DNA from: Microbulbifer salipaludis
Lineage (GTDB): Bacteria > Pseudomonadota > Gammaproteobacteria > Pseudomonadales > Cellvibrionaceae
DNA length: 64,000 nt
Assembly: GCF_017303155.1 (NCBI RefSeq)
Contig: NZ_JAEKJR010000001.1
Coordinates: forward strand, 248,001 to 312,000
Reading direction: 5' to 3'
Shown here: piece after piece, positions 1-64,000 of the stretch
Layout of the letters: each line of letters begins with the position of its first letter
Position numbering within the stretch: the first letter of the stretch is position 1
Notes under the pieces: generated by a model
Databases searched by the model: none
What the model saw: only the letters and a program-made list of their open reading frames with translations
What the model was told of the DNA's origin: nothing
Position numbers and translations under genes: made by a program

Positions 1-1405
1 CCGGTGCGAGCGGTAGTAACTGTTCATGGTTTTTCAGCAGTACCAGGGATTCGCGCACGGCCTGGCGAGCAACTTCCCGGTGTGCCTCGGAACCGATGAT
101 GTCGGTGCGGCCAGCCAATGCGCGGGCCGACGGCGGCGCATCGAAAAGGCCCGCGCGAAGTTTGACTCGCAGGATGCGCAACACCGCATCATTCAGGCGT
201 TCGATTGGAATCTCACCGCGCCGGGCCTGTTCGAGAGTGTTGCTGTAGAGCAATTTCCAGTCGTGATTGGAGGCCATGAACATATCCAGGCCGGCATTGA
301 TCGAGGTTGGGCAACTGACGTTGCTACAACCCGGAACAAAGGCGTGCCCGAGCCAGTCGCCAACGACAAAGCCGTCGAAACCCATCTGCTCCTTGAGGAC
401 CTCAGTCAGCATGTAGCGGCTGCCGTGTAACTTCTCCCCGTTCCAACTGTTAAAAGATGCCATCACGGTCTGCACACCCGCATCCAGTGCCGAAACATAA
501 CCCTGTCCATGAATATCCAGCAGCTCGCGTTCGGTTACACGGGTATCACCCCGGTCGACACCGCCGTCGGTACCACCGTCGCCAATAAAGTGCTTGGCTG
601 TAGCAACCAGATGGTCGCCGCTGAAACGCTCCTCACCACTGCCCTGGATGCCACGCACAATTTCTCCGGCATAATCACGCACGAGCGCAGGGTCCTCCGC
701 GTAACCTTCATAGGTGCGGCCCCAGTGGTCGTCACGCACAGTGGCGACAGTCGGTGCGAAGATCCAATCGATACCGGTGGCGGCCACCTCACGTGCGGTT
801 ACCTTGCCAATGTGCCGCATCAATTCCGGGTTGCGGGTGGCTCCCAGGCCAATATTGTGCGGAAACAGCGTCGCGCCGATCACATTGTTGTGCCCGTGTA
901 CTGCATCCGTACCCCAGATAATGGGAACCGCCAGCCCTCCTTTTGAAGTGTCCATCGATGCGTGGTAATAGGCATCGGCCAAGGCGACCCAGTCCTGCGG
1001 GGTCGCGTACTTGTCATTGCCCGGAAAACTGCCACCGCCATTGAGCACCGAGCCCAGGTGATAGTCGCGCACATCTCCGGGGGTGGTGTACTTGATCTCG
1101 GTCTGAATAATCTGACCAACCTTTTGCTCCAGGCTCATCGCACCCAGCAACCGCTGAGCACGCTGCTCCAGCGCCTGATCCGGCTCCACTTCGCTATTGG
1201 TCACCGGCCAGCGCACCGGCTCCGCGCGCGCCGTACCGACTGTTTGCGCATCGGGTACCGCCGCACTGGGCCAACTCAATTGGTAGTGGCGGTAGCGATT
1301 ATGGCCCTGCTCTTCGGTGACCTGGGAACCTCGCGGACTGCACGAAGCCACAAGCAGTGAAGCCAGGCAAATGGCGAGCAATTTTTGTAGGACGTTATTC
1401 TTCAT
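1..1405 (-). CDS. GH3 beta-glucosidase / exo-beta-glucanase lipoprotein (partial, C-terminus beyond window)
   Basis: Translating the minus strand from the ATG at 1405 gives 468 codons open to the left edge, so the C-terminal part is missing. The N-terminus is a lipoprotein signal (MKNNVLQK, hydrophobic stretch, then VASC lipobox with Cys near residue 22), so the enzyme is probably membrane-anchored. GH3 N-terminal domain signatures follow: WGTDAVHGHNN, a TAKHFIGDGGTDGG block and FDGFVVGDW, whose Asp (about residue 350) is the expected catalytic nucleophile. These match the 1,4-beta-D-glucan glucohydrolase/ExoP-like branch, which releases glucose from beta-glucan oligosaccharides. It is divergent from the two-component pair at 1645 and close to the TonB receptor at 3854, fitting a glycan-uptake locus. 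The family call is firm; the exact linkage specificity is not. Confidence 0.93.
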   Translation of the reverse strand, partial: MKNNVLQKLLAICLASLLVASCSPRGSQVTEEQGHNRYRHYQLSWPSAAVPDAQTVGTARAEPVRWPVTNSEVEPDQALEQRAQRLLGAMSLEQKVGQIIQTEIKYTTPGDVRDYHLGSVLNGGGSFPGNDKYATPQDWVALADAYYHASMDTSKGGLAVPIIWGTDAVHGHNNVIGATLFPHNIGLGATRNPELMRHIGKVTAREVAATGIDWIFAPTVATVRDDHWGRTYEGYAEDPALVRDYAGEIVRGIQGSGEERFSGDHLVATAKHFIGDGGTDGGVDRGDTRVTERELLDIHGQGYVSALDAGVQTVMASFNSWNGEKLHGSRYMLTEVLKEQMGFDGFVVGDWLGHAFVPGCSNVSCPTSINAGLDMFMASNHDWKLLYSNTLEQARRGEIPIERLNDAVLRILRVKLRAGLFDAPPSARALAGRTDIIGSEAHREVARQAVRESLVLLKNHEQLLPLAP

Positions 1406-1644
1406 CGTTAGCCTTTCTACTCAACAATGGCTATGGAGATCCGGACCTCCGGACCATGGGCACCGTAGCAAACTGGCTTCCCGGGGCTCCACGCAGTTGC
1501 GACAAGGCGGAACATCGTCACGACAACCCATTCACCTCATGACCAGGCGAGAGCTCCGAATGGACAATTCACGGATATCAGTGACCGCGTTGACAGCGAT
1601 TGGCGCCTGCCGCTAACCTCGGGTTAAAAAGAAAAAGAAAAATT

Positions 1645-2769
1645 ATGGACGCGACACTCCCGCCACTGAATGACAGCATTGCACTCTCCCTATTCAGCAG
1701 CCGCCGGCGACTGTTCTGGAGCCTGCAAGCCGCAGGCTGGAGCGGCTACTTCTTGCTGGTCTACCTCTCCGTGGTTCTGCCACAGCTCCATTCTGGGAAT
1801 TTCATCCAGTCGCATATTCATCTCGGGCTTGAGACCGCAAGCGGACTGATCCTGACGGCATGCCTACAGCAAATGCTGCGCAGAGCCATTCGCTGGCCAA
1901 CGACCAGTGCCGCACTCGCTGCTCTGGTGCTGTCGGCTTTGGTAGCAGCTCTGTGGAACCTGGCCAAGCTGTGTACTTTTGACCTGCTCTATCAACACCC
2001 CCTCCTGAGCTGGAGTTGGCAGGACTTCGGCGGCTGGTATCTGTTCTCGCTCGCCACCATGATGGCTTGGACCGGTCTCTACTTTGTATTTCGCTTCTAC
2101 GGCGCCCTGCAGACGGAGCATCACAAGGCGCTGCAGGCAGAGAGCGCGGCCCGCGAGGCGCAGCTCAAGATGCTGCGCTACCAGCTCAATCCACATTTCA
2201 TGTTCAACACCATGAATGCAATCTCCACCCTGATCCTGAAGCGGGAGAACGACACCGCTGGCGAAATGATGGACCAGCTTTCACAATTCCTGCGCAGCTC
2301 ACTCGACAGCAATCCAGACACCCGTGTGCCGCTGCGGCGCGAGCTCGAGTCGCTCGACCTTTATCTGAACATCGAAAAAGTACGCTTCTGCAGCCGGCTG
2401 ACTATCCATAAATCGATTCAGCCGGAGACCCTGGATGCCCTGGTGCCAAACCTGCTGCTGCAACCACTCGCAGAGAACGCAATCAAGTACGCCGTATCCC
2501 CACGCCGCGAGGGTGGCACGCTCGAGGTCCGGGTCTGGAGGGAGGACCATACACTGGTCATTCAGGTCAACGATGACGGTCCCGGTATGGCGCCCCGGTC
2601 AAACAGGAAAGACCCGCGCGGCGGCATCGGCCTGAGCAATACTCGGACCCGCCTCAGTGCACTGTACGGGGATCGTCATTCCCTGCGGCTTGAAAATCGT
2701 ACGCGTGGTTTTTCAGTCCTCATTCGCATTCCTTTCGAAACCGGTACTTCTTCCCATGACTCTGACTAA
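1645..2769 (+). CDS. LytS/YehU-type sensor histidine kinase
   Basis: 374-residue membrane histidine kinase. Four hydrophobic segments fill residues about 15-150. The cytoplasmic part has the His_kinase (LytS) motif QLNPHFMFNTMNA with the phospho-acceptor at His184, an N-box (QPLAENAIKYAV) and an ATP-binding G-box (NDDGPGMAP, GGIGLSNTRTRL). There is no extracytoplasmic sensor domain, so the signal is probably sensed in or through the membrane. An ATG 45 bases upstream is possible, but 1645 gives the usual short N-terminus and follows an A/G-rich tract. The gene overlaps the LytTR response regulator by 14 bases, so they are cognate. Flanking GH3 and TonB-receptor genes suggest control of a saccharide-uptake function, which is inference. 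Confidence 0.92.
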   Translation: MDATLPPLNDSIALSLFSSRRRLFWSLQAAGWSGYFLLVYLSVVLPQLHSGNFIQSHIHLGLETASGLILTACLQQMLRRAIRWPTTSAALAALVLSALVAALWNLAKLCTFDLLYQHPLLSWSWQDFGGWYLFSLATMMAWTGLYFVFRFYGALQTEHHKALQAESAAREAQLKMLRYQLNPHFMFNTMNAISTLILKRENDTAGEMMDQLSQFLRSSLDSNPDTRVPLRRELESLDLYLNIEKVRFCSRLTIHKSIQPETLDALVPNLLLQPLAENAIKYAVSPRREGGTLEVRVWREDHTLVIQVNDDGPGMAPRSNRKDPRGGIGLSNTRTRLSALYGDRHSLRLENRTRGFSVLIRIPFETGTSSHDSD

Positions 2770-3589
2770 GTTGCGTACCCTGCTCGCCGATGACGAGCCC
2801 CTGGCGCTGGAAGGCCTGCGCCTGCGCCTGTCGCAAATCGAGGAAATTGAGATTGTCGGCGAATGCGGCAGTGGTGAAGAGGCCATTGAATTGAATGCCC
2901 GCCTCGCCCCCGACCTGATCTTTCTCGACATGGAAATGCCAGGGCTCAACGGGCTCGAAGTCGTGGAAGAGCTGCGGGCGGCATCTGCCCCCACCGTTGT
3001 ATTTGTGACCGCTTATGACACCTACGCAGTCGAGGCCTTCGAGCTGCGCGCGGAGGATTACCTGGTCAAGCCCGCAAGCCTTGGGCGCCTTAAGCAGGCA
3101 GTGGAACGGGTAGTTCAGCGCCGTGCCGCGCTACCCGAGCACGACAACAGCCAGGAAAAGCTACTGACAGCACTGCACAATGTTTCCGGGATTTCTCGAA
3201 CGGAGCTTGAAGACTGGCTAGAGAGCGATGCCCCTCTCCCGGCCAGCTTCCCCGAGAAATTGGAGATCAAAAACAGCGATAATGAAACAGTGATGGTCCC
3301 GACGGCGGCCATTGATTGGGTGGATGCGGCAGGAGATTACATGTGTATCCATGCCTGCGGCGAAACGCATATCCTGCGCATAACGCTCAAAAAATTACAG
3401 GAGTTACTGAATCCACGGGTTTTTTTCCGTATTCACAAATCGACCATCGTGAATGCAGACCGGGTGCGCAAGATCATCCCCCTGCGCAATACCGAGTGCC
3501 AGCTGGTACTCGATGGTGACGTGCAGCTCAAGGCGAGTCGCAACTTCCGCGAACAGGTACAGGCCCTGCGCGCCCGCCACCGCACGTGA
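2756..3589 (+). CDS. LytTR-family response regulator
   Basis: 277 residues. The receiver domain (about 7-120) has the acidic pair DD at 12-13, phospho-acceptor Asp58 in IFLDMEMPG, the Thr of FVTAYD and the Lys of YLVKPA. The C-terminal LytTR DNA-binding domain spans about 165-275 (DWVDAAGDYMCIH, FFRIHKSTIVN). The start at 2756 (MTLTKLRTLLADDEP) was chosen over an upstream in-frame ATG because that one would add 33 residues lying wholly inside the kinase gene. LytTR proteins bind short direct repeats near target promoters; I found no clear repeat before the receptor at 3854. It is the transcriptional output of the kinase encoded just upstream. Confidence 0.93.
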   Translation: MTLTKLRTLLADDEPLALEGLRLRLSQIEEIEIVGECGSGEEAIELNARLAPDLIFLDMEMPGLNGLEVVEELRAASAPTVVFVTAYDTYAVEAFELRAEDYLVKPASLGRLKQAVERVVQRRAALPEHDNSQEKLLTALHNVSGISRTELEDWLESDAPLPASFPEKLEIKNSDNETVMVPTAAIDWVDAAGDYMCIHACGETHILRITLKKLQELLNPRVFFRIHKSTIVNADRVRKIIPLRNTECQLVLDGDVQLKASRNFREQVQALRARHRT

Positions 3590-3853
3590 AGCAGCGCACA
3601 ACGCCGCCCCTGTTATCGCGCGACAGTCTCGCCTTGTCGCAATCGGCACCAATCACCTCCTGATGTCTAGGGCTTCTCTCCCGACACCGAATTGCCATTG
3701 AGTGATACCCACCAGCTCCACAAACTAAACACTAGCGGCATTGGGTGAATGTACGACCCGGGTTCGCTGGCCACGGCCACTGACCCGAACATCGCCGCTG
3801 CCACTTGGGCGAGACCGCCCAAAAAAAATGATAACAATCTACAGAGAGCCCTG

Positions 3854-6598
3854 ATGATGATGCGCTATAAAACCCTAGCCGCAGCGATCGCGCTGTCGAA
3901 CCTTGCCTACGGTGCTGCGGCACTGGCCCAGGCCGAGGATACCGACAAGGTCGAAGACCGCCTCGATGATTCCGCTCTGGAGCAGGTCATCGTGACCGCC
4001 ACCAAGCGGGAGACCAACCTGATGGACACCCCCATTGCCATCTCCGCCTTCTCCGAGGAGACGCTGGACAAGCTTGGGGTGAAAAACATCAAGGACCTCA
4101 ACAACCTGGTGCCGAACATGAGCATCATGGTGGACAATGAGTCGTCCGCGCCGATCATCACCATGCGTGGCGTGCGCTCCACCAACACCACCGAGTGGGG
4201 CGACCCGGCCGTGGGCGTACACTTCGATGGGATCTACACTCCCCGGCCGCAGGGCGCCATGGCGCTGATGTTCGACATCGAACGTGCGGAGATGCTGCGG
4301 GGCCCACAGGGCACCCTGTTCGGCCGCAACTCCACCGTTGGCTCGATCAACATCATTTCTGCGAAACCTAAAACCGACGAATTCGAGGCTTCCACGAGGT
4401 TCGAAGCGGGCCGTTTCAACCAGCGCGCCTTCAAGGGCATGATCAATATACCGGTCTCGGATACCTTCGCGCTGCGCGCGGCCTACATGACCGAGAAAAA
4501 GGATTCCAACCTCACCGGCTATTACGATCCCAACCAGTGGGACCAACGCTACCTGCCCATGGATGAACTGACCCCGACGGACTCAGCGGTAAGTCCAGCG
4601 GCCAATGGCTTTGAGGCGTGGCTGTTCGACCAGCAGTACTATCAGGAAGTCAAAGCCGATCCGGCTGATTTCTACAACAACGCCAACCAGTGGGCTGCCC
4701 GTGTATCTGCCAGCTGGACACCGACCGAAAAGGCTAGCTGGCTGGTTACCGTGGAGCGTTTCCGCGACGATAGTGCAGGGGGTATCGGGCAACGCGACTG
4801 TGAACGCATCGAGGATCGCCCCGTCGAAATGGGTGGTACCTGTACCGACATCTGGGGCAGCGAGGACAATTTCGTCGCCTATGTGAATGTGCCGGGCAAA
4901 AACGACATGACCATGGACAGCGTGCGCTCGCACTTCACTTACGATATCAGCGATGAGCTGCAGTTCGTCTATAACGCGGGCTACCAGAACCAGGAGCGCA
5001 CCGGCCAGTATGATATTGACCAGGGTTACTATGCCTGGGACCAGATGCTCAAGTGGGTCGATACGGACTACGATTCCTGGTCGCATGAACTACAGCTGAA
5101 ATCTACCGGGGACGGCCGTCTCCAGTGGATTGCCGGCTACTTTAACTTTAAAGAAGACAACTACATGAACGGGCACTACCAGGGGGCCATGGGTGGTGCA
5201 AGCCTATGGATCCAGCCCGAACGTGTCATCAAGTCTGAGGCGGTATTTGGACAGGCAACCTATTCTGTCACCGAGCAGACGCACTTGACGCTCGGCCTGC
5301 GCCACACTGAAGACAGCAAAGAAGATATCGGCGGTCGAAACTGGGGCTGTTGGGATGCGTGTTCTGGCCCCATCAATGCGTGGGGCTTCGTTGACTGGGG
5401 CCTGCCCTGGGGTAATCCCGACGCGTGGTTTGGCGACGGCACCGCCCAGACCCCTCGCAATACGCTGAACGCCTTGCCCGCAGACTACTATGACCAGCCG
5501 CGTGAAGGGTTCGTTATCGACACCCAGAATGACGTGTATGAAAGTTGGTCTAAAACTACGTGGCGTATCGGTATCGACCACGACCTCTCTGACAACACGA
5601 TGGTGTACGGCTACGTAGCCAACGGCTACAAGGGCGGCGGCATTGGTGACGTACTGTATAAGCAATCAACCATTAGCCCGGAGAACCCGACCGGCGATCG
5701 CTTTGACACCAGCTATGATGGGGAAACTGTGGTCACCTATGAAGTTGGCGTAAAGACATCGCTGCTCGACGGCGACATGAACCTCCGCGCTAACTACTTC
5801 TATAACGACTACAAAGACCAGCAGTTCTCTACCTGGACCATCTACGACGTCACCTTCACGTACGAACCTGCACGTGATGATGTCGGTGAGCCAATCTTTG
5901 ATGCCAACGGTGACCCCGTGCTCGAAGAAGTCCGGAAGGATCACGGCACCTTCCTGACCCGCAATGCGGCAAGTTCCAGAATCCAGGGTCTTGAACTGGA
6001 AATGGAATGGGCTCCCTGGGCCGGCGGCCACATTGGTGGATACGTGACTTTCCTGGATACCGAAATCACCTCCGACTACTGGAAGCAGTGGGGCAGTGAA
6101 CCCGGGCAGGTGTTCAATAACGATGCAAATCCGTCGGACAGCAGTTTCGGGAACTCCAGCGATTACTACGATCCGCGCTACCCGAGCTACCGCAACCTGA
6201 AGGGTAATGAGCTGGCCTATTCCCCGAACGCGTCACTGACCGTCAACATGAGCCATACCTTCGAATTCCGTGACGGCTCCTCGCTGACCCCCTTCCTGAG
6301 CGTACACTGGGAAGATGACGCCTACCTCGACATCGACAACCGCGACAAGTGGGTTATTCCAGAGGAGGATATGAGAGAGGGGGTTGATATCGCCTGGTTT
6401 ACTGACAAGCGCGATGCCTGGACCATGGCCACCGCCAACCTCAACTACACCTCCGCCAGCCAGGACTGGTACGCCGAGGCCTGGGTATACAACCTCACCG
6501 ATGAGGATGTGAACTGGTGGCAGGGCTTCGGCGGCAGCACGCCGATGGCCGGCAAGGCACAGCGCAGCTATGGCCTGAGTTTCGGTTACCACTGGTAA
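3854..6598 (+). CDS. TonB-dependent outer-membrane receptor
   Basis: 914-residue receptor that imports a ligand across the outer membrane using TonB/ExbBD energy. A signal peptide (MMMRYKTLAAAIALS, cleavage near ALAQA) is followed by a TonB-box/plug start (EQVIVTATKRETNLMDTP), plug motif TMRGVR, LRGPQGTLFGRNS, and a long beta-barrel ending in the aromatic residue of SFGYHW. Three consecutive ATGs begin at 3854. An in-frame ATG at 3749 would add a non-signal-like extension and is rejected. A loop near residues 495-530 is unusually rich in Trp. The ligand is not determinable, but GH3 and LytS/LytR neighbours favour an oligosaccharide. A rho-independent terminator follows the gene. Confidence 0.95.
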   Translation: MMMRYKTLAAAIALSNLAYGAAALAQAEDTDKVEDRLDDSALEQVIVTATKRETNLMDTPIAISAFSEETLDKLGVKNIKDLNNLVPNMSIMVDNESSAPIITMRGVRSTNTTEWGDPAVGVHFDGIYTPRPQGAMALMFDIERAEMLRGPQGTLFGRNSTVGSINIISAKPKTDEFEASTRFEAGRFNQRAFKGMINIPVSDTFALRAAYMTEKKDSNLTGYYDPNQWDQRYLPMDELTPTDSAVSPAANGFEAWLFDQQYYQEVKADPADFYNNANQWAARVSASWTPTEKASWLVTVERFRDDSAGGIGQRDCERIEDRPVEMGGTCTDIWGSEDNFVAYVNVPGKNDMTMDSVRSHFTYDISDELQFVYNAGYQNQERTGQYDIDQGYYAWDQMLKWVDTDYDSWSHELQLKSTGDGRLQWIAGYFNFKEDNYMNGHYQGAMGGASLWIQPERVIKSEAVFGQATYSVTEQTHLTLGLRHTEDSKEDIGGRNWGCWDACSGPINAWGFVDWGLPWGNPDAWFGDGTAQTPRNTLNALPADYYDQPREGFVIDTQNDVYESWSKTTWRIGIDHDLSDNTMVYGYVANGYKGGGIGDVLYKQSTISPENPTGDRFDTSYDGETVVTYEVGVKTSLLDGDMNLRANYFYNDYKDQQFSTWTIYDVTFTYEPARDDVGEPIFDANGDPVLEEVRKDHGTFLTRNAASSRIQGLELEMEWAPWAGGHIGGYVTFLDTEITSDYWKQWGSEPGQVFNNDANPSDSSFGNSSDYYDPRYPSYRNLKGNELAYSPNASLTVNMSHTFEFRDGSSLTPFLSVHWEDDAYLDIDNRDKWVIPEEDMREGVDIAWFTDKRDAWTMATANLNYTSASQDWYAEAWVYNLTDEDVNWWQGFGGSTPMAGKAQRSYGLSFGYHW

Positions 6599-6626
6599 GC
6601 CTCCGATAGTCAACTCTCCCATTTTA

Positions 6627-6654
6627 CGGCCCGCAGCGATGCGGGCCGCTTTTT
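6627..6654 (+). terminator. Rho-independent terminator after the TonB receptor
   Basis: Perfect 8-bp stem CGGCCCGC / GCGGGCCG with loop AGCGAT, followed by C and five T. It starts 28 bases after the receptor stop codon. Confidence 0.88.
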
Positions 6655-6814
6655 AAGTCCCTCTCTATACGCCTCTTCTCCTCCCCTATCGAAACCTTGC
6701 TCACCAAATACCTTTGCCGGCCAGCCGGTCAGCCTTTGCTTTGTTCGCAGTGACGGTTTGCTGTATAAAAACACAGTAACCACAGCTACCCCCAGCCTTT
6801 AGCAGGCCAAATGC

Positions 6815-8479
6815 ATGGCGCCCTCCAGTGAACTTCCTGCGGACTACTACCTCAGCAACTTCCACGCGTTGGTGGACTTTGTGGTGGCGCGTTATGAAGC
6901 GCTGCTGAGCGACGACGAACGGCAGTTCTACCGCCAGTTCCGGGCGCTGGCGACCGACAGCCAGCGTCTTTATGTGCGCCTGCTGTCGCGCAAGGGCGTG
7001 CCCTCTTCCGCCGGCGCCCTGTTCCGGCAACACAAGCTGGCGTATGGGGAGATCAGCGATCTGCCTGCGGCGGTGGAAGAACTGGTGATCAGTGGCCTGT
7101 TGCAGCGCAACCCGTCGCTGGCACTGGACGAAATCCTGCCCCTGTTTACCAAGCACGAACTGCTCGCCAGCAGCCCCGAGCCGCTGGCGAAAACCCTGAA
7201 ACGCCCTGCCGTGGAACAGGCGCTGCTCGCGCAGCAGGCGGCGCCCATCCAAGACGCACTGACAGTGGACGAACCGCTGCTGGCGGTACAGGCGGCGGCG
7301 CACTTCGAAACCTTCAAGCTGCTGTTTTTCGGCAACCTGAACCAGGACCTGACCGACTATGTGCTGCGGGACCTGGGGCTGTTCCGCTATGAACGCTATC
7401 CGCTGGAACGGGAACAGCTGCCGTTTAAGAGCCGCGCGCAGATCGAACAGCACCTGCGCTATTACGACTGCTTGGCAGAAGCCGAGGGCGCGCTGGCCGC
7501 CGATGCGGCCGCGATCAATGCACTGGCGGCGCAGCTCCCCGTCGGCATCGACGGCGACCGCACCCTGCACCGACGCCTGGACCGGCTGCGCCTGACCCTG
7601 GCGCGCCAACTGGAGCGATTCGAAGCGCTGGACGACGCCGATGCGCTGTACCGCCTGTGCAGCCGCCCGCCGGCGCGGGAGCGGCGCGCGCGGATCGCGC
7701 TGGCCCGTGGCGAAGCCGCGGCCGCACTGGCCCTGTGCGCGGAGATACTCGCCAACCCGCTCAACGAAGCGGAACGCGCGTTTGCACGGAATTTCGGGCA
7801 CCGCACCGCGAAGAAAACCGGCGACGGTGATACCTGGCCACCACCGCGCCGACACAAACCGCCGACGGACACCATCGCGCTTCCCCCTAACGGGGCGCGG
7901 GTAGAACTGCTCGCCGCGGAACACCTTGCGCGGCCCCCGGACGATCACTGCTTTTATGTGGAAAACACCCTGTTTAATGGCGTGCTGGGTCTCGCCATCT
8001 GGGACATTCTGTTCGCGCCGGTGCCGGGGGCTTTCTTCAACCCCTTTCAGGTAGCGCCGAGCGACTTCCGCACCCCCGATTTTTATCCACAGCGCAGCGC
8101 CGCATTCGAGGGCCGCCTGGCAGAACTGGCGCGGGGAAACCTGAGCCGCTGGGTTTGGCAGCACTTTCACGAAAAGCACGGTATTGCCAACCCGCTGGTG
8201 GCCTGGGAAGCCTTGCCGGAATCCCTGCTGACGCTGGCGCTGGAGCGTATACCCACGCAGCACTGGCTGGCGCTGTTCCGCCGCCTGCTGGGTGATATCT
8301 CCCATCACCGCAACGGCCTGCCGGACCTGATCCGGTTCCCCGCGGCGGGCAGCTACGAACTGGTGGAAGTCAAAGGCCCCGGCGATCGCCTGCAGCAAAA
8401 CCAACAGCGCTGGCTGGCCTACTTCGCCACGCACCAGATCCCCCACCGGGTATTGCATGTGGAGTGGGCAACACCGTGA
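6815..8479 (+). CDS. FAN1-like VRR-NUC structure-specific nuclease
   Basis: 554 residues, the usual size of bacterial FAN1 homologues. The C-terminal VRR-NUC (PD-(D/E)xK) domain at about 490-540 shows HRNGLPDL, YELVEVKGPGD and the following QNQQRW helix, the metal-binding and catalytic core. The N-terminal region resembles the FAN1 SAP-like DNA-binding part (YYLSNF, LYVRLLSRKG). FAN1 cleaves 5'-flap and interstrand-crosslink-containing DNA. The stop overlaps the GTG start of the Rad3-like helicase, so they are translationally coupled, and the HExxH protein follows. The gene is strongly GC-rich and carries a long spurious open frame on the opposite strand. Confidence 0.9.
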   Translation: MAPSSELPADYYLSNFHALVDFVVARYEALLSDDERQFYRQFRALATDSQRLYVRLLSRKGVPSSAGALFRQHKLAYGEISDLPAAVEELVISGLLQRNPSLALDEILPLFTKHELLASSPEPLAKTLKRPAVEQALLAQQAAPIQDALTVDEPLLAVQAAAHFETFKLLFFGNLNQDLTDYVLRDLGLFRYERYPLEREQLPFKSRAQIEQHLRYYDCLAEAEGALAADAAAINALAAQLPVGIDGDRTLHRRLDRLRLTLARQLERFEALDDADALYRLCSRPPARERRARIALARGEAAAALALCAEILANPLNEAERAFARNFGHRTAKKTGDGDTWPPPRRHKPPTDTIALPPNGARVELLAAEHLARPPDDHCFYVENTLFNGVLGLAIWDILFAPVPGAFFNPFQVAPSDFRTPDFYPQRSAAFEGRLAELARGNLSRWVWQHFHEKHGIANPLVAWEALPESLLTLALERIPTQHWLALFRRLLGDISHHRNGLPDLIRFPAAGSYELVEVKGPGDRLQQNQQRWLAYFATHQIPHRVLHVEWATP

Positions 8480-10968
8480 GTGAGTCTCCAGCAGAGCTAC
8501 AAGCGCAAACCGCGCTCGACAACACGCTGTCGCTTTCCGTGGGCGAGCTGGTGGCCTTCGCCTGTCGCAGCGGCGACCTGGTGGGCGAGCTCTCCGGCGG
8601 GCCCAGCGCGCAGGAGGGGATACGTGCGCACCAGCGACTGCAGAAAAAGCGCCCCGCGGGCAGTCAAGCGGAATACCGCCTGCAGGAAACCGTGGAACAG
8701 GATGGCCACACCGTGGTACTCAGAGGCCGGGTGGATATCCTGCACCCCCAGCCGGACCTGCACCGCGCGGCGCAGCTGGACGAGATAAAAACCACCTATG
8801 TGCCGCCGCACAAACTGGCGGAATCCGCCCGCGACCTGCACTGGGCACAGCTGAAAATTTACGGTTTTTGCTACGGGCTGCAACAGCAGTTCTCCGCCGA
8901 CACGCCGCTGGCGCTGCAGATGCTGTGGCACAACCTGAAGGAAAAAAAGACCTACCCCGAATCCCGCGAGTTCCGCTGGCACGAGCTGGAAACCTTCGCC
9001 CGAACCGCGCTTTCCACCTACCTGCAATGGCACCGGCGCTGGCAGGCCCACCGGCAGGCGGTGCGCGCCTCCGCGCGCACGCTGCCCTTTCCATTTGCAG
9101 AATACCGGGCGGGCCAGCGCACGCTGGCGGTAGCGGCCTACCGCTGCCTGCGCGATGGCGGTGAACTGCTGGTGGAGGCACCCACCGGTATCGGCAAAAC
9201 CATCAGCACCCTGTTCCCGGCAATCAAGGCCGTGGGGGAAACAACTCTCGACCAGCTGGTGTATCTCACCGCGAAAAATTCCGGCCGCCAGGTGGTACGG
9301 GAAACCGCCGCGCGGCTGCACGCCGGCGGGCTGACCCTGTCGGTACTGGAACTGCAGGCGCGGGACAAAACCTGTTCCTGCAATCTGGGCCTGTGCAGCC
9401 GCGACGACGCCGGTATCTGCCCGCGCACCCGCGGTTTCTTCGACCGGTTGCCGGAAGCGCGCCGCGCGCTGCTGGGGCGCCCGCTGCTGACGCCAGAAGT
9501 GATTGCCGAAGAGGCGGACCGCCTGCAGCTGTGCCCGTTTGCGCTGTCGCTGCAGATGTTGCCGTGGGCAGACCTGGTGGTGTGCGACTTCAACTACGTG
9601 TTCGATCCGCTGGTGCAAATGCAAGGCCTGCGCGACACACGCCTGCAACGCGCGCTGCTGATCGACGAGGCGCACAACCTCAGCGATCGCGCGCGCGCCA
9701 TGTTCAGCGCGAAACTCAGCCGCGCGGACAGCCGCCGCGCTGCTGCCGCCTGCAAGGGTTCCCATCCCGCGCTGCAGCGCGCTATTCAGTCGTTGGTGCG
9801 CGCACTGGATAGCTGGGTAGAGCAGCGGCGGGAATCGGGGCAGCAGGCCGCGCCGCCGGGCAAGCCAGAAAAGATTGAAAAAATAGACGAGAAAGAAAAC
9901 GGCAAAACAACCGAACTGTGGATCACCGCGCTCACCGACGGCGCGCCCCACAAGGTGAGCGCGGCGGTGCACAAGGTATTGCTGGTGGTGAGCCAGTTGT
10001 GGGAGCAGTCGCAGGCACCACCGGAAGCCATTGCCGACTGGCTCCGGGCCCTGTTCCGCTACCAGACTGTGGAACAGCTGGCGGCAGAGCACCACCGCTG
10101 TATTACCCGTGCGCAACACCTGCCAAATCGCGACAGCCGCTGGCGGGAGCAGGAAATCGAACTGCTGTGCCTGAGTGCCGCCGACTACCTGCAACAGGCC
10201 TACGCGCTGTTTCACAGCGTCATCGCTTTCTCTGCCACCCTGCGCCCGCCGAGCCATGTGGTCCGGCAATTGGGACTGCAGGCGGAGGCGCCCTATCTCG
10301 CCCTGCCCTCGCCGTTTGCGGCCGAGCAACTGGGGCTGTTTGTGTGCCCGTTTGTCGACACCCGCTACCGCGCCCGCCAACGGGCCAGTGACACCCTGGT
10401 GGACATGATTGCGCGCACCTATCACAGCCGCCCGGGTAACTATCTGGTGTTCTTCCCCTCCTACCGCTTTTTACAGCAAGTGGCCGAGTGCTTTGCCGCG
10501 CAGTACCCGGAAATTCCGCTGGTGCAGCAGGCTTCCGGCAGTTCCGATCCACAGCGCAGCGCATTTCTGGACAACTTCCAGAGTGGCCGCCGCAGCCTGG
10601 GATTTGCCATCATGGGAGGGGTGTTCGGCGAGGGCGTGGATTACGTGGGCGAACAGCTGGTGGGCACCATTGTGGTGGGTGTGGGCCTGCCGCAGGTCAA
10701 CGAAGAACAGGAACTGCTGCGTGCGGCCTGCGAACAGCGGGGCGAAAACGGTTTCGATGCGGCCTACCGCTACCCGGGCCTGACCCGCGTGCTGCAAACC
10801 GCCGGCCGGGTAATCCGCAGCGAGAGCGACCGCGGCGTGGTCATCCTGGCCGACAACCGTTTTGCCGATCCGTTTTACCGCGCGCTGTATCCGCAGCACT
10901 GGCACCCGCAGACCTGCAATAATGGCCACGCACTTTCCGCCGCCCTCGATCACTTCTGGAATGGGTAA
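8476..10968 (+). CDS. Rad3/XPD/DinG-family Fe-S DNA helicase
   Basis: 830-residue superfamily 2 helicase. Visible motifs: Walker A EAPTGIGKT (about residue 235), DEAH box LLIDEAHNL (about 395), and between them a cysteine set (KTCSCNLGLC, GICPRT, LQLCPF) placed as in the 4Fe-4S domain of XPD and DinG. C-terminal motifs include FSATL, a GVFGEGVDY segment and QTAGRVIRS. The N-terminal about 190 residues contain a PD-(D/E)xK-like segment (DEIKTTYVPPHK), as in related Rad3-type proteins next to FAN1. GTG 8476 is preferred over GTG 8464 because it follows a GGAG ribosome site and gives a 4-base overlap with the FAN1 stop. Likely role: 5'-3' unwinding in repair. Confidence 0.9.
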   Translation: MSESPAELQAQTALDNTLSLSVGELVAFACRSGDLVGELSGGPSAQEGIRAHQRLQKKRPAGSQAEYRLQETVEQDGHTVVLRGRVDILHPQPDLHRAAQLDEIKTTYVPPHKLAESARDLHWAQLKIYGFCYGLQQQFSADTPLALQMLWHNLKEKKTYPESREFRWHELETFARTALSTYLQWHRRWQAHRQAVRASARTLPFPFAEYRAGQRTLAVAAYRCLRDGGELLVEAPTGIGKTISTLFPAIKAVGETTLDQLVYLTAKNSGRQVVRETAARLHAGGLTLSVLELQARDKTCSCNLGLCSRDDAGICPRTRGFFDRLPEARRALLGRPLLTPEVIAEEADRLQLCPFALSLQMLPWADLVVCDFNYVFDPLVQMQGLRDTRLQRALLIDEAHNLSDRARAMFSAKLSRADSRRAAAACKGSHPALQRAIQSLVRALDSWVEQRRESGQQAAPPGKPEKIEKIDEKENGKTTELWITALTDGAPHKVSAAVHKVLLVVSQLWEQSQAPPEAIADWLRALFRYQTVEQLAAEHHRCITRAQHLPNRDSRWREQEIELLCLSAADYLQQAYALFHSVIAFSATLRPPSHVVRQLGLQAEAPYLALPSPFAAEQLGLFVCPFVDTRYRARQRASDTLVDMIARTYHSRPGNYLVFFPSYRFLQQVAECFAAQYPEIPLVQQASGSSDPQRSAFLDNFQSGRRSLGFAIMGGVFGEGVDYVGEQLVGTIVVGVGLPQVNEEQELLRAACEQRGENGFDAAYRYPGLTRVLQTAGRVIRSESDRGVVILADNRFADPFYRALYPQHWHPQTCNNGHALSAALDHFWNG

Positions 10969-10980
10969 ATCGCAAACGCC

Positions 10981-11760
10981 ATGGGTTTAGACCGCACCTT
11001 TTACCGCCGCAGCCCGCAACAGCGACCGCAGCAAAACGTCACCTTCAACGATGTGCGCAAGCGTTTTGATTTTCGCTCCATTGCCATCGGCCGCTGGGTG
11101 ACCGAAGCGGAAAAAGCGCGCGCGGCGGGCCTGTTTTACGATGCGCTGGTCGACCTGATGACGATACTGCAGGGGCCGGAGTTATTGGTCTCCCTGCGCG
11201 GCACCCTCGCCTTCCAGTACGGCACCGGCGGCCGCCCCGGTGTCTCCGCCCATTACGAGCCGGCGACGCGCACCTTTGCCCTGGCCAAGAATGCCGGCCC
11301 CGGCTCCATCGCCCACGAGTGGTTTCACGCACTGGACCATTACCTCGCGGACAAGGCCTTCAGCGATGCATCCGGCAAGCGCTTTGCCTCCGAGGCCTGG
11401 TTGCGCGATGCCACGCCGGTGCCCCACCCCATCAACGATGCACTGTTCGCCTGCTTCCGCGCGATCATGCTGGATGAAAGCGGGGAAAACCCCAGCGACC
11501 TGTTTCGCGCATCCAAGGCCGCAGATGCGGCCAACGGTTGCCTCTACTACGCGGAACCCGCCGAAATGTGCGCGCGCGCCTTCGAGGCGTTTGTGCAGGA
11601 TGCGAGTATTGCGAATAACTTTCTGGTGGCGGGCACCAAGGCCACGGAGGAGGCCAAGCTGGGGCTCTACCCCAGCGGTGCGCACCGGGTGCGGATCAAC
11701 GGGGCATTTCGCCGGTATTTTGATTTGCTGGGGCGCGCCCTGCATGGGCAGCCGGTGTGA
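10981..11760 (+). CDS. CLCA_X-family HExxH metallopeptidase-like protein
   Basis: 259 residues starting 12 bases after the helicase, in the same operon. The motif AHEWFHALDHYL (His112, Glu113, His116) is a zinc-peptidase signature. A downstream helix AEMCARAFEAFVQD offers Glu195 as third ligand, the gluzincin-like arrangement also found in metallopeptidase domains of phage polyvalent proteins. The N-terminal part (MGLDRTFYRRSPQQ, FDFRSIAIGRWV) matches what I recall of the CLCA_X family. No signal peptide, so it is cytoplasmic. With a FAN1 nuclease and Fe-S helicase as partners, a role in DNA repair, perhaps digestion of DNA-bound protein, is plausible but inferred. The family name is from memory; the motif is directly visible. 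Confidence 0.75.
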   Translation: MGLDRTFYRRSPQQRPQQNVTFNDVRKRFDFRSIAIGRWVTEAEKARAAGLFYDALVDLMTILQGPELLVSLRGTLAFQYGTGGRPGVSAHYEPATRTFALAKNAGPGSIAHEWFHALDHYLADKAFSDASGKRFASEAWLRDATPVPHPINDALFACFRAIMLDESGENPSDLFRASKAADAANGCLYYAEPAEMCARAFEAFVQDASIANNFLVAGTKATEEAKLGLYPSGAHRVRINGAFRRYFDLLGRALHGQPV

Positions 11761-11798
11761 CAATGCACCGGCTGCCGGGAATTGGGATTGGACTTGGG

Positions 11799-12539
11799 TT
11801 AGGCCAGCGCCTTGAACAGCAGCGCCCCACCGGATAACGCCAGCAGCCAGCGGCAGATGCGCAGGAACGCGCGTTCATCAAGGAGTCGCTGCACACGATA
11901 GCCGAGGTAAACACCAAGGTAGGCCACCGGCGATAGCACCAGCGCGGTCACCAGCAATTCCCGGCTCCACAAACCCGCGAGGGTGTAGGGCACCAGTTTG
12001 ACCAGGTTCATCACCCCGAATACCACCCCCGCCGTGGCCAGCCAGGTGAGCTTGGGCAACCCGCGCCCGATCAGGTACATATTCAGCGGCGGGCCGCCGG
12101 CGTGAATCAGGGTACTGGTAAGCCCCGCTGTAGAGCCCCACAGCCAGGCGCTGCCGGGCAGTCGCGCGGCCAGCGGTGCCAGCTTCTGCCAGAAGGCGAA
12201 CAACAGGCTCAACACCCCCAGTGACAGGGTGAGCGCAAACGGCGATACCCAGGCCAGCAGCCAGCCACCCAGCGCAATGCCGAGCACCGCCGCAGGCAGC
12301 AGTTTTTTCAGTTCCTGGGCATTACGGTGCTGCCAGTAATAGGCAATGGTGCGTCCATCCATGATCAGCAGGATCGGCAGCATTAACGCCACTGCGGTTT
12401 CCACCGGCAGCACCAGCGCCAACAGCGGCACCGCGACCACGCCGGCGCCGCCGGCAAAGCCGGATTTGGAAATGCCGGTGAGCACCACGCCCAACAGGGC
12501 AAGCCCCCAGAACAGGGGGCTGCTACTGATGACGGTCAT
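11799..12539 (-). CDS. TauE/SafE-family sulfite/anion exporter permease
   Basis: 246-residue polytopic membrane protein with about eight hydrophobic segments in the two-repeat TauE/SafE (DUF81) layout. The first repeat begins LLGVVLTGISKSGFAGG, the second LPGSAWLWGSTAGLTSTLIHAGGPP; both carry the conserved small-residue motifs. The family exports or imports sulfur-containing anions and small organic acids; substrate unknown here. It lies 17 bases downstream of the pirin gene on the same strand and is probably cotranscribed with it. It converges with the CLCA_X gene. Confidence 0.88.
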   Translation of the reverse strand: MTVISSSPLFWGLALLGVVLTGISKSGFAGGAGVVAVPLLALVLPVETAVALMLPILLIMDGRTIAYYWQHRNAQELKKLLPAAVLGIALGGWLLAWVSPFALTLSLGVLSLLFAFWQKLAPLAARLPGSAWLWGSTAGLTSTLIHAGGPPLNMYLIGRGLPKLTWLATAGVVFGVMNLVKLVPYTLAGLWSRELLVTALVLSPVAYLGVYLGYRVQRLLDERAFLRICRWLLALSGGALLFKALA

Positions 12540-12556
12540 TGGCTGTCCAGCATGGT

Positions 12557-13255
12557 CTAGCCCGGCGTGCGCGGCAGGTCGAACCAGAGGGCGCTGACAC
12601 CTTCTGCGCCCGCTGTCAGTTGCAGGGTTTCTTCCATCACCCCCAGTCCGTCACCGGCGGCGAGCTGGCCATCGTTCACACCGACACCGCCATCAATCAG
12701 GTGCAGGTAGCCCACGCCCTTGTCGGCGGTGAGATCGATGGTTTCGCCGGGCGCCAGTTGCAGGCGGGAGATCGCCGCATCCTGGTGAACCGTCAGTGAT
12801 CCGTTTGCCCCGTCCGGGGTCACCAGCGGGGTCAGTGCCCCGTTCTGCGCAATCGCTTTCTGTTCATAGCCGGGAGTCAGGTCCCGCTGGTTGGGGATAA
12901 TCCAGATCTGCAGGAACTTCAGCGGTTCGCTGGTCGAATGATTGAACTCGGAATGGGTGAGCCCGGTGCCTGCGGTCATGCGCTGCACTTCGCCGGCAGG
13001 TACCACAAAGCGATTGCCCATGCTGTCTTTGTGTTCGATCGCCCCTGCCAGCACGTAGGAAATAATTTCCATATCCCGATGGCCGTGGGTGTCAAAACCC
13101 GCACCCGGCGCGACGGTATCGTCGTTGATCACCCGCAGCGCGGAAATGCCCATGTGCTTCGGGTCGTAGTAGTGACCGAAGGAAAAACTGTGGCGTGAGT
13201 CCAGCCAACCGAAATTCGCCTTGCCGCGCTCGTCGGCACGTCGTAGGTAAAGCAT
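12557..13255 (-). CDS. Pirin family protein (YhaK-like bicupin)
   Basis: 232 residues, typical of YhaK-type pirins. The N-terminal cupin shows RHSFSFGHYYDPKHMG and the metal-site segment DTHGHRDMEIISYVL with HKDSMGN following; a TGLTHSEFNHS block completes the fold. Such proteins bind iron; some have quercetin-dioxygenase activity and many respond to oxidative or electrophilic stress. Cotranscribed with the TauE permease. Two adjacent palindromes at 13339-13373 lie upstream and are a likely operator. Confidence 0.93.
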   Translation of the reverse strand: MLYLRRADERGKANFGWLDSRHSFSFGHYYDPKHMGISALRVINDDTVAPGAGFDTHGHRDMEIISYVLAGAIEHKDSMGNRFVVPAGEVQRMTAGTGLTHSEFNHSTSEPLKFLQIWIIPNQRDLTPGYEQKAIAQNGALTPLVTPDGANGSLTVHQDAAISRLQLAPGETIDLTADKGVGYLHLIDGGVGVNDGQLAAGDGLGVMEETLQLTAGAEGVSALWFDLPRTPG

Positions 13256-13338
13256 CTTGCCGTCCTCCCTATGCTGGGCCTGTTGTGAATGGCCCGTTTG
13301 ACTGACATGGCCTCACTATACGAAGGCAGACACCGGGG

Positions 13339-13373
13339 ATAAATTGAATTTATTGGGATAAATCGTTCGATTT
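13339..13373 (-). promoter_or_regulatory. Paired palindromes upstream of pirin (candidate operator)
   Basis: Two perfect inverted repeats lie side by side: ATAAAT-TGA-ATTTAT (13339-13353) and AAATCG-TT-CGATTT (13360-13373). They share the repeated string GGGATAAAT spaced 19 bases apart. A possible -10 (TATAGT, minus strand, 13320-13315) places the first palindrome over the -35 region. The T-N11-A shape suggests a LysR-type site, but no LysR gene is in the window. Confidence 0.55.
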
Positions 13374-13432
13374 GGGGAGAGCGGGCTATTGCGCAGTTGC
13401 GCTGCTGTGCTGTGGCACGGCAGGCAGGCAAA

Positions 13433-13459
13433 CGGCCCCGACGGTATCCGCCGGGGCCG
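13433..13459 (-). terminator. Terminator-like hairpin after the DUF885 gene
   Basis: Perfect 8-bp stem CGGCCCCG / CGGGGCCG with an 11-base loop, about 36 bases past the stop at 13496. Read on the minus strand it is followed by only three T, so termination strength is uncertain. Confidence 0.5.
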
Positions 13460-13495
13460 CACCAACCGGTTGCGGTTTGGTGTTGCTGGTGGGCG

Positions 13496-15271
13496 TTACT
13501 GATTGGCGGCGATAAACCGATCCATCTGCACTTCCAGCATTTCCATCGGCAGTGCGCCGTTGGCCAGTACTGCATCGTGGAAAGCGCGCAGGTCAAAGCG
13601 ATCACCCAGTGCCTTTTCCGCTTTCGCACGCAGTTCGCGAATCTTGATTTCGCCCATCTTGTACGACAGCGCCTGTCCCGGCCAGGAGATGTAACGGTCC
13701 ACTTCCGCACGCACATTCGCCTTGGACAGCGAGGTGTTGTCCGCAAGGAAGTCCAGCGCCTGCTGGCGGGTCCAGCCCTGGGAGTGGATGCCGGTGTCGA
13801 TCACCAGGCGCGCGGCGCGCCACATTTCATAGCTCAGGCGACCGAACTGCTGATAGGCATTTTCGTAAACCCCCATCTCCACGCCGAGACGTTCGGTGTA
13901 CAGCGCCCAGCCCTCACCGTAGGCACTCAGGTACAGGCCGCGGCGGAAGTCCGGCACATTTTCCAGTTCCTGCGACAGGGCGCCCTGCAGATGGTGGCCG
14001 GGCGCGGCCTCGTGCAGGGTGAGCGCCACCAGTTCGTACATGGGGCGCTGGTCCAGCGCGTGGGTATTCAACCAGTAGGCGCCGCCGCGGGTGCCACCGA
14101 TGGCCGCCGGGTTGTACGAGGCGGTGGTGTAGTTGGGGGCGATCTCGTCCGGCACCGGCACCACGCCGTAGGGCAGACGCGGCAGCTTGCCGAAAAATTC
14201 GGGCAGGCGGTAGTCGATGCGCTTGGCGATATACGAGGCCTCTTTCAGCAACTCCCGGGGGGTCTCGGCATAGAACTGCGGATCGGTGCGCAGGAATTCG
14301 GTGAATTCGTCAAAGCCGCCATCAAAGCCGGACTCCGCGATCAGCTGGTTCATTTCCTCACGGATACGCTTCACTTCCGCGAGGCCGATTTTGTGGATGT
14401 CCGCGGGCGCCATGTCGAGGGTGACATAGGTACGGATTGCGTGGCGGTAGTAATCTTCGCCAGCGGGCAGGTCTTCTGCGGCCAGGGACTCGCTGGCCGC
14501 ATTCATGTAGTCACCTTCGAGAAAGGTTGCCACGCGGTCAAACGCAGGAATGGCGTGCTCCCGGATCGCCGCGGCCCCGGCCTTCTGCAGGCGCTGTTTT
14601 TCGCTGGCCGGGAAGTTATCGGGCAGGTCGGTGAAGGGCTCGTACAGGCTGCTTTCTTTGGGGTCGGCGTACACCTGGGCGCGTACCGTTGGGGCAATGC
14701 CCTGCACCACAATTTTGGGAAGCACGAAGCCGTCCGCAATGCCCGCGCGCATATTCGCCAGATTCTCGTCGAAGTAGCGGCCGAAATCCTGGATGCGCTT
14801 GATGTAGTCCTCGTAGTCGGACACCTGCGGCATATTCAGGCCGCTGCTGGCATCCAGCGCCGAACTCCAGAAGCTGTAGAAGGTATTGACCGGGATGCGC
14901 TCGAGATACAGCCTGTTCGACTCGATGGAGTTTTTCAGTACCCAGGTGAGCAGATCCTTGTTGACCCGCTCGGCCTCATTCAGCTGGCGGCTGTCCACCT
15001 TGTTGAGGCGCGCAACAAACGCCTCTTCCGCCTGCAGGCGGCGGCTGCGGTCCGCCGGCGACACACCGGGCAGGCGGTCGCTGTACCCTTTTTCGCCCAT
15101 GCGGCTGGCGGTGATGGGGTCTTCCCGCAGGCTGTACTGCCAGTGGTCGTCAATAATGGCCTGCAGCTGTGCCGACGCCGTATCGGCGTGTACGGCAGGG
15201 GCGACCAGTGCGGTCACAAGCAGGAAAAAAGACCACAGCCGCGCAGGCTGCGCCAGGAACCGTCGGAACAT
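13496..15271 (-). CDS. DUF885 family exported metal-dependent hydrolase/peptidase
   Basis: 591-residue protein of the DUF885 family, whose members are thermolysin-like zinc peptidases or hydrolases. The motif LHEAAPGHHLQ supplies the HExxxGHH-type metal site, followed by EGWALYTERLG carrying the further Glu. The N-terminus (MFRRFLAQPARL, hydrophobic core, cleavage near AVHA) is a Sec signal peptide, so it acts in the periplasm or at the surface. The start at 15271 is supported by a GGAGAGG ribosome site; a longer in-frame extension upstream has no signal-like start. Transcribed alone, downstream of the SDR gene. Substrate unknown. Confidence 0.9.
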   Translation of the reverse strand: MFRRFLAQPARLWSFFLLVTALVAPAVHADTASAQLQAIIDDHWQYSLREDPITASRMGEKGYSDRLPGVSPADRSRRLQAEEAFVARLNKVDSRQLNEAERVNKDLLTWVLKNSIESNRLYLERIPVNTFYSFWSSALDASSGLNMPQVSDYEDYIKRIQDFGRYFDENLANMRAGIADGFVLPKIVVQGIAPTVRAQVYADPKESSLYEPFTDLPDNFPASEKQRLQKAGAAAIREHAIPAFDRVATFLEGDYMNAASESLAAEDLPAGEDYYRHAIRTYVTLDMAPADIHKIGLAEVKRIREEMNQLIAESGFDGGFDEFTEFLRTDPQFYAETPRELLKEASYIAKRIDYRLPEFFGKLPRLPYGVVPVPDEIAPNYTTASYNPAAIGGTRGGAYWLNTHALDQRPMYELVALTLHEAAPGHHLQGALSQELENVPDFRRGLYLSAYGEGWALYTERLGVEMGVYENAYQQFGRLSYEMWRAARLVIDTGIHSQGWTRQQALDFLADNTSLSKANVRAEVDRYISWPGQALSYKMGEIKIRELRAKAEKALGDRFDLRAFHDAVLANGALPMEMLEVQMDRFIAANQ

Positions 15272-15434
15272 GTTGAACCTCTCCGAAATGCACAATCGAT
15301 CGTGGTGAGTTTGCGCACGACTGTACCACGGCGGCACCCGCTAGAGAGGCCCCGCAGAAGCGCCGCGGGGCTAAATGACAGCTGCGCTCGACCAACCGGC
15401 GGCGCGCAGGGAAATATCCTGTGGATGGTGGGTT

Positions 15435-15455
15435 GGCCCGGTACAAAACCGGGCC
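15435..15455 (-). terminator. Hairpin just after the SDR gene
   Basis: Perfect 8-bp stem GGCCCGGT / ACCGGGCC with 5-base loop, 10 bases beyond the SDR stop on the minus strand. It lacks a T-tract. A second stem (GCCCCGC / GCGGGGC, 15349-15371) follows further downstream. They may act as attenuating or mRNA-stabilising hairpins instead of a classical terminator. Confidence 0.4.
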
Positions 15456-15465
15456 GGTTTCGATG

Positions 15466-16260
15466 TTAGCCGATGCTCTTGATCAGGCCACCCTCGGCCC
15501 TGACGCTTGCGCCATTCACCGCGGCACTCAGTGGCGACGCCAGGAAGGCGACCACCGCGGCGATTTCGTCCGGCTCGATAAAGCGCTGCAGCAGTGAATC
15601 CGGCTCCGTTTCCCGGAAGAATTCCCCCACAAACTGTTGCTCGGTTTTCCCCTGCCCCGCGGCACTCTCCTTCAGCCATTGAGTGACCCCCTCGGTGCGC
15701 GTCGGCCCGGGCAGTACCGAATTGACCGTCACATTGTTGCCGCAGCCCCGGGTCAGGTTCGCCAGTCCCCGCCCCATCACGATCTGCGCGCCCTTGGTCA
15801 CCGAGTAATGCACCATGCTTTCCAGCCCGCGCATGCCGGCCTCACTGGCGATATTGATGATGCGGGCAAAATCCTGCTCCAGCATTTTGGGGAAAAAGTG
15901 CCGGCTGAGGCGCACGGTGCTGAGCACATTGATGTCGAGGAAGCGGCGCCACTCGTCGTCGGAAATCTCGGCAAATGGCTGGGGATTGAAGATCCCCATA
16001 TTGTTCACCAGTACGTGCAATGGGCCGTGCTGTTCGATTTCACCGCACACCCGTGCGCTGTCTTCGGCGTCGGCGAGGTCGCCTTCGATGGCGATCACCT
16101 CGCCGAGGCCCGCCAGCTCCTGCGCCACCTCCGCGGTGCCCGAGCGTCCGTTGATGATTACCCGGGCGCCCTCTGGCAGCAGGGCTTCGGCAATGGCCCG
16201 CCCGATGCCTTTGGTAGAACCACTGATAAATACCAGTTTGCCATCAAGCTGCAGATCCAT
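15466..16260 (-). CDS. SDR family NAD(P)-dependent oxidoreductase
   Basis: 264 residues, classical short-chain dehydrogenase/reductase. Cofactor motif SGSTKGIG near residue 13, NNMGI near 90, and catalytic S...YxxxK in HYSVTKGA near 155. The start at 16260 (MDLQLDGKLVFISGS) has a GGAAGG ribosome site; longer in-frame starts would add about 59 low-complexity residues. The substrate cannot be assigned. It is divergent from the tldD operon across a 359-base gap. Confidence 0.92.
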   Translation of the reverse strand: MDLQLDGKLVFISGSTKGIGRAIAEALLPEGARVIINGRSGTAEVAQELAGLGEVIAIEGDLADAEDSARVCGEIEQHGPLHVLVNNMGIFNPQPFAEISDDEWRRFLDINVLSTVRLSRHFFPKMLEQDFARIINIASEAGMRGLESMVHYSVTKGAQIVMGRGLANLTRGCGNNVTVNSVLPGPTRTEGVTQWLKESAAGQGKTEQQFVGEFFRETEPDSLLQRFIEPDEIAAVVAFLASPLSAAVNGASVRAEGGLIKSIG

Positions 16261-16619
16261 TGCACTTCCTTCCCTGTTGCTGAACTGTGTATCGCACCGT
16301 CGGTGATGACCTGTGTGAGCGGGGCTGCGCCGGCCGGCGGCCCCACTACTGAGCGTAGACTCACCACCGCAGCCAGGGTCGCGCCTGCGCCATTTTTGCC
16401 GCCGCGCACCAGCTGCGTGCACCGCCGCCCAGCGCAACCACTCAGCCCTGCCAGCCTTCCTTTCACCGACTTGTTACTTTACAAACCCCCGCCAACGCGA
16501 TTACCTATCCGGCTAAACCGCTGTGATCCAGCGGCAATAACCCGATAACAATAAGCAGGCATCCCGCCGCAGCCCCCGTATCCCGGCGGCACAGCTGGCG
16601 CGGTTATGCGGGGAGGACA
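16261..16619. other. Divergent intergenic region between SDR and the tldD operon
   Basis: 359 bases without a convincing gene. It must hold promoters for both directions. A perfect inverted repeat CCGCTG-TGATC-CAGCGG lies at 16518-16534, about 85 bases before the first tldD, and a strong ribosome site GGGGAGG precedes that ATG. No convincing -35/-10 pair was identified by eye. Confidence 0.5.
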
Positions 16620-18251
16620 ATGGATAGAAGACGCTTTATCAAACTCGCCGGCGTCGGTGCGGGTGGAATTGCATTGCCCCTCTATGGCGCGCAGGTTTCC
16701 GCCGAGCAGCTGGTCAATGGCGGTATGGACGTGGGCAGGAAGAAAGCCCTGTCCGACATCGTTCTGAATGCCGCGCGCAAGGCCGGCGCCAGCTATACCG
16801 ATGTGCGCATCGGCCGCTACCTCAACCAGTTCCTGCTCACCCGCGAAGCCAACGTCGAAAACATCGTCAATACCGAGTCGTTCGGTGCCGGCATCCGGGT
16901 GATTGCCCAGGGCACCTGGGGCTTCGCCGCCACCAATGATCTCACCGAGGACGGGCTGGCCCGTGCCGCGCGCCAGGCCGTGGCAGTGGCCAAGGCCAAT
17001 GCCCGCTACCAGACCGAGCCGGTGCAACTGGCGCCGGTGAAAGGCGTGGGCGAGGTTTCCTGGCAGACGCCCATCAAGAAGAACGCCATCGAAGTGCCCA
17101 TCCGCGAAAAGGTGGACTTCCTGATGGACGTGAACCAGAGCGCGCTGAACGCCGGGGCCAGCTTTATCAATTCCGCCCTTTACCTGGTGAACGAGCAGAA
17201 ATACTTCGCCTCCAGTGATGGCTCCTACATCGACCAGGATATCCACCGCCTGTGGGCGCCGATGCAGGTCACGGTGGTGGACAAGGACAGCGGCCAGTTC
17301 AAGACCCGTGACGGGCTGAGCACGCCGGTGGGCATGGGTTACGAGTACCTCGACGGCCGCGCAGCCGACAAGATCGCCGGCCCCACCACCCTGTACAAAG
17401 ATTCTTACGATATGGCGGAGGATGCGGTACTGGCGGCGGAACAGGCCAAGGTCAAGCTGTCGGCCAAATCCATCGACCCCGGCAAGTACGACCTGGTACT
17501 GGAGCCGATGCACCTGCGCCTGACCATCCACGAATCCGTGGGCCACCCGCTGGAGCTCGACCGGGTACTGGGCTACGAGGCCAACTACGCGGGCACCTCC
17601 TTCGCCACCCTCGACAAATGGCGCACCGGCAAGTTTCAGTACGGCAGCGACAGGGTCAACTTCTTCGCCGACCGCACACAGCCGGGCTCACTGGGCGCCG
17701 TGGGCTACGACGATGAAGGGGTCAAGGCGAAGCGTTGGGACCTGATCAAGGACGGCGTGCTGGTGAACTACCAGGCCACCCGCGACCAGGTGCATATGAT
17801 CGACCAGAAGGAATCCCACGGCTGCTCCTACGCCGACAGCTGGTCCAGTGTGCAGTTCCAGCGCATGCCCAACGTCTCCCTGGCACCGGGTAAGGATAAG
17901 TACTCGGTGAACGACATGATCGCTGATGTCGAGAAAGGCATTTATATCGTCGGGCGCGGTTCTTATTCCATCGACCAGCAGCGCTACAACTTCCAGTTTG
18001 GCGGGCAGCTGTTTTACGAGATCAAGAACGGGGAGATTGTCGGCCAGGTAGAAGATGTTGCCTACCAGTCAAACACCCAGGAATTCTGGAATTCCTGCAG
18101 CGCGATCTGTGACAGCAGCGATTACCGCCTCGGCGGCACCTTCTTCGATGGCAAGGGCCAGCCCAGCCAGGTCAGTGCAGTTTCCCACGGGTGCGCAACC
18201 ACGCGCTTCGACAACATTAACGTGATCAATACCAAACGTAAGATCGGCTAA
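16620..18251 (+). CDS. TldD-family metallopeptidase with Tat signal (copy 1)
   Basis: 543 residues. The N-terminus MDRRRFIKLAGVGAGG is a twin-arginine signal, so the folded protein is probably exported. The TldD metal site HESVGHPLELDR (about residue 305) follows the HExxxH pattern; cysteines in WNSCSAIC near the C-terminus are candidates for the third ligand. TldD with TldE forms a protease that cleaves unstructured peptides, as in microcin B17 maturation in E. coli; that system is cytoplasmic, so an exported version is notable. It opens a nine-gene same-strand operon and is closely similar along its whole length to the equal-sized gene at 19649, with tldE between. Confidence 0.92.
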   Translation: MDRRRFIKLAGVGAGGIALPLYGAQVSAEQLVNGGMDVGRKKALSDIVLNAARKAGASYTDVRIGRYLNQFLLTREANVENIVNTESFGAGIRVIAQGTWGFAATNDLTEDGLARAARQAVAVAKANARYQTEPVQLAPVKGVGEVSWQTPIKKNAIEVPIREKVDFLMDVNQSALNAGASFINSALYLVNEQKYFASSDGSYIDQDIHRLWAPMQVTVVDKDSGQFKTRDGLSTPVGMGYEYLDGRAADKIAGPTTLYKDSYDMAEDAVLAAEQAKVKLSAKSIDPGKYDLVLEPMHLRLTIHESVGHPLELDRVLGYEANYAGTSFATLDKWRTGKFQYGSDRVNFFADRTQPGSLGAVGYDDEGVKAKRWDLIKDGVLVNYQATRDQVHMIDQKESHGCSYADSWSSVQFQRMPNVSLAPGKDKYSVNDMIADVEKGIYIVGRGSYSIDQQRYNFQFGGQLFYEIKNGEIVGQVEDVAYQSNTQEFWNSCSAICDSSDYRLGGTFFDGKGQPSQVSAVSHGCATTRFDNINVINTKRKIG

Positions 18252-18284
18252 ACGGACAACAATAAATTTTTTGGAGCAAACAAG

Positions 18285-19616
18285 ATGGCCATTTTATCCA
18301 GAAGTGAAGCCAAAAAAATTCTCGACAAGGTGCTGAAATACAGCAAGGCGGAAGGTGCCAGCGCGCAGCTTTCCGGCGCCGAGACCGGCAATATCCGCTA
18401 TGCACGCAACAGCGTGTCCACCAGCGGTATCGTCAACGATATCGAGCTGGCGGTGGTAGCGCGCTTTGGCAAGAAGTCCGGCATCGCCACCATCAACGAG
18501 TTCAGCGATGCGTCGCTGGAAAAGGTCATGCGCCGCGCAGAAGAGCTGGCCAAGCTTTCTCCGGACAACCCCGAGGCCATGCCACTTCTGGGTGAACAGA
18601 AATACATGGCCGTTGACGGCTTCGCCAAGTCCACCGCCAACATCACGCCGGACCAGCGCGCCAAGGCCGCAGCGGATTCCATCAAGGCAGCGATGAAAAA
18701 AGACGTGGTTGCCGCAGGCTACCTGGAAGACGCCCGCTCCTTTGCCGCCGTGGCCAACACCAAAGGCCTGTTCGGCTACCACGCCTCCACCTCGGCCAAT
18801 TTCACCGTCACCATGCGCACCGAAAACGGCCTCGGCTCCGGCTGGGCGCAGAGCGATGTGACGGACTTCGGCAACATGAATACCGCCTCCAGCTCGGAAG
18901 TGGCCATCGACAAGGCCGTCCTTTCCCAGGAAGCACGCGCACTGGAGCCGGGCAAGTACACCGTAATTCTGGAGCCCAGTGCAGTATCCGGCCTGGTGGC
19001 TTACATGATGGGCAACTTCGATGCGCGCAGCGCCGACGAAGGCCGCAGCTTTATGAGCAAGAAAGGTGGCGGCAACCGCATTGGCGAGAAGATGTTCGAC
19101 AAGCGCGTGCACCTGTATTCCGACCCCGCGGACCAGAACGTGCCGGTGCAGCCCTGGTCCGACGAGGACTATATGGCGATGCAGCGAGTGGACTGGATCA
19201 AAGACGGCGTAGTGCAAAACCTGCCGTGCAGCCGCTACTGGGCAGAGAAATCCAAGGGCACTGCAATGCCCGGCCCCAACAACCTGATCATGGTGGGTGG
19301 CGACAAGTCCACCGACGAACTGATCAAGAAAACCCGCCGCGGCGTGCTGGTCACCCGCACCTGGTATATCCGCATGGTCGACCCGCAGTCCCTGTTGCTG
19401 ACCGGACTGACCCGCGACGGCACCTTTTATATCGAGAACGGCAAAATCAAATACCCGATCAAGAATTTCCGGTTCAACGAGAGCCCCGTCATCATGCTCA
19501 ACAACATCGAAGACATGGGGCGCCCGGAGCGCGTCAGCATGTGGGGTGGCCCGGCCATGATTCCCGCGCTGAAAGTGCGCGATTTCACCTTCAGCAGTCT
19601 GTCCGACGCCGTTTAA
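18285..19616 (+). CDS. TldE/PmbA-family protein
   Basis: 443 residues, the non-metal partner type of the TldD/TldE pair: it aligns with PmbA-like architecture (N-terminal SRSEAKKILDKVLKYS, LEPSAVSGLVAYM, IENGKIKYPIKNFRFNESP near the C-terminus) and lacks HExxxH. Unlike both flanking TldD copies, it shows no signal peptide. Either it works in the cytoplasm or rides through Tat with a folded TldD partner; the sequence cannot decide. Gaps to its neighbours are about 32 bases, so it is cotranscribed with both. Confidence 0.9.
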   Translation: MAILSRSEAKKILDKVLKYSKAEGASAQLSGAETGNIRYARNSVSTSGIVNDIELAVVARFGKKSGIATINEFSDASLEKVMRRAEELAKLSPDNPEAMPLLGEQKYMAVDGFAKSTANITPDQRAKAAADSIKAAMKKDVVAAGYLEDARSFAAVANTKGLFGYHASTSANFTVTMRTENGLGSGWAQSDVTDFGNMNTASSSEVAIDKAVLSQEARALEPGKYTVILEPSAVSGLVAYMMGNFDARSADEGRSFMSKKGGGNRIGEKMFDKRVHLYSDPADQNVPVQPWSDEDYMAMQRVDWIKDGVVQNLPCSRYWAEKSKGTAMPGPNNLIMVGGDKSTDELIKKTRRGVLVTRTWYIRMVDPQSLLLTGLTRDGTFYIENGKIKYPIKNFRFNESPVIMLNNIEDMGRPERVSMWGGPAMIPALKVRDFTFSSLSDAV

Positions 19617-19648
19617 TCACACCTGCAGAAAAATAATAGGAGCGAACA

Positions 19649-21280
19649 ATGGATCGAAGAAAATTTCTGCAGTTGGGCGGCGCCGGTCTCGGTGTGTCCA
19701 TGCTGCCACTGTCTGGCAATGTGATTGCCGAAAGCCAGCTGACCCAGAGCGGACTGGATATCGCGGTCAAAAAAGAACTCGCCGATGCCGCCCTGAATAC
19801 TGCCACCAAACTGGGCGCCTCTTACGCGGATGTGCGTATCGGTCGTTACCTCAACCAGTACGTCATCACCCGTGAGATGAATGTGCAGAACGTGGTGAAT
19901 ACCGAGTCCATCGGCACCGGTGTGCGCGTGATCGCCAACGGTACCTGGGGCTTCGCCGCCACCAACGATTTGACCAGCGACGGTATTGCCCGCGCCACCG
20001 CGCAGGCGGTTGCCACCGCCAAGGCCAATGCCCGATACCAGCAGGAGCCGGTGCAACTGGCCCCGGTAAAAGGCCACGGCGAAGTCAGCTGGAAAACCCC
20101 GATTCAGAAAAATGCCATGACCATTCCACTGGCGGAAAAGGTCGACCTGCTGATGGAAGTCAACAAGTCGGCACTGGATGCCGGGGCCAGCTTTATCAAC
20201 TCCATGCTGTTCCTGGTGAACGAGCAGAAGTACTTTGCCTCTACCGACGGTTCCTACATCGATCAGGATGTACACCGCCTGTGGTCGCCGTTCAGCGTCA
20301 CTGCGGTCGACAAGAAAGATGGCGGCTTCCGCACCCGCGACGGCCTGGGTATGCCGGTGGGCCGCGGCTTCGAGTATCTCGATGGCCGCGCCGAGCACAA
20401 GGTTCAGTCGCAGACGGTACTCTACGGTGACTCCTACGACATGGTCGAGGATGCGAAACTGGCCGCACAGCAGGCCCAGGAAAAACTCACCGCCAAGTCC
20501 GTCAAGCCGGGCAAATACGATCTGGTACTGGACCCGTCACACCTGTGGCTCACTATCCACGAATCCGTGGGGCACCCGCTGGAGCTCGACCGCGTGCTGG
20601 GTTACGAGGCCAACTTTGCCGGCACTTCCTTCGCCACCCTCGACAAATGGAAAACCGGTAAATTCCAGTACGGCAGCGACAAGGTAAACCTGTTTGCCGA
20701 CAAGGTGCAGCCGGGCTCGCTGGGCGCGGTCGGCTACGACGACGAAGGTGTGAAAACCGGTAGCTGGGACCTGGTGAAAGACGGGGTACTGACCAACTAC
20801 CAGGCCATTCGCGATCAGGTGCATATGCTGGGACAGAAAGAATCCCAGGGTTGCTGCTACGCGGACAGCTGGTCCAGCGTGCAGTTCCAGCGCATGGCCA
20901 ACGTCTCCCTGTTACCTGGGGAAGAGAAGTTGAGCGTGGACGACATGATCAAGGATGTGGAAAAAGGCATCTATATCGTGGGCGACGGTTCCTTCTCCAT
21001 CGACCAGCAGCGCTACAACTTCCAGTTCGGCGGCCAGCTGTTCTATGAAATCGAGGACGGCAAGATTACCGGGATGCTGGAAGACGTCGCCTACCAGTCG
21101 AACACCCAGGAGTTCTGGAATTCCTGCTCGCAAATCTGCGACAAGAGTGACTACCGCCTCGGCGGTTCCTTCTTCGATGGCAAGGGCCAGCCGAGCCAGG
21201 TGAGCGCGGTATCCCACGGTAGCTCCACCACGCGCTTTGACGGTGTCAACGTGATCAACACCAAGCGTAAACTCGGTTAA
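19649..21280 (+). CDS. TldD-family metallopeptidase with Tat signal (copy 2)
   Basis: 543 residues, a paralogue of the gene at 16620 with the same length and the same blocks (ADVRIGRYLNQ, HESVGHPLELDR, GSLGAVGYDDEGV, QQRYNFQFGGQLFYE). It has its own twin-arginine signal MDRRKFLQLGGAGLGV. The metal motif is intact, and WNSCSQIC is kept. One visible difference is near the C-terminus: SHGSSTTRF here, SHGCATTRF in copy 1. A tandem duplication around tldE is the simplest explanation; divergence in signal and surface residues argues it is old and both copies are functional. Confidence 0.92.
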   Translation: MDRRKFLQLGGAGLGVSMLPLSGNVIAESQLTQSGLDIAVKKELADAALNTATKLGASYADVRIGRYLNQYVITREMNVQNVVNTESIGTGVRVIANGTWGFAATNDLTSDGIARATAQAVATAKANARYQQEPVQLAPVKGHGEVSWKTPIQKNAMTIPLAEKVDLLMEVNKSALDAGASFINSMLFLVNEQKYFASTDGSYIDQDVHRLWSPFSVTAVDKKDGGFRTRDGLGMPVGRGFEYLDGRAEHKVQSQTVLYGDSYDMVEDAKLAAQQAQEKLTAKSVKPGKYDLVLDPSHLWLTIHESVGHPLELDRVLGYEANFAGTSFATLDKWKTGKFQYGSDKVNLFADKVQPGSLGAVGYDDEGVKTGSWDLVKDGVLTNYQAIRDQVHMLGQKESQGCCYADSWSSVQFQRMANVSLLPGEEKLSVDDMIKDVEKGIYIVGDGSFSIDQQRYNFQFGGQLFYEIEDGKITGMLEDVAYQSNTQEFWNSCSQICDKSDYRLGGSFFDGKGQPSQVSAVSHGSSTTRFDGVNVINTKRKLG

Positions 21281-21366
21281 TCCCGGGTGCCGCAGTCGCC
21301 CTGCCGATTCCGGCGGGGCGACTGCCAAGACCCGCCAAGCCAACACGAAATTTCAGAGCGGTATCC

Positions 21367-22080
21367 GTGTCACTTACCCGCAAACAATTTCTGCAACAGC
21401 TGTTGCTGGCCGGCGGCAGTTTTGCACTGCCCGCCGCCCTGCGCGCGCAGGGTGACGCTGCGCCCCACTACGATTTCTATTTTACCCGCCTGATGTACGA
21501 ATCCGGTGACTGGGATGTGGACCAGCGCATGCCTTCCAATGTACTCAACTCCCTGATTGAGTACACCACGCTCAAGGTCGACCCCAACGAACGCATCGTA
21601 CCTCTGGCAGACCCGGAAATGCTGCTGGCCCCGTTCTGTTATCTGGCGGGACACAAGCTGGTGGAGTTCACCCCGGCAGAGGCGCGCAATTTTCGCGACT
21701 ACGTCAATCGCGGCGGATTCGTTTTTGTGGACGACTGCAACCACGATATCGACGGGCTGTTTGCCAAATCCTTTGAGGCACAGATGGTCAAGCTGTTTGG
21801 CGAGGACTGCCTGCAGAAATTGCCCGACGACCACGAACTGTATCGCAGTTTTTTCCACTTCGACGAACTGCCGGTGACCAGCTTTGAACTGAACGGCTGG
21901 GGCGATGACCTGGTGCACGATTACCTCAAGGCCATCGTGGTCAACGGTCGCATAGCGGTGCTGTACAGCAACAAGGATTTTGGTTGCGAGTGGGATTATG
22001 ACTACCGCAACAAACGCTGGCTGGCCATCGACAACACCCGCTTCGCGGTCAACATTGTTATTTATGCACTCACAAGCTGA
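21367..22080 (+). CDS. DUF4159 domain protein with signal peptide
   Basis: 237 residues starting at GTG 21367. The N-terminus SLTRKQFLQQLLLAGGSF resembles a Tat signal with RK replacing RR, cleavage near ALRAQG. The remainder is a DUF4159 domain (YDFYFTRLMYESGDWDVDQ, FRDYVNRGGFVFVDDCNHD), which has a class I glutamine-amidotransferase-like fold and is typically encoded beside MoxR, DUF58 and BatA genes. No catalytic function is known. It sits between the tld genes and the MoxR set, linking the two halves of the operon; the gap to moxR is 6 bases. Confidence 0.85.
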   Translation: MSLTRKQFLQQLLLAGGSFALPAALRAQGDAAPHYDFYFTRLMYESGDWDVDQRMPSNVLNSLIEYTTLKVDPNERIVPLADPEMLLAPFCYLAGHKLVEFTPAEARNFRDYVNRGGFVFVDDCNHDIDGLFAKSFEAQMVKLFGEDCLQKLPDDHELYRSFFHFDELPVTSFELNGWGDDLVHDYLKAIVVNGRIAVLYSNKDFGCEWDYDYRNKRWLAIDNTRFAVNIVIYALTS

Positions 22081-22086
22081 AACACC

Positions 22087-23094
22087 ATGCACACCATCTC
22101 ACCAGACAAGATTGCGCAAATGATCGAACAACAACACGCGGCACTGGATACCCTGCGCGGCGAAATCGGCAAGGTCATCGTCGGCCAGCAGGCGGTGGTG
22201 GAACAGATGCTGGTGTGCCTGCTGGCCCGCGGCCATGCATTGCTCGAAGGCGTGCCCGGCCTGGGTAAAACCCTGTTGGTGAAAACCCTGGCGGATGCAT
22301 CCAGCCTCACATTCAAGCGCGTGCAGTTCACGCCGGACCTGATGCCCGGCGATATTCTCGGCAGCGAGATCCTGGAGGAAGACCACACCACCGGTAAACG
22401 CTTTTTCAAATTCCAGCCCGGCCCGATCTTTACCAATATTCTGCTGGCGGACGAAATCAACCGCACACCGCCCAAGACCCAGGCCGCGCTACTGGAGTCC
22501 ATGCAGGAATACGCCGTCACCGTTGCCGGTGACACCATGGCCCTGCCGCGACCGTATTTCGTGCTGGCCACCCAGAATCCCATCGAGCAGGCGGGCACCT
22601 ATCCCCTGCCCGAGGCACAGCTGGATCGCTTCCTGCTGAATATCCATATCGACTACCCGGCGGAATCCGACGAAGTCGCCATCCTGCGCGCCACCACCGG
22701 TGCCGCCGGCGCGCAACCGCAACCCTGTCTCGATGCCGAGCAGCTGCTGGCCATGCAGGACCTGGTGCGGGAAGTGTCCGTCAGTGACGGGCTCTACCAC
22801 TACGTGACACAGCTGGTGCGCGCAACCCGCCCCGATCACGGCGAGGGGAACCTGGCCCAGTGGATCAAGTGGGGCGCCGGCCCCCGCGCCGGGCAGGCGC
22901 TGATTCTCGCCGCCAAGGCGCGCGCCTTCCTGCAGCGGCGGCTGGCAGTGACCCGCGCCGATATTCAGGCGCTGCTGCTGCCTGTATTGCGCCACCGGGT
23001 TTTGCTGAGCTTCCACGCCCAGGCCGATGGCATCGGCGTGGAGCAGGTGCTGCAGGAATTGCTGCGCACCGTGCCGGAACCCGGCAGCGACTGA
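22087..23094 (+). CDS. MoxR-family AAA+ ATPase
   Basis: 335 residues. Walker A GVPGLGKT near residue 60, Walker B LLADEINRTPP near 125, sensor and arginine-finger blocks ATQNPIEQAGTYPLPEAQLDRF typical of MoxR, then the AAA lid. MoxR ATPases act as chaperones that, with von Willebrand factor A proteins, activate or assemble enzyme complexes. Its companions here are the DUF58 and BatA-like genes immediately downstream and, uniquely interesting, the TldD/TldE peptidases upstream. Cytoplasmic. Confidence 0.95.
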   Translation: MHTISPDKIAQMIEQQHAALDTLRGEIGKVIVGQQAVVEQMLVCLLARGHALLEGVPGLGKTLLVKTLADASSLTFKRVQFTPDLMPGDILGSEILEEDHTTGKRFFKFQPGPIFTNILLADEINRTPPKTQAALLESMQEYAVTVAGDTMALPRPYFVLATQNPIEQAGTYPLPEAQLDRFLLNIHIDYPAESDEVAILRATTGAAGAQPQPCLDAEQLLAMQDLVREVSVSDGLYHYVTQLVRATRPDHGEGNLAQWIKWGAGPRAGQALILAAKARAFLQRRLAVTRADIQALLLPVLRHRVLLSFHAQADGIGVEQVLQELLRTVPEPGSD

Positions 23095-23107
23095 CGAGGC
23101 CCGGCCT

Positions 23108-24004
23108 GTGCAATTGATTGATCCGCTCACGCTGGCCAGTACCCGCGACCTCGCCTGGCTGTCCCGACACATTGCCGAGGGCATGCTGCTGGGTATGCAG
23201 CACAGCCAGCGTCGCGGCGCCGGCGTCGAGTTCCAGCAATACCGCAGTTACGAACCCGGCGACGCCATCCGGCATATCGACTGGAAATTGTTTGCCCGCT
23301 CCGACCGCTACTTTGTGCGCGAGGCCGAGCAGGAAAGCCAGATGCACGTGTGCATCGTGCTCGACACCAGCGCGTCCATGGCCCAGCCGAGTTTTACCCA
23401 CCCGGCGTTGAGCAAACTGCAGTACGCCAAGTGCTGGGTGGCCACCCTGTGCTGGCTGCTGCACAACCAGGGGGATCGCTTTTCCCTGCTGGCACTGAAC
23501 GACCGCGGCAACCGCCATGTCCCCGAGGGGCAGGGCGAGGGCCATCACCGACGCGTGGCGCTGGCGCTGGACGCACTGCAGGCGGCGGGCCACTGGCCGG
23601 ACCGCGAACAGCTGGCGTCAGTGTGGGCGCACTTCGAACAGCCCTGTCAGGTGGTGCTGGTGAGCGATTTCTTCGAGCGCCACGGGCCGGGAGAACTGCG
23701 TCAGTTTGCCGCGCGCCTGTCCGCCGCCGGCCGCCCCTGCCTGCCGCTGCAGATACTGGTGGAGGCGGAGCAGACCTTTCCCTTTGACGGTGAGCTGAAG
23801 ATTCGCGATCCGGAAGCACCGGGCATCACCGAGCTCGGCGCCCGCCAACAGCGGGCGGCATATCTGTCTGCGTTTACCGCCGCGCAAAAAACACTGGCCG
23901 CGGATTTTGCCGCGCGGGCATGCCCGCTCACCACCACGACCGTGGAAACCCCCATCGAACACTCTCTGCGTGCCTTTATTCGCGCCCACGGGAGGGTTGG
24001 CTGA
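23108..24004 (+). CDS. DUF58 / von Willebrand A domain protein
   Basis: 298 residues from GTG 23108 (VQLIDPLTLASTRDLAW); longer in-frame starts run inside moxR and lack sense. DUF58 hallmark GVEFQQYRSYEPGDAIRHID followed by WKLFARSDRYFVRE, and a MIDAS motif DTSAS in VLDTSASMA for divalent metal. These proteins partner MoxR ATPases. It starts 13 bases after moxR and is followed after one base by the BatA-like membrane gene. Confidence 0.92.
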   Translation: MQLIDPLTLASTRDLAWLSRHIAEGMLLGMQHSQRRGAGVEFQQYRSYEPGDAIRHIDWKLFARSDRYFVREAEQESQMHVCIVLDTSASMAQPSFTHPALSKLQYAKCWVATLCWLLHNQGDRFSLLALNDRGNRHVPEGQGEGHHRRVALALDALQAAGHWPDREQLASVWAHFEQPCQVVLVSDFFERHGPGELRQFAARLSAAGRPCLPLQILVEAEQTFPFDGELKIRDPEAPGITELGARQQRAAYLSAFTAAQKTLAADFAARACPLTTTTVETPIEHSLRAFIRAHGRVG

Positions 24005-24005
24005 G

Positions 24006-25229
24006 ATGGCCTGGCCCCCGGCTTTACTAATGGAGTCACCCGCCTGGCTGTGGCTCGCCAGCGCGCTCGCGATCCCGCTGCTGATCCACCTGCTGCGCCG
24101 CAGCCAGCCCCGGGAAATTACCTTTGCCGCGGTGCGCTGGCTGCAGGAAAAACCGGCGCGACGCTGGAATAAATGGATTCTGCGCGACCGGTGGTTACTG
24201 TTGCTGCGACTGCTGCTGATCCTGTTGCTGGCCCTGCTGCTGGCACAGCCGCTTTTATTGCGCGAGGCACCGCCCTCCGACAACACCCTGCTGGTGGACC
24301 CGGCAGTGCCGCCGCAGGCCCTCGCGCAGTTCCTGGCAGAGCACCCCCAGCTCACCGACCGCTTCTGGCTGCACCCCAATCCCGAGCCGCTGCACCATGC
24401 TCCGCCGCCGGCGGTGGCGCTATGGCCGGCACTGTCGCAGCTCGCCCACAACCCTCGCTTCCGCCGCGCGCATATTCTGCTGAACCAGACGGAGAATCCC
24501 GACGGGCATCGCGCCCTGCGTGTCAGCCCGCACTGGCAGTGGCACGCGGTGGAAACCAGCGGTGCCAAAGCCGACCCGACACTGCCAAAAATCGTGCAGC
24601 TGGGTGCGGAGCCCGCGTGGCTGGCACCGGCCTTGGGGCAACTGCAGGAAGGCCCGCTGCCGGGGCTGGCCCTGCAACAGCGTCCGGCCTCGGCGCTGAC
24701 CGGGTTAGAGGATGCGGACTGGGTGATTTACGCCATACCCGGTGCGCTGCCGGAGCCCCTGCGCGCATTTGTGCGCGACGGCGGCATGCTGGTGACCGAT
24801 GCGCGGGTCACCGCGGAAGACGCGCTCGGTTTTTCGAAAGTGGACGCGGGCAGTGACTTTATTGAGAGTGGCCTTGCTGATAGCGGCCGTTCGGACAGCG
24901 GCCTTGAGGCCGTCGCTATCGGTCGCGGCAGCTGGCTGCGCTACCGGGGCGACTGGAGCAACGAAAACTTTTTCCACAACAACGCGCTGCCGCAACAGCT
25001 GTGGGCCCACTGGTCTGCACAGGACTGGCCCTGGCTGCACCGCTCCCGTGGCCATTGGTCGGTTGGCCAACCTCCCGGCGTACCGGTAGAAGATGCCGCG
25101 GTGAGCCGCGAATTTTCGCAACCGCTGCACTACCCCCTGCTGCTGGCGTTTGTACTGCTACTGCTGCTGGAGCGCGCCGTCGCACTCTCGCGCCCCACCC
25201 TGTTGCACAAGGGAGGTGCCCGTGACTGA
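24006..25229 (+). CDS. BatA-like membrane protein (N-terminal double-TM domain)
   Basis: 407 residues. The N-terminus MESPAWLWLASALAIPLLIHLLRRSQPREI is the BatA double-transmembrane module, with a second hydrophobic run at about 55-80 and a single TM near the C-terminus (LLLAFVLLLLLERAVAL). No MIDAS motif is evident, so it is a scaffold type lacking a canonical vWA metal site. The middle part, predicted periplasmic, is Ala/Leu-rich and shows an amidotransferase-like patch (FVRDGGMLVTDARV). ATG at 24006 fits the one-base gap after the DUF58 stop. It overlaps the next gene by 8 bases. Likely membrane anchor of the MoxR/DUF58 assembly. Confidence 0.8.
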   Translation: MAWPPALLMESPAWLWLASALAIPLLIHLLRRSQPREITFAAVRWLQEKPARRWNKWILRDRWLLLLRLLLILLLALLLAQPLLLREAPPSDNTLLVDPAVPPQALAQFLAEHPQLTDRFWLHPNPEPLHHAPPPAVALWPALSQLAHNPRFRRAHILLNQTENPDGHRALRVSPHWQWHAVETSGAKADPTLPKIVQLGAEPAWLAPALGQLQEGPLPGLALQQRPASALTGLEDADWVIYAIPGALPEPLRAFVRDGGMLVTDARVTAEDALGFSKVDAGSDFIESGLADSGRSDSGLEAVAIGRGSWLRYRGDWSNENFFHNNALPQQLWAHWSAQDWPWLHRSRGHWSVGQPPGVPVEDAAVSREFSQPLHYPLLLAFVLLLLLERAVALSRPTLLHKGGARD

Positions 25230-27504
25230 CACAAGCGCGCACCGCGCCCCAAGCGTGCTGAAGCGGGCGATGCTCCGCTGGTACCTCACCGGCAGCTGGC
25301 CTTACGGATTGCTGGCCTGTGCAAGCGCACTACTGGTTGCGCTGGCACAGCACTATTGGTCGCAGCCGCCCTGGGCCCTGCCCGCCAGCCTCGCCGCGGT
25401 GACCCTGGCATGGGTTGGAGATCGCCACTGGCGGCCATCGCGCACGGAACTCTGCCGCAAACTGGATGCCCGCTATCCGGCACTGGAAGACAGCAGTCAT
25501 TTGCTGCTGGCACCTACCACACATCTGGGCGCGGTGGCGCAACTGCAGCAACAGCGCGTAGAAACTACCCTGCACCAACTGGCGGCCGACGGTGCGCTCC
25601 GCGGTTTCGGCCCGCTACCGCTGCGCAGTCCATTGATGAGCGCCGCCGGCGCAGTACTCGGGCTACTGGTGTTCTTCGCGATGGAACAACTGTATCACCG
25701 CGAAGGCATTGCTGATCACCGCGCCGATGCCGCGCACACGGCTCCGTTGTCGCAATCCCAAACCGCGTTTATCCACAGCGCGGTCACCCAGATCCAGCCC
25801 CCGGCGTACACCGGGCTGGCGCCGCGGCAGGCCGCGCTGGAATTGACCGCCGCAGAGAACGCGCGCATCACCTGGCAAATCACCCTCAATACACCCGCTG
25901 CGGCACTGGCGATGCTCGCCGCGGAACAGACCCTGGCCCTTACCCCTGCCGACGACCTGCCGAGCCGCCACTGGCAGCTGACCCGCACCATGGCGCAATC
26001 GGATTTCTATCAGCTGGCAATTACTCCCACCGGCACCGCTACCAGCTCGGGCACCAGCAACGGGCGCACTGAACCCACGCTGCTGCCCGAGTTGTACAAC
26101 ATCGATATCACCGCTGACCGCGCCCCGGCATTCGCCTTCGACGCGCCCCGCGACAATGTCACCCTCATCAATGTCGCGCAGGCCAGCGGCTCCCCACTGC
26201 TGAACGTGCGTGTGACGGTGACGGATGATTTTCAGGTCGGGGAAACCCACCTGCTGCTCACCCTGGCCAGTGGCAGCGGTGAAAACGTGCGCTTCCGCAA
26301 CGAGCGCATAGCGCTAGAGCCGCACAGTGGCAGCGGCACACGCAAGCACTACCGCTTTGCCATTCCCGTGGACCGCTACCAGATCGAACCCGGCGACGAG
26401 CTCTACTGGCACCTGGAAGCCCGCGACAATCGCGCACCCAGCGCCAACGTCGGCAAAAGCCAGCACTTCATCCTGCGCTGGCCGCAGGAGGAAATTTTTG
26501 GTGTGAGCGATGCGGAGGGTATGGCGATCAAGATACTGCCGGAGTATTTCCGCAGTCAGCGCCAGTTGATTATCGATACCGAGGCGCTGCTGGCCGAGCA
26601 GGACACAATCCCGCCACAGGAATTTCGCGCGCGCTCCGGGTCCCTGGCCTACGAGCAGAACCTGCTGCGCATGCGCTACGGTCGCTTTCTCGGTGAGGAG
26701 GACTCGGCCATGGAACACAGCGATAACACCCATAACACACTGGAACAGGCGCACGCTGATGATGACCACGATGCGCCACATCACGATGACCAGCAGCACG
26801 AACAAAACGATGCGCACGCACATCACGACGAGCATGCCGGGGATGGCGCAAGCACCCGCACCTTCGGCGATGCCACCGGCGTGATCGCCGCCGCCGGGCA
26901 CGCCCACGACACCTCGGAACACGCCACGCTGTTCGACCCGGAAACCAAGGAGCTGCTGCGCAGTGCGCTCAATGCCATGTGGAGCGCGTGGCGCAGTCTC
27001 TCGATTACCGAGCCCCGCGCTTCCCTTCCCCACCAGCACGAAGCACTGCGCTACATCAAACAGGTACAGCAGGCCTCGCGTATTTACCTGCAGCGGGTGG
27101 GCTTTGAAGCGCCGCCGCTGGATGAGACCCGGCGTCTATCTGGTGAGCACGAGCCGGTAACGCCGCCGCAGGTGCAGCGCGATCGCCAGCAGCCCGAACG
27201 GGACCAGTTACTGGCGGTGCTGGCGCAGGTACAAGCAGGCCGGCAACTGGAGGAAGACACCGCAGAAGGGCTGCGGCAACTGCCCTCACTGCGCGACGAC
27301 AGCACCCTGCAGATCACCCTGGCCAAGCACCTGCGTCGCTATCGCCAGCAGCCGGACTGCGGCGACTGCCGTCAACAACTGTCGGCATTCCTCTATGCCT
27401 TACTGCCGCCACCCACGGCCGCGCCCGCGCTGCCGCAGAACCGCGCCCCGTCGGGTAGCTACGCGGACTGGTTGCGGCAATCCGCGGAGGGTACAGCGCT
27501 ATGA
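25222..27504 (+). CDS. DUF4175-like large membrane protein with His-rich acidic segment
   Basis: 760 residues from GTG 25222, preceded by GGGAGG. Two TM segments at about 20-65 and a third at about 135-155 leave a large C-terminal domain, predicted periplasmic, with beta-rich DUF4175-like sequence (IHSAVTQIQPPAYTG, LLNVRVTVTDDFQV, YLEARDNRAPS-type blocks). Residues about 496-570 form a remarkable His/Asp/Glu-rich stretch (HADDDHDAPHHDDQQHEQ and repeats) that looks metal-binding. In other genomes such proteins occur with MoxR/DUF58/BatA sets. It overlaps the genes before (8 bases) and after (4 bases), so it is translationally coupled. Function unknown. Confidence 0.75.
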   Translation: MTDTSAHRAPSVLKRAMLRWYLTGSWPYGLLACASALLVALAQHYWSQPPWALPASLAAVTLAWVGDRHWRPSRTELCRKLDARYPALEDSSHLLLAPTTHLGAVAQLQQQRVETTLHQLAADGALRGFGPLPLRSPLMSAAGAVLGLLVFFAMEQLYHREGIADHRADAAHTAPLSQSQTAFIHSAVTQIQPPAYTGLAPRQAALELTAAENARITWQITLNTPAAALAMLAAEQTLALTPADDLPSRHWQLTRTMAQSDFYQLAITPTGTATSSGTSNGRTEPTLLPELYNIDITADRAPAFAFDAPRDNVTLINVAQASGSPLLNVRVTVTDDFQVGETHLLLTLASGSGENVRFRNERIALEPHSGSGTRKHYRFAIPVDRYQIEPGDELYWHLEARDNRAPSANVGKSQHFILRWPQEEIFGVSDAEGMAIKILPEYFRSQRQLIIDTEALLAEQDTIPPQEFRARSGSLAYEQNLLRMRYGRFLGEEDSAMEHSDNTHNTLEQAHADDDHDAPHHDDQQHEQNDAHAHHDEHAGDGASTRTFGDATGVIAAAGHAHDTSEHATLFDPETKELLRSALNAMWSAWRSLSITEPRASLPHQHEALRYIKQVQQASRIYLQRVGFEAPPLDETRRLSGEHEPVTPPQVQRDRQQPERDQLLAVLAQVQAGRQLEEDTAEGLRQLPSLRDDSTLQITLAKHLRRYRQQPDCGDCRQQLSAFLYALLPPPTAAPALPQNRAPSGSYADWLRQSAEGTAL

Positions 27505-29192
27505 GTCTGTTTACCGCGCTGTGTCTCACCGGGCTGGCGATCTCCCTGTGGCTGACGCTGCGACAACGCAATGCCCCGCTGTTGCGGCGAGCCGGCGCTG
27601 CGCTGTTGCAGTCCGTCATCTGGCTGCTGGTGTGGTCGCTACTGCAGCCACCGTCTGTGCTGCCGCCCACCGAACCCTTCGCCACAGCCGACGCGCCCAA
27701 GATGGCAGCTGATGGCCTGAGCCGCGACGCTCTGCGCGACCTGCCGCCGGTGCGCCTGCAATCCCTCGCTGCCGGCCCCAGCCCCGCATGGCAGATGGCG
27801 TGGTCGCGCACAGTGACGCTGGGTGAACCACTGGTACTGAGCATTGCCCTGCAAGACGGCGAGCAGCACCCGGTCACACTCACCCTGCAGGATCCTTTCG
27901 GGCACGATGTGGACAGCGCGCCACTGAGCGCCGACCACCCGCGGGCGACGCTGCGGGCGCAGCCAAAGATGGCAGGCAACTGGCTGTACCGGTTGCGTAT
28001 TGAGAGCAGCTCAGAAGACCCGGCTTCCGCAGGCAAAGTGGGCATTCACTCCGAGTCCGGGCGCAGCGAGCTGCTGCCGGTCACCGTGCGCGAGGCACAA
28101 AACCCCCGGGTGCTGCTGTGGCTGTCGCGCCCGGGATTTGAAACCGCGGCTCTGGCGCGCTGGTTGCGCCAGTCGGGCACCCCGGCGCAGGTGGTCACCC
28201 AGCTGGCCCCGGGCATGCAACGGCGCGAAACCTTCAATGGCCAGCCATTGCACGACGCAGAACTACTCGGTGCCGATAGCCCTTTTGACCTGCTAGTGCT
28301 CGACAGTCGCCTGTGGTCGCAACTGAATGCAGCGCAGCAACGCCGGCTGACCCGTCTGCACGCATCCAAGTCGCTGCTGTGGCTGGTCGACAGCGATAGC
28401 CCGGCGGAGTTTGTGGATTACGCCCGCGCGCAGAAGATGCCGCTGCGGGCAACCAAGCCCGTCACCGCCAGCTACACGGCCTTCATCACGTCCAGACCCG
28501 CTGCCAGCAGCCCTGCCCGCGACGCCAAGCCGACACCACCGCCGCTGCAGCTTGCCGCTTTCCAGCCTGCGGCAATACTCGATCGCGACATGCTGATCAC
28601 CGAGGACGGAAACACACTCTACTGGGCACGGGTGGAACCACGGCAGTCCCTGGGCTTCGTGTTTTTCCGCAACAGCTATCAATGGCAGACCGCGGGGTTC
28701 GCCCAAGTATTCGCCCAGCTGTGGAAACAGCTTGTCGACCGACAACTGACCTACCAGGGCAGTGACACCCCCATCCATGTGCGCACCATCTTGCCCCGCG
28801 CGCTGCAGCGGCTCACCCTGTGCAGCGGCGGCTTCGGCGACACACCCCTGCCACTGCGCAGCACCCAAAGCACCAGCGACGCTGGCTGGGGGCGCGGCGT
28901 ACCCGCCGGTGCCGACGCGCACGGCCGCTGCTACAGCTACTGGCCGCCAGCGCCGGGCTGGTATCAACTGGGCGACACGGACTTCTCCGTGTACGTGTCT
29001 GCCGCAGATACCTGGCGCGAATGGCAGGCCGGCATGACACGGCAGGAATCCGCACAGATGGCGCGCGCACGCCTTGGGCCGGAAACCGAGAGCCAGTCAG
29101 TCCGACAGCCGATTCCCCTCCCCTGGCTAGCACTGGCACTGCTTGCGCTGCTGACGCTGACCTGGTGGCGGGAGCGCAGCAGCCTCCGCTAG
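27501..29192 (+). CDS. Membrane protein of MoxR operon, amidotransferase-like fold suspected
   Basis: 563 residues, not recognised by a specific name. Two hydrophobic helices at residues 1-55, a long soluble region and one C-terminal TM (LPWLALALLALLTLTWW) before a basic tail. The region about 180-330 (NPRVLLWLSRPGFETAALARW, FDLLVLDSRLW, LLWLVDSDSPAEF) has the alternating hydrophobic pattern of a class I amidotransferase-like fold without visible catalytic Cys. Overlaps the preceding gene by four bases (ATGA) and ends the operon. Topology parallels the BatA-like protein, suggesting a second membrane scaffold. Confidence 0.7.
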   Translation: MSLFTALCLTGLAISLWLTLRQRNAPLLRRAGAALLQSVIWLLVWSLLQPPSVLPPTEPFATADAPKMAADGLSRDALRDLPPVRLQSLAAGPSPAWQMAWSRTVTLGEPLVLSIALQDGEQHPVTLTLQDPFGHDVDSAPLSADHPRATLRAQPKMAGNWLYRLRIESSSEDPASAGKVGIHSESGRSELLPVTVREAQNPRVLLWLSRPGFETAALARWLRQSGTPAQVVTQLAPGMQRRETFNGQPLHDAELLGADSPFDLLVLDSRLWSQLNAAQQRRLTRLHASKSLLWLVDSDSPAEFVDYARAQKMPLRATKPVTASYTAFITSRPAASSPARDAKPTPPPLQLAAFQPAAILDRDMLITEDGNTLYWARVEPRQSLGFVFFRNSYQWQTAGFAQVFAQLWKQLVDRQLTYQGSDTPIHVRTILPRALQRLTLCSGGFGDTPLPLRSTQSTSDAGWGRGVPAGADAHGRCYSYWPPAPGWYQLGDTDFSVYVSAADTWREWQAGMTRQESAQMARARLGPETESQSVRQPIPLPWLALALLALLTLTWWRERSSLR

Positions 29193-29288
29193 CTCAGCGG
29201 CCAGTACCTCTGGCTTGCGAACACAGACGGGCTGACGTTAGCCTGTGTGCCTTACCCGTCACGGAAACCACATCAGGGGCACCTCGTC

Positions 29289-30143
29289 ATGAAAGATGTT
29301 TGCGTCGCCGCGGTACAGATGGTCAGCAGCGACTGTGTTGCCGATAACCTGGCCCGCGCCCACGCCCTGTTGAAAGAGGCAGCCGCGGCGGGTGCACAGC
29401 TGGCATTGCTGCCGGAATACTTTGCGCACCTGTCAGATCAGGGCAGCTATGCCGTAGCGGAAACCTTTCCCCAGAATGGAAACGCCAGCCCGGAATTGCA
29501 CCCGATCCAGCACGCGCTGCAGTCCTGGTCCGCCGAACTCAATCTGTGGATTCTGGCCGGCGCCGTGCCCCTACTGGAAAGACCCGACGGCGCTTATGCC
29601 GAGGGCAAGCGCAGCCGCTCGGCCTGCCTGCTCTACGACGACCGCGGCGTGCTGCGCGCGCGCTACGACAAGATGCATCTGTTTGATGTGGAGGTGGAAG
29701 ACGCCGCGGGCAGCTACCGGGAATCCGCCAGTATCGAGCCCGGCGACGAAATACGCGTAGCCTCGTCACCTTGGGCAGAAATCGGCCTCAGTATCTGCTT
29801 CGATCTGCGCTTTCCCGAGTTGTATCGGAAGCTGGCCTCGGCCGGTGCCGAAGTCTTTGTGGTGCCGGCGGCCTTTACCCACACCACCGGCAAGGCCCAT
29901 TGGGAAACCCTGCTGCGGGCGCGCGCGATCGAAAACGGCAGTTTTGTGATTGCCGCCGGTCAGGGCGGCCAGCATTCGGAAAAGCGACGAACCTGGGGCC
30001 ACTCCATGATCATCGATCCCTGGGGCACCATTCTCGCGCAGGCGGAGGAGGGAGAGGCAGTGATCACCGCCCAGTTGAGTGCCGCCACACTCGCCAAGGT
30101 AAGACAGCGCATGCCGCTTCTGTCCATGCGCAGAATCCCGTAA
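29289..30143 (+). CDS. Carbon-nitrogen hydrolase (Nit/omega-amidase-like)
   Basis: 284 residues from ATG 29289 (MKDVCVAAVQMVSSD); an upstream in-frame start has no better ribosome site. The nitrilase-superfamily triad is complete: Glu43 in LLPEYF, Lys near 128 in RYDKMHLFDV, Cys170 in SICFDLRFPE. Sequence resembles the Nit1/Nit2 branch, which hydrolyses deaminated glutathione or alpha-keto-omega-amides. Located after the MoxR operon with its own 96-base leader. It converges with the FAH gene, with a terminator in between. Confidence 0.9.
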   Translation: MKDVCVAAVQMVSSDCVADNLARAHALLKEAAAAGAQLALLPEYFAHLSDQGSYAVAETFPQNGNASPELHPIQHALQSWSAELNLWILAGAVPLLERPDGAYAEGKRSRSACLLYDDRGVLRARYDKMHLFDVEVEDAAGSYRESASIEPGDEIRVASSPWAEIGLSICFDLRFPELYRKLASAGAEVFVVPAAFTHTTGKAHWETLLRARAIENGSFVIAAGQGGQHSEKRRTWGHSMIIDPWGTILAQAEEGEAVITAQLSAATLAKVRQRMPLLSMRRIP

Positions 30144-30153
30144 AAAAGACAGC

Positions 30154-30180
30154 CAAAAAAAAGGCCACCCGAAGGTGGCC
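30154..30180 (-). terminator. Rho-independent terminator of the hppD-VOC-FAH operon
   Basis: Seven-bp stem GGCCACC / GGTGGCC with tetraloop CGAA on the plus strand. Read on the minus strand it is followed by a run of about nine T (the A-run 30154-30162). It lies about 20 bases past the FAH stop and may serve the nitrilase gene weakly as well. Confidence 0.85.
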
Positions 30181-30200
30181 TCTGTGGCAACAGCACGCAC

Positions 30201-31208
30201 TCAGGCTTGCTCTACCGTCTGCTCAATACGGCCGAAAATGGAACGGCCCTGATCATCCAGCATTTCAATGGCAATGCGATCACCAAACTGCATAAACGCC
30301 GTGGTCGGTTTTCCATCCTGAATGGTTTCGATCATACGGATCTCGGCGATGCAGCTGTAACCAACACCACCCTCTTTTACCGGCTTGCCGGGGCCGCCGT
30401 CGAGTTTGTTGGATACCGTCCCCGAACCAATGATGGTGCCCGCACCCAGCGGGCGGGTTTTTGCGGCGTGGGCAATCAACTGACCGAAGTGGAAGGTCAT
30501 ATCGACACCCGCTTTCGGTTCGCCAAACTTTTCGCCGTTCAACTCGGAGACCAGCGGCAGGTGCAGCTTGCCGTCCTTCCAGTTGCCACCCAGCTGCGCG
30601 GGCGTGACGCACACCGGGGAAAACGCACTGGAGGGTTTGGACTGGTAAAAGCCGAAGCCTTTGGACAACTCGTTCGGAATCAGCCCGCGCAGGGACACAT
30701 CGTTCACCAGCATTACCAGCTTGATGTGCTTGAGCGCATCCTCGGCAGACACACCCATGGGCACATCGTCGGTAATGACCGCGATTTCCGCTTCAAAATC
30801 GATGCCGAAGCCTTCGCTCTGCGGCATCTTGACCGGCTCGCGCGGTGCCAAGAAGGTATCGGAACCGCCCTGGTACATTAGCGGGTCGGTCCAAAAGCTT
30901 TCCGGCATCTCCGCGTTGCGCGCCTTGCGCACCAGTTCCACGTGATTGACATACGCGGAGCCGTCGGCCCAGTGGTAGGCCCGTGGCAGCGGCGAGTGAC
31001 ACTGGGCCTGGTCAAAGGCTTCGCCTTCGATTTCACCGCGGTTGAGTTTTTCCTGTAGCGCTTCGAGCTGCACGGATTTTTCCGCCCAGTCGTCCAGTGC
31101 GCTTTGCAGGGTAGGAGCAATTTCCGCCGCGGACGCCATGCGGGTCAGGTCATCACTGACCACCACAAGCTGACCGTCGCGGCCGGACTTCAGGCTGGCT
31201 AACTTCAC
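30201..31208 (-). CDS. Fumarylacetoacetate hydrolase family protein
   Basis: 335 residues starting at GTG 31208 (VKLASLKSGRDGQLVVVS), preceded by AGGAAGG; the longer frame adds a basic non-homologous leader. FAH-fold features: DFEAEIAVITDDVP with acidic metal ligands, GFGFYQSKPSSAFSP, AAKTRPLGAGTIIGSGTVSN. The family cleaves fumarylacetoacetate, the last step of the homogentisate branch, and this sequence resembles the bacterial long FAH-like form clustered with HPPD. Third gene of the hppD operon. No maleylacetoacetate isomerase or homogentisate dioxygenase is in the window. Confidence 0.9.
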   Translation of the reverse strand: MKLASLKSGRDGQLVVVSDDLTRMASAAEIAPTLQSALDDWAEKSVQLEALQEKLNRGEIEGEAFDQAQCHSPLPRAYHWADGSAYVNHVELVRKARNAEMPESFWTDPLMYQGGSDTFLAPREPVKMPQSEGFGIDFEAEIAVITDDVPMGVSAEDALKHIKLVMLVNDVSLRGLIPNELSKGFGFYQSKPSSAFSPVCVTPAQLGGNWKDGKLHLPLVSELNGEKFGEPKAGVDMTFHFGQLIAHAAKTRPLGAGTIIGSGTVSNKLDGGPGKPVKEGGVGYSCIAEIRMIETIQDGKPTTAFMQFGDRIAIEMLDDQGRSIFGRIEQTVEQA

Positions 31209-31239
31209 TGTGCCTTCCTCTAAAAATAGTGTTTTGGGT

Positions 31240-31788
31240 TTACGGGTCGAGTGCTTTGAACTCTTCGTCACCGTGCATCCACGCCGCATGACGCGGTGCC
31301 TTTTTGGTGCGCGACCACTCTTCCAGCATATCCTCGGCCACGCGCTTCAGCTCTTTGTGCATACCGGGCTTGGCGGTATTAGCAGCCAGCTCGATGCGGT
31401 GACCGTTCGGATCAAAGAAGTAAATGGATTTGAAGATCGTATGATCGGTGGGGCCGAGCACATCGATACCCGCATCTTCGAGCTTCTGCTTCATCGCCAG
31501 CAGCTCGTCCATGCTCTCCACTTCCAGCGCAATATGCTGCACCCACTGCGGGGTGTTTTCATCGCGGCCCATGTCCGGCGAGTTGGGCAGCTCAAAAAAT
31601 GCCAGCACATTGCCCTGCCCCGCATCGAGAAAGATGTGCATGTACGGATCTGGCGCCCCGGTTGAGGGCACCTTGTCTTCGGCGATGGCGAGCTGGAAAT
31701 CCATGCCCAGAAGATCGCGGTAAAACTCCACGGTCTCCTTGGCATCGCGGCAGCGATACGCCACATGATGGATACGTTGTATTGCCAT
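31240..31788 (-). CDS. VOC family metalloenzyme between hppD and FAH
   Basis: 182 residues, start 31788 (MAIQRIHHVAYRCRDAK) with a GGGAGG ribosome site. A single glyoxalase/bleomycin-resistance (VOC) protein of two beta-alpha-beta-beta-beta modules. Putative ligands are all present: His in RIHHVAY, His in VQHIALEVE, Glu in GHRIELAAN. Sandwiched between HPPD and FAH, so it is likely to act on a tyrosine-pathway intermediate; the genes that normally fill this position (homogentisate dioxygenase, maleylacetoacetate isomerase) are absent locally. Exact reaction unknown. Confidence 0.85.
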   Translation of the reverse strand: MAIQRIHHVAYRCRDAKETVEFYRDLLGMDFQLAIAEDKVPSTGAPDPYMHIFLDAGQGNVLAFFELPNSPDMGRDENTPQWVQHIALEVESMDELLAMKQKLEDAGIDVLGPTDHTIFKSIYFFDPNGHRIELAANTAKPGMHKELKRVAEDMLEEWSRTKKAPRHAAWMHGDEEFKALDP

Positions 31789-31825
31789 GGTTGGCCTCCC
31801 GGCTGGTTTAAAAAGGCGCGGCCGA

Positions 31826-32920
31826 TCAGGCCGCGTCTTCCTCGCCTTTTTTGCCAATCACACCGCGCTGCAACTGATCGCGTTCGATGGATTCAAACAG
31901 GGCCTTGAAGTTGCCCTCGCCAAAACCTTCGTCTTCCTTGCGCTGGATAAACTCAAAGAATACCGGGCCCAGCATGTTGGCTGAGAAAATCTGCAGCAGC
32001 AGGCGCGGCTGGCCACCCTCGGTGGTGCCGTCGAGCAGAATACCGCGCTTCTTGAATTCTTCGGTGGGTTCGCCGTGACCCGGCAAACGCTCTTCCAGCA
32101 TATCGTAGTAAGTATCCGGCGGCGGCGTCATGAACTGCATGCCGCGCTCTTTGAGACGGTCCCAACAGGCCACCAGGTCGTCACAGGCAAAGGCAATGTG
32201 CTGGATTCCTTCCCCGTTGTATTTCATCAGGTACTCTTCGATCTGACCGCCACCGCCGGCCGCTTCTTCGTTCAGCGGGATGCGGATCTTGCCGTCCGGT
32301 GCGGTCATCGCCTTGGACAGCAGGCCGGTGTACTCGCCCTTGATATCGAAGTAACGGATCTCGCGGAAATTGAACAGATCTTCGTAGTACTTGGCCCAGT
32401 AGTCCATGCGACCGCGATACACGTTGTGAGTCAGGTGGTCCAGGGTGTGGAAACCACAGCCCTGCGGATGCTGGTCGACCCCTTCCAGCCAGTGGAAGTC
32501 GATGTCGTAGATGCTTTCGCCTTCTTTGTAGCGGTCGATCAGGTACAGGGTGGCACCGCCGATGCCCTTGATGGCCGGCAGACGCAGTTCCATCGGACCA
32601 GTCTTCACTTCAACCGGCTGCGCGCCCTTCTCGATCGCCGCGTTGTACGCGAAGGTCGCGTCTTTTACGCGGAACGCCAGGCCACAGGCCGAGGGACCGT
32701 GCTCGCGCGCGTAGTAGTCCGCGTGACTGCCTTTCTCATAGTTGGTGATGAAGTTGATGTCACCCTGACGCCACAGCTCAACGTCTTTGGTGCGGTGACG
32801 CGCTACCTTGGTGAAGCCCATGGCATCAAAAACGGTCTCCAGAATGCCTTTCTCCGGGGCGGTGAATTCCACGAATTCAAAGCCGTCCAGGCCCATCGGG
32901 TTCTCAAATAAATCAGCCAT
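31826..32920 (-). CDS. hppD: 4-hydroxyphenylpyruvate dioxygenase
   Basis: 364 residues, the usual bacterial length. Two VOC domains; the C-terminal catalytic half carries the iron triad His162 (TLDHLTHNV), His241 ([11 protein letters not shown]) and Glu323 ([10 protein letters not shown]), plus the C-terminal helix that gates the active site ([15 protein letters not shown]). Converts 4-hydroxyphenylpyruvate and O2 to homogentisate and CO2; homogentisate can oxidise to pyomelanin if not degraded. First gene of a three-gene operon driven by the promoter at 33003-33031. Confidence 0.97.
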
Positions 32921-33002
32921 GTGATCCTCCTTATATAGGATTCGTTATCGCGACCAGCAGCGCGGCTCGTGGCCGCCGGGTCGAGTGGTTTCAGGTGCAA
33001 CG

Positions 33003-33031
33003 AATTTAGTTACGTGTGTAACCATTGTCAA
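33003..33031 (-). promoter_or_regulatory. Sigma-70 promoter of hppD with operator in the spacer
   Basis: On the minus strand TTGACA (33031-33026) is separated by exactly 17 bases from TAAATT (33008-33003). The spacer contains the perfect palindrome GTTAC-N4-GTAAC (33009-33022). Predicted start of transcription is roughly 75 bases before the hppD ATG. The palindrome position implies repression by occlusion; the regulator is unknown. Confidence 0.75.
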
Positions 33032-33218
33032 GGGGCTGGATAGGCGCCGTCATGACTGATAGATCCAGTAGCGCGCGGCGGCGAAAGATTTTGTGACCAG
33101 AGTGAACCCATCGGTCCAACACAAGAGGGCGTGTGCGTATATTGCGAAATGTCGAAGACAGGACAGGGAAGCGAACTAGGCAGGCGCTGGGACAGCGCCG
33201 ATTCTGGCGGGACGGGCT

Positions 33219-33246
33219 ACTGCCGGGCACCTGGGCGCCCGGCAGT
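33219..33246 (-). terminator. Strong hairpin after the flotillin gene
   Basis: Perfect 10-bp stem ACTGCCGGGC / GCCCGGCAGT with 8-base loop, 16 bases beyond the flotillin stop on the minus strand. No T-tract follows, so it may be a factor-dependent terminator or an mRNA-stabilising structure. Confidence 0.45.
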
Positions 33247-33262
33247 CACAAACCAAAAGGAA

Positions 33263-34972
33263 TTAAAGCTCCGGCTCGGTCACCTTACTCAGGTCGTCAA
33301 TGCCCGCCTCTTTCAACAGCGAGTCTACCAGTGGCGCCATCGCGCGGTGCTTGAGTGCACTGCCTACCAGCGCCTCCGGCAAACTCTGGCTCTGCGCCGA
33401 ACCTTCTCCGTCGGCAATTCCGCCGCTAGCCCGACCACCGAGGCCATTTAGCCCTTCCACAGAAATGATCTTCATGCCGTCAATCTTTTCCAGCGGGCGC
33501 ACACTCTCGCGCACAATATGCGGCAGATTTTCATGCAGGCTGAGCACACGCTTCAGCGCTATCTGCGCATCACTCAGGCTGTTCATCGCCTCATTCATCA
33601 GACGCTGACCTTCCGCGTCTACGGCATACTTTTCGCGGTCCGCCTCGACCTTGATACGTACCGCTTCCGCTTCTGCGGCGGCCTGCAGGCGCAGCGCCTC
33701 GGCCTTGTCTTCTGCCGCGGCCTTTTCTGCCTCAGCGGCGACTTTGATAGAGGTCGCCTGACGTTCAGCCTCTTTCTGCGCCTCGATGATTTCAATACGC
33801 TTTTCGCGCTCCGCTGCTTCCACGTCCTTCGCTGTCAGAACCTGCTCTTCCGCCTTCACGGCTTCCGCGCGAGCGACGTTGGCCTGCTGATCCGCGAGCG
33901 ACTGCTCCTTGGACTTTTCCGCAACCGCGATAGCGCGCTCCTGCTCTGCAATTTCAACGGATTTCGTCTTCGAGATACGCTGCTCTTCCAGCACCCGCTC
34001 CCGCTCGATCTCCTGCTCTTGCAGGCGCTTTTCCTTTTCAATTTCCAACAGACGAGTCGCCTGTTCGGCGGCAATTCGGGACTGATCTACCTCGCGCTGT
34101 GCCTCAATTTCAGCCTGGCGTGCTGCTCGCTCCTGTGCAGCGGTCTCTTTGGCCATATCGGCTTTCTGTGCTGCTTCACGATTTTCCAGTTCGCGCTGCT
34201 GCTCCAGGTGTGCATAGCGCTTCTCTTTTTCAATTTCCAGGCGCTGGCGCTCAGCTTCCAGATTTTTTGTTTCTATCTGGACCCGCGTCTCCTGCTCAAC
34301 ATCATTCACTTCCTTACGACGGGCCTCGATGGAGCGAGTCATACTCGCCAGACCTTCCGCATCGAATACGTTATCCTGGTTGAAAAACTCCTTGCCGGTC
34401 TGATCCAGGCCGGTCAATGAAACGGACTCCAGCTCCAGGCCATTCTTCAGCAGATCTTCGGATACCACCTGCTGTACTTTCTGCACAAACTGGCTGCGCT
34501 GTTCATGCAGCTCCGCCATTTCCATTTCCGCAGCGACGGAACGCAGGGCGTCAACGAATTTGCCCTCGATCATCTCCTTCAGCGCTTCCGGGTCCAGGGT
34601 GCGCACACCGAGCGTTTGAGCGGCGTTGGCAATCGCATCGGTATCCGGCTTTACCCGCAAGTAGAATTCTGCCAGTACATCCACCCGCATACGGTCTTTG
34701 GTAATTAATGCCTGGTGCTCCTTACGCGACACAGCCAGACGAAGGGTGTTCATATTTACCGGGATAATTTCGTGCAACACCGGCAGCACCAGCGCACCAC
34801 CGTTCATGATGACCTTCTGGCCACCCATACCCGTGCGGACGAAAGAACGCTCCTTGGAAGCACGGGTATACAGGCGCGCAAAAATGGTGCCGATGACAAT
34901 CAGGCCTATGAGTACTGCCCCGGCCATGATCGCTATATTGGAAAGATTATGAATCACTGAGTTGCCTCCCAT
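33263..34972 (-). CDS. yqiK: Flotillin-like SPFH protein (YqiK type)
   Basis: 569 residues. One N-terminal TM (IAIMAGAVLIGLIVIGTIF), an SPFH/band-7 domain (about 50-230; KVIMNGGALVLPVLHEIIP) and a very long charged coiled coil (about 230-450) rich in Glu, Ala, Arg and Lys, as in flotillins. Flotillins scaffold membrane microdomains and buffer membrane fluidity or stress. Its stop-to-start arrangement with YqiJ is directly abutting, and PspA lies upstream, the known YqiJ/YqiK-PspA type grouping in envelope-stress loci. Last gene of the operon. Confidence 0.93.
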   Translation of the reverse strand: MGGNSVIHNLSNIAIMAGAVLIGLIVIGTIFARLYTRASKERSFVRTGMGGQKVIMNGGALVLPVLHEIIPVNMNTLRLAVSRKEHQALITKDRMRVDVLAEFYLRVKPDTDAIANAAQTLGVRTLDPEALKEMIEGKFVDALRSVAAEMEMAELHEQRSQFVQKVQQVVSEDLLKNGLELESVSLTGLDQTGKEFFNQDNVFDAEGLASMTRSIEARRKEVNDVEQETRVQIETKNLEAERQRLEIEKEKRYAHLEQQRELENREAAQKADMAKETAAQERAARQAEIEAQREVDQSRIAAEQATRLLEIEKEKRLQEQEIERERVLEEQRISKTKSVEIAEQERAIAVAEKSKEQSLADQQANVARAEAVKAEEQVLTAKDVEAAEREKRIEIIEAQKEAERQATSIKVAAEAEKAAAEDKAEALRLQAAAEAEAVRIKVEADREKYAVDAEGQRLMNEAMNSLSDAQIALKRVLSLHENLPHIVRESVRPLEKIDGMKIISVEGLNGLGGRASGGIADGEGSAQSQSLPEALVGSALKHRAMAPLVDSLLKEAGIDDLSKVTEPEL

Positions 34973-35632
34973 TTAATTTTTTGCCAGCAGGTGTTCGTTA
35001 TGCGGGCGAATTACACGGAAATGCGCTCCTCGCTCTTCCACTAGAAGCACCTGCTCTCCCTGTGAAAATATTTCTCCAGTATCGGGCTCTACCATGACAT
35101 AGTGCGTAGTTCCAAATTCATCACTAAAACGCGCTTCCGCCGGCGATCCAGCCCTCGCCTCACCAATGGTGATCACCGCTACGCGTCCGATAAAGGTGTT
35201 GCGGCCAACCGCCTCGGTTTCATCCCCAACAGCGAAGCGGCGCAGCACATTACCTACGAAGCGGACCTGCGGCAGTGCCAGCGCCAGGACCGGAATAGCG
35301 ATCAGCCACCCAGGCAAGAGGAATCCGAGCATGGATTCACTTAACATCTGGATCGATAATCCGGTTACACCGAAACTGACCAAAAACGCCACGAGCAAGA
35401 TAAGCGCCGGGACCTCACCAAAACGCAACCAGCCGAGCAGCTTGGTCAATACGCCTCCAGCTTCTGTTTCTGGCGCATCCAGCTCCACGTCCATGTCGGG
35501 CAACAAGTTGTCCAGCATGTCGGAGATACCAACTCCGATCAGCATCATGACTCCCTCAAGTACCGCGATCATTAGCATAAGTACGAGAGCGCCGGTAAAT
35601 AGCTGGTTACCGTCCTGCAGGAAGAAACCCAT
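34973..35632 (-). CDS. yqiJ: YqiJ-type NfeD-like inner-membrane protein with OB fold
   Basis: 219 residues. N-terminal TM, a short acidic loop, two or three TM segments at about 70-125 (VPALILLVAFLVSFGVTGL), then a C-terminal OB-fold domain (FIGRVAVITIGEARAGSPAEA, GEQVLLVEERGAHFRVI). NfeD/YqiJ proteins pair with flotillins and are required for their membrane assembly. Its start shares one base with the PspA stop (TGATG), and it abuts the flotillin start, so it is translationally coupled on both sides. Confidence 0.9.
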   Translation of the reverse strand: MGFFLQDGNQLFTGALVLMLMIAVLEGVMMLIGVGISDMLDNLLPDMDVELDAPETEAGGVLTKLLGWLRFGEVPALILLVAFLVSFGVTGLSIQMLSESMLGFLLPGWLIAIPVLALALPQVRFVGNVLRRFAVGDETEAVGRNTFIGRVAVITIGEARAGSPAEARFSDEFGTTHYVMVEPDTGEIFSQGEQVLLVEERGAHFRVIRPHNEHLLAKN

Positions 35633-36300
35633 CAGGCCTCCGTTTCACTCTTGATTCTTGCCAGACGCTCCTTGATGCGATTACTGCGTGCCAGCTCCTC
35701 AAGCTCCGCGAGTTTGCTGGCATCGGCGCTTGAATCAGACGTAGGCACACCTGCACCCTCGAGAACTCGATTGAACGCGCCGGAGGCCTGCTCCACCTTT
35801 CGCTCAGTAGTGCGGCTGGCACCAGGCTGGTCGCCTGTCGCCCCATTTACAACATGCTCGCTCGCCTTGATGAATTCGTTCAACTGCTGACGCATTTCAC
35901 GCTTTTTACCCTGCAGTGCAGAAATATAGGAATTCAGCTCATTGATCTCATGGTCAGCCTCAGCGACGGCCTTCTCCAGTACCGGAATTTGCGCCTCGAT
36001 ATCCATCTGCTTCGCGATCGCAGCTTCCGCCAGGTCATCGCGTCCTTCCTGCACCGCCAGCTCTATTTGCTCGGCCAAACTCGTATGACGGCTGTTTTCG
36101 TTATTCAGCGCCTTGCTGCTGAGATACTTGGCAGCCTCGGCCTTACCGAGCTGATCTCGCACATCGACGATAGCGGCTTCGATTTCGCGGATAGCCTGTT
36201 CCATTACCAGTTGTGGTGTCGCATTCTCAACGGAGTCCACTACAGCATTGGCGGAGGCTGAGATGATTCGAGAAATACGTGTCATCAATCCTTCTTTCAT
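35632..36300 (-). CDS. PspA/IM30 family protein (YjfJ-like)
   Basis: 222 residues, almost entirely alpha-helical coiled coil. The N-terminus MTRISRIISASANAVVDSVE is the PspA amphipathic helix; the family block PQLVMEQAIREIEAAIVDVRDQL and AKYLSSKAL follow. ESCRT-III-like PspA proteins coat and repair damaged inner membrane. This one is of the shorter YjfJ type. It may start at MTRISR, six residues later. It lies 36 bases after the ribbon-helix-helix gene and is coupled to YqiJ. Confidence 0.88.
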   Translation of the reverse strand: MKEGLMTRISRIISASANAVVDSVENATPQLVMEQAIREIEAAIVDVRDQLGKAEAAKYLSSKALNNENSRHTSLAEQIELAVQEGRDDLAEAAIAKQMDIEAQIPVLEKAVAEADHEINELNSYISALQGKKREMRQQLNEFIKASEHVVNGATGDQPGASRTTERKVEQASGAFNRVLEGAGVPTSDSSADASKLAELEELARSNRIKERLARIKSETEA

Positions 36301-36336
36301 TTTTTTCCTTCCTCTTGTGAAACGAAAATTGGGCGG

Positions 36337-36792
36337 TCAAGACTTGACGAGCTGCCTGAGCGACCGCCGTATTTTTTCCGACGTTTGTGGGTTAGCCAGG
36401 CGTGGTTCTTCCTGGAGAGAGACCAGAGAAATTTTTTCCAGAAATGCTGTGATCGCAGGCAGAGATACGTCCTCCAGAGTAGAGGCAAAGGATTCGTCAT
36501 CCGCACAGGCTTGAATTGCCGCTGCGCCTTCGGTAACCAGATCGAACAATGCCTCGACCAGCAAGCTGCGCTGCTCATCTTCGATATATTTCGCCCTGAT
36601 TGGCAACATAGTCTCGCTAGCGGCGAGATAGGTGCGCACAAAACTATCGGACCCCAAGGATTCGCGCGCCATCGCAATGAGCTCACGTACCTTCTCACTC
36701 TGCGTCACCGCGCCATTGCGATCGATAGACATAAGATACGTGTAGTCCTGGGCAGAAAGGCGCGCAGAAATCGACTGACTTTTATTGAGCAT
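36337..36792 (-). CDS. Small ribbon-helix-helix-like protein leading the PspA-flotillin operon
   Basis: 151 residues, not a named family I recognise. Residues 6-45 (SISARLSAQDYTYLMSI, then TQSEKVRELIAMARE) match a ribbon-helix-helix DNA-binding fold: a short polar strand, a helix, a turn and a second helix starting TQSEKVREL. The remaining about 100 residues are helical and acidic without known motif. Start at 36792 (MLNKSQSISAR) chosen for the AAGGGAA ribosome site; an upstream in-frame start would lie across the palindrome at 36812-36829. First gene of the operon, so a good candidate for an autoregulator. Confidence 0.75.
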   Translation of the reverse strand: MLNKSQSISARLSAQDYTYLMSIDRNGAVTQSEKVRELIAMARESLGSDSFVRTYLAASETMLPIRAKYIEDEQRSLLVEALFDLVTEGAAAIQACADDESFASTLEDVSLPAITAFLEKISLVSLQEEPRLANPQTSEKIRRSLRQLVKS

Positions 36793-36811
36793 GATATTCC
36801 CTTGCTTGCAA

Positions 36812-36829
36812 TGTATACAAAAGTACACA
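36812..36829 (-). promoter_or_regulatory. Palindrome upstream of the ribbon-helix-helix gene
   Basis: TGTATAC-AAAA-GTACACA, arms matching at six of seven positions, 20-37 bases before the ATG at 36792. Position and size fit an operator of a ribbon-helix-helix dimer pair, possibly the product of the first gene itself. Confidence 0.5.
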
Positions 36830-37021
36830 CAGTTCCCGGGCGCGTCAATTACAGGCCATTACACCTGCTGGACGCGGTTGCTCCCTTCGCCACATATTCA
36901 CGAAAAATACAGTAATGAGATGAATGGGAGGATGAGGAGCGCGAAAGAAGATGAGAAAAGGAGTAATCCGGAGTTAAGAACTTGGCAGCGCGACAGTGCA
37001 GTGGAGTCGACTACTGAAGCG

Positions 37022-37768
37022 TCAATCGGCAAGCCGCGAGACAAAAACACGATCGCCGACGATTTTTGCCGGATTCTCGCGAACCAGTGCCCAGGCCGAC
37101 TTCTCTCCGACTAATGCTTCGGCAGCACGTCGTCCCTCCGCCAAATTTGGGGGGCGTCGTTGTATATGGTGGGTATCCGTCCCAAGGACTGTCGCCAGAC
37201 CTTGCTTCACGATCTGTTCGGCACGTATGCGCGCCGGTTGCCCGAACTGTCCCACAAGGGATCCTGCGGTAACCTGAAAAAGGCAACCGGCATGCACCAG
37301 CGGCTTTATCTGGTCGTAGTCACGGATAATGTCTTTATTCCGCTCTGGGTGGGCAATCAACGGCCGAATGTTCTGTCGTGCAAGCCAGTCGAGCAACTTG
37401 GTCAGACCTGCCGGTATATGACTATGCGGCATCTCGAGCAATACCAAGAGATCTCCCTCCCAGTATCCAAGTGCTGGCAACTTGTTTGCAGAAGCAAGAT
37501 AAATCAATTCGTCCGAAACGCGCACCTCAGCGGCCAGTGCGAACTTAACCCCGAGATCCTCGCGAGCAGACAGTGAGTCAAGAAAACCTCGAAACGCCTG
37601 AGCAATTGAACTTGCGGTATTCGGATAGCGCCCCGGATGAATATGTGGTGTTGCCACCATGTGTGTAATGCCATCCGTGGCTGCCGCTCGAACTAGCGCC
37701 AAACTCTGCTCTAATGTCTGGGGTCCGTCATCGACGCCCGGAAGTATGTGGCAATGGAGATCAATCAT
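37022..37768 (-). CDS. CpsB/YwqE-type PHP tyrosine-protein phosphatase
   Basis: 248 residues. PHP metal-binding blocks are present: MIDLHCHILPGVDDG at the N-terminus, ATPHIHPGRY, LIAHPERN and VLGTDTHHIQ. This manganese-dependent phosphatase family dephosphorylates BY-kinases and other tyrosine-phosphorylated proteins in capsule/EPS loci. It is encoded 101 bases downstream of the Wzc kinase on the same strand, replacing the low-molecular-weight Wzb phosphatase more usual in proteobacteria. Last gene of the core EPS operon. Confidence 0.93.
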   Translation of the reverse strand: MIDLHCHILPGVDDGPQTLEQSLALVRAAATDGITHMVATPHIHPGRYPNTASSIAQAFRGFLDSLSAREDLGVKFALAAEVRVSDELIYLASANKLPALGYWEGDLLVLLEMPHSHIPAGLTKLLDWLARQNIRPLIAHPERNKDIIRDYDQIKPLVHAGCLFQVTAGSLVGQFGQPARIRAEQIVKQGLATVLGTDTHHIQRRPPNLAEGRRAAEALVGEKSAWALVRENPAKIVGDRVFVSRLAD

Positions 37769-37869
37769 TGACGTATATTATCGCATTTTGGGTATGTGTT
37801 CCCGCCGTCATGAGTACTCCATGAAGCCGGTTAGGCCAACCCTGAAATAATGCTTTTTTAACGCCGATT

Positions 37870-40053
37870 TTACTGTGAGTATTCGGGATAATAACCATAA
37901 TGTTGATCAGAATAAGCGCCCCGCTTCTCCATTGAAACGCAATTCAGTATCACACCTTCTGGCCTGATCCCTATATTTGCCAAACGTGAGATTGCCGCAC
38001 GAATAACACCGACCCTCGTCTCCTCTGCACGGACCACATAGAGCAGCGAGTTGGCCAACCTGGCGATTACCATCACATCACTCACCGCCTGTACCGGAGG
38101 CGTATCGATAATAATACGATCGTATTTTCCCCTGAGCTCTTTCAAGATATTCTGGAACTGCACCGAGCCCAGCAAACGCTGAGGATCTTCTGGACGAATG
38201 CCCGAGGGCATCAGATCTATCCCACTTCTTTCATCCCGAACAATACATTCTTCCGTTGAAAAACGACCTGACAGAAGATCAGCAAGACCGGGCCGGTTTG
38301 GTGAAATATCAAATTTTCTTCCAATAGATGGACGCCGCATATCGGCGTCAATTAACAGAACTTTTTCGAGCTGCCCAAGCGAAAAAGAAAGATTAATAGA
38401 CATAGAGGTTTTACCCTCCTCTGGCGCTGACGAAGTGATACAGATTATTTCTGCCTTATCATCTAATCGTGAGAGCACAACACCAGTACGCAAGGACCTT
38501 ATGGCTTCTGAAAAGTGTTTATCCTGCCCATCAAAGTAGCTATACAACGCCAATCCATCAGTATCTTTTGTTGGCACTCTCGGGACCATACCCATTAACG
38601 GCTGACCGAGTTTTCTACTCACGTCCTGTGGATCACGAATACCGTTTTTTAGAAGATCCATCAGAACTACAAGCGCAACGCCCAAGCCGGCACTTGCAAC
38701 GAACGCAAACAAGATCAGGAGTCTTTTTTTGGAGGCCAGGGGGCGTCTTGGCGTGATCGCAGGGTCCGCGAGCCGAGCGGCAGCCGTCTCATAGCCGGAA
38801 ACCTCGCGAGTCTCCTTGAATCGAGTCAAGAATGTATTGTAGAGCTGGCTATTGATCTCAACCTCTCTCTTCAATTCGTCGTAGTGCACCTCTTTTTGCG
38901 CCACCGTTTGCAGGTCGTTTTTGGCCATCGCCAGCTCATTCTCAAGCGCGCTCACTTTTTCTCGCGCTTGCTCGAAGTTAATTTCGATACTCGCAACGAG
39001 ATTGTTGATTTCACCGCGTAGGTTTGCGCGTGCACTGTCGAGCTCATCATGCGCGGCCTGCATAGCTGGATGCTTGGGGCCATAGCGGCGTCCCAGCTCA
39101 GTGACGCCTAGCAAAGCAGAATTCTCTGCCTGCCGTGCGGCCTGAATCAGAGGATTACTAAGAACTTCGGGCTGACTGAGTAACGACTCCGCAGTGACAT
39201 CTTTCCTCTTTACCTGACGGTAGATTGCCTCGACGTCTTTGAGCTCCCGCTTTGCCTCTAATAACTGGTTCATTGTCTCGTTCAGTTCCTGAGACGCCAG
39301 CCCGCGTACACCCTGTAGATCAACCAGGTCTTCGCGCTGCTGAAATGCGTTAAGAGCATGTTCGGAAGACTCTAGCTTTTCTCGAAGACCCTCTAGCCTC
39401 TCACTCAGCCAGCTTGTGGCCTTCTCTGTCACATCTGTACGGACGCTCTGCTGCTCCGCTATATAGGCTTGAGCAACTGCATTGGGGAGTTCCGCCGCCA
39501 ACCGGGGAGAATAACTTTCGTAGGAAAGCTTGATCAGCTGGGTATTCCTGACCGGTTTCACACTTATTTTACTGACGATGTGATTCACGATCTGCTCGCG
39601 CTTGCGACGAGATAAAGCTTCTGGGTCCATTGACGTTGGCTCGGGCTCAATTCCGATCCATCGCTTAAATTTTAACGAAAATGAGGGTTTTGGCGGCCGA
39701 TTGAATTCTTCATGGTTCTCAAGACCGATAGCATCTACGACCCTCTCAGCGATTGCTCGTGACCGTAACATTTCTACCTGGGTCATTAGAAACTCTCGAC
39801 GTTGCGCGCCAGCCTCGTATACATCTCTGATGGAAACCAGATTGGCTTGGCTTGGCGATAGCAACAGTGTCGCGGTGGCCTGATACCTGTCGCGTATACT
39901 TTGCACTGAAAAATAGGCCGCTGTAGTGACGAGCAAAGCGAAAGCGACGATATACCACTTCTTTTCATAGACGGCAAAAATCAGGGCAATGATGTCGATG
40001 TTGCCCAGAGGGGAGGCATCGCCCTCTTCGTCGATATGTGTGCGATTCTCCAT
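37870..40053 (-). CDS. Wzc-like polysaccharide co-polymerase and tyrosine autokinase
   Basis: 727 residues. N-terminal Wzz domain between TM segments (WYIVAFALLVTTAAYF at about 35-50 and LLILFAFVASAGLGVALVV at about 430-450) with a long periplasmic coiled coil; then the cytoplasmic BY-kinase with Walker A APEEGKTS, Walker A' LLIDADMRRPS and Walker B IIIDTPP. The C-terminus has a cluster of five tyrosines (AYSDQHYGYYPEYSQ), the autophosphorylation tail that controls polymer length and export. Ends 8 bases after the Wza gene. Partner phosphatase: the PHP enzyme downstream. Confidence 0.95.
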   Translation of the reverse strand: MENRTHIDEEGDASPLGNIDIIALIFAVYEKKWYIVAFALLVTTAAYFSVQSIRDRYQATATLLLSPSQANLVSIRDVYEAGAQRREFLMTQVEMLRSRAIAERVVDAIGLENHEEFNRPPKPSFSLKFKRWIGIEPEPTSMDPEALSRRKREQIVNHIVSKISVKPVRNTQLIKLSYESYSPRLAAELPNAVAQAYIAEQQSVRTDVTEKATSWLSERLEGLREKLESSEHALNAFQQREDLVDLQGVRGLASQELNETMNQLLEAKRELKDVEAIYRQVKRKDVTAESLLSQPEVLSNPLIQAARQAENSALLGVTELGRRYGPKHPAMQAAHDELDSARANLRGEINNLVASIEINFEQAREKVSALENELAMAKNDLQTVAQKEVHYDELKREVEINSQLYNTFLTRFKETREVSGYETAAARLADPAITPRRPLASKKRLLILFAFVASAGLGVALVVLMDLLKNGIRDPQDVSRKLGQPLMGMVPRVPTKDTDGLALYSYFDGQDKHFSEAIRSLRTGVVLSRLDDKAEIICITSSAPEEGKTSMSINLSFSLGQLEKVLLIDADMRRPSIGRKFDISPNRPGLADLLSGRFSTEECIVRDERSGIDLMPSGIRPEDPQRLLGSVQFQNILKELRGKYDRIIIDTPPVQAVSDVMVIARLANSLLYVVRAEETRVGVIRAAISRLANIGIRPEGVILNCVSMEKRGAYSDQHYGYYPEYSQ

Positions 40054-40060
40054 AGGTATT

Positions 40061-40603
40061 CTAGAAAAACCCCTGTTCTATTGTCACTACATCACCGGGC
40101 CGGAGCTTGGTGGACATATCCACACGCTGCCTATCCTCTTCCGAAGCACCTTCTCGTGTAAGAAAGATTCTATTTTCCGATCCTCGCTCGGTGATTCCTT
40201 GGGCGAGGGCTGTGGCTTTTCCGACTGTCAGTCCCGGCTGATAGCTATATCCTCCCGGTGCTTGCACTTCTCCGTAGATAAACACCGGGCGATATTGAGT
40301 AATAGATACGGTCACACTAGGATTGATCAGATAGTCACCTTTAAGGCCATTCAAAATAACAGCCTCAAGCTCTTCCGGCGTAAGGCCAACGACCTTGATC
40401 TCACCGAGGAATGGGTAATTTATATTCCCGGACTCTCCCAACATGGCGTCGATGCTCAGATCGCTCTCGCCGTACACGCGGATTGAGATTCTGTCACCAG
40501 CGTTCATTCGGTGTTCAACCGTTTCGGCTACCACATATGTAAACGGCAATAACACAACAAACAGTATCGCTGCAGCCAGCGATGGTAGCCTCAATGCATA
40601 CAT
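40061..40603 (-). CDS. Short Wza/GumB-type polysaccharide export protein
   Basis: 180 residues starting at 40603 (MYALRLPSLAAAIL), with a signal peptide (cleavage near VVAE). Poly_export domain (HRMNAGDRISIRVYGESDLS, NYPFLGEIKVVGLTPEELE) followed by one SLBB domain (VFIYGEVQAPGGYSYQPGLTV). It is about half the length of E. coli Wza, lacks the C-terminal outer-membrane helix and has no lipobox, so it belongs to the GumB/EpsE-like short class. Outer-membrane passage may need the beta-barrel protein encoded next door. Confidence 0.92.
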   Translation of the reverse strand: MYALRLPSLAAAILFVVLLPFTYVVAETVEHRMNAGDRISIRVYGESDLSIDAMLGESGNINYPFLGEIKVVGLTPEELEAVILNGLKGDYLINPSVTVSITQYRPVFIYGEVQAPGGYSYQPGLTVGKATALAQGITERGSENRIFLTREGASEEDRQRVDMSTKLRPGDVVTIEQGFF

Positions 40604-40631
40604 AAAAAAATCCTGTACTAGAACCTGTCTT

Positions 40632-41843
40632 CTAGAGTGGAGCCTCGAGCCCCAGAAAATACTGTTGATTCTCCAGGCCGAACACATTTATCGACGTACT
40701 GCTATCAAGAATCGATGCGCCAAGTCTCACACTCAGCCAGTCAATAGGTCGGTACCCTATTGAGAAGCTTGATCGCTTCACCCGATCGAATCGATCAGTA
40801 CCAACGAACTCGCCCTGAGTCTCACTATGAGAAAACGTACTCCTTAGAGCCTCTCCCCATTGGTGAGTCCAGGTAACGGAAGAACTTTTTACATCGATGA
40901 AACTGGCGATACCTAGAGATTCCTGAACGTTTTTTCCAATCGAAAACGAGATAGTGCTGTATGACTTTGGACTCCAGGAAACCCTTCCATCCCAGCGCGG
41001 CCCTTCAAAATTTTCTCTTGTGTCCAAAGAAAAATTTTTACGGAGCCTTCCGCCCCGCAATCGGATACTGGTTTTCGGCAACCTCACCTCTGTGGTTGCC
41101 ATTAGCTGTATCTCATCACTGTCTCGGCTAGGAATTTGTGGGACTTCTACATACGCCAAATCCGTTTTAACTGCTTCCATTCCTACTAGTAGGATACCGT
41201 TCAATTCATAGGTTCCACTTGCGCCAGAATAAATTGCGGTCGAGTTTCGGACAGCATCGTCAAACTCGCTTTTCCGTATGCCGTGTCGAAGCAGACCCTG
41301 CAGCCTGGCTCCCTGACGACCCACGGCGATGGCAATTTCACCACTGGGGCTCCGTGTTCGCTCAGCCTCGATCAAAATCGGAGCCAGCTCACCATCCAAA
41401 TTACCTGTGACCGACTGAGCAACGTCCGTATAACTCGCGGTTGAACGCAGCTCAACCAGGGAGCCGATACGCCATTGCCAACCTAAGTCCGCTGCATAGT
41501 CAGTAAATTCTGGTCGCGTGCCGTTCAAGTAGTGTCCACGCGTGAGGGTAAAGCTGGAACTGAGATTTGTAAGCTGCCCCTCCCTCGATACCTCGAGCGA
41601 AGGAGATATACGTGTAATCCAGTCATCCTGGCGATCTTGTGAGGTTAACGAGACGTTGTCGTTGTATTGCACTTCAAGCTCAGCGGATCCAACGAGCTCA
41701 AAATTTGCTGGTAGATCTATAGTCACTGCGTTTGCTGTCGGCGTCATTCCAGCAAGCAGGATAAAGAAATAAGTTCTGCTCACGGTATTCTTTTTTGGCT
41801 TTTCTAGACAGGCCACGGTAGCGCTCTTGTGTCTCCGCTTCAT
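40632..41843 (-). CDS. EPS outer-membrane beta-barrel protein
   Basis: 403 residues. A signal peptide is visible around residues 20-38 (VSRTYFFILLAGM, ANA); the true start may be a GTG about 20 codons inside. The rest is an alternating amphipathic beta pattern with repeated aromatic girdle positions (AELEVQYNDNVSLTSQD, RTSLRLRG-type strands), ending near YFLGLEAPL. It resembles the outer-membrane barrels of EPS clusters with short Wza proteins (EpsL/TIGR03014-like). Likely export channel or anchor; placed between the glycosyl-phosphate transferase and wza in one operon. Confidence 0.8.
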   Translation of the reverse strand: MKRRHKSATVACLEKPKKNTVSRTYFFILLAGMTPTANAVTIDLPANFELVGSAELEVQYNDNVSLTSQDRQDDWITRISPSLEVSREGQLTNLSSSFTLTRGHYLNGTRPEFTDYAADLGWQWRIGSLVELRSTASYTDVAQSVTGNLDGELAPILIEAERTRSPSGEIAIAVGRQGARLQGLLRHGIRKSEFDDAVRNSTAIYSGASGTYELNGILLVGMEAVKTDLAYVEVPQIPSRDSDEIQLMATTEVRLPKTSIRLRGGRLRKNFSLDTRENFEGPRWDGRVSWSPKSYSTISFSIGKNVQESLGIASFIDVKSSSVTWTHQWGEALRSTFSHSETQGEFVGTDRFDRVKRSSFSIGYRPIDWLSVRLGASILDSSTSINVFGLENQQYFLGLEAPL

Positions 41844-41890
41844 GAAAGTACCCCGTACTGATTCACCGGCAAGTCGGCCCGGACTGACGG

Positions 41891-43309
41891 CTAGTAGGCG
41901 TTTTTATGGTAAAAACCGCGATAAATCGTCAGGAATATAATTCTCAGGTCGAGCAGAATTGACCAGCGTCGGATGTACTCAAGATCATATTCGACACGTC
42001 GGCTCATTTTGTACAGAGTATCGGTCTCTCCCCTAAAGCCTTTTATTTGTGCAAGCCCTGTTATACCAGGCTTCACCTTGTGACGAAGCATATAACCATT
42101 GACCTGGCTTCGATATTCTTCGTTATGCGCCACCGCGTGTGGTCTGGGACCCACGATCGACATCGTTCCCTGCAAAACGTTGAAAAATTGAGGCAACTCG
42201 TCGAGGGATGTCCTGCGCAGTATTCTTCCAACCGGTGTTACCCGATGATCGCCGGCCTTCGCTTGTGCAACTTGCTCGCCGTCATCCATTACCGTCATGC
42301 TGCGAAATTTCCACACGTAAATTGTGCGCCCATCAAGGCCGTAGCGCCGCTGCTTGAAGATCACCGGACCTGGTGAGGTAAATTTTACTGCGGCCGCTAC
42401 TGCCAGCAAGATCGGTGAAATTAGCACCAGGATTACTGAAGCCAGGACCAGGTCCTCAAGGCGTTTCAACCATCCATCAAAACCCTGAATTGGCGTATCG
42501 AACACGCTCAGGAGGCTGCTACTTCCGACTTGATGCCACCGTGCATGAAGCATTTTTGCGACAAAGAAATTGGGCAAAATGTGTACGGTTGCCGTTGTAT
42601 CTGAGAACTTATCCAAGGTCTCACTGATAATCTGTTCAGCGCGCATGGGCAGTGCGATAAATACTAAATCGAGTTCTCCTGCACGCCCTTTTTCTATAGC
42701 TTCATCTACAGTGCCCAGCACAGGGAATCTTGCCTCATCTCTAATGGAGCAAGCCTGCTCTTGAAATTCAGGCACGTCATAGAAACCATTGACATGGATT
42801 CCTAACTGCGGATTTTCGGCAAGATCTTTAGCAAGTTTATAGCCCGCATCTGTACAGCCAATGATCACTGCCCTGCGTGAATTACCGCCATTGAGCCGAA
42901 TGGCGAATAGGAGTTGGCGCAAACAGTAACGCCAGAATGCCAGGCCGAATAAGGTGAAAACCATCCATGCAGCAACGGCTGGCCGCATATAGTCGGCGCC
43001 AAAGGCATTGAACGAATAAGCGAGAAGGATAAGAAAGGCGCACACCGCGACCCAAGCTACAGTCACTGCGCCAAGAATTCTTTTGTACGATTCACCGCGC
43101 CAAGATCGATATAGCTCGACGGACTCTGAAATAAATGCAAAACATACAGCGGCCGAAAGGCCTACGATCAACCAGTCTTTTCCAGGCGTGACGTTAAAAT
43201 ACGCAAGACTAGCGTACAGCACCCCCTGAATAAGCAGCACATCAAACAATCGGTAAAGAGCCGTAATGCCACTTCGCCGACTGCGGACCCATCCCTGTTC
43301 CACAAGCAC
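41891..43309 (-). CDS. Undecaprenyl-phosphate glucose phosphotransferase
   Basis: 472 residues. Four TM segments in the N-terminal third, a Rossmann-like CoA-binding domain (RRAVIIGCTDAGYKLAKDL), a fifth hydrophobic segment (LVLASVILVLISPILLAVAAAV) and the catalytic sugar-transferase domain with VWKFRSMTV, RTSLDELPQFFNVLQG and SIVGPRPHA. It transfers a hexose-1-phosphate, usually glucose, to undecaprenyl phosphate, the first committed step of repeat-unit assembly in Wzx/Wzy pathways (WcaJ/GumD type). First gene of the core EPS operon; divergent from the VOC-NRPS cassette. Confidence 0.95.
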   Translation of the reverse strand: MLVEQGWVRSRRSGITALYRLFDVLLIQGVLYASLAYFNVTPGKDWLIVGLSAAVCFAFISESVELYRSWRGESYKRILGAVTVAWVAVCAFLILLAYSFNAFGADYMRPAVAAWMVFTLFGLAFWRYCLRQLLFAIRLNGGNSRRAVIIGCTDAGYKLAKDLAENPQLGIHVNGFYDVPEFQEQACSIRDEARFPVLGTVDEAIEKGRAGELDLVFIALPMRAEQIISETLDKFSDTTATVHILPNFFVAKMLHARWHQVGSSSLLSVFDTPIQGFDGWLKRLEDLVLASVILVLISPILLAVAAAVKFTSPGPVIFKQRRYGLDGRTIYVWKFRSMTVMDDGEQVAQAKAGDHRVTPVGRILRRTSLDELPQFFNVLQGTMSIVGPRPHAVAHNEEYRSQVNGYMLRHKVKPGITGLAQIKGFRGETDTLYKMSRRVEYDLEYIRRWSILLDLRIIFLTIYRGFYHKNAY

Positions 43310-43761
43310 TCCCTCTATAAGAAAGGCTTAACGCCTTAAACTATTCCCTGTTTTGAGCTACCCAGCGATTATGCTGAAGACACTGACGCCGCGAAACGTA
43401 CATTAACCGCCCAACATGACATCCCATCAGCGACGGTGCCGAATATGCCTATGCATATACCGGGCCGTTTTTCCCTGCTAACGAGCTTTCATATCTTCGA
43501 CTGGCTTTTTTCATGTGCCTTACATCAGCGCCGACGGATTATCTGCCCAAAGTGTGATACGACTCAACTATTTTTGGCGCACAACCGACCGCAAGGATTA
43601 GAAAAGGCGATTATTGGCGCAAAAAAAAACGCAAAGACATCGTTCCCACCTGCTCGACATTGAATCACGCGCCACTTCTGGAAATTCGCAGTTGAACTTC
43701 ATGAGAAATAAGTGTGCATCGCGCACAAATTTGGAATTAATATGGAAATGACAGCGTATTT

Positions 43762-43777
43762 TGTGCGCACTATCACA
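43762..43777 (+). promoter_or_regulatory. CRP-family binding site upstream of the VOC-NRPS cassette
   Basis: TGTGC-GCACTA-TCACA matches the CRP/Vfr/Clp consensus TGTGA-N6-TCACA at nine of ten positions with the correct six-base spacer. It ends 11 bases before a TTGACA hexamer, so an activator role is plausible. Confidence 0.6.
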
Positions 43778-43788
43778 GCATTTTTTAG

Positions 43789-43816
43789 TTGACATTATTT
43801 TCAGCGATGCCATATT
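43789..43816 (+). promoter_or_regulatory. Sigma-70-like promoter of the VOC-NRPS cassette
   Basis: TTGACA (43789-43794), 16-base spacer, CATATT (43811-43816). The leader to the ATG at 43875 would be about 50 bases and ends in a strong AGGGGGG ribosome site. Confidence 0.55.
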
Positions 43817-43874
43817 GGCGTCCGCTGGCCGCAATTTTTGCGGTGAAAAGCGTAATTTTAAGGGGGGACATGGA

Positions 43875-44537
43875 ATGTCTAGAGTCAGCAGAGTTGACCA
43901 TATCGCATATGCAGTCGCACAGGGAATGATCGAAAAGTGGGCTTGGTACCACATCGAAGTAGAGGGGGGAAAGCTCACCAAGCGCGTGGATGACGTACGC
44001 CCCGACGACCCGGACAGCAGCATGAAGCTCTGGTGTATAGACTTTGAATCCTTCGGAGTCGTTCTCGTTGAGGGGATAGATCGCAAGAAAAAAAGCCAGG
44101 TCACAGCCTTTTCTGACTGCCATGGCGACCATAGCGTACAACATATCGCTTTCGACACTGAAAATCTCGAGCAGTTCGTTGCACGCGCCATCTCCAGAGG
44201 CGTCAACCTACGTGGACAACAACTGGTAAGCAATGATGGATTCGGGGACCTCAAGCAGCTGTTCGGTAAAGGGTATGCCAAGCAGAACGCCGCGGAAATG
44301 TCGTTTCCAGAGTATGTGGAGCGCCCCAAGCAGGGGACTCAAATGAGTACAAGCGTCCCACAGAATACCGGTAAGAACTTTTATCAGCGTATAGAGAATG
44401 CGAGAAACTCCGGCGACACGTCGACACTGATCGACTTCTCACTCATGCCTTCCGATTGGTCGCCAAACTCTACCCAAGAGGCTTCCGCGCCCGAATCCAC
44501 ACAGCCTAACAAGCAGAAAGCCCCAAATCACGTCTGA
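43875..44537 (+). CDS. Single-domain VOC protein resembling the catalytic half of HPPD
   Basis: 220 residues, start ATG 43875 behind AGGGGGG. Residues 1-150 align by eye with the C-terminal domain of 4-hydroxyphenylpyruvate dioxygenase: His9 (RVDHIAYAV for [12 protein letters not shown]), His90 (SVQHIAFDTENLEQFV for [12 protein letters not shown]) and Glu146 (FPEYVER for FFEFIQR), so the whole Fe(II) triad is kept. The sequence SQVTAFSDCHGDHSVQHI also matches the HPPD pattern. The HPPD N-terminal domain is absent; residues 155-220 are a polar, probably disordered tail. HPPD-like enzymes act on arylpyruvates. The next gene, 78 bases on, is an A-T-TE synthetase. The reaction here is unknown; an alpha-keto-acid oxygenase is the best inference. 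Confidence 0.75.
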   Translation: MSRVSRVDHIAYAVAQGMIEKWAWYHIEVEGGKLTKRVDDVRPDDPDSSMKLWCIDFESFGVVLVEGIDRKKKSQVTAFSDCHGDHSVQHIAFDTENLEQFVARAISRGVNLRGQQLVSNDGFGDLKQLFGKGYAKQNAAEMSFPEYVERPKQGTQMSTSVPQNTGKNFYQRIENARNSGDTSTLIDFSLMPSDWSPNSTQEASAPESTQPNKQKAPNHV

Positions 44538-44615
44538 GGCCTAACGCTTATCGACGACGCTTATAACCTATGACGAACAATTAGCATCGTCGAATGTAAG
44601 GCGGAGTGCGGAACG

Positions 44616-47372
44616 TTGATTTTAATCTGCATGTTCCGCCATTACCTCTTAGGAATACAAACGGACGAATTCAGCGTGGAATCTACACCCATAGACGACG
44701 CATGCCGAAGTGCAGCGGCAGCCGATTATTCCGATACAGTTGCGCCATCGTCACACGGTATCGAAGAGCCCGTAATACGTAAGATTGAGCGCAATGCTGA
44801 AATCTGCCCTGATAAGATTGCAGTCACCTTTAGGAAGAATGCCCTATCCTATGGCGCCTTGATATCGTCCGCTCGCCAGCTAGCAGCTGGATTAGAATAC
44901 TCAGGTGTTAGCCACCGCTCTCGGGTGGCGGTAGTAATGTACCCTTGTCCACAACTAGTGGTTAGCCTACTCGCTATACACCTGCTTGGAGCGACTTATG
45001 TACCGATAGACCCGAGTTTCCCCGCTGCAAGAATTGAAATGATTCTGGAGGATGTGCAGCCCGCGGTCATCCTACGCTCATCCGAAGATAGCGATACAAT
45101 TATCGGGAGAATACCTGAACATTTCTCTGCGCTGCTTCAATGTTACGACCATGTGTTCAGCCGTGGACAGAACCCGCTAATCCCATTTCGAGAACATCCC
45201 TTGAAACTAGCGGACGAGTCTCACATATTTTTTACGTCTGGAACCACCGGACGGCCAAAAGGTGCGATTTCTTCGCAGCTGAATCTCGCGCATGGAATGT
45301 CATCATCCGCCCAGTGTTTCGAGCTTAATAGGTCCCATAGTATACTTTCCGTCGCTGGCTCTTCTTTTAGCATCAGTACATTTGAACTACTTTCACTACT
45401 TGCGGCTGGCGGCGCCATCAGCATAGTTGAGCGTAGCGATATCCTACAAATCGATAGACTTTTCTCCGCAGCCGCCGAGGTAACAGTTTGGCATTTTGTA
45501 CCTACGCTTCTTTCGCGACTCATTGAATTCCTGGAAGCAGAGCCGCGCAGGGTCGCACGCCTTAAAAACCTCCAACGCATCCTCACGGGTGGAGACAACG
45601 TTCCACCCGACCTTCTGTGCAAGATCCGAAGCCTGCTGCCCTGGGTGCATCTCTATGTGAACTACGGGGCGAGCGAGACAAGCTGTATGGTTACCTACTG
45701 GCCCGTAGCAGATCTCGCACCACTCAAAACAAAAATTGGAAGGCCGCAGAAAAATGTGAGACTGCTGGTTCTGGATAAGAATGGCAAGGAGGTAGGCAAG
45801 GGCCAGAGTGGTGAGTTGTTTGTCTCGAGTCCAGGAGTCATTGCCGGGTACTTAAACCGCGAAGACCTGAATCAACAGAAATTTCGCGAGATAGACGGCC
45901 GCCGATACTTTGCGACGGGAGACATGACGCGCGTCGATGAGGCAGGAAACTATGAGATGCTCGGCCGGGAAGATTTCCAGATTCAGCTGAATGGAAATCG
46001 GATCGAGCTCCTTGAGGTAGAGCGCACGCTCAAAGGGATACCGGGAATAAAAGACTGCGTTGTCGCAGCAAAATGCCTCAATGAGGAGTCCAATTCAGCG
46101 GCATTAGTGGCCTATATTTTGCCCGATGGATCTGTAGGCGCCACGGTCAGCGATATAAAGGACAAGGCTAGGGGCCTTCTCCCAGAGTATATGGTGCCCT
46201 CACTGTATCTTGAAATTGAGTCAGTACCGACCAATCACAATGGTAAAGTTGACAGAGCCAAGTTACCGGCACCGAGCGACTGTCGAGCACTTCAGTCGAA
46301 TGAAGAGTTGCCGCTTAGTAATAATATTGAAATCAAGGTGGCGAATATCTGGCGTGAACTTTTGGGTGCAAATTCAGTTCATGCAAACAGTCAATTCTTC
46401 GAGTTGGGCGGGGACTCGATTTCGGCAGTCCGTCTTATTACCAAAATATCTACAGAGTGTCTTGTCAATCTCTCTATCGCTGATATTGTTAGCAATACCA
46501 CCGTGCGTCAACAATCAGCCCTGATTGAACGACGACAGTCAAACCAGGATATCACTGATTCAGCAAGCCTCACCCACGATCCAGGGTACCTGCAATTAAA
46601 ATCGGGGCGCAACGATATTTCGCCCCTGCTCTTGATCAATGGAGTTGTCGAATATCTCGAGTTAGCAAAGACGTTATCAACGGATCGATCAGTCTACGCC
46701 ATATACCTTCCCGAGGAGATGGATCTAATCATTAAAGGCGCCGCGTCTACTGCGGCCACTACAACAGATTCCATAGCTGGAATTACCGAGCTATATCTAA
46801 CCGTAATTACCAGCCTGCAACCAAAGGGACCTTATTACCTGGCCGGGAAGTCCTTTGGCGGAATTATTGCCATTGAGGTCGCTCGAGAGCTCGAAAAGCT
46901 CGGGCATGAGGTAGCGTTCACAGGGTTGCTTGATACGGTAACACCAGAGGCATTTACCGCCCACCAGAAATTCCATTTCCGAGTAACGCAGCACATCAAG
47001 AATATTTTCAAGCAAGGTCCGAGATACTTGTTGGAGCGGCTTAACAGCAGACGTTCACGCACTACTCACAGGAACTCTTTACCCAGCTCTATCGCACATG
47101 ACTGTGACGAAGAGTCGATAAATATTCGCGTAAGACATCAAGTACGGAAGAATGCAATTTTCACAACTCGCCTGTCCCGTATTCAACGGCCGGTAGTACT
47201 GATTAAGGCCCGTGATCGAAAACACCTATATGGCGAGAAACCATCTAAGGATCTAGGATGGAATAAATATTGTGAAAACCTGATTACCTATGAAGCGCCC
47301 GGCAATCATCGATCTCTTCTAATGCCAGGACAGGCGGAGCATGTTGCGCGATATCTGGAGCTACATATTTAG
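44616..47372 (+). CDS. NRPS-like A-T-TE synthetase
   Basis: 918 residues from TTG 44616 (GGAG nine bases upstream); ATG 44631 is an alternative. Domains in order: adenylation (about 55-560) with FFTSGTTGRPKGA, NYGASETS, FATGDMTRV, GREDFQIQLNGNRIEL and A10 lysine in NHNGKVDR; carrier (about 570-640) with phosphopantetheine Ser601 in FFELGGDSIS; thioesterase (about 665-915) with Ser746 in AGKSFGG, Asp in LLDTVTP and His in PGNHRSLL. No condensation domain. At the A4 site, where amino-acid activators have Asp (GrsA Asp235), the sequence is SSFSIST with Ser252, so the substrate probably lacks an alpha-amino group. A-T-TE enzymes of the atromentin/ralfuranone type activate arylpyruvates in this way. 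Product unknown. Confidence 0.88.
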   Translation: MILICMFRHYLLGIQTDEFSVESTPIDDACRSAAAADYSDTVAPSSHGIEEPVIRKIERNAEICPDKIAVTFRKNALSYGALISSARQLAAGLEYSGVSHRSRVAVVMYPCPQLVVSLLAIHLLGATYVPIDPSFPAARIEMILEDVQPAVILRSSEDSDTIIGRIPEHFSALLQCYDHVFSRGQNPLIPFREHPLKLADESHIFFTSGTTGRPKGAISSQLNLAHGMSSSAQCFELNRSHSILSVAGSSFSISTFELLSLLAAGGAISIVERSDILQIDRLFSAAAEVTVWHFVPTLLSRLIEFLEAEPRRVARLKNLQRILTGGDNVPPDLLCKIRSLLPWVHLYVNYGASETSCMVTYWPVADLAPLKTKIGRPQKNVRLLVLDKNGKEVGKGQSGELFVSSPGVIAGYLNREDLNQQKFREIDGRRYFATGDMTRVDEAGNYEMLGREDFQIQLNGNRIELLEVERTLKGIPGIKDCVVAAKCLNEESNSAALVAYILPDGSVGATVSDIKDKARGLLPEYMVPSLYLEIESVPTNHNGKVDRAKLPAPSDCRALQSNEELPLSNNIEIKVANIWRELLGANSVHANSQFFELGGDSISAVRLITKISTECLVNLSIADIVSNTTVRQQSALIERRQSNQDITDSASLTHDPGYLQLKSGRNDISPLLLINGVVEYLELAKTLSTDRSVYAIYLPEEMDLIIKGAASTAATTTDSIAGITELYLTVITSLQPKGPYYLAGKSFGGIIAIEVARELEKLGHEVAFTGLLDTVTPEAFTAHQKFHFRVTQHIKNIFKQGPRYLLERLNSRRSRTTHRNSLPSSIAHDCDEESINIRVRHQVRKNAIFTTRLSRIQRPVVLIKARDRKHLYGEKPSKDLGWNKYCENLITYEAPGNHRSLLMPGQAEHVARYLELHI

Positions 47373-47424
47373 CAGCGCTTACAGAGCGAAAATTCACAAA
47401 TAAATATGCTGGCATGGAATCGAC

Positions 47425-49065
47425 GTGCTCTTTAATTCTATTACTTTTATCTTGATATTCCTGCCGTCCGTTTTGGTCGGCTACTATATTCTGCGTCATG
47501 TGACTCTCTTCCGCTTGGCGCTCGCATGGCTTTCGCTAGCTTCGCTATTTTTCTATGCATGGTGGAACCCCCTATATTTAGCGCTGCTATTATCTTCTAT
47601 CGTGCTTAATTTCATGCTTGGAAAAATAATCACTTGCAGTGATAGGCCCAAGCTATTCCTGATCATTGGCATTATTGGAAACCTTGCGGCTATTGGTTTC
47701 TACAAATATCTTGGTTTTTTCTCCACGATTATTTCAGGAGTTTCCGACCTTCAGGTCACCGCCCCCGAGCTGCTATTACCTCTCGCCATTTCATTCTTTA
47801 CTTTTCAGCAGATTGCATACCTTGTCGATGTTTACCGCGGAGCGGGCGCTGAAAAAAAATTCGACCAATTTCTACTTTTCGTATCATTTTTTCCCCAGCT
47901 TATTGCGGGCCCTATCGTTCATCACAAAGACGTTGCCCCACAGTTTTCAGCTCTGCCATACACACCAATAAGGCATGAGCAAATATCCTCTGGGTTATTA
48001 CTCTTTGTCATCGGGCTTGCAAAGAAAGTCATTATTGCCGACCAGCTTTCCCATTATGCGACTCCAGTTTTTTCTACCGCTGATAGTGGTGGAGAACCCG
48101 CCTTACTCGATGCCTGGGGTGGGCTTCTAGCTTATGCGTTGCAGCTATATTTTGATTTTAGCGGTTATGCAGATATGGCGGTTGGCCTAGCGAAAATGTT
48201 CGGTATCAATTTGCCGATCAACTTTGACTCCCCCTATAAGTCGGCAAATATCGTTGAATTCTGGCGCCGGTGGCATATAACTTTATCGCATTTTTTACGC
48301 GACTATCTCTATATACCATTAGGCGGTAGCAAGAGGGGATCAAGATCGTTAAACCTATTTGTGACTATGCTACTTGGCGGATTGTGGCACGGTGCAGGAT
48401 GGAACTTCGTCATTTGGGGTGGATTGCATGGCACTTACTTGATCGTAAATCACTGGTGGGCTCAATCTAAGTCGCTGCTGAATTTTACAGCCGGCACGTC
48501 AACTTCAGGGCAGGTACTTTCTGTAGGTTTCAGCTCCAACAGCCACGGTCATTCACCGCGGACCGTTCCGCCAATATCAGAGAAGCCCTCTGGTTATCGC
48601 CTTTTTCCTTACCCTTCTGTTTATCGTGGGTTCGGTATTTTCACTACATTTTTGCTCGTATCCTTGACTTGGTCGTTTTTTCGAGCAGAGTCACTGGATG
48701 GGGCATTGTCCATCCTTCGGGGAGCTTTTGGGCTTAATGGAATTAATGTTCCTCAGCAGATTTTCTCTATCGCCCCGTACATATTTTCGATATTCGCCGA
48801 CCCAACACCCGGACTTTCCATTGGTGCATTTCCCCACGTCAAGGGCTTTGGATTTATCTTCGCTGCAATGTTCATTGTGTTCTTTTTACCCAACTCCAAT
48901 CAAATTATTCGGTGGTTTTCCGAGACCACTAGCCTCCCAAGCAAAGGTCGCATAGATACAATACAAACTACTGGAGTGATGGTCATTGCGGGGGTGTTTT
49001 TTGCCCTTTCATTAAAAATTATCGCATCCTCGCCGAATAGCGAGTTCCTGTACTTTAACTTCTAG
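47425..49065 (+). CDS. MBOAT O-acyltransferase (AlgI/DltB-like)
   Basis: 546 residues from GTG 47425 (VLFNSITFILIFLPSVLVGYY, the typical MBOAT opening). About eleven to twelve hydrophobic segments. Core motifs: QQIAYLVDVYRG, YADMAVGLAKMFG, VEFWRRWHITLSHFLRDYLYIP and GGLWHGAGWNF with catalytic His322. MBOATs of this group pass acyl groups from a cytoplasmic donor (acetyl-CoA for AlgI, D-alanyl-DltC for DltB) to extracytoplasmic polymers. It starts 52 bases after the A-T-TE gene and is followed after 5 bases by an SGNH-like protein, the AlgI-AlgJ/X or DltB-DltD pairing. The donor may be the carrier domain upstream. Confidence 0.92.
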   Translation: MLFNSITFILIFLPSVLVGYYILRHVTLFRLALAWLSLASLFFYAWWNPLYLALLLSSIVLNFMLGKIITCSDRPKLFLIIGIIGNLAAIGFYKYLGFFSTIISGVSDLQVTAPELLLPLAISFFTFQQIAYLVDVYRGAGAEKKFDQFLLFVSFFPQLIAGPIVHHKDVAPQFSALPYTPIRHEQISSGLLLFVIGLAKKVIIADQLSHYATPVFSTADSGGEPALLDAWGGLLAYALQLYFDFSGYADMAVGLAKMFGINLPINFDSPYKSANIVEFWRRWHITLSHFLRDYLYIPLGGSKRGSRSLNLFVTMLLGGLWHGAGWNFVIWGGLHGTYLIVNHWWAQSKSLLNFTAGTSTSGQVLSVGFSSNSHGHSPRTVPPISEKPSGYRLFPYPSVYRGFGIFTTFLLVSLTWSFFRAESLDGALSILRGAFGLNGINVPQQIFSIAPYIFSIFADPTPGLSIGAFPHVKGFGFIFAAMFIVFFLPNSNQIIRWFSETTSLPSKGRIDTIQTTGVMVIAGVFFALSLKIIASSPNSEFLYFNF

Positions 49066-49070
49066 ATACT

Positions 49071-50054
49071 ATGCGCAATTACATCGCTTTTTCGTTTGGT
49101 GTATTCCTAGGCTTAGCCATGCTTGTCCTTCTTATTCAACTGCAAGAAGGCGTGCCCACATCCAGCTCCAAATGGGCTCACGACCTGTATCATGTCAAAG
49201 AAGAACATGCCAGAGCTGCCCATTCAAATAAACTCTTGATCGTCGCCGGATCAAATAGCCTCTTTGGGATCTCAGCTACGGAGCTAGAGGAGAAATTACA
49301 TCGGCCAACGACGAATTTCGGTGTACATGCTGGTCTTGGACTTAGCTATATACTTGAGCGGAGCAAAGGATCCCTGATCCCAGGCGATATTGTTTATCTA
49401 CCGATTGAGTATGCGCTCTATCAGCAAGACGCTGCGCCATCGTCACAATTGATGGACTTTCTTCTAGCCAGAGATCCCGAGTATTTTCGCTCGCTACCTA
49501 TTGCGCATCAGATACTTGGTTATGCCAACGTCTCGTTCGGACGGATATTCGAAGGGCTTAGCGGAGGCAGTGATCGCTATGAGGGTCGTTCGGCCAAGGT
49601 ATACAATGTTGGCAACGTAAGTCCCTCTGGGGACCAGATAAGAAATAGCCTCGAGCAGGCTATGAGTTATACCGCACGACTGAAGGGTTTGCAGCCTAAG
49701 GACATAGGCAACGGAAAGATTTCTGAATACTCGAAATCAGTGCTTCGTCAATATTTCTCCTGGGCGAGAGAGAACAAAATTTGCATAGTCGGAGCGCCAC
49801 CTAATCTAATGTACTTTGAGGAATATGATTCGGAAAGATTTCTCGATTTTTTTGATGAAATAGTCGATTTCTATCGGGCGGAAGGTGTCGCTTTCGCAGG
49901 TAGGCCTGTAGCCTATCTTTTCCCTGATTCATATTTTTTTGATACTGAGTATCATTTAAACGAAACGGGGGTCGCACATAGGACCCGTCTGACGGTAAGG
50001 GATCTGGCTGGCCGAATGGACGGATATTGCTCCTACGATGCAGCCAGGTATTAG
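49071..50054 (+). CDS. Membrane-anchored SGNH-like acyl-transfer partner of MBOAT
   Basis: 327 residues. One N-terminal TM (FGVFLGLAMLVLLIQL) then an extracytoplasmic domain. LLIVAGSNSLFGIS (Ser61 and Ser63) resembles block I of SGNH hydrolases and DltD, and FFDTEYHLNETGVAHRT near the C-terminus resembles the Asp/His block V. This architecture matches the AlgJ/AlgX/DltD proteins that complete acyl transfer to a polymer after MBOAT. It is 5 bases after the MBOAT gene. Family assignment is by motif only, without a named match. It converges with a sulfotransferase gene 4 bases away. Confidence 0.75.
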   Translation: MRNYIAFSFGVFLGLAMLVLLIQLQEGVPTSSSKWAHDLYHVKEEHARAAHSNKLLIVAGSNSLFGISATELEEKLHRPTTNFGVHAGLGLSYILERSKGSLIPGDIVYLPIEYALYQQDAAPSSQLMDFLLARDPEYFRSLPIAHQILGYANVSFGRIFEGLSGGSDRYEGRSAKVYNVGNVSPSGDQIRNSLEQAMSYTARLKGLQPKDIGNGKISEYSKSVLRQYFSWARENKICIVGAPPNLMYFEEYDSERFLDFFDEIVDFYRAEGVAFAGRPVAYLFPDSYFFDTEYHLNETGVAHRTRLTVRDLAGRMDGYCSYDAARY

Positions 50055-50058
50055 TGAG

Positions 50059-51276
50059 CTAGCCTATCCGCGTTTTGTGTCCAAATCGTAATGCAACCGC
50101 TGTCACTACTCGACTAAGAGTTCCGACTCCAAGCTGGATATTAGGATCGACCTTGACGGGCGTACCGCGCACGAATCGCGATATGATTCTTAAAATGGCG
50201 TTCATGCTATTCCAAACTCTCTCCATCGCACCTTTTCCAAGCGGCAAGTCGCCAATTAAAACATCCTGATGGCAGACAAATGCTTCAGATATCGATGTAG
50301 GATAAGACTTGCCGGCTGTAGAATATCTGATGCCATTTTGGGCGCTGTCGATGATGAAGGATTCGTTTACGACACCGAAATTCTCTCCCAAAGGGAATAC
50401 CTTAATATCCCGCTTGGGCTTTATTCCTTCCGGGTATCGAAATGCTTCCAGCGCTTCGTAGCAGATTATCGATCCTGCTTTCGCCACACGGTGGCTTAAT
50501 TTTCTCTTCCAGTCGTATATGCAGTCAGCGTTAATCCGCTTATCAATGTCTCCTTTCCATGTCTCGGTCTCGACACGTACAAGATCTGCTCCAGACCTTT
50601 CAAGCATTTCAGGCTCAAAATCTTCACCGATAAACTTGCAAATCGCGCCGACTTCTTTTGACGGGTTTACCACCAGATCTTCATAACGAACGGTGACCGA
50701 GCCTGAATCATCACGAAAAAACGGTTCACTTTGTTCATACACTGACATCCAGCGATAGAACTCGCCGACAAATGATTTGGACAGGCCAATATTTTTTACT
50801 ACTGATGGAATAGAGTCGCGAGGATCTCGAATTATGCGGATTATTTTTGCATCGGGATAGAGCAGTCTAATGGTGTCTGCATACATTATGTGCCGGGGAG
50901 TTTTTTCTGCCCATCGTGCTTTTCCATGTCTATAGGCGAATGCGGCTGGAATTGCTGAATAAATTGCCGACGCGGTAGGCTCTTGAGTGCACAGGTATTT
51001 ATTAATCGATTGTTCTGTCAGTCCAAAATGGCTCAGCATACTCTTTCCATCTGGATATAGAATGCTTTTAAGTTGCAGGACGGCCAGCTGGCGCCAATCC
51101 TTCTCACGAACTGTCTGAACGGCGGTCTCTAGCGGTATTGCTCTGAATAGATCCGTTTCAGGACCACATGCAATCCGGCTGTGACTGCAGAGTATAGCTG
51201 AAAGAAGCGAAGTTCCTGATCTCGGTGGCCCCACTATGAATATTGGTGTATGGGATCCTGATTTTGTACTAAGCAT
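50059..51276 (-). CDS. Sulfotransferase family protein
   Basis: 405 residues. PAPS-binding 5'-phosphosulfate loop FIVGPPRSGTSLLSAIL at residues about 12-28 and 3'-phosphate segment IRIIRDPRDSIPSVV near 145-160, the classical Sulfotransfer signature. The C-terminal 120 residues are extra and uncharacterised. No signal peptide, so it sulfates a cytoplasmic or membrane-facing acceptor, presumably a sugar of the nascent repeat unit. It lies head-to-tail with the glycosyltransferase gene upstream. A second sulfotransferase at 59969 supports a sulfated polymer. Confidence 0.88.
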   Translation of the reverse strand: MLSTKSGSHTPIFIVGPPRSGTSLLSAILCSHSRIACGPETDLFRAIPLETAVQTVREKDWRQLAVLQLKSILYPDGKSMLSHFGLTEQSINKYLCTQEPTASAIYSAIPAAFAYRHGKARWAEKTPRHIMYADTIRLLYPDAKIIRIIRDPRDSIPSVVKNIGLSKSFVGEFYRWMSVYEQSEPFFRDDSGSVTVRYEDLVVNPSKEVGAICKFIGEDFEPEMLERSGADLVRVETETWKGDIDKRINADCIYDWKRKLSHRVAKAGSIICYEALEAFRYPEGIKPKRDIKVFPLGENFGVVNESFIIDSAQNGIRYSTAGKSYPTSISEAFVCHQDVLIGDLPLGKGAMERVWNSMNAILRIISRFVRGTPVKVDPNIQLGVGTLSRVVTAVALRFGHKTRIG

Positions 51277-51390
51277 GGTTACCCAGTTTTAATTTTCTTC
51301 ATCGGCCCTTTGATCGAACGGTCAATAAAGCCAAAAATACATTAGCACGTTGCCAATTTATGCGCGTTTTCTGATAGTAGATAAGATTTT

Positions 51391-52503
51391 TCAGGAAAAA
51401 CTCGCAACATCTCCAGATTCATTGAGTGTGGCAATAGACCGCAATGCGCGCTCAAATTTTATAGCGCTATTTTGCCAATTGAGATCGGCAACCGCTCTTT
51501 GTGCCTCATTTGACATGTGCAGCCATGCCATTTCGTCCTTTTGAAAGATTCTGTTGATTGCATTTTCTTGACCAGTTACATCATCGATATCGTTTAGATA
51601 TCCATTAATTCCATTTTTTATATACTCAGGAGCACACCCCGCTCTTGTAGCCACTACTGGGCAGCCACATGCGAGAGCCTCAAGAATTGGCAGCCCAAAA
51701 CCCTCACTTCTACTACTAAATATATATGCTCTCGAGCTACTATATATCTGTCTCAACCGCTCCTTACTTGGTGAAAGTTCAAATTCGACACCTTCCGGTA
51801 GTGTGTATCCATCTCTCAATGGCTTGCCGCCGAACAATATCAATTTCGCCTTGGGAAAAGTCTTCCTTGCTTCCAAAAAGGCTGTCATTGTTATATCGAG
51901 GCCCTTAAACCTAGATTCAGAGTACATGCTACAGAGGGTGTACTTTTCAGCCTCCGAACCAAGAGGCCGATAAAATTCACCGGGATCTACCGCATTGGGA
52001 ACTAGCACAGCGCCGTCATCATGATACTTTTCGTTCATTACCCGTGATAACCATTCAGCAATCACTATTTTGGGATAGCGTGTTCTATAGGTCTCACGGA
52101 CGCGCGCTGAAGGTTGCTCCTCATGCATCTCGTAGTGCTGCACGAAATAGCATTTTTTTCCCCGATCTTCCGGAAATCCGTTAATCCACTCAACAGTTTT
52201 CCACCAGGTAGCAACCAAAACGTCAGCGGCAGGGTAGAGGTGCGGATAAGTTAATTTTTCAATTGGCAGCTGAATGATCCTGATGCCATCCAGATCAGCA
52301 AAATGTGAGGATGCCAGCCGGGCACGGGGTGAAATCGCCCCTTTGACCAGGCGCTTAACAGAATTCACTATTCCGCCGTACTTATATAGAGGACAAACGA
52401 TAGTTACTTCATGGCCCATGTGGGCGAGGGCCTGGGCATAGATCGCAACGACCCGACAACCGCCGCTCAGAGAGGGGACTGGAAACGCAAAGGTAATTTT
52501 CAT
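51391..52503 (-). CDS. Glycosyltransferase family 4 protein
   Basis: 370 residues, GT-B fold. N-terminal Gly-rich start (FAFPVPSLSGGCRVVAIYAQAL), linker VLVPNAVDPGEFY, and the GT4 retaining-enzyme motif SRSEGFGLPILEALACGCPVVAT with the E-x7-E pair. Transfers a nucleotide-activated sugar to the lipid-linked EPS intermediate; donor unknown. Divergent from the beta-helix lipoprotein at 52843 and upstream of the sulfotransferase. Confidence 0.9.
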   Translation of the reverse strand: MKITFAFPVPSLSGGCRVVAIYAQALAHMGHEVTIVCPLYKYGGIVNSVKRLVKGAISPRARLASSHFADLDGIRIIQLPIEKLTYPHLYPAADVLVATWWKTVEWINGFPEDRGKKCYFVQHYEMHEEQPSARVRETYRTRYPKIVIAEWLSRVMNEKYHDDGAVLVPNAVDPGEFYRPLGSEAEKYTLCSMYSESRFKGLDITMTAFLEARKTFPKAKLILFGGKPLRDGYTLPEGVEFELSPSKERLRQIYSSSRAYIFSSRSEGFGLPILEALACGCPVVATRAGCAPEYIKNGINGYLNDIDDVTGQENAINRIFQKDEMAWLHMSNEAQRAVADLNWQNSAIKFERALRSIATLNESGDVASFS

Positions 52504-52842
52504 CCTTGAGACTACGTTATGTATAGTCGCTAATTTTATCTTCTTTACATATCAAGTGGAAATTGTACTCCAATCTTCTCACTCAATAGGCGCGTAACTC
52601 ATTTTTTCGCAGAATAGGCATCTACACATTTGCGCACTGGTCACACTTTTTTTAAGCCGCAGTACATATAATAGCCACTCGACACATATACGTATCGCCA
52701 TGTTTTCCAACGCTGGAGACAATGCTGTTCTTTAGGCTCTTCGGTCACCTTTTCATCTCAGCGGCAATTCATAAATGTGTAGTCAGTGATTTCTGGAAAT
52801 TCCGGCTATTTTGCTGGTATTAATTAGTACGGATAGACCAAT
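52504..52842. other. Divergent intergenic region with TATAAT promoter element
   Basis: 339 AT-rich bases, no gene seen. A perfect -10 hexamer TATAAT lies at 52667-52672 on the plus strand without a good -35. Just upstream, TGCGCACTGGTCACA plus a T-run (52631-52652) echoes the sequence around the CRP-like site at 43764. Leader to the ATG at 52843 would be about 165 bases. Confidence 0.5.
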
Positions 52843-54804
52843 ATGAAATACGTCTTTATTTTTTCTATTCTTTGCTCGCTGCTCTTCGGTTGCGGAGGTG
52901 GCGGAGGTGACAGCGATACGTCCGGCTCTCCCGCTAACAGGGCGCCAATTGCAGATGCTGGCCCCAATCAAAGCACCAATCCGGGGCAGCCAGTGTCTCT
53001 TTCCGGTGCGCGCAGCTCCGATCCAGATGGTGACCCTCTCACATATAGTTGGAGTATTGCGTCATCACCAGATAATGCCAGCCCGGCCCTTTCCTCGGAG
53101 ACTGCTGAGCAAACGAATTTCTCGGCCAGTGAAATTGGGACCTATGAAATACAGTTGTCTGTAAGTGACGGGGCGGCATCCTCTACTGATATAGTGACCG
53201 TAAACGTAGTAGAGCCGGATAGCGAAGGCCCTGTTGCGGACGCCGGCGGCAGTTACTCCGCACCAGAAGGCGTTGATATTCCCCTAGATGGCAGCGCTAG
53301 TAGTTCTGTGAGCGGCGCCCTTTCTTATAGTTGGTCAATCAAGTCCGCACCAGCTACTTCTTCTGCGACACTCCTTAATCCGGGGACGCCAACACCCACA
53401 CTCCAGTCCACTTCGGTCGGAAATTATGAAGTGGAGCTCGTTGTGACCGCTGAAGATGGAAACACTGAGACAGATGTTGCGAATGTACTGGTGGTTGACT
53501 ATCTCCCAATCATGCAAAAGGTTGACCACTACACTCAAATTCTTCCGGGCGACGACTCCCATATTATCTATGTAAGCAACCAGGACGGAGACGATGCGAA
53601 CAGCGGTCTGTCCTCTAACGACCCAGTAAAATCTATTCAACGCGGGATTTCACTACTTCGCGATGGTTATCCTGACTGGCTTGCACTCAAGTCCGGTGAT
53701 ACCTGGAACACTGGAATAGGCGCGTGGGCAAAGTCAGGACGAAGCCAATCTGAACCGATGGTCATCACAAGCTATGGCCACGGAGATCAGCGCCCACTGC
53801 TGCGAACTAACGGTAGTGCTTTCCGCTTTCAAGGCGGGGGGGGGAGCCCGGAGTTTGTCAATCACCTTGTGATTCATGGGCTACATTTCTACGCGGCGAA
53901 TCGTGATCCAAACGCTCCTGAATTCTCAGGTGCAAATTCAGATCGTGGGATCTTCTGGCTGCGAGGCACTAACGGGTTGCTTATTGAAGATAACATGTTT
54001 CAATTTTATAAGGAGGCCATTGCGCTGCAGGAAACAGATGGCTTCGACATCAGGAACGTACTAATAAAGAACAATGTTATCGTGGATTCTTACAACGTAT
54101 CTGGAGACCACGCTCAAGGCATTTTCCTCGACAAGACTGATAATGTTCGTATTGAACGAAACGTTTTTGACCATATTGGTTGGAACACAGATGTTGCCGG
54201 AGCAGACAAAACAAAGTTCAACCACAGTATCTACGTGCAAACCACGAATAGGAACATTGAAGTCGTCGATAATATTATCACCCGTAGCTCTAGTCATGGA
54301 GTACAGTTGCGTTCCGGCGGGCTAATGCAGGGTAACGTTCTCGTTCGTAATGCTATCGCATTGATGCTCGGCGGTGATTCCGGACAAGGGGACCCAGGAT
54401 TTATAGACAATAATGTCATTCTTCATGGTAGCGATATTTCGGCAGATGAACCCAGGGGCTGGGGAATCGACTTCGGTCCGGGCATCGTCTCTGCAGAGGT
54501 TGAAAATAACATAATTGCGCACGAAGACTCGGAAGCACCAAGTCCAATGGCAATCGCATCCAACAACCTCTCAACCCAGTCAAATAATGCGATATTTAAT
54601 TGGGGAGACCAATCGCAACCGGCTTCCACTTTCCCGGAACCTACTCGGACTATTCAGGACTTTGATGCGCAAGCTGGTGGTCAAGGAACCATTGACTCTT
54701 TTATTGAAAACGTCAGATCTCATTCTCTTAGAAAGCCGAAGCCGAAGTACGATGTGGAAGAAATCAGGCTCTATTTCGAGAACGCATACGGTATCAAGAA
54801 ATAG
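52843..54804 (+). CDS. PKD-domain plus parallel beta-helix surface lipoprotein
   Basis: 653 residues. Lipoprotein signal MKYVFIFSILCSLLFGC followed by a Gly linker. Two PKD/cadherin-like Ig modules (about 30-125 and 128-220; ADAGPNQSTNPGQPV, SYSWSIKSAP). A right-handed parallel beta-helix domain follows (about 235-640) with rungs of NNVIVDSYN, DNVRIERNVF and VEVVDNIITRSSSHGVQL type. Such folds occur in polysaccharide lyases and epimerases; catalytic residues were not identified. A run of nine G at 53836-53844 encodes part of a Gly tetrad. It converges with a paralogue at 54819. Likely surface protein acting on, or binding, the exopolysaccharide. Confidence 0.85.
   Translation: MKYVFIFSILCSLLFGCGGGGGDSDTSGSPANRAPIADAGPNQSTNPGQPVSLSGARSSDPDGDPLTYSWSIASSPDNASPALSSETAEQTNFSASEIGTYEIQLSVSDGAASSTDIVTVNVVEPDSEGPVADAGGSYSAPEGVDIPLDGSASSSVSGALSYSWSIKSAPATSSATLLNPGTPTPTLQSTSVGNYEVELVVTAEDGNTETDVANVLVVDYLPIMQKVDHYTQILPGDDSHIIYVSNQDGDDANSGLSSNDPVKSIQRGISLLRDGYPDWLALKSGDTWNTGIGAWAKSGRSQSEPMVITSYGHGDQRPLLRTNGSAFRFQGGGGSPEFVNHLVIHGLHFYAANRDPNAPEFSGANSDRGIFWLRGTNGLLIEDNMFQFYKEAIALQETDGFDIRNVLIKNNVIVDSYNVSGDHAQGIFLDKTDNVRIERNVFDHIGWNTDVAGADKTKFNHSIYVQTTNRNIEVVDNIITRSSSHGVQLRSGGLMQGNVLVRNAIALMLGGDSGQGDPGFIDNNVILHGSDISADEPRGWGIDFGPGIVSAEVENNIIAHEDSEAPSPMAIASNNLSTQSNNAIFNWGDQSQPASTFPEPTRTIQDFDAQAGGQGTIDSFIENVRSHSLRKPKPKYDVEEIRLYFENAYGIKK
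53836..53844 (+). repeat. Homopolymeric G9 tract within the beta-helix gene
   Basis: Nine consecutive G within the codons for GGGG-SP (residues about 331-336). Tracts of this length can slip during replication and switch reading frame. The paralogue at 54819-56717 encodes the same Gly tetrad with mixed codons and has no tract. Confidence 0.8.
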
Positions 54805-54818
54805 GCCTGACTAAATTC

Positions 54819-56717
54819 CTAGAGGGTTTTCTCTGCAAAGCCCTCTCTAAAAAATTGTTTTATGTTTTCGATCGAATAGTCCTGGTTCCAATTTAGTCTC
54901 GATTGGGACCTGATGTTTGCGATGAATGACTCAAAGGTCCCATCGCCGCCCAGAATCTGATCAAATTCTTCAATAGTGCGCTCTGGGTCAGAGTAGGATT
55001 TCCCGGCGTCAGTGCCTTCCTCCCATCGATAGACGATATTTTTCCCATAAGTTGCTACGGCTGATTCTTTTATACCAAACCGATTGCCAGCGGCACTTAG
55101 TACATGCGCCACTATATTATTCTCAACTAAGGCATTATTTTCAGGCTTAAAATCGATTCCCCAGCCCCTTTGTAATGGACCTGGCCCGATATCATTGCCG
55201 TTCAAAATTATATTATTTGTAATTTTTCCATCACTCACACCGCTATCCGATAAGCCAAGCAGTATCGATATAGGATTTCTGATCAAAAAATTACCATCTA
55301 TGACCCCACCGGGACGTAGTTGCATTCCATGACTCGAGCTTCGAGAGATAATGTTATTCCGAATGTCGATGTCCAGGTTTCCATTTTGTATGTAAATAGA
55401 ATGATTAAATTTTGTTGCGTTTGCGCCGGGAAATGATTCGTGCCAACCGTTGTGATCAAAAGTATTTTCTTCTATCAATACGCCTTCGGATCTCGCAACA
55501 TATATGCCCTGGGCATGGGAGCTAGTAGAGTACGAGTCAACGATGACGTTTCTTCTGATCGTTACTCCGCTTATATTCAAGTTGTCAAGATCGTCTATTT
55601 GTATCCCTTCCTTGTAGTGCTCAATATAATTGTCTTCAATAAGTAGATACGACGTTCCTCTAAACCAATTTATTCCCCGACTCACTGATACAGATGTGAA
55701 GCTCTCTGAATCTGGATCTCTCGTATGAGCATAAAAATGTAAACCGCTAACAACGAGGTTCTCAATAATTTTTGGCGAACCGCCACCACCAGAGGCGCGC
55801 AAGCCATCATTAGAGCCTGTCATTAACAATGGGCGGTCCACCCCTTTGCCATAAGCAGTCACTACCATTGGTTCTTTAGGGGATCGCCCGCTTTTTACCC
55901 ACTTACCGAGACCTTCTGGCCATTGATCGCCGATCTTTAGTAAAAGCCAATCAGGGTAGCCATCTCTCAATAAACTCTTCCCTTTGACAATGGTTTTAAC
56001 AGGACTTTCTGGAGTTAAGCCATCATTATGATTATCTCCAGTACTATTACTGACATAAATTAGTTTCGAATCTTGGGCGGGTACGACCGTAGTGTAACCT
56101 TGCTTATCAATAGTAACGGGGATATGCGAATAGGGAGATGGTGCCTCAGTGACGGTTACCCGCCGGCTTGCACTTACCTCAGCCCCTGCACTGTCTCGCA
56201 CTCGGTAGTCCACTGAATAGTCACCAACAGTATTGGAATCAACGTGGTCGACTACCTGAATCTCCGAGGTGATGTCGCCGTCCTCAGTATCACGTGCGGT
56301 CGCGCCAGGGTCGGTAAAAACCGACCCTCGTTTTATCTCAATATATTCTTCCCCTAACAGGGATATGCTCGGAGGCCTGTTTTCTTCGATGGTAACCAGT
56401 CTTTCCTCTGTGTCGACCGATTCTCCACTATCGGTGACACTATAAGTAACCTTGTAATCGCCAGGGGTAGACGTGTCAATCGGAAGCCCCGTTACGGTGA
56501 TCTCATGACTTATGTCACCGTCCTCTTTATCCACTGCAGTCGCGCCTGGATCCCGGTAGCCCGAACCATGCAGAAGCTGCATACGTTTTGCGCCCATTAG
56601 CTCGATGACCGGCGCGCTATTCCTGATTTTTTTCTTGGACTCGGCAGGCGATGGATTTTCCGCTGCGCATGCCGTACATATCATTAGTATTAGGGCGTAC
56701 ATTAAACACCTGGCCAT
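54819..56717 (-). CDS. Ig-like plus parallel beta-helix surface lipoprotein (paralogue)
   Basis: 632 residues. Lipoprotein signal MARCLMYALILMICTAC. Two bacterial Ig-like DUF5011-type modules, each with the block DPGATAxDxEDGDI and V-T-Y/D-Y-x-V-x-D-S (about 35-110 and 112-185). Then the same beta-helix domain as the gene at 52843: shared strings include LLRDGYPDWL, WVKSGRS/WAKSGRS, EPMVVTAYG and SRSSSHGMQLR. The N-terminal modules are of different families in the two proteins, so the helix domain was combined with different spacers. Convergent, 14 bases from its paralogue's stop. Function as for the paralogue; catalytic residues unknown. Confidence 0.85.
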   Translation of the reverse strand: MARCLMYALILMICTACAAENPSPAESKKKIRNSAPVIELMGAKRMQLLHGSGYRDPGATAVDKEDGDISHEITVTGLPIDTSTPGDYKVTYSVTDSGESVDTEERLVTIEENRPPSISLLGEEYIEIKRGSVFTDPGATARDTEDGDITSEIQVVDHVDSNTVGDYSVDYRVRDSAGAEVSASRRVTVTEAPSPYSHIPVTIDKQGYTTVVPAQDSKLIYVSNSTGDNHNDGLTPESPVKTIVKGKSLLRDGYPDWLLLKIGDQWPEGLGKWVKSGRSPKEPMVVTAYGKGVDRPLLMTGSNDGLRASGGGGSPKIIENLVVSGLHFYAHTRDPDSESFTSVSVSRGINWFRGTSYLLIEDNYIEHYKEGIQIDDLDNLNISGVTIRRNVIVDSYSTSSHAQGIYVARSEGVLIEENTFDHNGWHESFPGANATKFNHSIYIQNGNLDIDIRNNIISRSSSHGMQLRPGGVIDGNFLIRNPISILLGLSDSGVSDGKITNNIILNGNDIGPGPLQRGWGIDFKPENNALVENNIVAHVLSAAGNRFGIKESAVATYGKNIVYRWEEGTDAGKSYSDPERTIEEFDQILGGDGTFESFIANIRSQSRLNWNQDYSIENIKQFFREGFAEKTL

Positions 56718-57407
56718 TTTTTACCTCGTCTCTCGTGGATTAAAAAGCAAAAAAAGTATGGGTTACTAGTTTTACTTGTCCACGCCTATACGAGGTTAGC
56801 TCTTTAGTTTTCTTCTTTTTGTGACGACTCAGCCCATTTAGTCAGGGGAAATTACATTATGTGAGAATAAATCACTAAACAGAAACAGGCATAATTGAGA
56901 ATAATTCGCACCATAAGTATGCAGATTAGCTCTCATATATCTATCGAGTACTGAATGCTCAATTCAGATGACGATTGTGAGTTCTTTGATACAAATACTT
57001 ATCGCGCAAACTTTAATACTATGTAGGCGAGAGCTGAATCTAGTCAACTCATACTCTATCAACCTGCTTAAATAGTCCACCCGATTCCAGTTTCTTAAAT
57101 TATAACAGCATGTTCTACGCGTCATTTGCATTCATACCTTCTATTTTAGTTTCGGACCACTCCGAGAGCGTTGCCCGGCGAGTAGTATTACCCACTGCAA
57201 TCTACGGAAATTTCATGGTGCGGCGTGACCCACCGCCAAACTTACCAAGGTAATTACCCGCCAAATACTTGTATGGTATTATTGCCGTGCTTTGCAACCC
57301 CTAAGTCCTAAAGTTCGGCTAGATGGAATAGAGCCGTCTGCAGGAATATGATTTTGGAGCCAGGCATGTCCAGATAGTGCCTGCTTGGCAAGTAAAGGAG
57401 TACCCTT
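56718..57407. other. AT-rich divergent intergenic region, 690 bases
   Basis: No gene, RNA or mobile-element remnant recognised. It separates the beta-helix gene from a glycosyltransferase and must hold both promoters. Small hairpins near the right end: CGGCT/AGCCG (57317-57336) and CAGGCA/TGCCTG (57361-57383), in the probable leader of the glycosyltransferase, before an AAAGGAG ribosome site. No JUMPStart/ops element was found. Confidence 0.55.
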
Positions 57408-58598
57408 ATGCACGGCGCGTCAAATATTGCCGTTCTCATTCCCGAGTTTCCCGGCCAAACTCACATATTTTTCTGGCGTGAAATTCAGGCTCTCAGAGAT
57501 TCTGGGCAAAACGCTTACATCGTATCGACGAGAAAGCCGCGAGAAAAGAACTTCCATGAATTTTGTGAAAACTTGCACGACACATTTTATTTGAGTCCGA
57601 TGCCTGTTTTACGAGTACTAGGCTTTTGTCTCGGACATCTTTTCTGGCTAATGCGTGCCTTGGCATATTGTATTCGGTTAAAAGGAAGTTTCAGGACGAG
57701 GCTAAGGACATGCTTATTCATTCCCTTTGCAGCAAATTTAATAATATATAGCAAAAGCAAAGATATTCATCATATTCATGTACATTCCTCGGCAGATGCG
57801 GCTCATGTTGCCGCACTGGCAGCGCTATCGGGAAGCTTTACGTATAGCGTTTGCATTCATGGAAACTTAAATCAATATGGTGACAATCACCAGTTTAAGC
57901 TTCAATCCGCCGCTTGCATCATCACGGTTACAAAGCCGCTTAAAGCGGAGGTGTTAGCTACAATTCCTGATTATCCACCCGAGCGTGTTCACGTATTACC
58001 CATGGGCGTTGACATCAGTAAGTTTTTACCGAGATCGTATTCTGACCGTCATGATAAGCCCTATATTATTACCTCTGTTAGTCGTCTGGCTTTTGTTAAA
58101 GGGCATACTTTTGCGCTTCGCGCCTTGGCAGAGCTTCCTGAAGACATAGAGTTTCGATATCAGATTGTCGGCGACGGTGAAATGAGGTCTAAACTCGAGC
58201 AAGAAGTCGAATCGCTTGGCTTGGCTGGCAAAGTAGAATTTCTTGGCTTCCGGAGGGAGGGAGAGGTATACGAGATTTTACAGAACACAGATGTTTTCAT
58301 GTTAACAAGCTTTGGATTCGGTGAGGCTGCACCGGTCGCAATAATGGAAGCAATGGCATGCGGAGTTGCTCCCATCTGTTCGATCATCGGTGGTACAAAA
58401 GATATGATTTCAGATAATCACGACGGCTTGCTTGTCCAACAAAAAAGCGTAGATGATATCAAGCGTGCTTTATTGTACTTGCTTCAAGATCCCGCAAGAC
58501 TAAAAATTATAGGAAAGAATGCTCGTGACACAGCCGAAAAGAGATTTTGTCATCGCAGTTCGGCAAATACATTATTACAGCATATTATACACTGCTAA
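57408..58598 (+). CDS. Glycosyltransferase family 4 protein
   Basis: 396 residues. GT-B fold with N-terminal IAVLIPEFPGQTHIFFWREI, central VHSSADAAHVAAL and VCIHGNLNQYGDN, linker VHVLPMGVDISKF, and E-x7-E motif GFGEAAPVAIMEAMACGVAP. Resembles exopolysaccharide glycosyltransferases of the colanic-acid/EpsF type. Has a good AAAGGAG ribosome site. Its 3' end overlaps the oppositely transcribed neighbour by 14 bases. Sugar donor unknown. Confidence 0.9.
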   Translation: MHGASNIAVLIPEFPGQTHIFFWREIQALRDSGQNAYIVSTRKPREKNFHEFCENLHDTFYLSPMPVLRVLGFCLGHLFWLMRALAYCIRLKGSFRTRLRTCLFIPFAANLIIYSKSKDIHHIHVHSSADAAHVAALAALSGSFTYSVCIHGNLNQYGDNHQFKLQSAACIITVTKPLKAEVLATIPDYPPERVHVLPMGVDISKFLPRSYSDRHDKPYIITSVSRLAFVKGHTFALRALAELPEDIEFRYQIVGDGEMRSKLEQEVESLGLAGKVEFLGFRREGEVYEILQNTDVFMLTSFGFGEAAPVAIMEAMACGVAPICSIIGGTKDMISDNHDGLLVQQKSVDDIKRALLYLLQDPARLKIIGKNARDTAEKRFCHRSSANTLLQHIIHC

Positions 58599-59958
58599 TT
58601 AGCTCTCCTGTTTTTCCGGAGCTTCCAACTAGCACTCCACTGTAGATTGCTTCTAACTCCAAGCTTTTATTATCCCACGAGAAAGTGCGTGCTCTTCTTG
58701 CAGCAGCCGCGCGCATTTTTTCGTAATTTTCGGTTCTGCTGGAAAAGGATAATATGATGTCTTTTAGCTTTTGGACAACATAAGCTCGGTCGTGCGGCTT
58801 TATTTTGACGCCGGTAGTTTCTGTCACATACTCCCCTATACCGCCGTTATCAACTACTACGCAAGGCAAACCAGACGCCATCGCCTCCATGACAACAGCA
58901 CCTCCAAACTCACGAAGCGAGGGAAAGCAGAATAAGTCTGCACTCGCATATTCTGAAGATACTTCAGAATGGTCAATCCAGCCTTTAAACTCCACAACTT
59001 CTTCAAGACCATACTTCGCCACCAGCTTCTCTAGCTCAAAGCGCTGAGAACCCTCTCCTACAATAATTAGCTTTAAGAGACTGCGCTCGACAGCGGTAAG
59101 CTGACCGAGCGCGTCCACGATCATGTCACAGCCTTTATACGGCTCAATACGACCTAAGAATAGAAGCTGGAATTTATCAGAGGTATGGCCATTTTCGTGT
59201 CCTGCATCTCCGTCGGCAAGCGTGGGACCGCGGCGCCTGGTTGTGTACAAGGCGTCATCTCGAAAAAAGCTATCGGATACCCCATTTTCATACATAAGCT
59301 TTATTCTATCTGACGTATGCGGGAATATTTTTTTAATAAAATTGAGCGTATAGGTTGAGCCTGACAAAATGACATCCGCTCGTTCGTACGTTTTTCGATA
59401 GCCGGGAACAAGCCATTTGCCAATTTTTCGAATAAAGTTTAGATAGCTAAATTCCCTTCGTGCAACATCTTTAAATCCTTTCGGATACGGAACTCCTCCG
59501 TTTACTGGACCAATTATAAATGGTGTTTTAACAGCTCCATCTTTACATGAATGGCTAATTTTGTAGGGAAACCGCGGGAGAATTGGTGTCAGTGCATGTA
59601 CGATATCAAATTCACCTTTTCCTACTGAGCTTGCAAATTTCTTGTGTACGAATTTATCGAAAAAGAAATAGATCGGAAACTGCAGCGCATGTCTAATCGG
59701 CCAAATAACTTGCCCACGATAGGTTGATAGGAAGCAGATAAATTTGTAGTAGAGGATTTCGAATGTCGTCTGTTCGTAATACGTTACATTCGAAAGTACC
59801 CCGCACCGAGTTAGCGCTCCTCTATTGCGGCAGTGTGTCACGAGATGGACATTTGAAAATCTCTTGATTGCTTTGTAGAAATTATATCCAACAAGGGGAA
59901 CAGAGCTCAGCTCGGGATTACAACTTTCTATTATTAAAAGAACTTTTTTTTCACGCAT
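58585..59958 (-). CDS. Glycosyltransferase (GT4-like)
   Basis: 457 residues. GT-B enzyme: C-terminal donor domain LLFLGRIEPYKGCDMIVDAL and REFGGAVVMEAMASGLPCVVVD with E-x7-E; N-terminal domain has PFIIGPVNGGVPYPKGF, a motif seen in glycosyltransferases of EPS clusters. No TM anchor. It is the last gene of a minus-strand operon of five or more genes extending beyond the right edge; spacing from the sulfotransferase is 10 bases. Confidence 0.9.
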   Translation of the reverse strand: MREKKVLLIIESCNPELSSVPLVGYNFYKAIKRFSNVHLVTHCRNRGALTRCGVLSNVTYYEQTTFEILYYKFICFLSTYRGQVIWPIRHALQFPIYFFFDKFVHKKFASSVGKGEFDIVHALTPILPRFPYKISHSCKDGAVKTPFIIGPVNGGVPYPKGFKDVARREFSYLNFIRKIGKWLVPGYRKTYERADVILSGSTYTLNFIKKIFPHTSDRIKLMYENGVSDSFFRDDALYTTRRRGPTLADGDAGHENGHTSDKFQLLFLGRIEPYKGCDMIVDALGQLTAVERSLLKLIIVGEGSQRFELEKLVAKYGLEEVVEFKGWIDHSEVSSEYASADLFCFPSLREFGGAVVMEAMASGLPCVVVDNGGIGEYVTETTGVKIKPHDRAYVVQKLKDIILSFSSRTENYEKMRAAAARRARTFSWDNKSLELEAIYSGVLVGSSGKTGELISSV

Positions 59959-59968
59959 GTTTTATGCT

Positions 59969-60679
59969 CTATTTTCCACTCATCCCGCTACGAATACCGG
60001 TATTAATTGTGGGTGCGTTGATGCCGAACCATCGCGTTGCAATTTTTGTAACAATCATTACCCATGTGTTTTTTGGATTCACTGGATATTTCGTTCTGCT
60101 TCGACGCTCCAATCCGGTCTTTTCTTCGACCATGGAGATCAATTTTAAGAACCCTATGGGGTCAGTTAAATCTTCAAATGAAACATCTAGTCTGTCTGGC
60201 GCTGCGGCATGCCAGAACTCATAGAATTCAGAAACAGATTCCTTGTAAGCCTCGAAGTCTTGCGTTTCCACCCAGGCACTCAATGAGCGATAAGTTTGAT
60301 CTACGGGGCGATGCAAAAGGATTACATGGGATTTTGAAATTAGATCCTTGAAGATAGCGTTCTTTTCTTCCGGAAAGAGCTGCGGATAGTGCGTTTTAAC
60401 TACACAGTGACCAATTTCGAGATTCCCTTGTAAATATTTTTCGCGGTTATTTTTTGATCTAAAAAATTGGTCAGCATCAAGGTACAAAGGACTGTTTGCG
60501 ATCGACGGAAAGTTATTCAATAGCATATCAATCGCTATGTGTGTTCCCGAACGCATGATTGACGCCACTATGATTGGCTTGCCGCTTGCCGTGGGTAGAG
60601 GTCCAGGCGGGCATACAACCCGCGGGTTATTGAAAGGGATGAGATTCTTGCCTAGAAAATTTACTATATCTCTAAACAT
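59969..60679 (-). CDS. Sulfotransferase domain protein
   Basis: 236 residues if started at 60679 (MFRDIVNFLGKN), which has a GGGGAA ribosome site and overlaps the Wzy-like gene by 8 bases; ATG 60691 is possible. 5'-phosphosulfate loop SIMRSGTHIAIDML near residue 40 and 3'-phosphate region VILLHRPVDQTYRSLS near 105. Compact form, resembling carbohydrate sulfotransferases. Encoded between glycosyltransferase and polymerase genes, so the acceptor is probably the repeat unit. Confidence 0.85.
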   Translation of the reverse strand: MFRDIVNFLGKNLIPFNNPRVVCPPGPLPTASGKPIIVASIMRSGTHIAIDMLLNNFPSIANSPLYLDADQFFRSKNNREKYLQGNLEIGHCVVKTHYPQLFPEEKNAIFKDLISKSHVILLHRPVDQTYRSLSAWVETQDFEAYKESVSEFYEFWHAAAPDRLDVSFEDLTDPIGFLKLISMVEEKTGLERRSRTKYPVNPKNTWVMIVTKIATRWFGINAPTINTGIRSGMSGK

Positions 60680-62102
60680 TTGATTCCCCATTGACTTGGA
60701 CGAAACCCTTGTTAGATCGTCGGTCGTAGTTGGACGCACATGCGAGGGTATTATTCGCGCTTCGCTTACGTTTCATATCCATTTCATTTCTTCGACTTGC
60801 CACTAGACCCGTTGCGACGCCATAAAGGAAGTAGACCCAGTTTTGCTGGGAAGCATTTGGGATTTGGTCCACCATGATCAATGCAATCAATAGTGCGAAA
60901 ACACAGTAGATTCTTGCTTCTATATCATTTCTAGATGAATTGACGGCTTTCCGTAAATTTTTAACGGCAAGCATTGGAAGACCAAGGAAGACTAGATAGC
61001 CCAGTAGTCCGAACTGCGTAAACTTGATAATCCAGAAGCCATCTGTGACAGCACCATCAATACGATTTCTATCCCATCCCCCCCAGCCAAAGAGAAGTTT
61101 CTCTTGGCCATGTGCGAGCAATGCTTCCTCATGCTCAAATCGAAAAGCGAGAGAGCCAACTTTGTCTGGCCCAAATTTAGCCGCCAAATCGAGTAGGGCA
61201 TCGTGGGGAATCAGGTTTGCTATAGAAAGCAATGGGTATAAAAAGACGGCGCTAGCCAAGGAAAAAGCAGTTAGTGTGGCTAAACGGATCGGTAGAAATA
61301 ATAGTATTGCGAAACCAAGGAAACCTAAAAGCCATGCGCCAACTGACTTGCATATTAACAACAGAAATAAAGCGTAGAAAACTAAAACTATATTCGGAAA
61401 AATGAATATTTTTTGCTTGGCTTTCCAGAGTCCAGCTATCGCTATCAGCACTGCGACACTAAAATTGGCGACCACAAGGCCGTGCCCCATGAATACCACT
61501 GGTCGGAAGCCACCAAATCTTATTTGTTGGCCAAACGAATGCGGAAAGAATCCGTAAACCCAGGTATGTAATTGAGGGCTGAGTAGCACTTCAATAACCA
61601 AAAAGGGCGAATAGATTAAGCCGGCAATAGCGATTAATCGCAACACTTTTATCCCATCATCGATGCTCTTTATCAAAAGGGCTCCCAAGACAAAGGGCGT
61701 AAAAGCAAATGTCATTTGAAATGTCATCGAAATGATGTCTTTCGGTGACAGGCCGGGTTTTACTGTCATACCAGTAAATACTGGCTCAGAGTTGGTGAGT
61801 ACGGTAAAGGTCGAGACTGAAAGTCCTATTAGTACAAGTAGTCGAGCGCCCGGCGCGCCTGCAACAAAACGGAACTTTATCTTCTTGATTACCAGACATC
61901 CGAAAAGCGCGCAGTAGGCTGCGACATTTTGTTTGTCAATATTTGGGATCAATGGAAGCACATAGGAGACTTTCATCGGCAAGAACATATACGCACCAAA
62001 AATCGTCCAAAATGTGGCGGTTAATGCGCTCAACCTGACATACAGGAGTACTGACACTACCGGCCAGCATAGGATCGCTAGCTGTGCAATGAGGTTGGGC
62101 AT
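60672..62102 (-). CDS. Wzy-like polysaccharide polymerase / O-antigen-ligase-like membrane protein
   Basis: 476 residues with about eleven hydrophobic segments and a larger extracytoplasmic loop (about 330-370; DKVGSLAFRFEHEEALL, FGWGGWDRNRID), the usual layout of Wzy/WaaL proteins. The motif GWGGWDRNR followed by TDGFWI resembles the periplasmic loop of EPS polymerases. Joins lipid-linked repeat units into the polymer in the periplasm. Overlaps the upstream glycosyltransferase gene by 25 bases and the downstream sulfotransferase by 8 bases. Sequence identity is low in this family, so ligase versus polymerase is not certain. Confidence 0.8.
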   Translation of the reverse strand: MPNLIAQLAILCWPVVSVLLYVRLSALTATFWTIFGAYMFLPMKVSYVLPLIPNIDKQNVAAYCALFGCLVIKKIKFRFVAGAPGARLLVLIGLSVSTFTVLTNSEPVFTGMTVKPGLSPKDIISMTFQMTFAFTPFVLGALLIKSIDDGIKVLRLIAIAGLIYSPFLVIEVLLSPQLHTWVYGFFPHSFGQQIRFGGFRPVVFMGHGLVVANFSVAVLIAIAGLWKAKQKIFIFPNIVLVFYALFLLLICKSVGAWLLGFLGFAILLFLPIRLATLTAFSLASAVFLYPLLSIANLIPHDALLDLAAKFGPDKVGSLAFRFEHEEALLAHGQEKLLFGWGGWDRNRIDGAVTDGFWIIKFTQFGLLGYLVFLGLPMLAVKNLRKAVNSSRNDIEARIYCVFALLIALIMVDQIPNASQQNWVYFLYGVATGLVASRRNEMDMKRKRSANNTLACASNYDRRSNKGFVQVNGESNV

Positions 62103-63346
62103 ATCTGAGGGGCCGCATCAATGTCAAAATATTCGACTAGTTTTCTGGTATTTTCCGTGATATTGAATTCGCTTTGAACCAGATTGATTGCGCGAGTAAC
62201 CTTCTGTGCTTCTTGTTCGTCTGTGTCTAGTATCGCTTCGTCAATTGCCGCGGCGATGTCCTTCGCTGCTGGGCTCACAAGGCGACCAGTATCTCCATTC
62301 CGGACGAGCTCAGGTATACCTGATACATTTGTCGCGATGACCGGAACGCCACGCATCATTGCTTCCATTAAAACAACGGGTATGCCGTCCATATCGCCGT
62401 TGGAATCAATTTTTCCCGGAAACACGAAATAATCGATTTTCTCAAACCATGATGAAACTGAGGTATGTGAAAGTGGTCCGCCGAAAGTTATATGGTCAGC
62501 AATGCTCAGGCTGTCAGCGATGCCCTGCAGCTCGGAAAGAAGTGGTCCATCGCCCATCACTTCAAGGTGTACTGAATGCCCCTGTCTGATTAATATTTCT
62601 GCCGCGCTAATTAATAGATCCACGCCTTTTTTTTCAACTAGCCGACCAAGAAATCCGATTATTTTTTCGTGCCTCTCTTTTCGGACTCGACTTCTTGGTG
62701 AAAATGTATGTGAGTCAACGCCACATCGCACTAATTTAATTTTTTCTCGATTTATCCCAAGGCTAGCTAACTTTTTGATATTAAAAATTGAAATCGTCGC
62801 TATAAACTTGGCTCGTGCGCTCTTCTCCTTCAGCAAATAGCCTCTCTCAAAAATGTCATTTGCATGAGCGGTAAAACTAAAAGGTATCCTACAGATTTTG
62901 GCTGCATACATACCGACATCTGACGCTATATGCGAGAAGTGGCAATGTATATGTTTCAAACCCTTATCCGAGACCTCTCGGGCTAAAAATCCGGCAACCA
63001 GAAACCGGTAGATTAAACCCAGGGCGACTCTCGGCCTGGCTATGCACTTGGCCACGTCCAGTATGCAGGTTGCCATTGAACTAAGGTAACTGACTGGCCT
63101 GTTAATAAAGAGCAGAAGGTTAACTGTTAGTAAAGATGCTAATCCAATACCGTACAGATAAGTACATCTCTCTGCTACGTAGCGAACCGTCTTGTTAGTG
63201 GAAACTCCATCTACTGAATGCAGAGAGAAAGGGAATACCTGCACCCCAAACTTCTCAACCTCAATAATTTCGTTGTATACAAATGTGCTGGAAGGCCCCG
63301 GTATTTCTGGTGCGACATAAGCGATCGCATTCGGCTCGCTACTCAT
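62078..63346 (-). CDS. Glycosyltransferase family 4 protein
   Basis: 422 residues. GT-B fold: AYVAPEIPGPSSTFVYNEI at the N-terminus, HIHCHFSHIASDVGMYAAKI in the middle, donor domain IIGFLGRLVEKKGVDLLI and GIPVVLMEAMMRGVPVIATNVSG with E-x7-E. Close in architecture to the gene at 57408, suggesting a family expansion. Four-base overlap (ATGA) with the preceding GT2 gene and 25-base overlap with the polymerase gene. Confidence 0.92.
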   Translation of the reverse strand: MSSEPNAIAYVAPEIPGPSSTFVYNEIIEVEKFGVQVFPFSLHSVDGVSTNKTVRYVAERCTYLYGIGLASLLTVNLLLFINRPVSYLSSMATCILDVAKCIARPRVALGLIYRFLVAGFLAREVSDKGLKHIHCHFSHIASDVGMYAAKICRIPFSFTAHANDIFERGYLLKEKSARAKFIATISIFNIKKLASLGINREKIKLVRCGVDSHTFSPRSRVRKERHEKIIGFLGRLVEKKGVDLLISAAEILIRQGHSVHLEVMGDGPLLSELQGIADSLSIADHITFGGPLSHTSVSSWFEKIDYFVFPGKIDSNGDMDGIPVVLMEAMMRGVPVIATNVSGIPELVRNGDTGRLVSPAAKDIAAAIDEAILDTDEQEAQKVTRAINLVQSEFNITENTRKLVEYFDIDAAPQICPTSLHS

Positions 63347-64000
63347 GACGGCTCCGAAATAGCTACGGACCGCTTATCAGCCCGGTCGATACAGGCCTTA
63401 TTGTTTTTCGGAAACATGCGCTCTAGGAGTATTTTAGAGCCGGCCTCAATATCGGTTGGGCTCCACCGATGTTCATTTTCTAGCTCTATCGATTTTGTCG
63501 CGTTTTTTTTACCTGAGAACAAGGACTTCCACTGATAGCGTCGGATCTCAGATACTAATTCTGGGTCATTTAGCTTGGGCTTACTCTTTATTAGAGCGCA
63601 AAGATAACCATTAAACATGGCCACGCCACCAATGATGTAAGGGTATTCAATCGCACGATAAATACAGGTACTTAACATGTATATCCATCCGGTACCCATA
63701 AAGTACTGCCCAAATCCGTGCCTTGACCGTCCGGTAAGCACTCCATCTTGGCTTGATCCCATGACACGCAGGTGAACAAAATTCAAATCTGGCTCATCCC
63801 AGCTCTGAGCACGCCACCCAAGCTGTCTGCATTTATGGCAGTCGATCGCGTCCCACATGACTTCCCGAACCAACCCCCCAATTTGTTGGAAACATGTGAC
63901 TCTGTAGAATTTTGTCATTCCAGCGGACATTTCATCGCCACGCCGTTCACTAACCAATCTACCTTCACGCTCGTTATATGGTTTTCCACTACAAGTGCCT
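63343..64000 (-). CDS. Glycosyltransferase family 2 protein (partial, N-terminus beyond window)
   Basis: The open frame continues to the right edge: the first visible residues read GTCSGKPYNEREGRL, followed by ERRGDEMSAGMTKFYRV. No start codon is needed in the window. The C-terminal GT2 pattern is clear: a TKFYRVTCFQQIGGL block, REVMWDAIDCHKCRQLGWRA, FVHLRVMGSSQ and RHGFGQYFMGT, followed by a membrane-associated tail (GGVAMFNGYLCALI). It adds a sugar during EPS assembly and is the most upstream visible gene of the minus-strand operon. Confidence 0.88.
   Translation of the reverse strand, partial: GTCSGKPYNEREGRLVSERRGDEMSAGMTKFYRVTCFQQIGGLVREVMWDAIDCHKCRQLGWRAQSWDEPDLNFVHLRVMGSSQDGVLTGRSRHGFGQYFMGTGWIYMLSTCIYRAIEYPYIIGGVAMFNGYLCALIKSKPKLNDPELVSEIRRYQWKSLFSGKKNATKSIELENEHRWSPTDIEAGSKILLERMFPKNNKACIDRADKRSVAISEPS

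Follow-up and report, generated by a model that had tools for sequence, protein, structure and literature searches.

Systems related to the locus

In the Dlt system (DltA, DltC, DltB, DltX and DltD), adenylation, carrier, MBOAT and SGNH components are combined with an acyl-Tyr motif located on DltX, and the target is teichoic acid. PatA/PatB, AlgI with AlgX, and WssH likewise have an MBOAT with an FXYXXF motif and a catalytic His, an adjacent membrane-anchored SGNH protein, and an envelope or EPS polymer as target; to our knowledge, their operons contain neither an NRPS-like synthetase nor a dioxygenase. A portion of one paper gives FXYXXF as an acyl-Tyr motif and acetyl-CoA as the donor of PatA, which counts against the reading that we favor below (PMC12148441). 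Part of a 2022 review gives acyl-CoA, including acetyl-CoA, as the reported donors of AT3 proteins, again a point against that reading, and peptidoglycan O-acetylation as the sole process in which MBOAT plus SGNH and AT3-SGNH proteins are both known for the same job (PMC9558356).

Aromatic alpha-keto acid synthetases (atromentin, polyporic acid and ralfuranone type) have the domain order A-T-TE, lack the amino-group Asp, and are linked to 4-hydroxyphenylpyruvate. We know of no HPPD partner or glycan genes for these enzymes. Their adenylation domains have Val at code position 1, according to the part of the source used here (PMC10316625). Neither a VOC/HPPD dioxygenase combined with A-T-TE and MBOAT/SGNH, nor an HPPD-linked A-T-TE synthetase in glycan loci, is described in the titles and abstract openings among the open-licence PMC matches listed.

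A four-gene cassette in an exopolysaccharide locus

The cassette lies in a window of 64,000 nt (the whole stretch of DNA that was analyzed, from Microbulbifer salipaludis contig NZ_JAEKJR010000001.1; all coordinates are positions within it). Its four plus-strand genes code for a VOC dioxygenase (43875–44537), a 912 aa A-T-TE NRPS-like synthetase (44634–47372), an MBOAT O-acyltransferase (47425–49065), and, after a gap of 5 bases, a membrane-anchored SGNH-fold acyltransferase or esterase (49071–50054). A sequence-only reading had proposed such a set; it is real and conserved in this order, in 8 of the 48 Microbulbifer genomes searched, and an acid-making oxygenase, an acid-activating carrier enzyme and an MBOAT/SGNH pair do stand together in one EPS operon. 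Minus-strand genes on one side code for the WcaJ undecaprenyl-phosphate glucose phosphotransferase of the EPS locus (41891–43309; TIGR03023, 533.8 bits, cut-off 410.75) and for a four-gene EPS export block (37022–41843). The block comprises CpsB/CapC (37022–37768; CpsB_CapC match), Wzc-like (37870–40053) and Wza-like (40061–40687) proteins, the latter two labeled from reading the sequence, and a PEP-CTERM-type outer membrane protein whose profile score is below the cut-off (40632–41843). On the other side, also on the minus strand, are a sulfotransferase gene convergent to the cassette (50059–51276; PF13469, 122.3 bits) and a GT4 glycosyltransferase gene (51391–52503; PF00534, 84 bits).

The single-domain VOC protein corresponds to the catalytic half of HPPD or 4-hydroxymandelate synthase, with which it shares the catalytic domain fold, an intact 2-His-1-Glu metal triad (H9, H90 and E146), and the LxQxF motif. 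It differs in missing the N-terminal domain (220 versus approximately 360 aa) and, within the IPLN motif, both the Pro and the Asn that are otherwise conserved, this second difference counting against the reading that we favor below, and with one domain and 34.8 bits against TIGR01263 (cut-off 277) it is not a two-domain HPPD chain. A full-length canonical HPPD is encoded 11 kb away (31826–32920, minus strand; 402 bits against the same model), and rules out the VOC protein as the sole HPPD of the genome; its presence also counts against our favored reading. Adjoining it is a fumarylacetoacetate-hydrolase-like protein (30201–31289, minus strand) with weak NCBIfam FAH-type matches, all below cut-off.

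The synthetase matches Pfam AMP-binding, AMP-binding_C, PP-binding and Thioesterase, all above cut-off. Ser246 (codon 45369–45371, plus strand) occupies the GrsA Asp235 position in its A domain, within the code S-I-F-H-L-G-N-C-M-K, bearing out the earlier expectation of a pocket that is not of the amino acid type. Ser is present at this position in 60 of 120 homologs, among the matches listed, and the Ser-type pocket is common to a wide family. The T domain has its phosphopantetheine Ser595 (46416–46418, plus strand) in an LGGDS motif, and the TE domain (46650–47348, plus strand) has a Ser740/Asp767/His892 triad. Although the domain order is that of the aromatic alpha-keto acid synthetases, code position 1 is Ser, and with no Val the classic aromatic alpha-keto acid code is ruled out. 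The XrtA/PEP-CTERM-associated acyl-CoA ligase (TIGR03098) is alike in being an AMP-forming ligase of EPS-type loci, but the window synthetase scores 189.9 bits against a cut-off of 592.35 and is not a member.

The MBOAT (PF03062, 114.3 bits, cut-off 27) has its invariant His322 in a WHG motif at residues 321–323, and its last six residues, FLYFNF, constitute an FXYXXF motif that is found in 8/8 orthologs. By sequence the SGNH protein matches no noteworthy PDB or Pfam family, and its identity was settled by fold: the predicted model (pLDDT 92.2) matches SGNH proteins and DltD, and in an alignment of 23 proteins H295 is invariant and S61 and D291 nearly so. The two proteins thus have the features of an MBOAT-SGNH pair, with a His-bearing MBOAT, a C-terminal FXYXXF, and, encoded next to it, an SGNH protein that carries Ser and Asp/His.

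The cassette had been read as Dlt-like, and it does share the adenylation, carrier, MBOAT and SGNH logic, the acyl-Tyr motif, and a DltD-like SGNH partner. Other Dlt features are absent. The synthetase falls short of the DltA-type D-alanine ligase model (TIGR01734; 238.1 bits, cut-off 559.85) and has Ser in place of Asp, the T domain is fused within the 912 aa protein instead of forming a separate DltC carrier, a TE is added, the MBOAT falls short of the DltB equivalog (TIGR04091; 168.1 bits, cut-off 375) and itself bears the acyl-Tyr motif, and the target is EPS. With, in addition, an intact and conserved TE and the replacement of MBOAT by AT3 in relatives, a Dlt-like system as originally described is not supported.

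Linkage and exchange of the membrane acyltransferase

The VOC and A-T-TE genes are paired in 12 of the 48 genomes, and in 12/12 the next same-strand downstream gene encodes a membrane acyltransferase, with a hexapeptide gene inserted before it in L017. The acyltransferase is MBOAT plus SGNH in eight, an AT3-SGNH fusion in one and AT3 in three; OatA-type AT3-SGNH and stand-alone AT3 proteins, whose membrane protein family differs from MBOAT, therefore hold the same operon position in 4/12 relatives. The gap between A-T-TE and MBOAT is 37–61 bases in 8/8 (measured to the first possible start), and in L016 A-T-TE and AT3 overlap by 4 bases. Because our own AT3 profile failed to pick up L108, whose AT3 is divergent, Pfam was used; it gave an AT3 match in 5 of 24 members of set A3 (by reading, L017, L023, L024, L100 and L108), of which L017 and L100 match an AT3 family in another scan as well. 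For 100 neighbor proteins the Pfam tally covers the first 25 of 66 families, and the AT3 places were taken from a separate search.

In the synthetase tree the MBOAT group has support of 100/100, and nested inside it is the AT3-SGNH locus L100, which groups with the window and L011 (support 93/100, slightly below the tool's 95/80 mark). Because of this nesting we conclude that the acyltransferase was exchanged in place, and such a swap of MBOAT plus SGNH for AT3-SGNH within an EPS operon is of interest regardless of whether an aryl group reaches the glycan.

These arrangements bear on a close rival explanation, which we consider doubtful but possible: that there are two independent functions, the MBOAT-SGNH or AT3 proteins O-acetylating EPS from acetyl-CoA, like PatAB and OatA, and the VOC and A-T-TE proteins making a TE-released free aromatic such as a lactone, furanone, quinone or pigment. 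The 12/12 adjacency argues against it, as does the absence of both A-T-TE and acyltransferase in L118 and L119. As a comparison we took 14 of the 17 WcaJ genomes without an A-T-TE ortholog, leaving out G059, G065 and G068 (best WcaJ match 53–56%), and scored the best WcaJ match per genome, with second copies left out. On the cassette side, AT3 is within 10 kb of WcaJ in 3/14 and MBOAT in none, giving 12/12 against 3/14 (Fisher, 5e-5, uncorrected for kinship). When either side is counted, AT3 is within 10 kb in 7/14 (Fisher, 0.006 against 12/12), and this frequency of AT3 in EPS loci without an A-T-TE ortholog favors independent functions and counts against our favored reading. One of the 14, G002, has a distant Ser-code A-T-TE and HPPD approximately 21 kb from WcaJ. 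In M. elongatus a VOC remnant adjoins wcaJ, and the 20 kb read there contains no A-T-TE or acyltransferase.

The earlier note had named wide occurrence of synthetase and MBOAT apart from each other as an outcome that would count against it, and the two halves of this differ. MBOAT orthologs (at least 55% identity) are found only beside A-T-TE (8/8), being present in 8/12 genomes with an A-T-TE ortholog versus 0/36 without, but the A-T-TE family does occur without MBOAT, in 13 further Ser-code loci searched with the window MBOAT as query. The latter observation again favors independent functions over our favored reading.

Fate of the activated acyl group

We tentatively favor the reading that the products of the cassette synthesize an aromatic acyl group, activate it and deliver it for exopolysaccharide. 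From its fold and ligands, the VOC protein would act on 4-hydroxyphenylpyruvate or a closely related compound and oxidize it to a hydroxyaryl acid, for example homogentisate or 4-hydroxymandelate, which the Ser235 A domain would then adenylate and load onto the fused T domain, domains and motifs for both being present. The intact TE may transfer or release the acyl group, or the T domain may hand it on, and co-inheritance and exchange point to the membrane acyltransferase as the component that would carry an acyl group over the membrane to the glycan, in the window by MBOAT and SGNH via the acyl-Tyr motif at the MBOAT C-terminus and the serine of the SGNH protein, and in relatives by AT3 or AT3-SGNH. 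That this acyl group is the same aryl group is a putative link; the position of the VOC and A-T-TE genes beside a membrane acyltransferase in the EPS cluster suggests that the EPS may be decorated with aromatic groups. Should the aryl group reach the glycan, marine bacteria would have a genetically encoded pathway for making aromatic-ester exopolysaccharides.

Among 26 family members the TE nucleophile is Ser in 23 and Cys in 3, Asp is present in 26 and His in 25, and among the nine the TE is as conserved as the A domain (mean identity 60.4 and 60.5%). If transfer ran purely from T to MBOAT, no TE would be needed, so the conservation of the TE counts against a direct, Dlt-like hand-off, as does the use of acyl-CoA by AT3; because AT3 proteins stand in for MBOAT, a CoA-type donor is favored over a carrier protein. 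We think it unlikely that a tyrosine-derived hydroxyaryl acid from the half-size HPPD passes from T domain to MBOAT Tyr to SGNH protein to a sulfated EPS, with aryl-accepting AT3s exchanged with MBOAT at least twice, although such aroylation would give a pathway to aromatic-ester exopolysaccharides in which the membrane acyltransferase can be exchanged. Independent functions are consistent with an intact and conserved TE, quinone-type A-T-TE enzymes are known makers of free products, and the MBOAT/AT3 exchange is simplest with an acetyl-CoA donor; the studied MBOAT-SGNH and AT3-SGNH cases, as given in the portions of the literature used here, are acetylation from acetyl-CoA. A code without the Val that marks the aromatic alpha-keto acid enzymes argues the other way.

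Ser-code relatives near glycan-assembly genes

The Ser-code family extends beyond the 12 cassettes to 13 further loci, from which L117 (Asp code) and L111 were left out. A full HPPD is near the A-T-TE gene in 7/13 (a raw count, without a matched background), and the activated acid is therefore probably tyrosine-derived; prephenate dehydrogenase adjoins VOC and A-T-TE in the two cyanobacterial loci examined. The keto, hydroxy or aryl acid that had been suggested can thus be narrowed, by inference, to an aryl acid derived from tyrosine or 4-hydroxyphenylpyruvate. Glycan-assembly genes are present in 10/13 loci (also a raw count without a matched background): rml-type genes and Wzy_C in L103, EPS export in L104, L114 and L115, GT2 in L105, L109, L112 and L113, a chitin-synthase-like gene in L108, which also carries divergent AT3-type genes, and GT4 in L116. 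One protein, P0172, is an A-T-TE-GT2 fusion. The destination of the acid is therefore probably a glycan. The glycan genes in these loci, like the fusion, argue against independent functions. Whether or not the aryl-glycan link is correct, the loci outline a family of A domains that share the Ser235 code and recur with HPPD and glycan genes.

In a distinctly improbable alternative, the TE itself acylates the glycan: it would take the aryl group off the T domain and place it on a sugar precursor in the cytoplasm (a nucleotide sugar or lipid-linked repeat), and MBOAT or AT3 would add an acetyl group separately, on the outside. The conserved TE with its Ser or Cys nucleophile, the rml-type genes upstream of A-T-TE and HPPD in L103, and GT2 genes that lie near A-T-TE or are fused to it are consistent with this, but the sugar acceptor is purely putative, type I TEs mostly hydrolyze or cyclize, and the tight link to a membrane acyltransferase is left unexplained.

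Searches of plasmids gave no match to A-T-TE (E 1e-90) or VOC (E 1e-5), and two pattern matches to VOC in viral contigs are not relatives. In L104 A-T-TE adjoins WcaJ, and the 20 kb examined there turned up no dioxygenase or acyltransferase, which counts against our favored reading. The synthetase of L113 is split over two ORFs, and L111 encodes an NRPS of 3300 aa, one module of which is Ser-type, with an adjoining HPPD.

Organization of the cassette

The four genes lie on the + strand of the window, with the VOC gene at 43875–44537, A-T-TE at 44634–47372, MBOAT at 47425–49065 and SGNH at 49071–50054. They are flanked on one side by a divergent exopolysaccharide (EPS) operon starting with wcaJ and on the other by a convergent sulfotransferase gene, which bears out the sequence-only reading of four same-strand genes at a polysaccharide locus. 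Two convergent PKD/Ig-like plus beta-helix proteins (52843–56717) adjoin the EPS genes, and similar ones are found in several related loci. Tyrosine catabolism genes (30201–32920, − strand), a canonical 4-hydroxyphenylpyruvate dioxygenase (HPPD) and a fumarylacetoacetate-hydrolase-like gene, are located 11 kb from the VOC gene.

The A, T and TE domains of the synthetase each exceed the Pfam cut-off. Motif placement gives SIFHLGNCMK as the A-domain pocket code, in which Ser takes the Asp235 position. Of 798 homologs that passed, 120 are listed; this Ser is shared by 60 of those listed, all 60 fitting SI[FL]HxGx[CS][ML]K. Names assigned to Ser-code homologs among the matches listed include gammaproteobacteria, cyanobacteria, Chthoniobacterales and Elusimicrobiota.

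The cassette MBOAT is the single MBOAT match in a search of the window genome, and its C-terminal end, FLYFNF in 8/8 orthologs, fits the FXYXXF motif of the O-acyltransferase PatA, in which the Tyr is reported to be acylated (PMC12148441). Alignment of the SGNH protein shows a GSN-type Ser61 and a DTEYH motif, and its confidently predicted structure (pLDDT 92.2) matches SGNH proteins and DltD. By anatomy the last two genes are of the MBOAT-SGNH kind; the cassette is not a Dlt system, from which it differs in several tested features.

Conservation and exchange of the acyltransferase

A-T-TE orthologs (at least 440 bits) are present in 12 of 48 Microbulbifer genomes searched, each with VOC directly upstream. 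Downstream are MBOAT and SGNH genes (8/12), an AT3-SGNH fusion (1/12; locus L100, identical to L019) or AT3 (3/12; L016, L017 and L018, with a hexapeptide gene intervening in L017). The conservation search proposed from sequence thus recovers the order VOC, A-T-TE, MBOAT, SGNH in 8/48 genomes. MBOAT orthologs occur in 8/12 genomes with the A-T-TE ortholog versus 0/36 of the remainder; MBOAT domains above cut-off are found at 13 places in 11/48 genomes, eight of these being the cassette.

In the A-T-TE tree the 12 orthologs form one group (support 100/99), and L100, the window and L011 cluster together (93/100), nested in the MBOAT group (100/100). Because the L100 synthetase nests there, we conclude that the acyltransferase was exchanged in place. 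This exchange says that the operon position takes a membrane acyltransferase regardless of family, and it leaves the identity of the moved acyl group unspecified. Two other Microbulbifer genomes encode another synthetase-acyltransferase pair, a 1380-aa NRPS-like protein with AT3 directly downstream (L133:8019–13811 and L134:7239–12559).

WcaJ matches are present in 29/48 genomes, 17 of them lacking an A-T-TE ortholog, and 14 of these 17 were read as controls. In 7/14 the best WcaJ match has an AT3 gene within 10 kb, so acyltransferases are common in such EPS loci anyway; in three (G063, G026, G022) it is on the cassette side. Acyltransferases are in excess with A-T-TE both on the cassette side (12/12 vs 3/14, Fisher 5e-5) and on either side (12/12 vs 7/14, Fisher 0.006), kinship being ignored in both comparisons. 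G002, one of the controls, carries a distant, HPPD-linked Ser-code A-T-TE (locus L103) at about 21 kb from its WcaJ. None of the four cassette genes is present in the 18 kb read at L118, which has the nearest WcaJ (74%). M. elongatus (L025/L119) retains a VOC remnant adjoining wcaJ (L025:10067–10648), the ORF of which begins past the first ligand and is three residues short near H83; neither A-T-TE nor an acyltransferase was seen within the 20 kb read. An HPPD gene is about 3.5 kb from this remnant.

Ser-code loci elsewhere and the proposed product

Wider A-T-TE searches, over 390 genomes of the order, 144 of the family and 369 of the class, yielded more loci. The Ser code is present in 13 of those fetched by A-T-TE (L103–L110, L112–L116), with L103 from a Microbulbifer and 12 from other genera. 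A full HPPD is near or adjoins A-T-TE in 7/13 (L103, L105, L106, L110, L113, L114, L115), a count without matched background; all seven have the HPPD ligands, and those of L103, L114 and L115 score 332–341 bits (cut-off 277). In two cyanobacterial loci (L064, L077), outside the 13 because they were fetched by VOC, a Ser-code A-T-TE and prephenate dehydrogenase accompany the VOC gene. Pairing with a dioxygenase, be it the half-size VOC or a full HPPD, and the presence of prephenate dehydrogenase suggest an acid derived from 4-hydroxyphenylpyruvate.

Glycan-assembly genes are present in 10/13 Ser-code loci (12–20 kb read each, without matched background): rml-type genes and Wzy_C (L103), EPS export genes (L104, L114, L115), GT2 (L105, L109, L112, L113), a chitin-synthase-like gene (L108) and GT4 (L116). 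The window MBOAT query matches nothing in any of the 13; at L108:9150–17965 the synthetase lies opposite an AT3-type, chitin-synthase-like, AT3-type set on the other strand. One A-T-TE homolog (P0172, n = 1) has a fused GT2 domain. Together with the EPS operon, the glycan neighbours and this fusion suggest that the acid is destined for a glycan.

The TE triad is retained (n = 26; 23 Ser and 3 Cys at the Ser740 position, Asp767 in 26, His892 in 25), and TE and A are equally conserved among nine close orthologs (60.4 and 60.5%). In nine Ser-code A-T homologs (P0167, P0168, P0171, P0178, P0181, P0182, P0185–P0187) Arg replaces the TE Ser, and the C-terminal part seems to be another alpha/beta hydrolase. 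Reported donors are acyl-CoA for AT3 proteins (PMC9558356) and of acyl-CoA type for PatA (PMC12148441). Because of these donors and the intact TE, we favor aryl decoration of the EPS only tentatively, and the strict Dlt-like hand-off that it includes is unlikely. An alternative explanation, O-acetylation separate from A-T-TE and beside a free aromatic product, is a serious if somewhat less probable one; transfer of the aryl group by the TE to a cytoplasmic sugar is the least likely. We did not find the combination of VOC or HPPD, A-T-TE and MBOAT/SGNH described in the open-licence literature covered, which takes in few subscription papers.

A stand-alone VOC family (L026–L098) is found in marine Acidimicrobiales, Woeseiaceae and others. 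None of seven tested genomes with this VOC has HPPD above cut-off, and it is perhaps a half-size HPPD substitute. An Lrp/AsnC-like regulator often adjoins it on the other strand, in two clusters of 21 and 20 of 73 loci.
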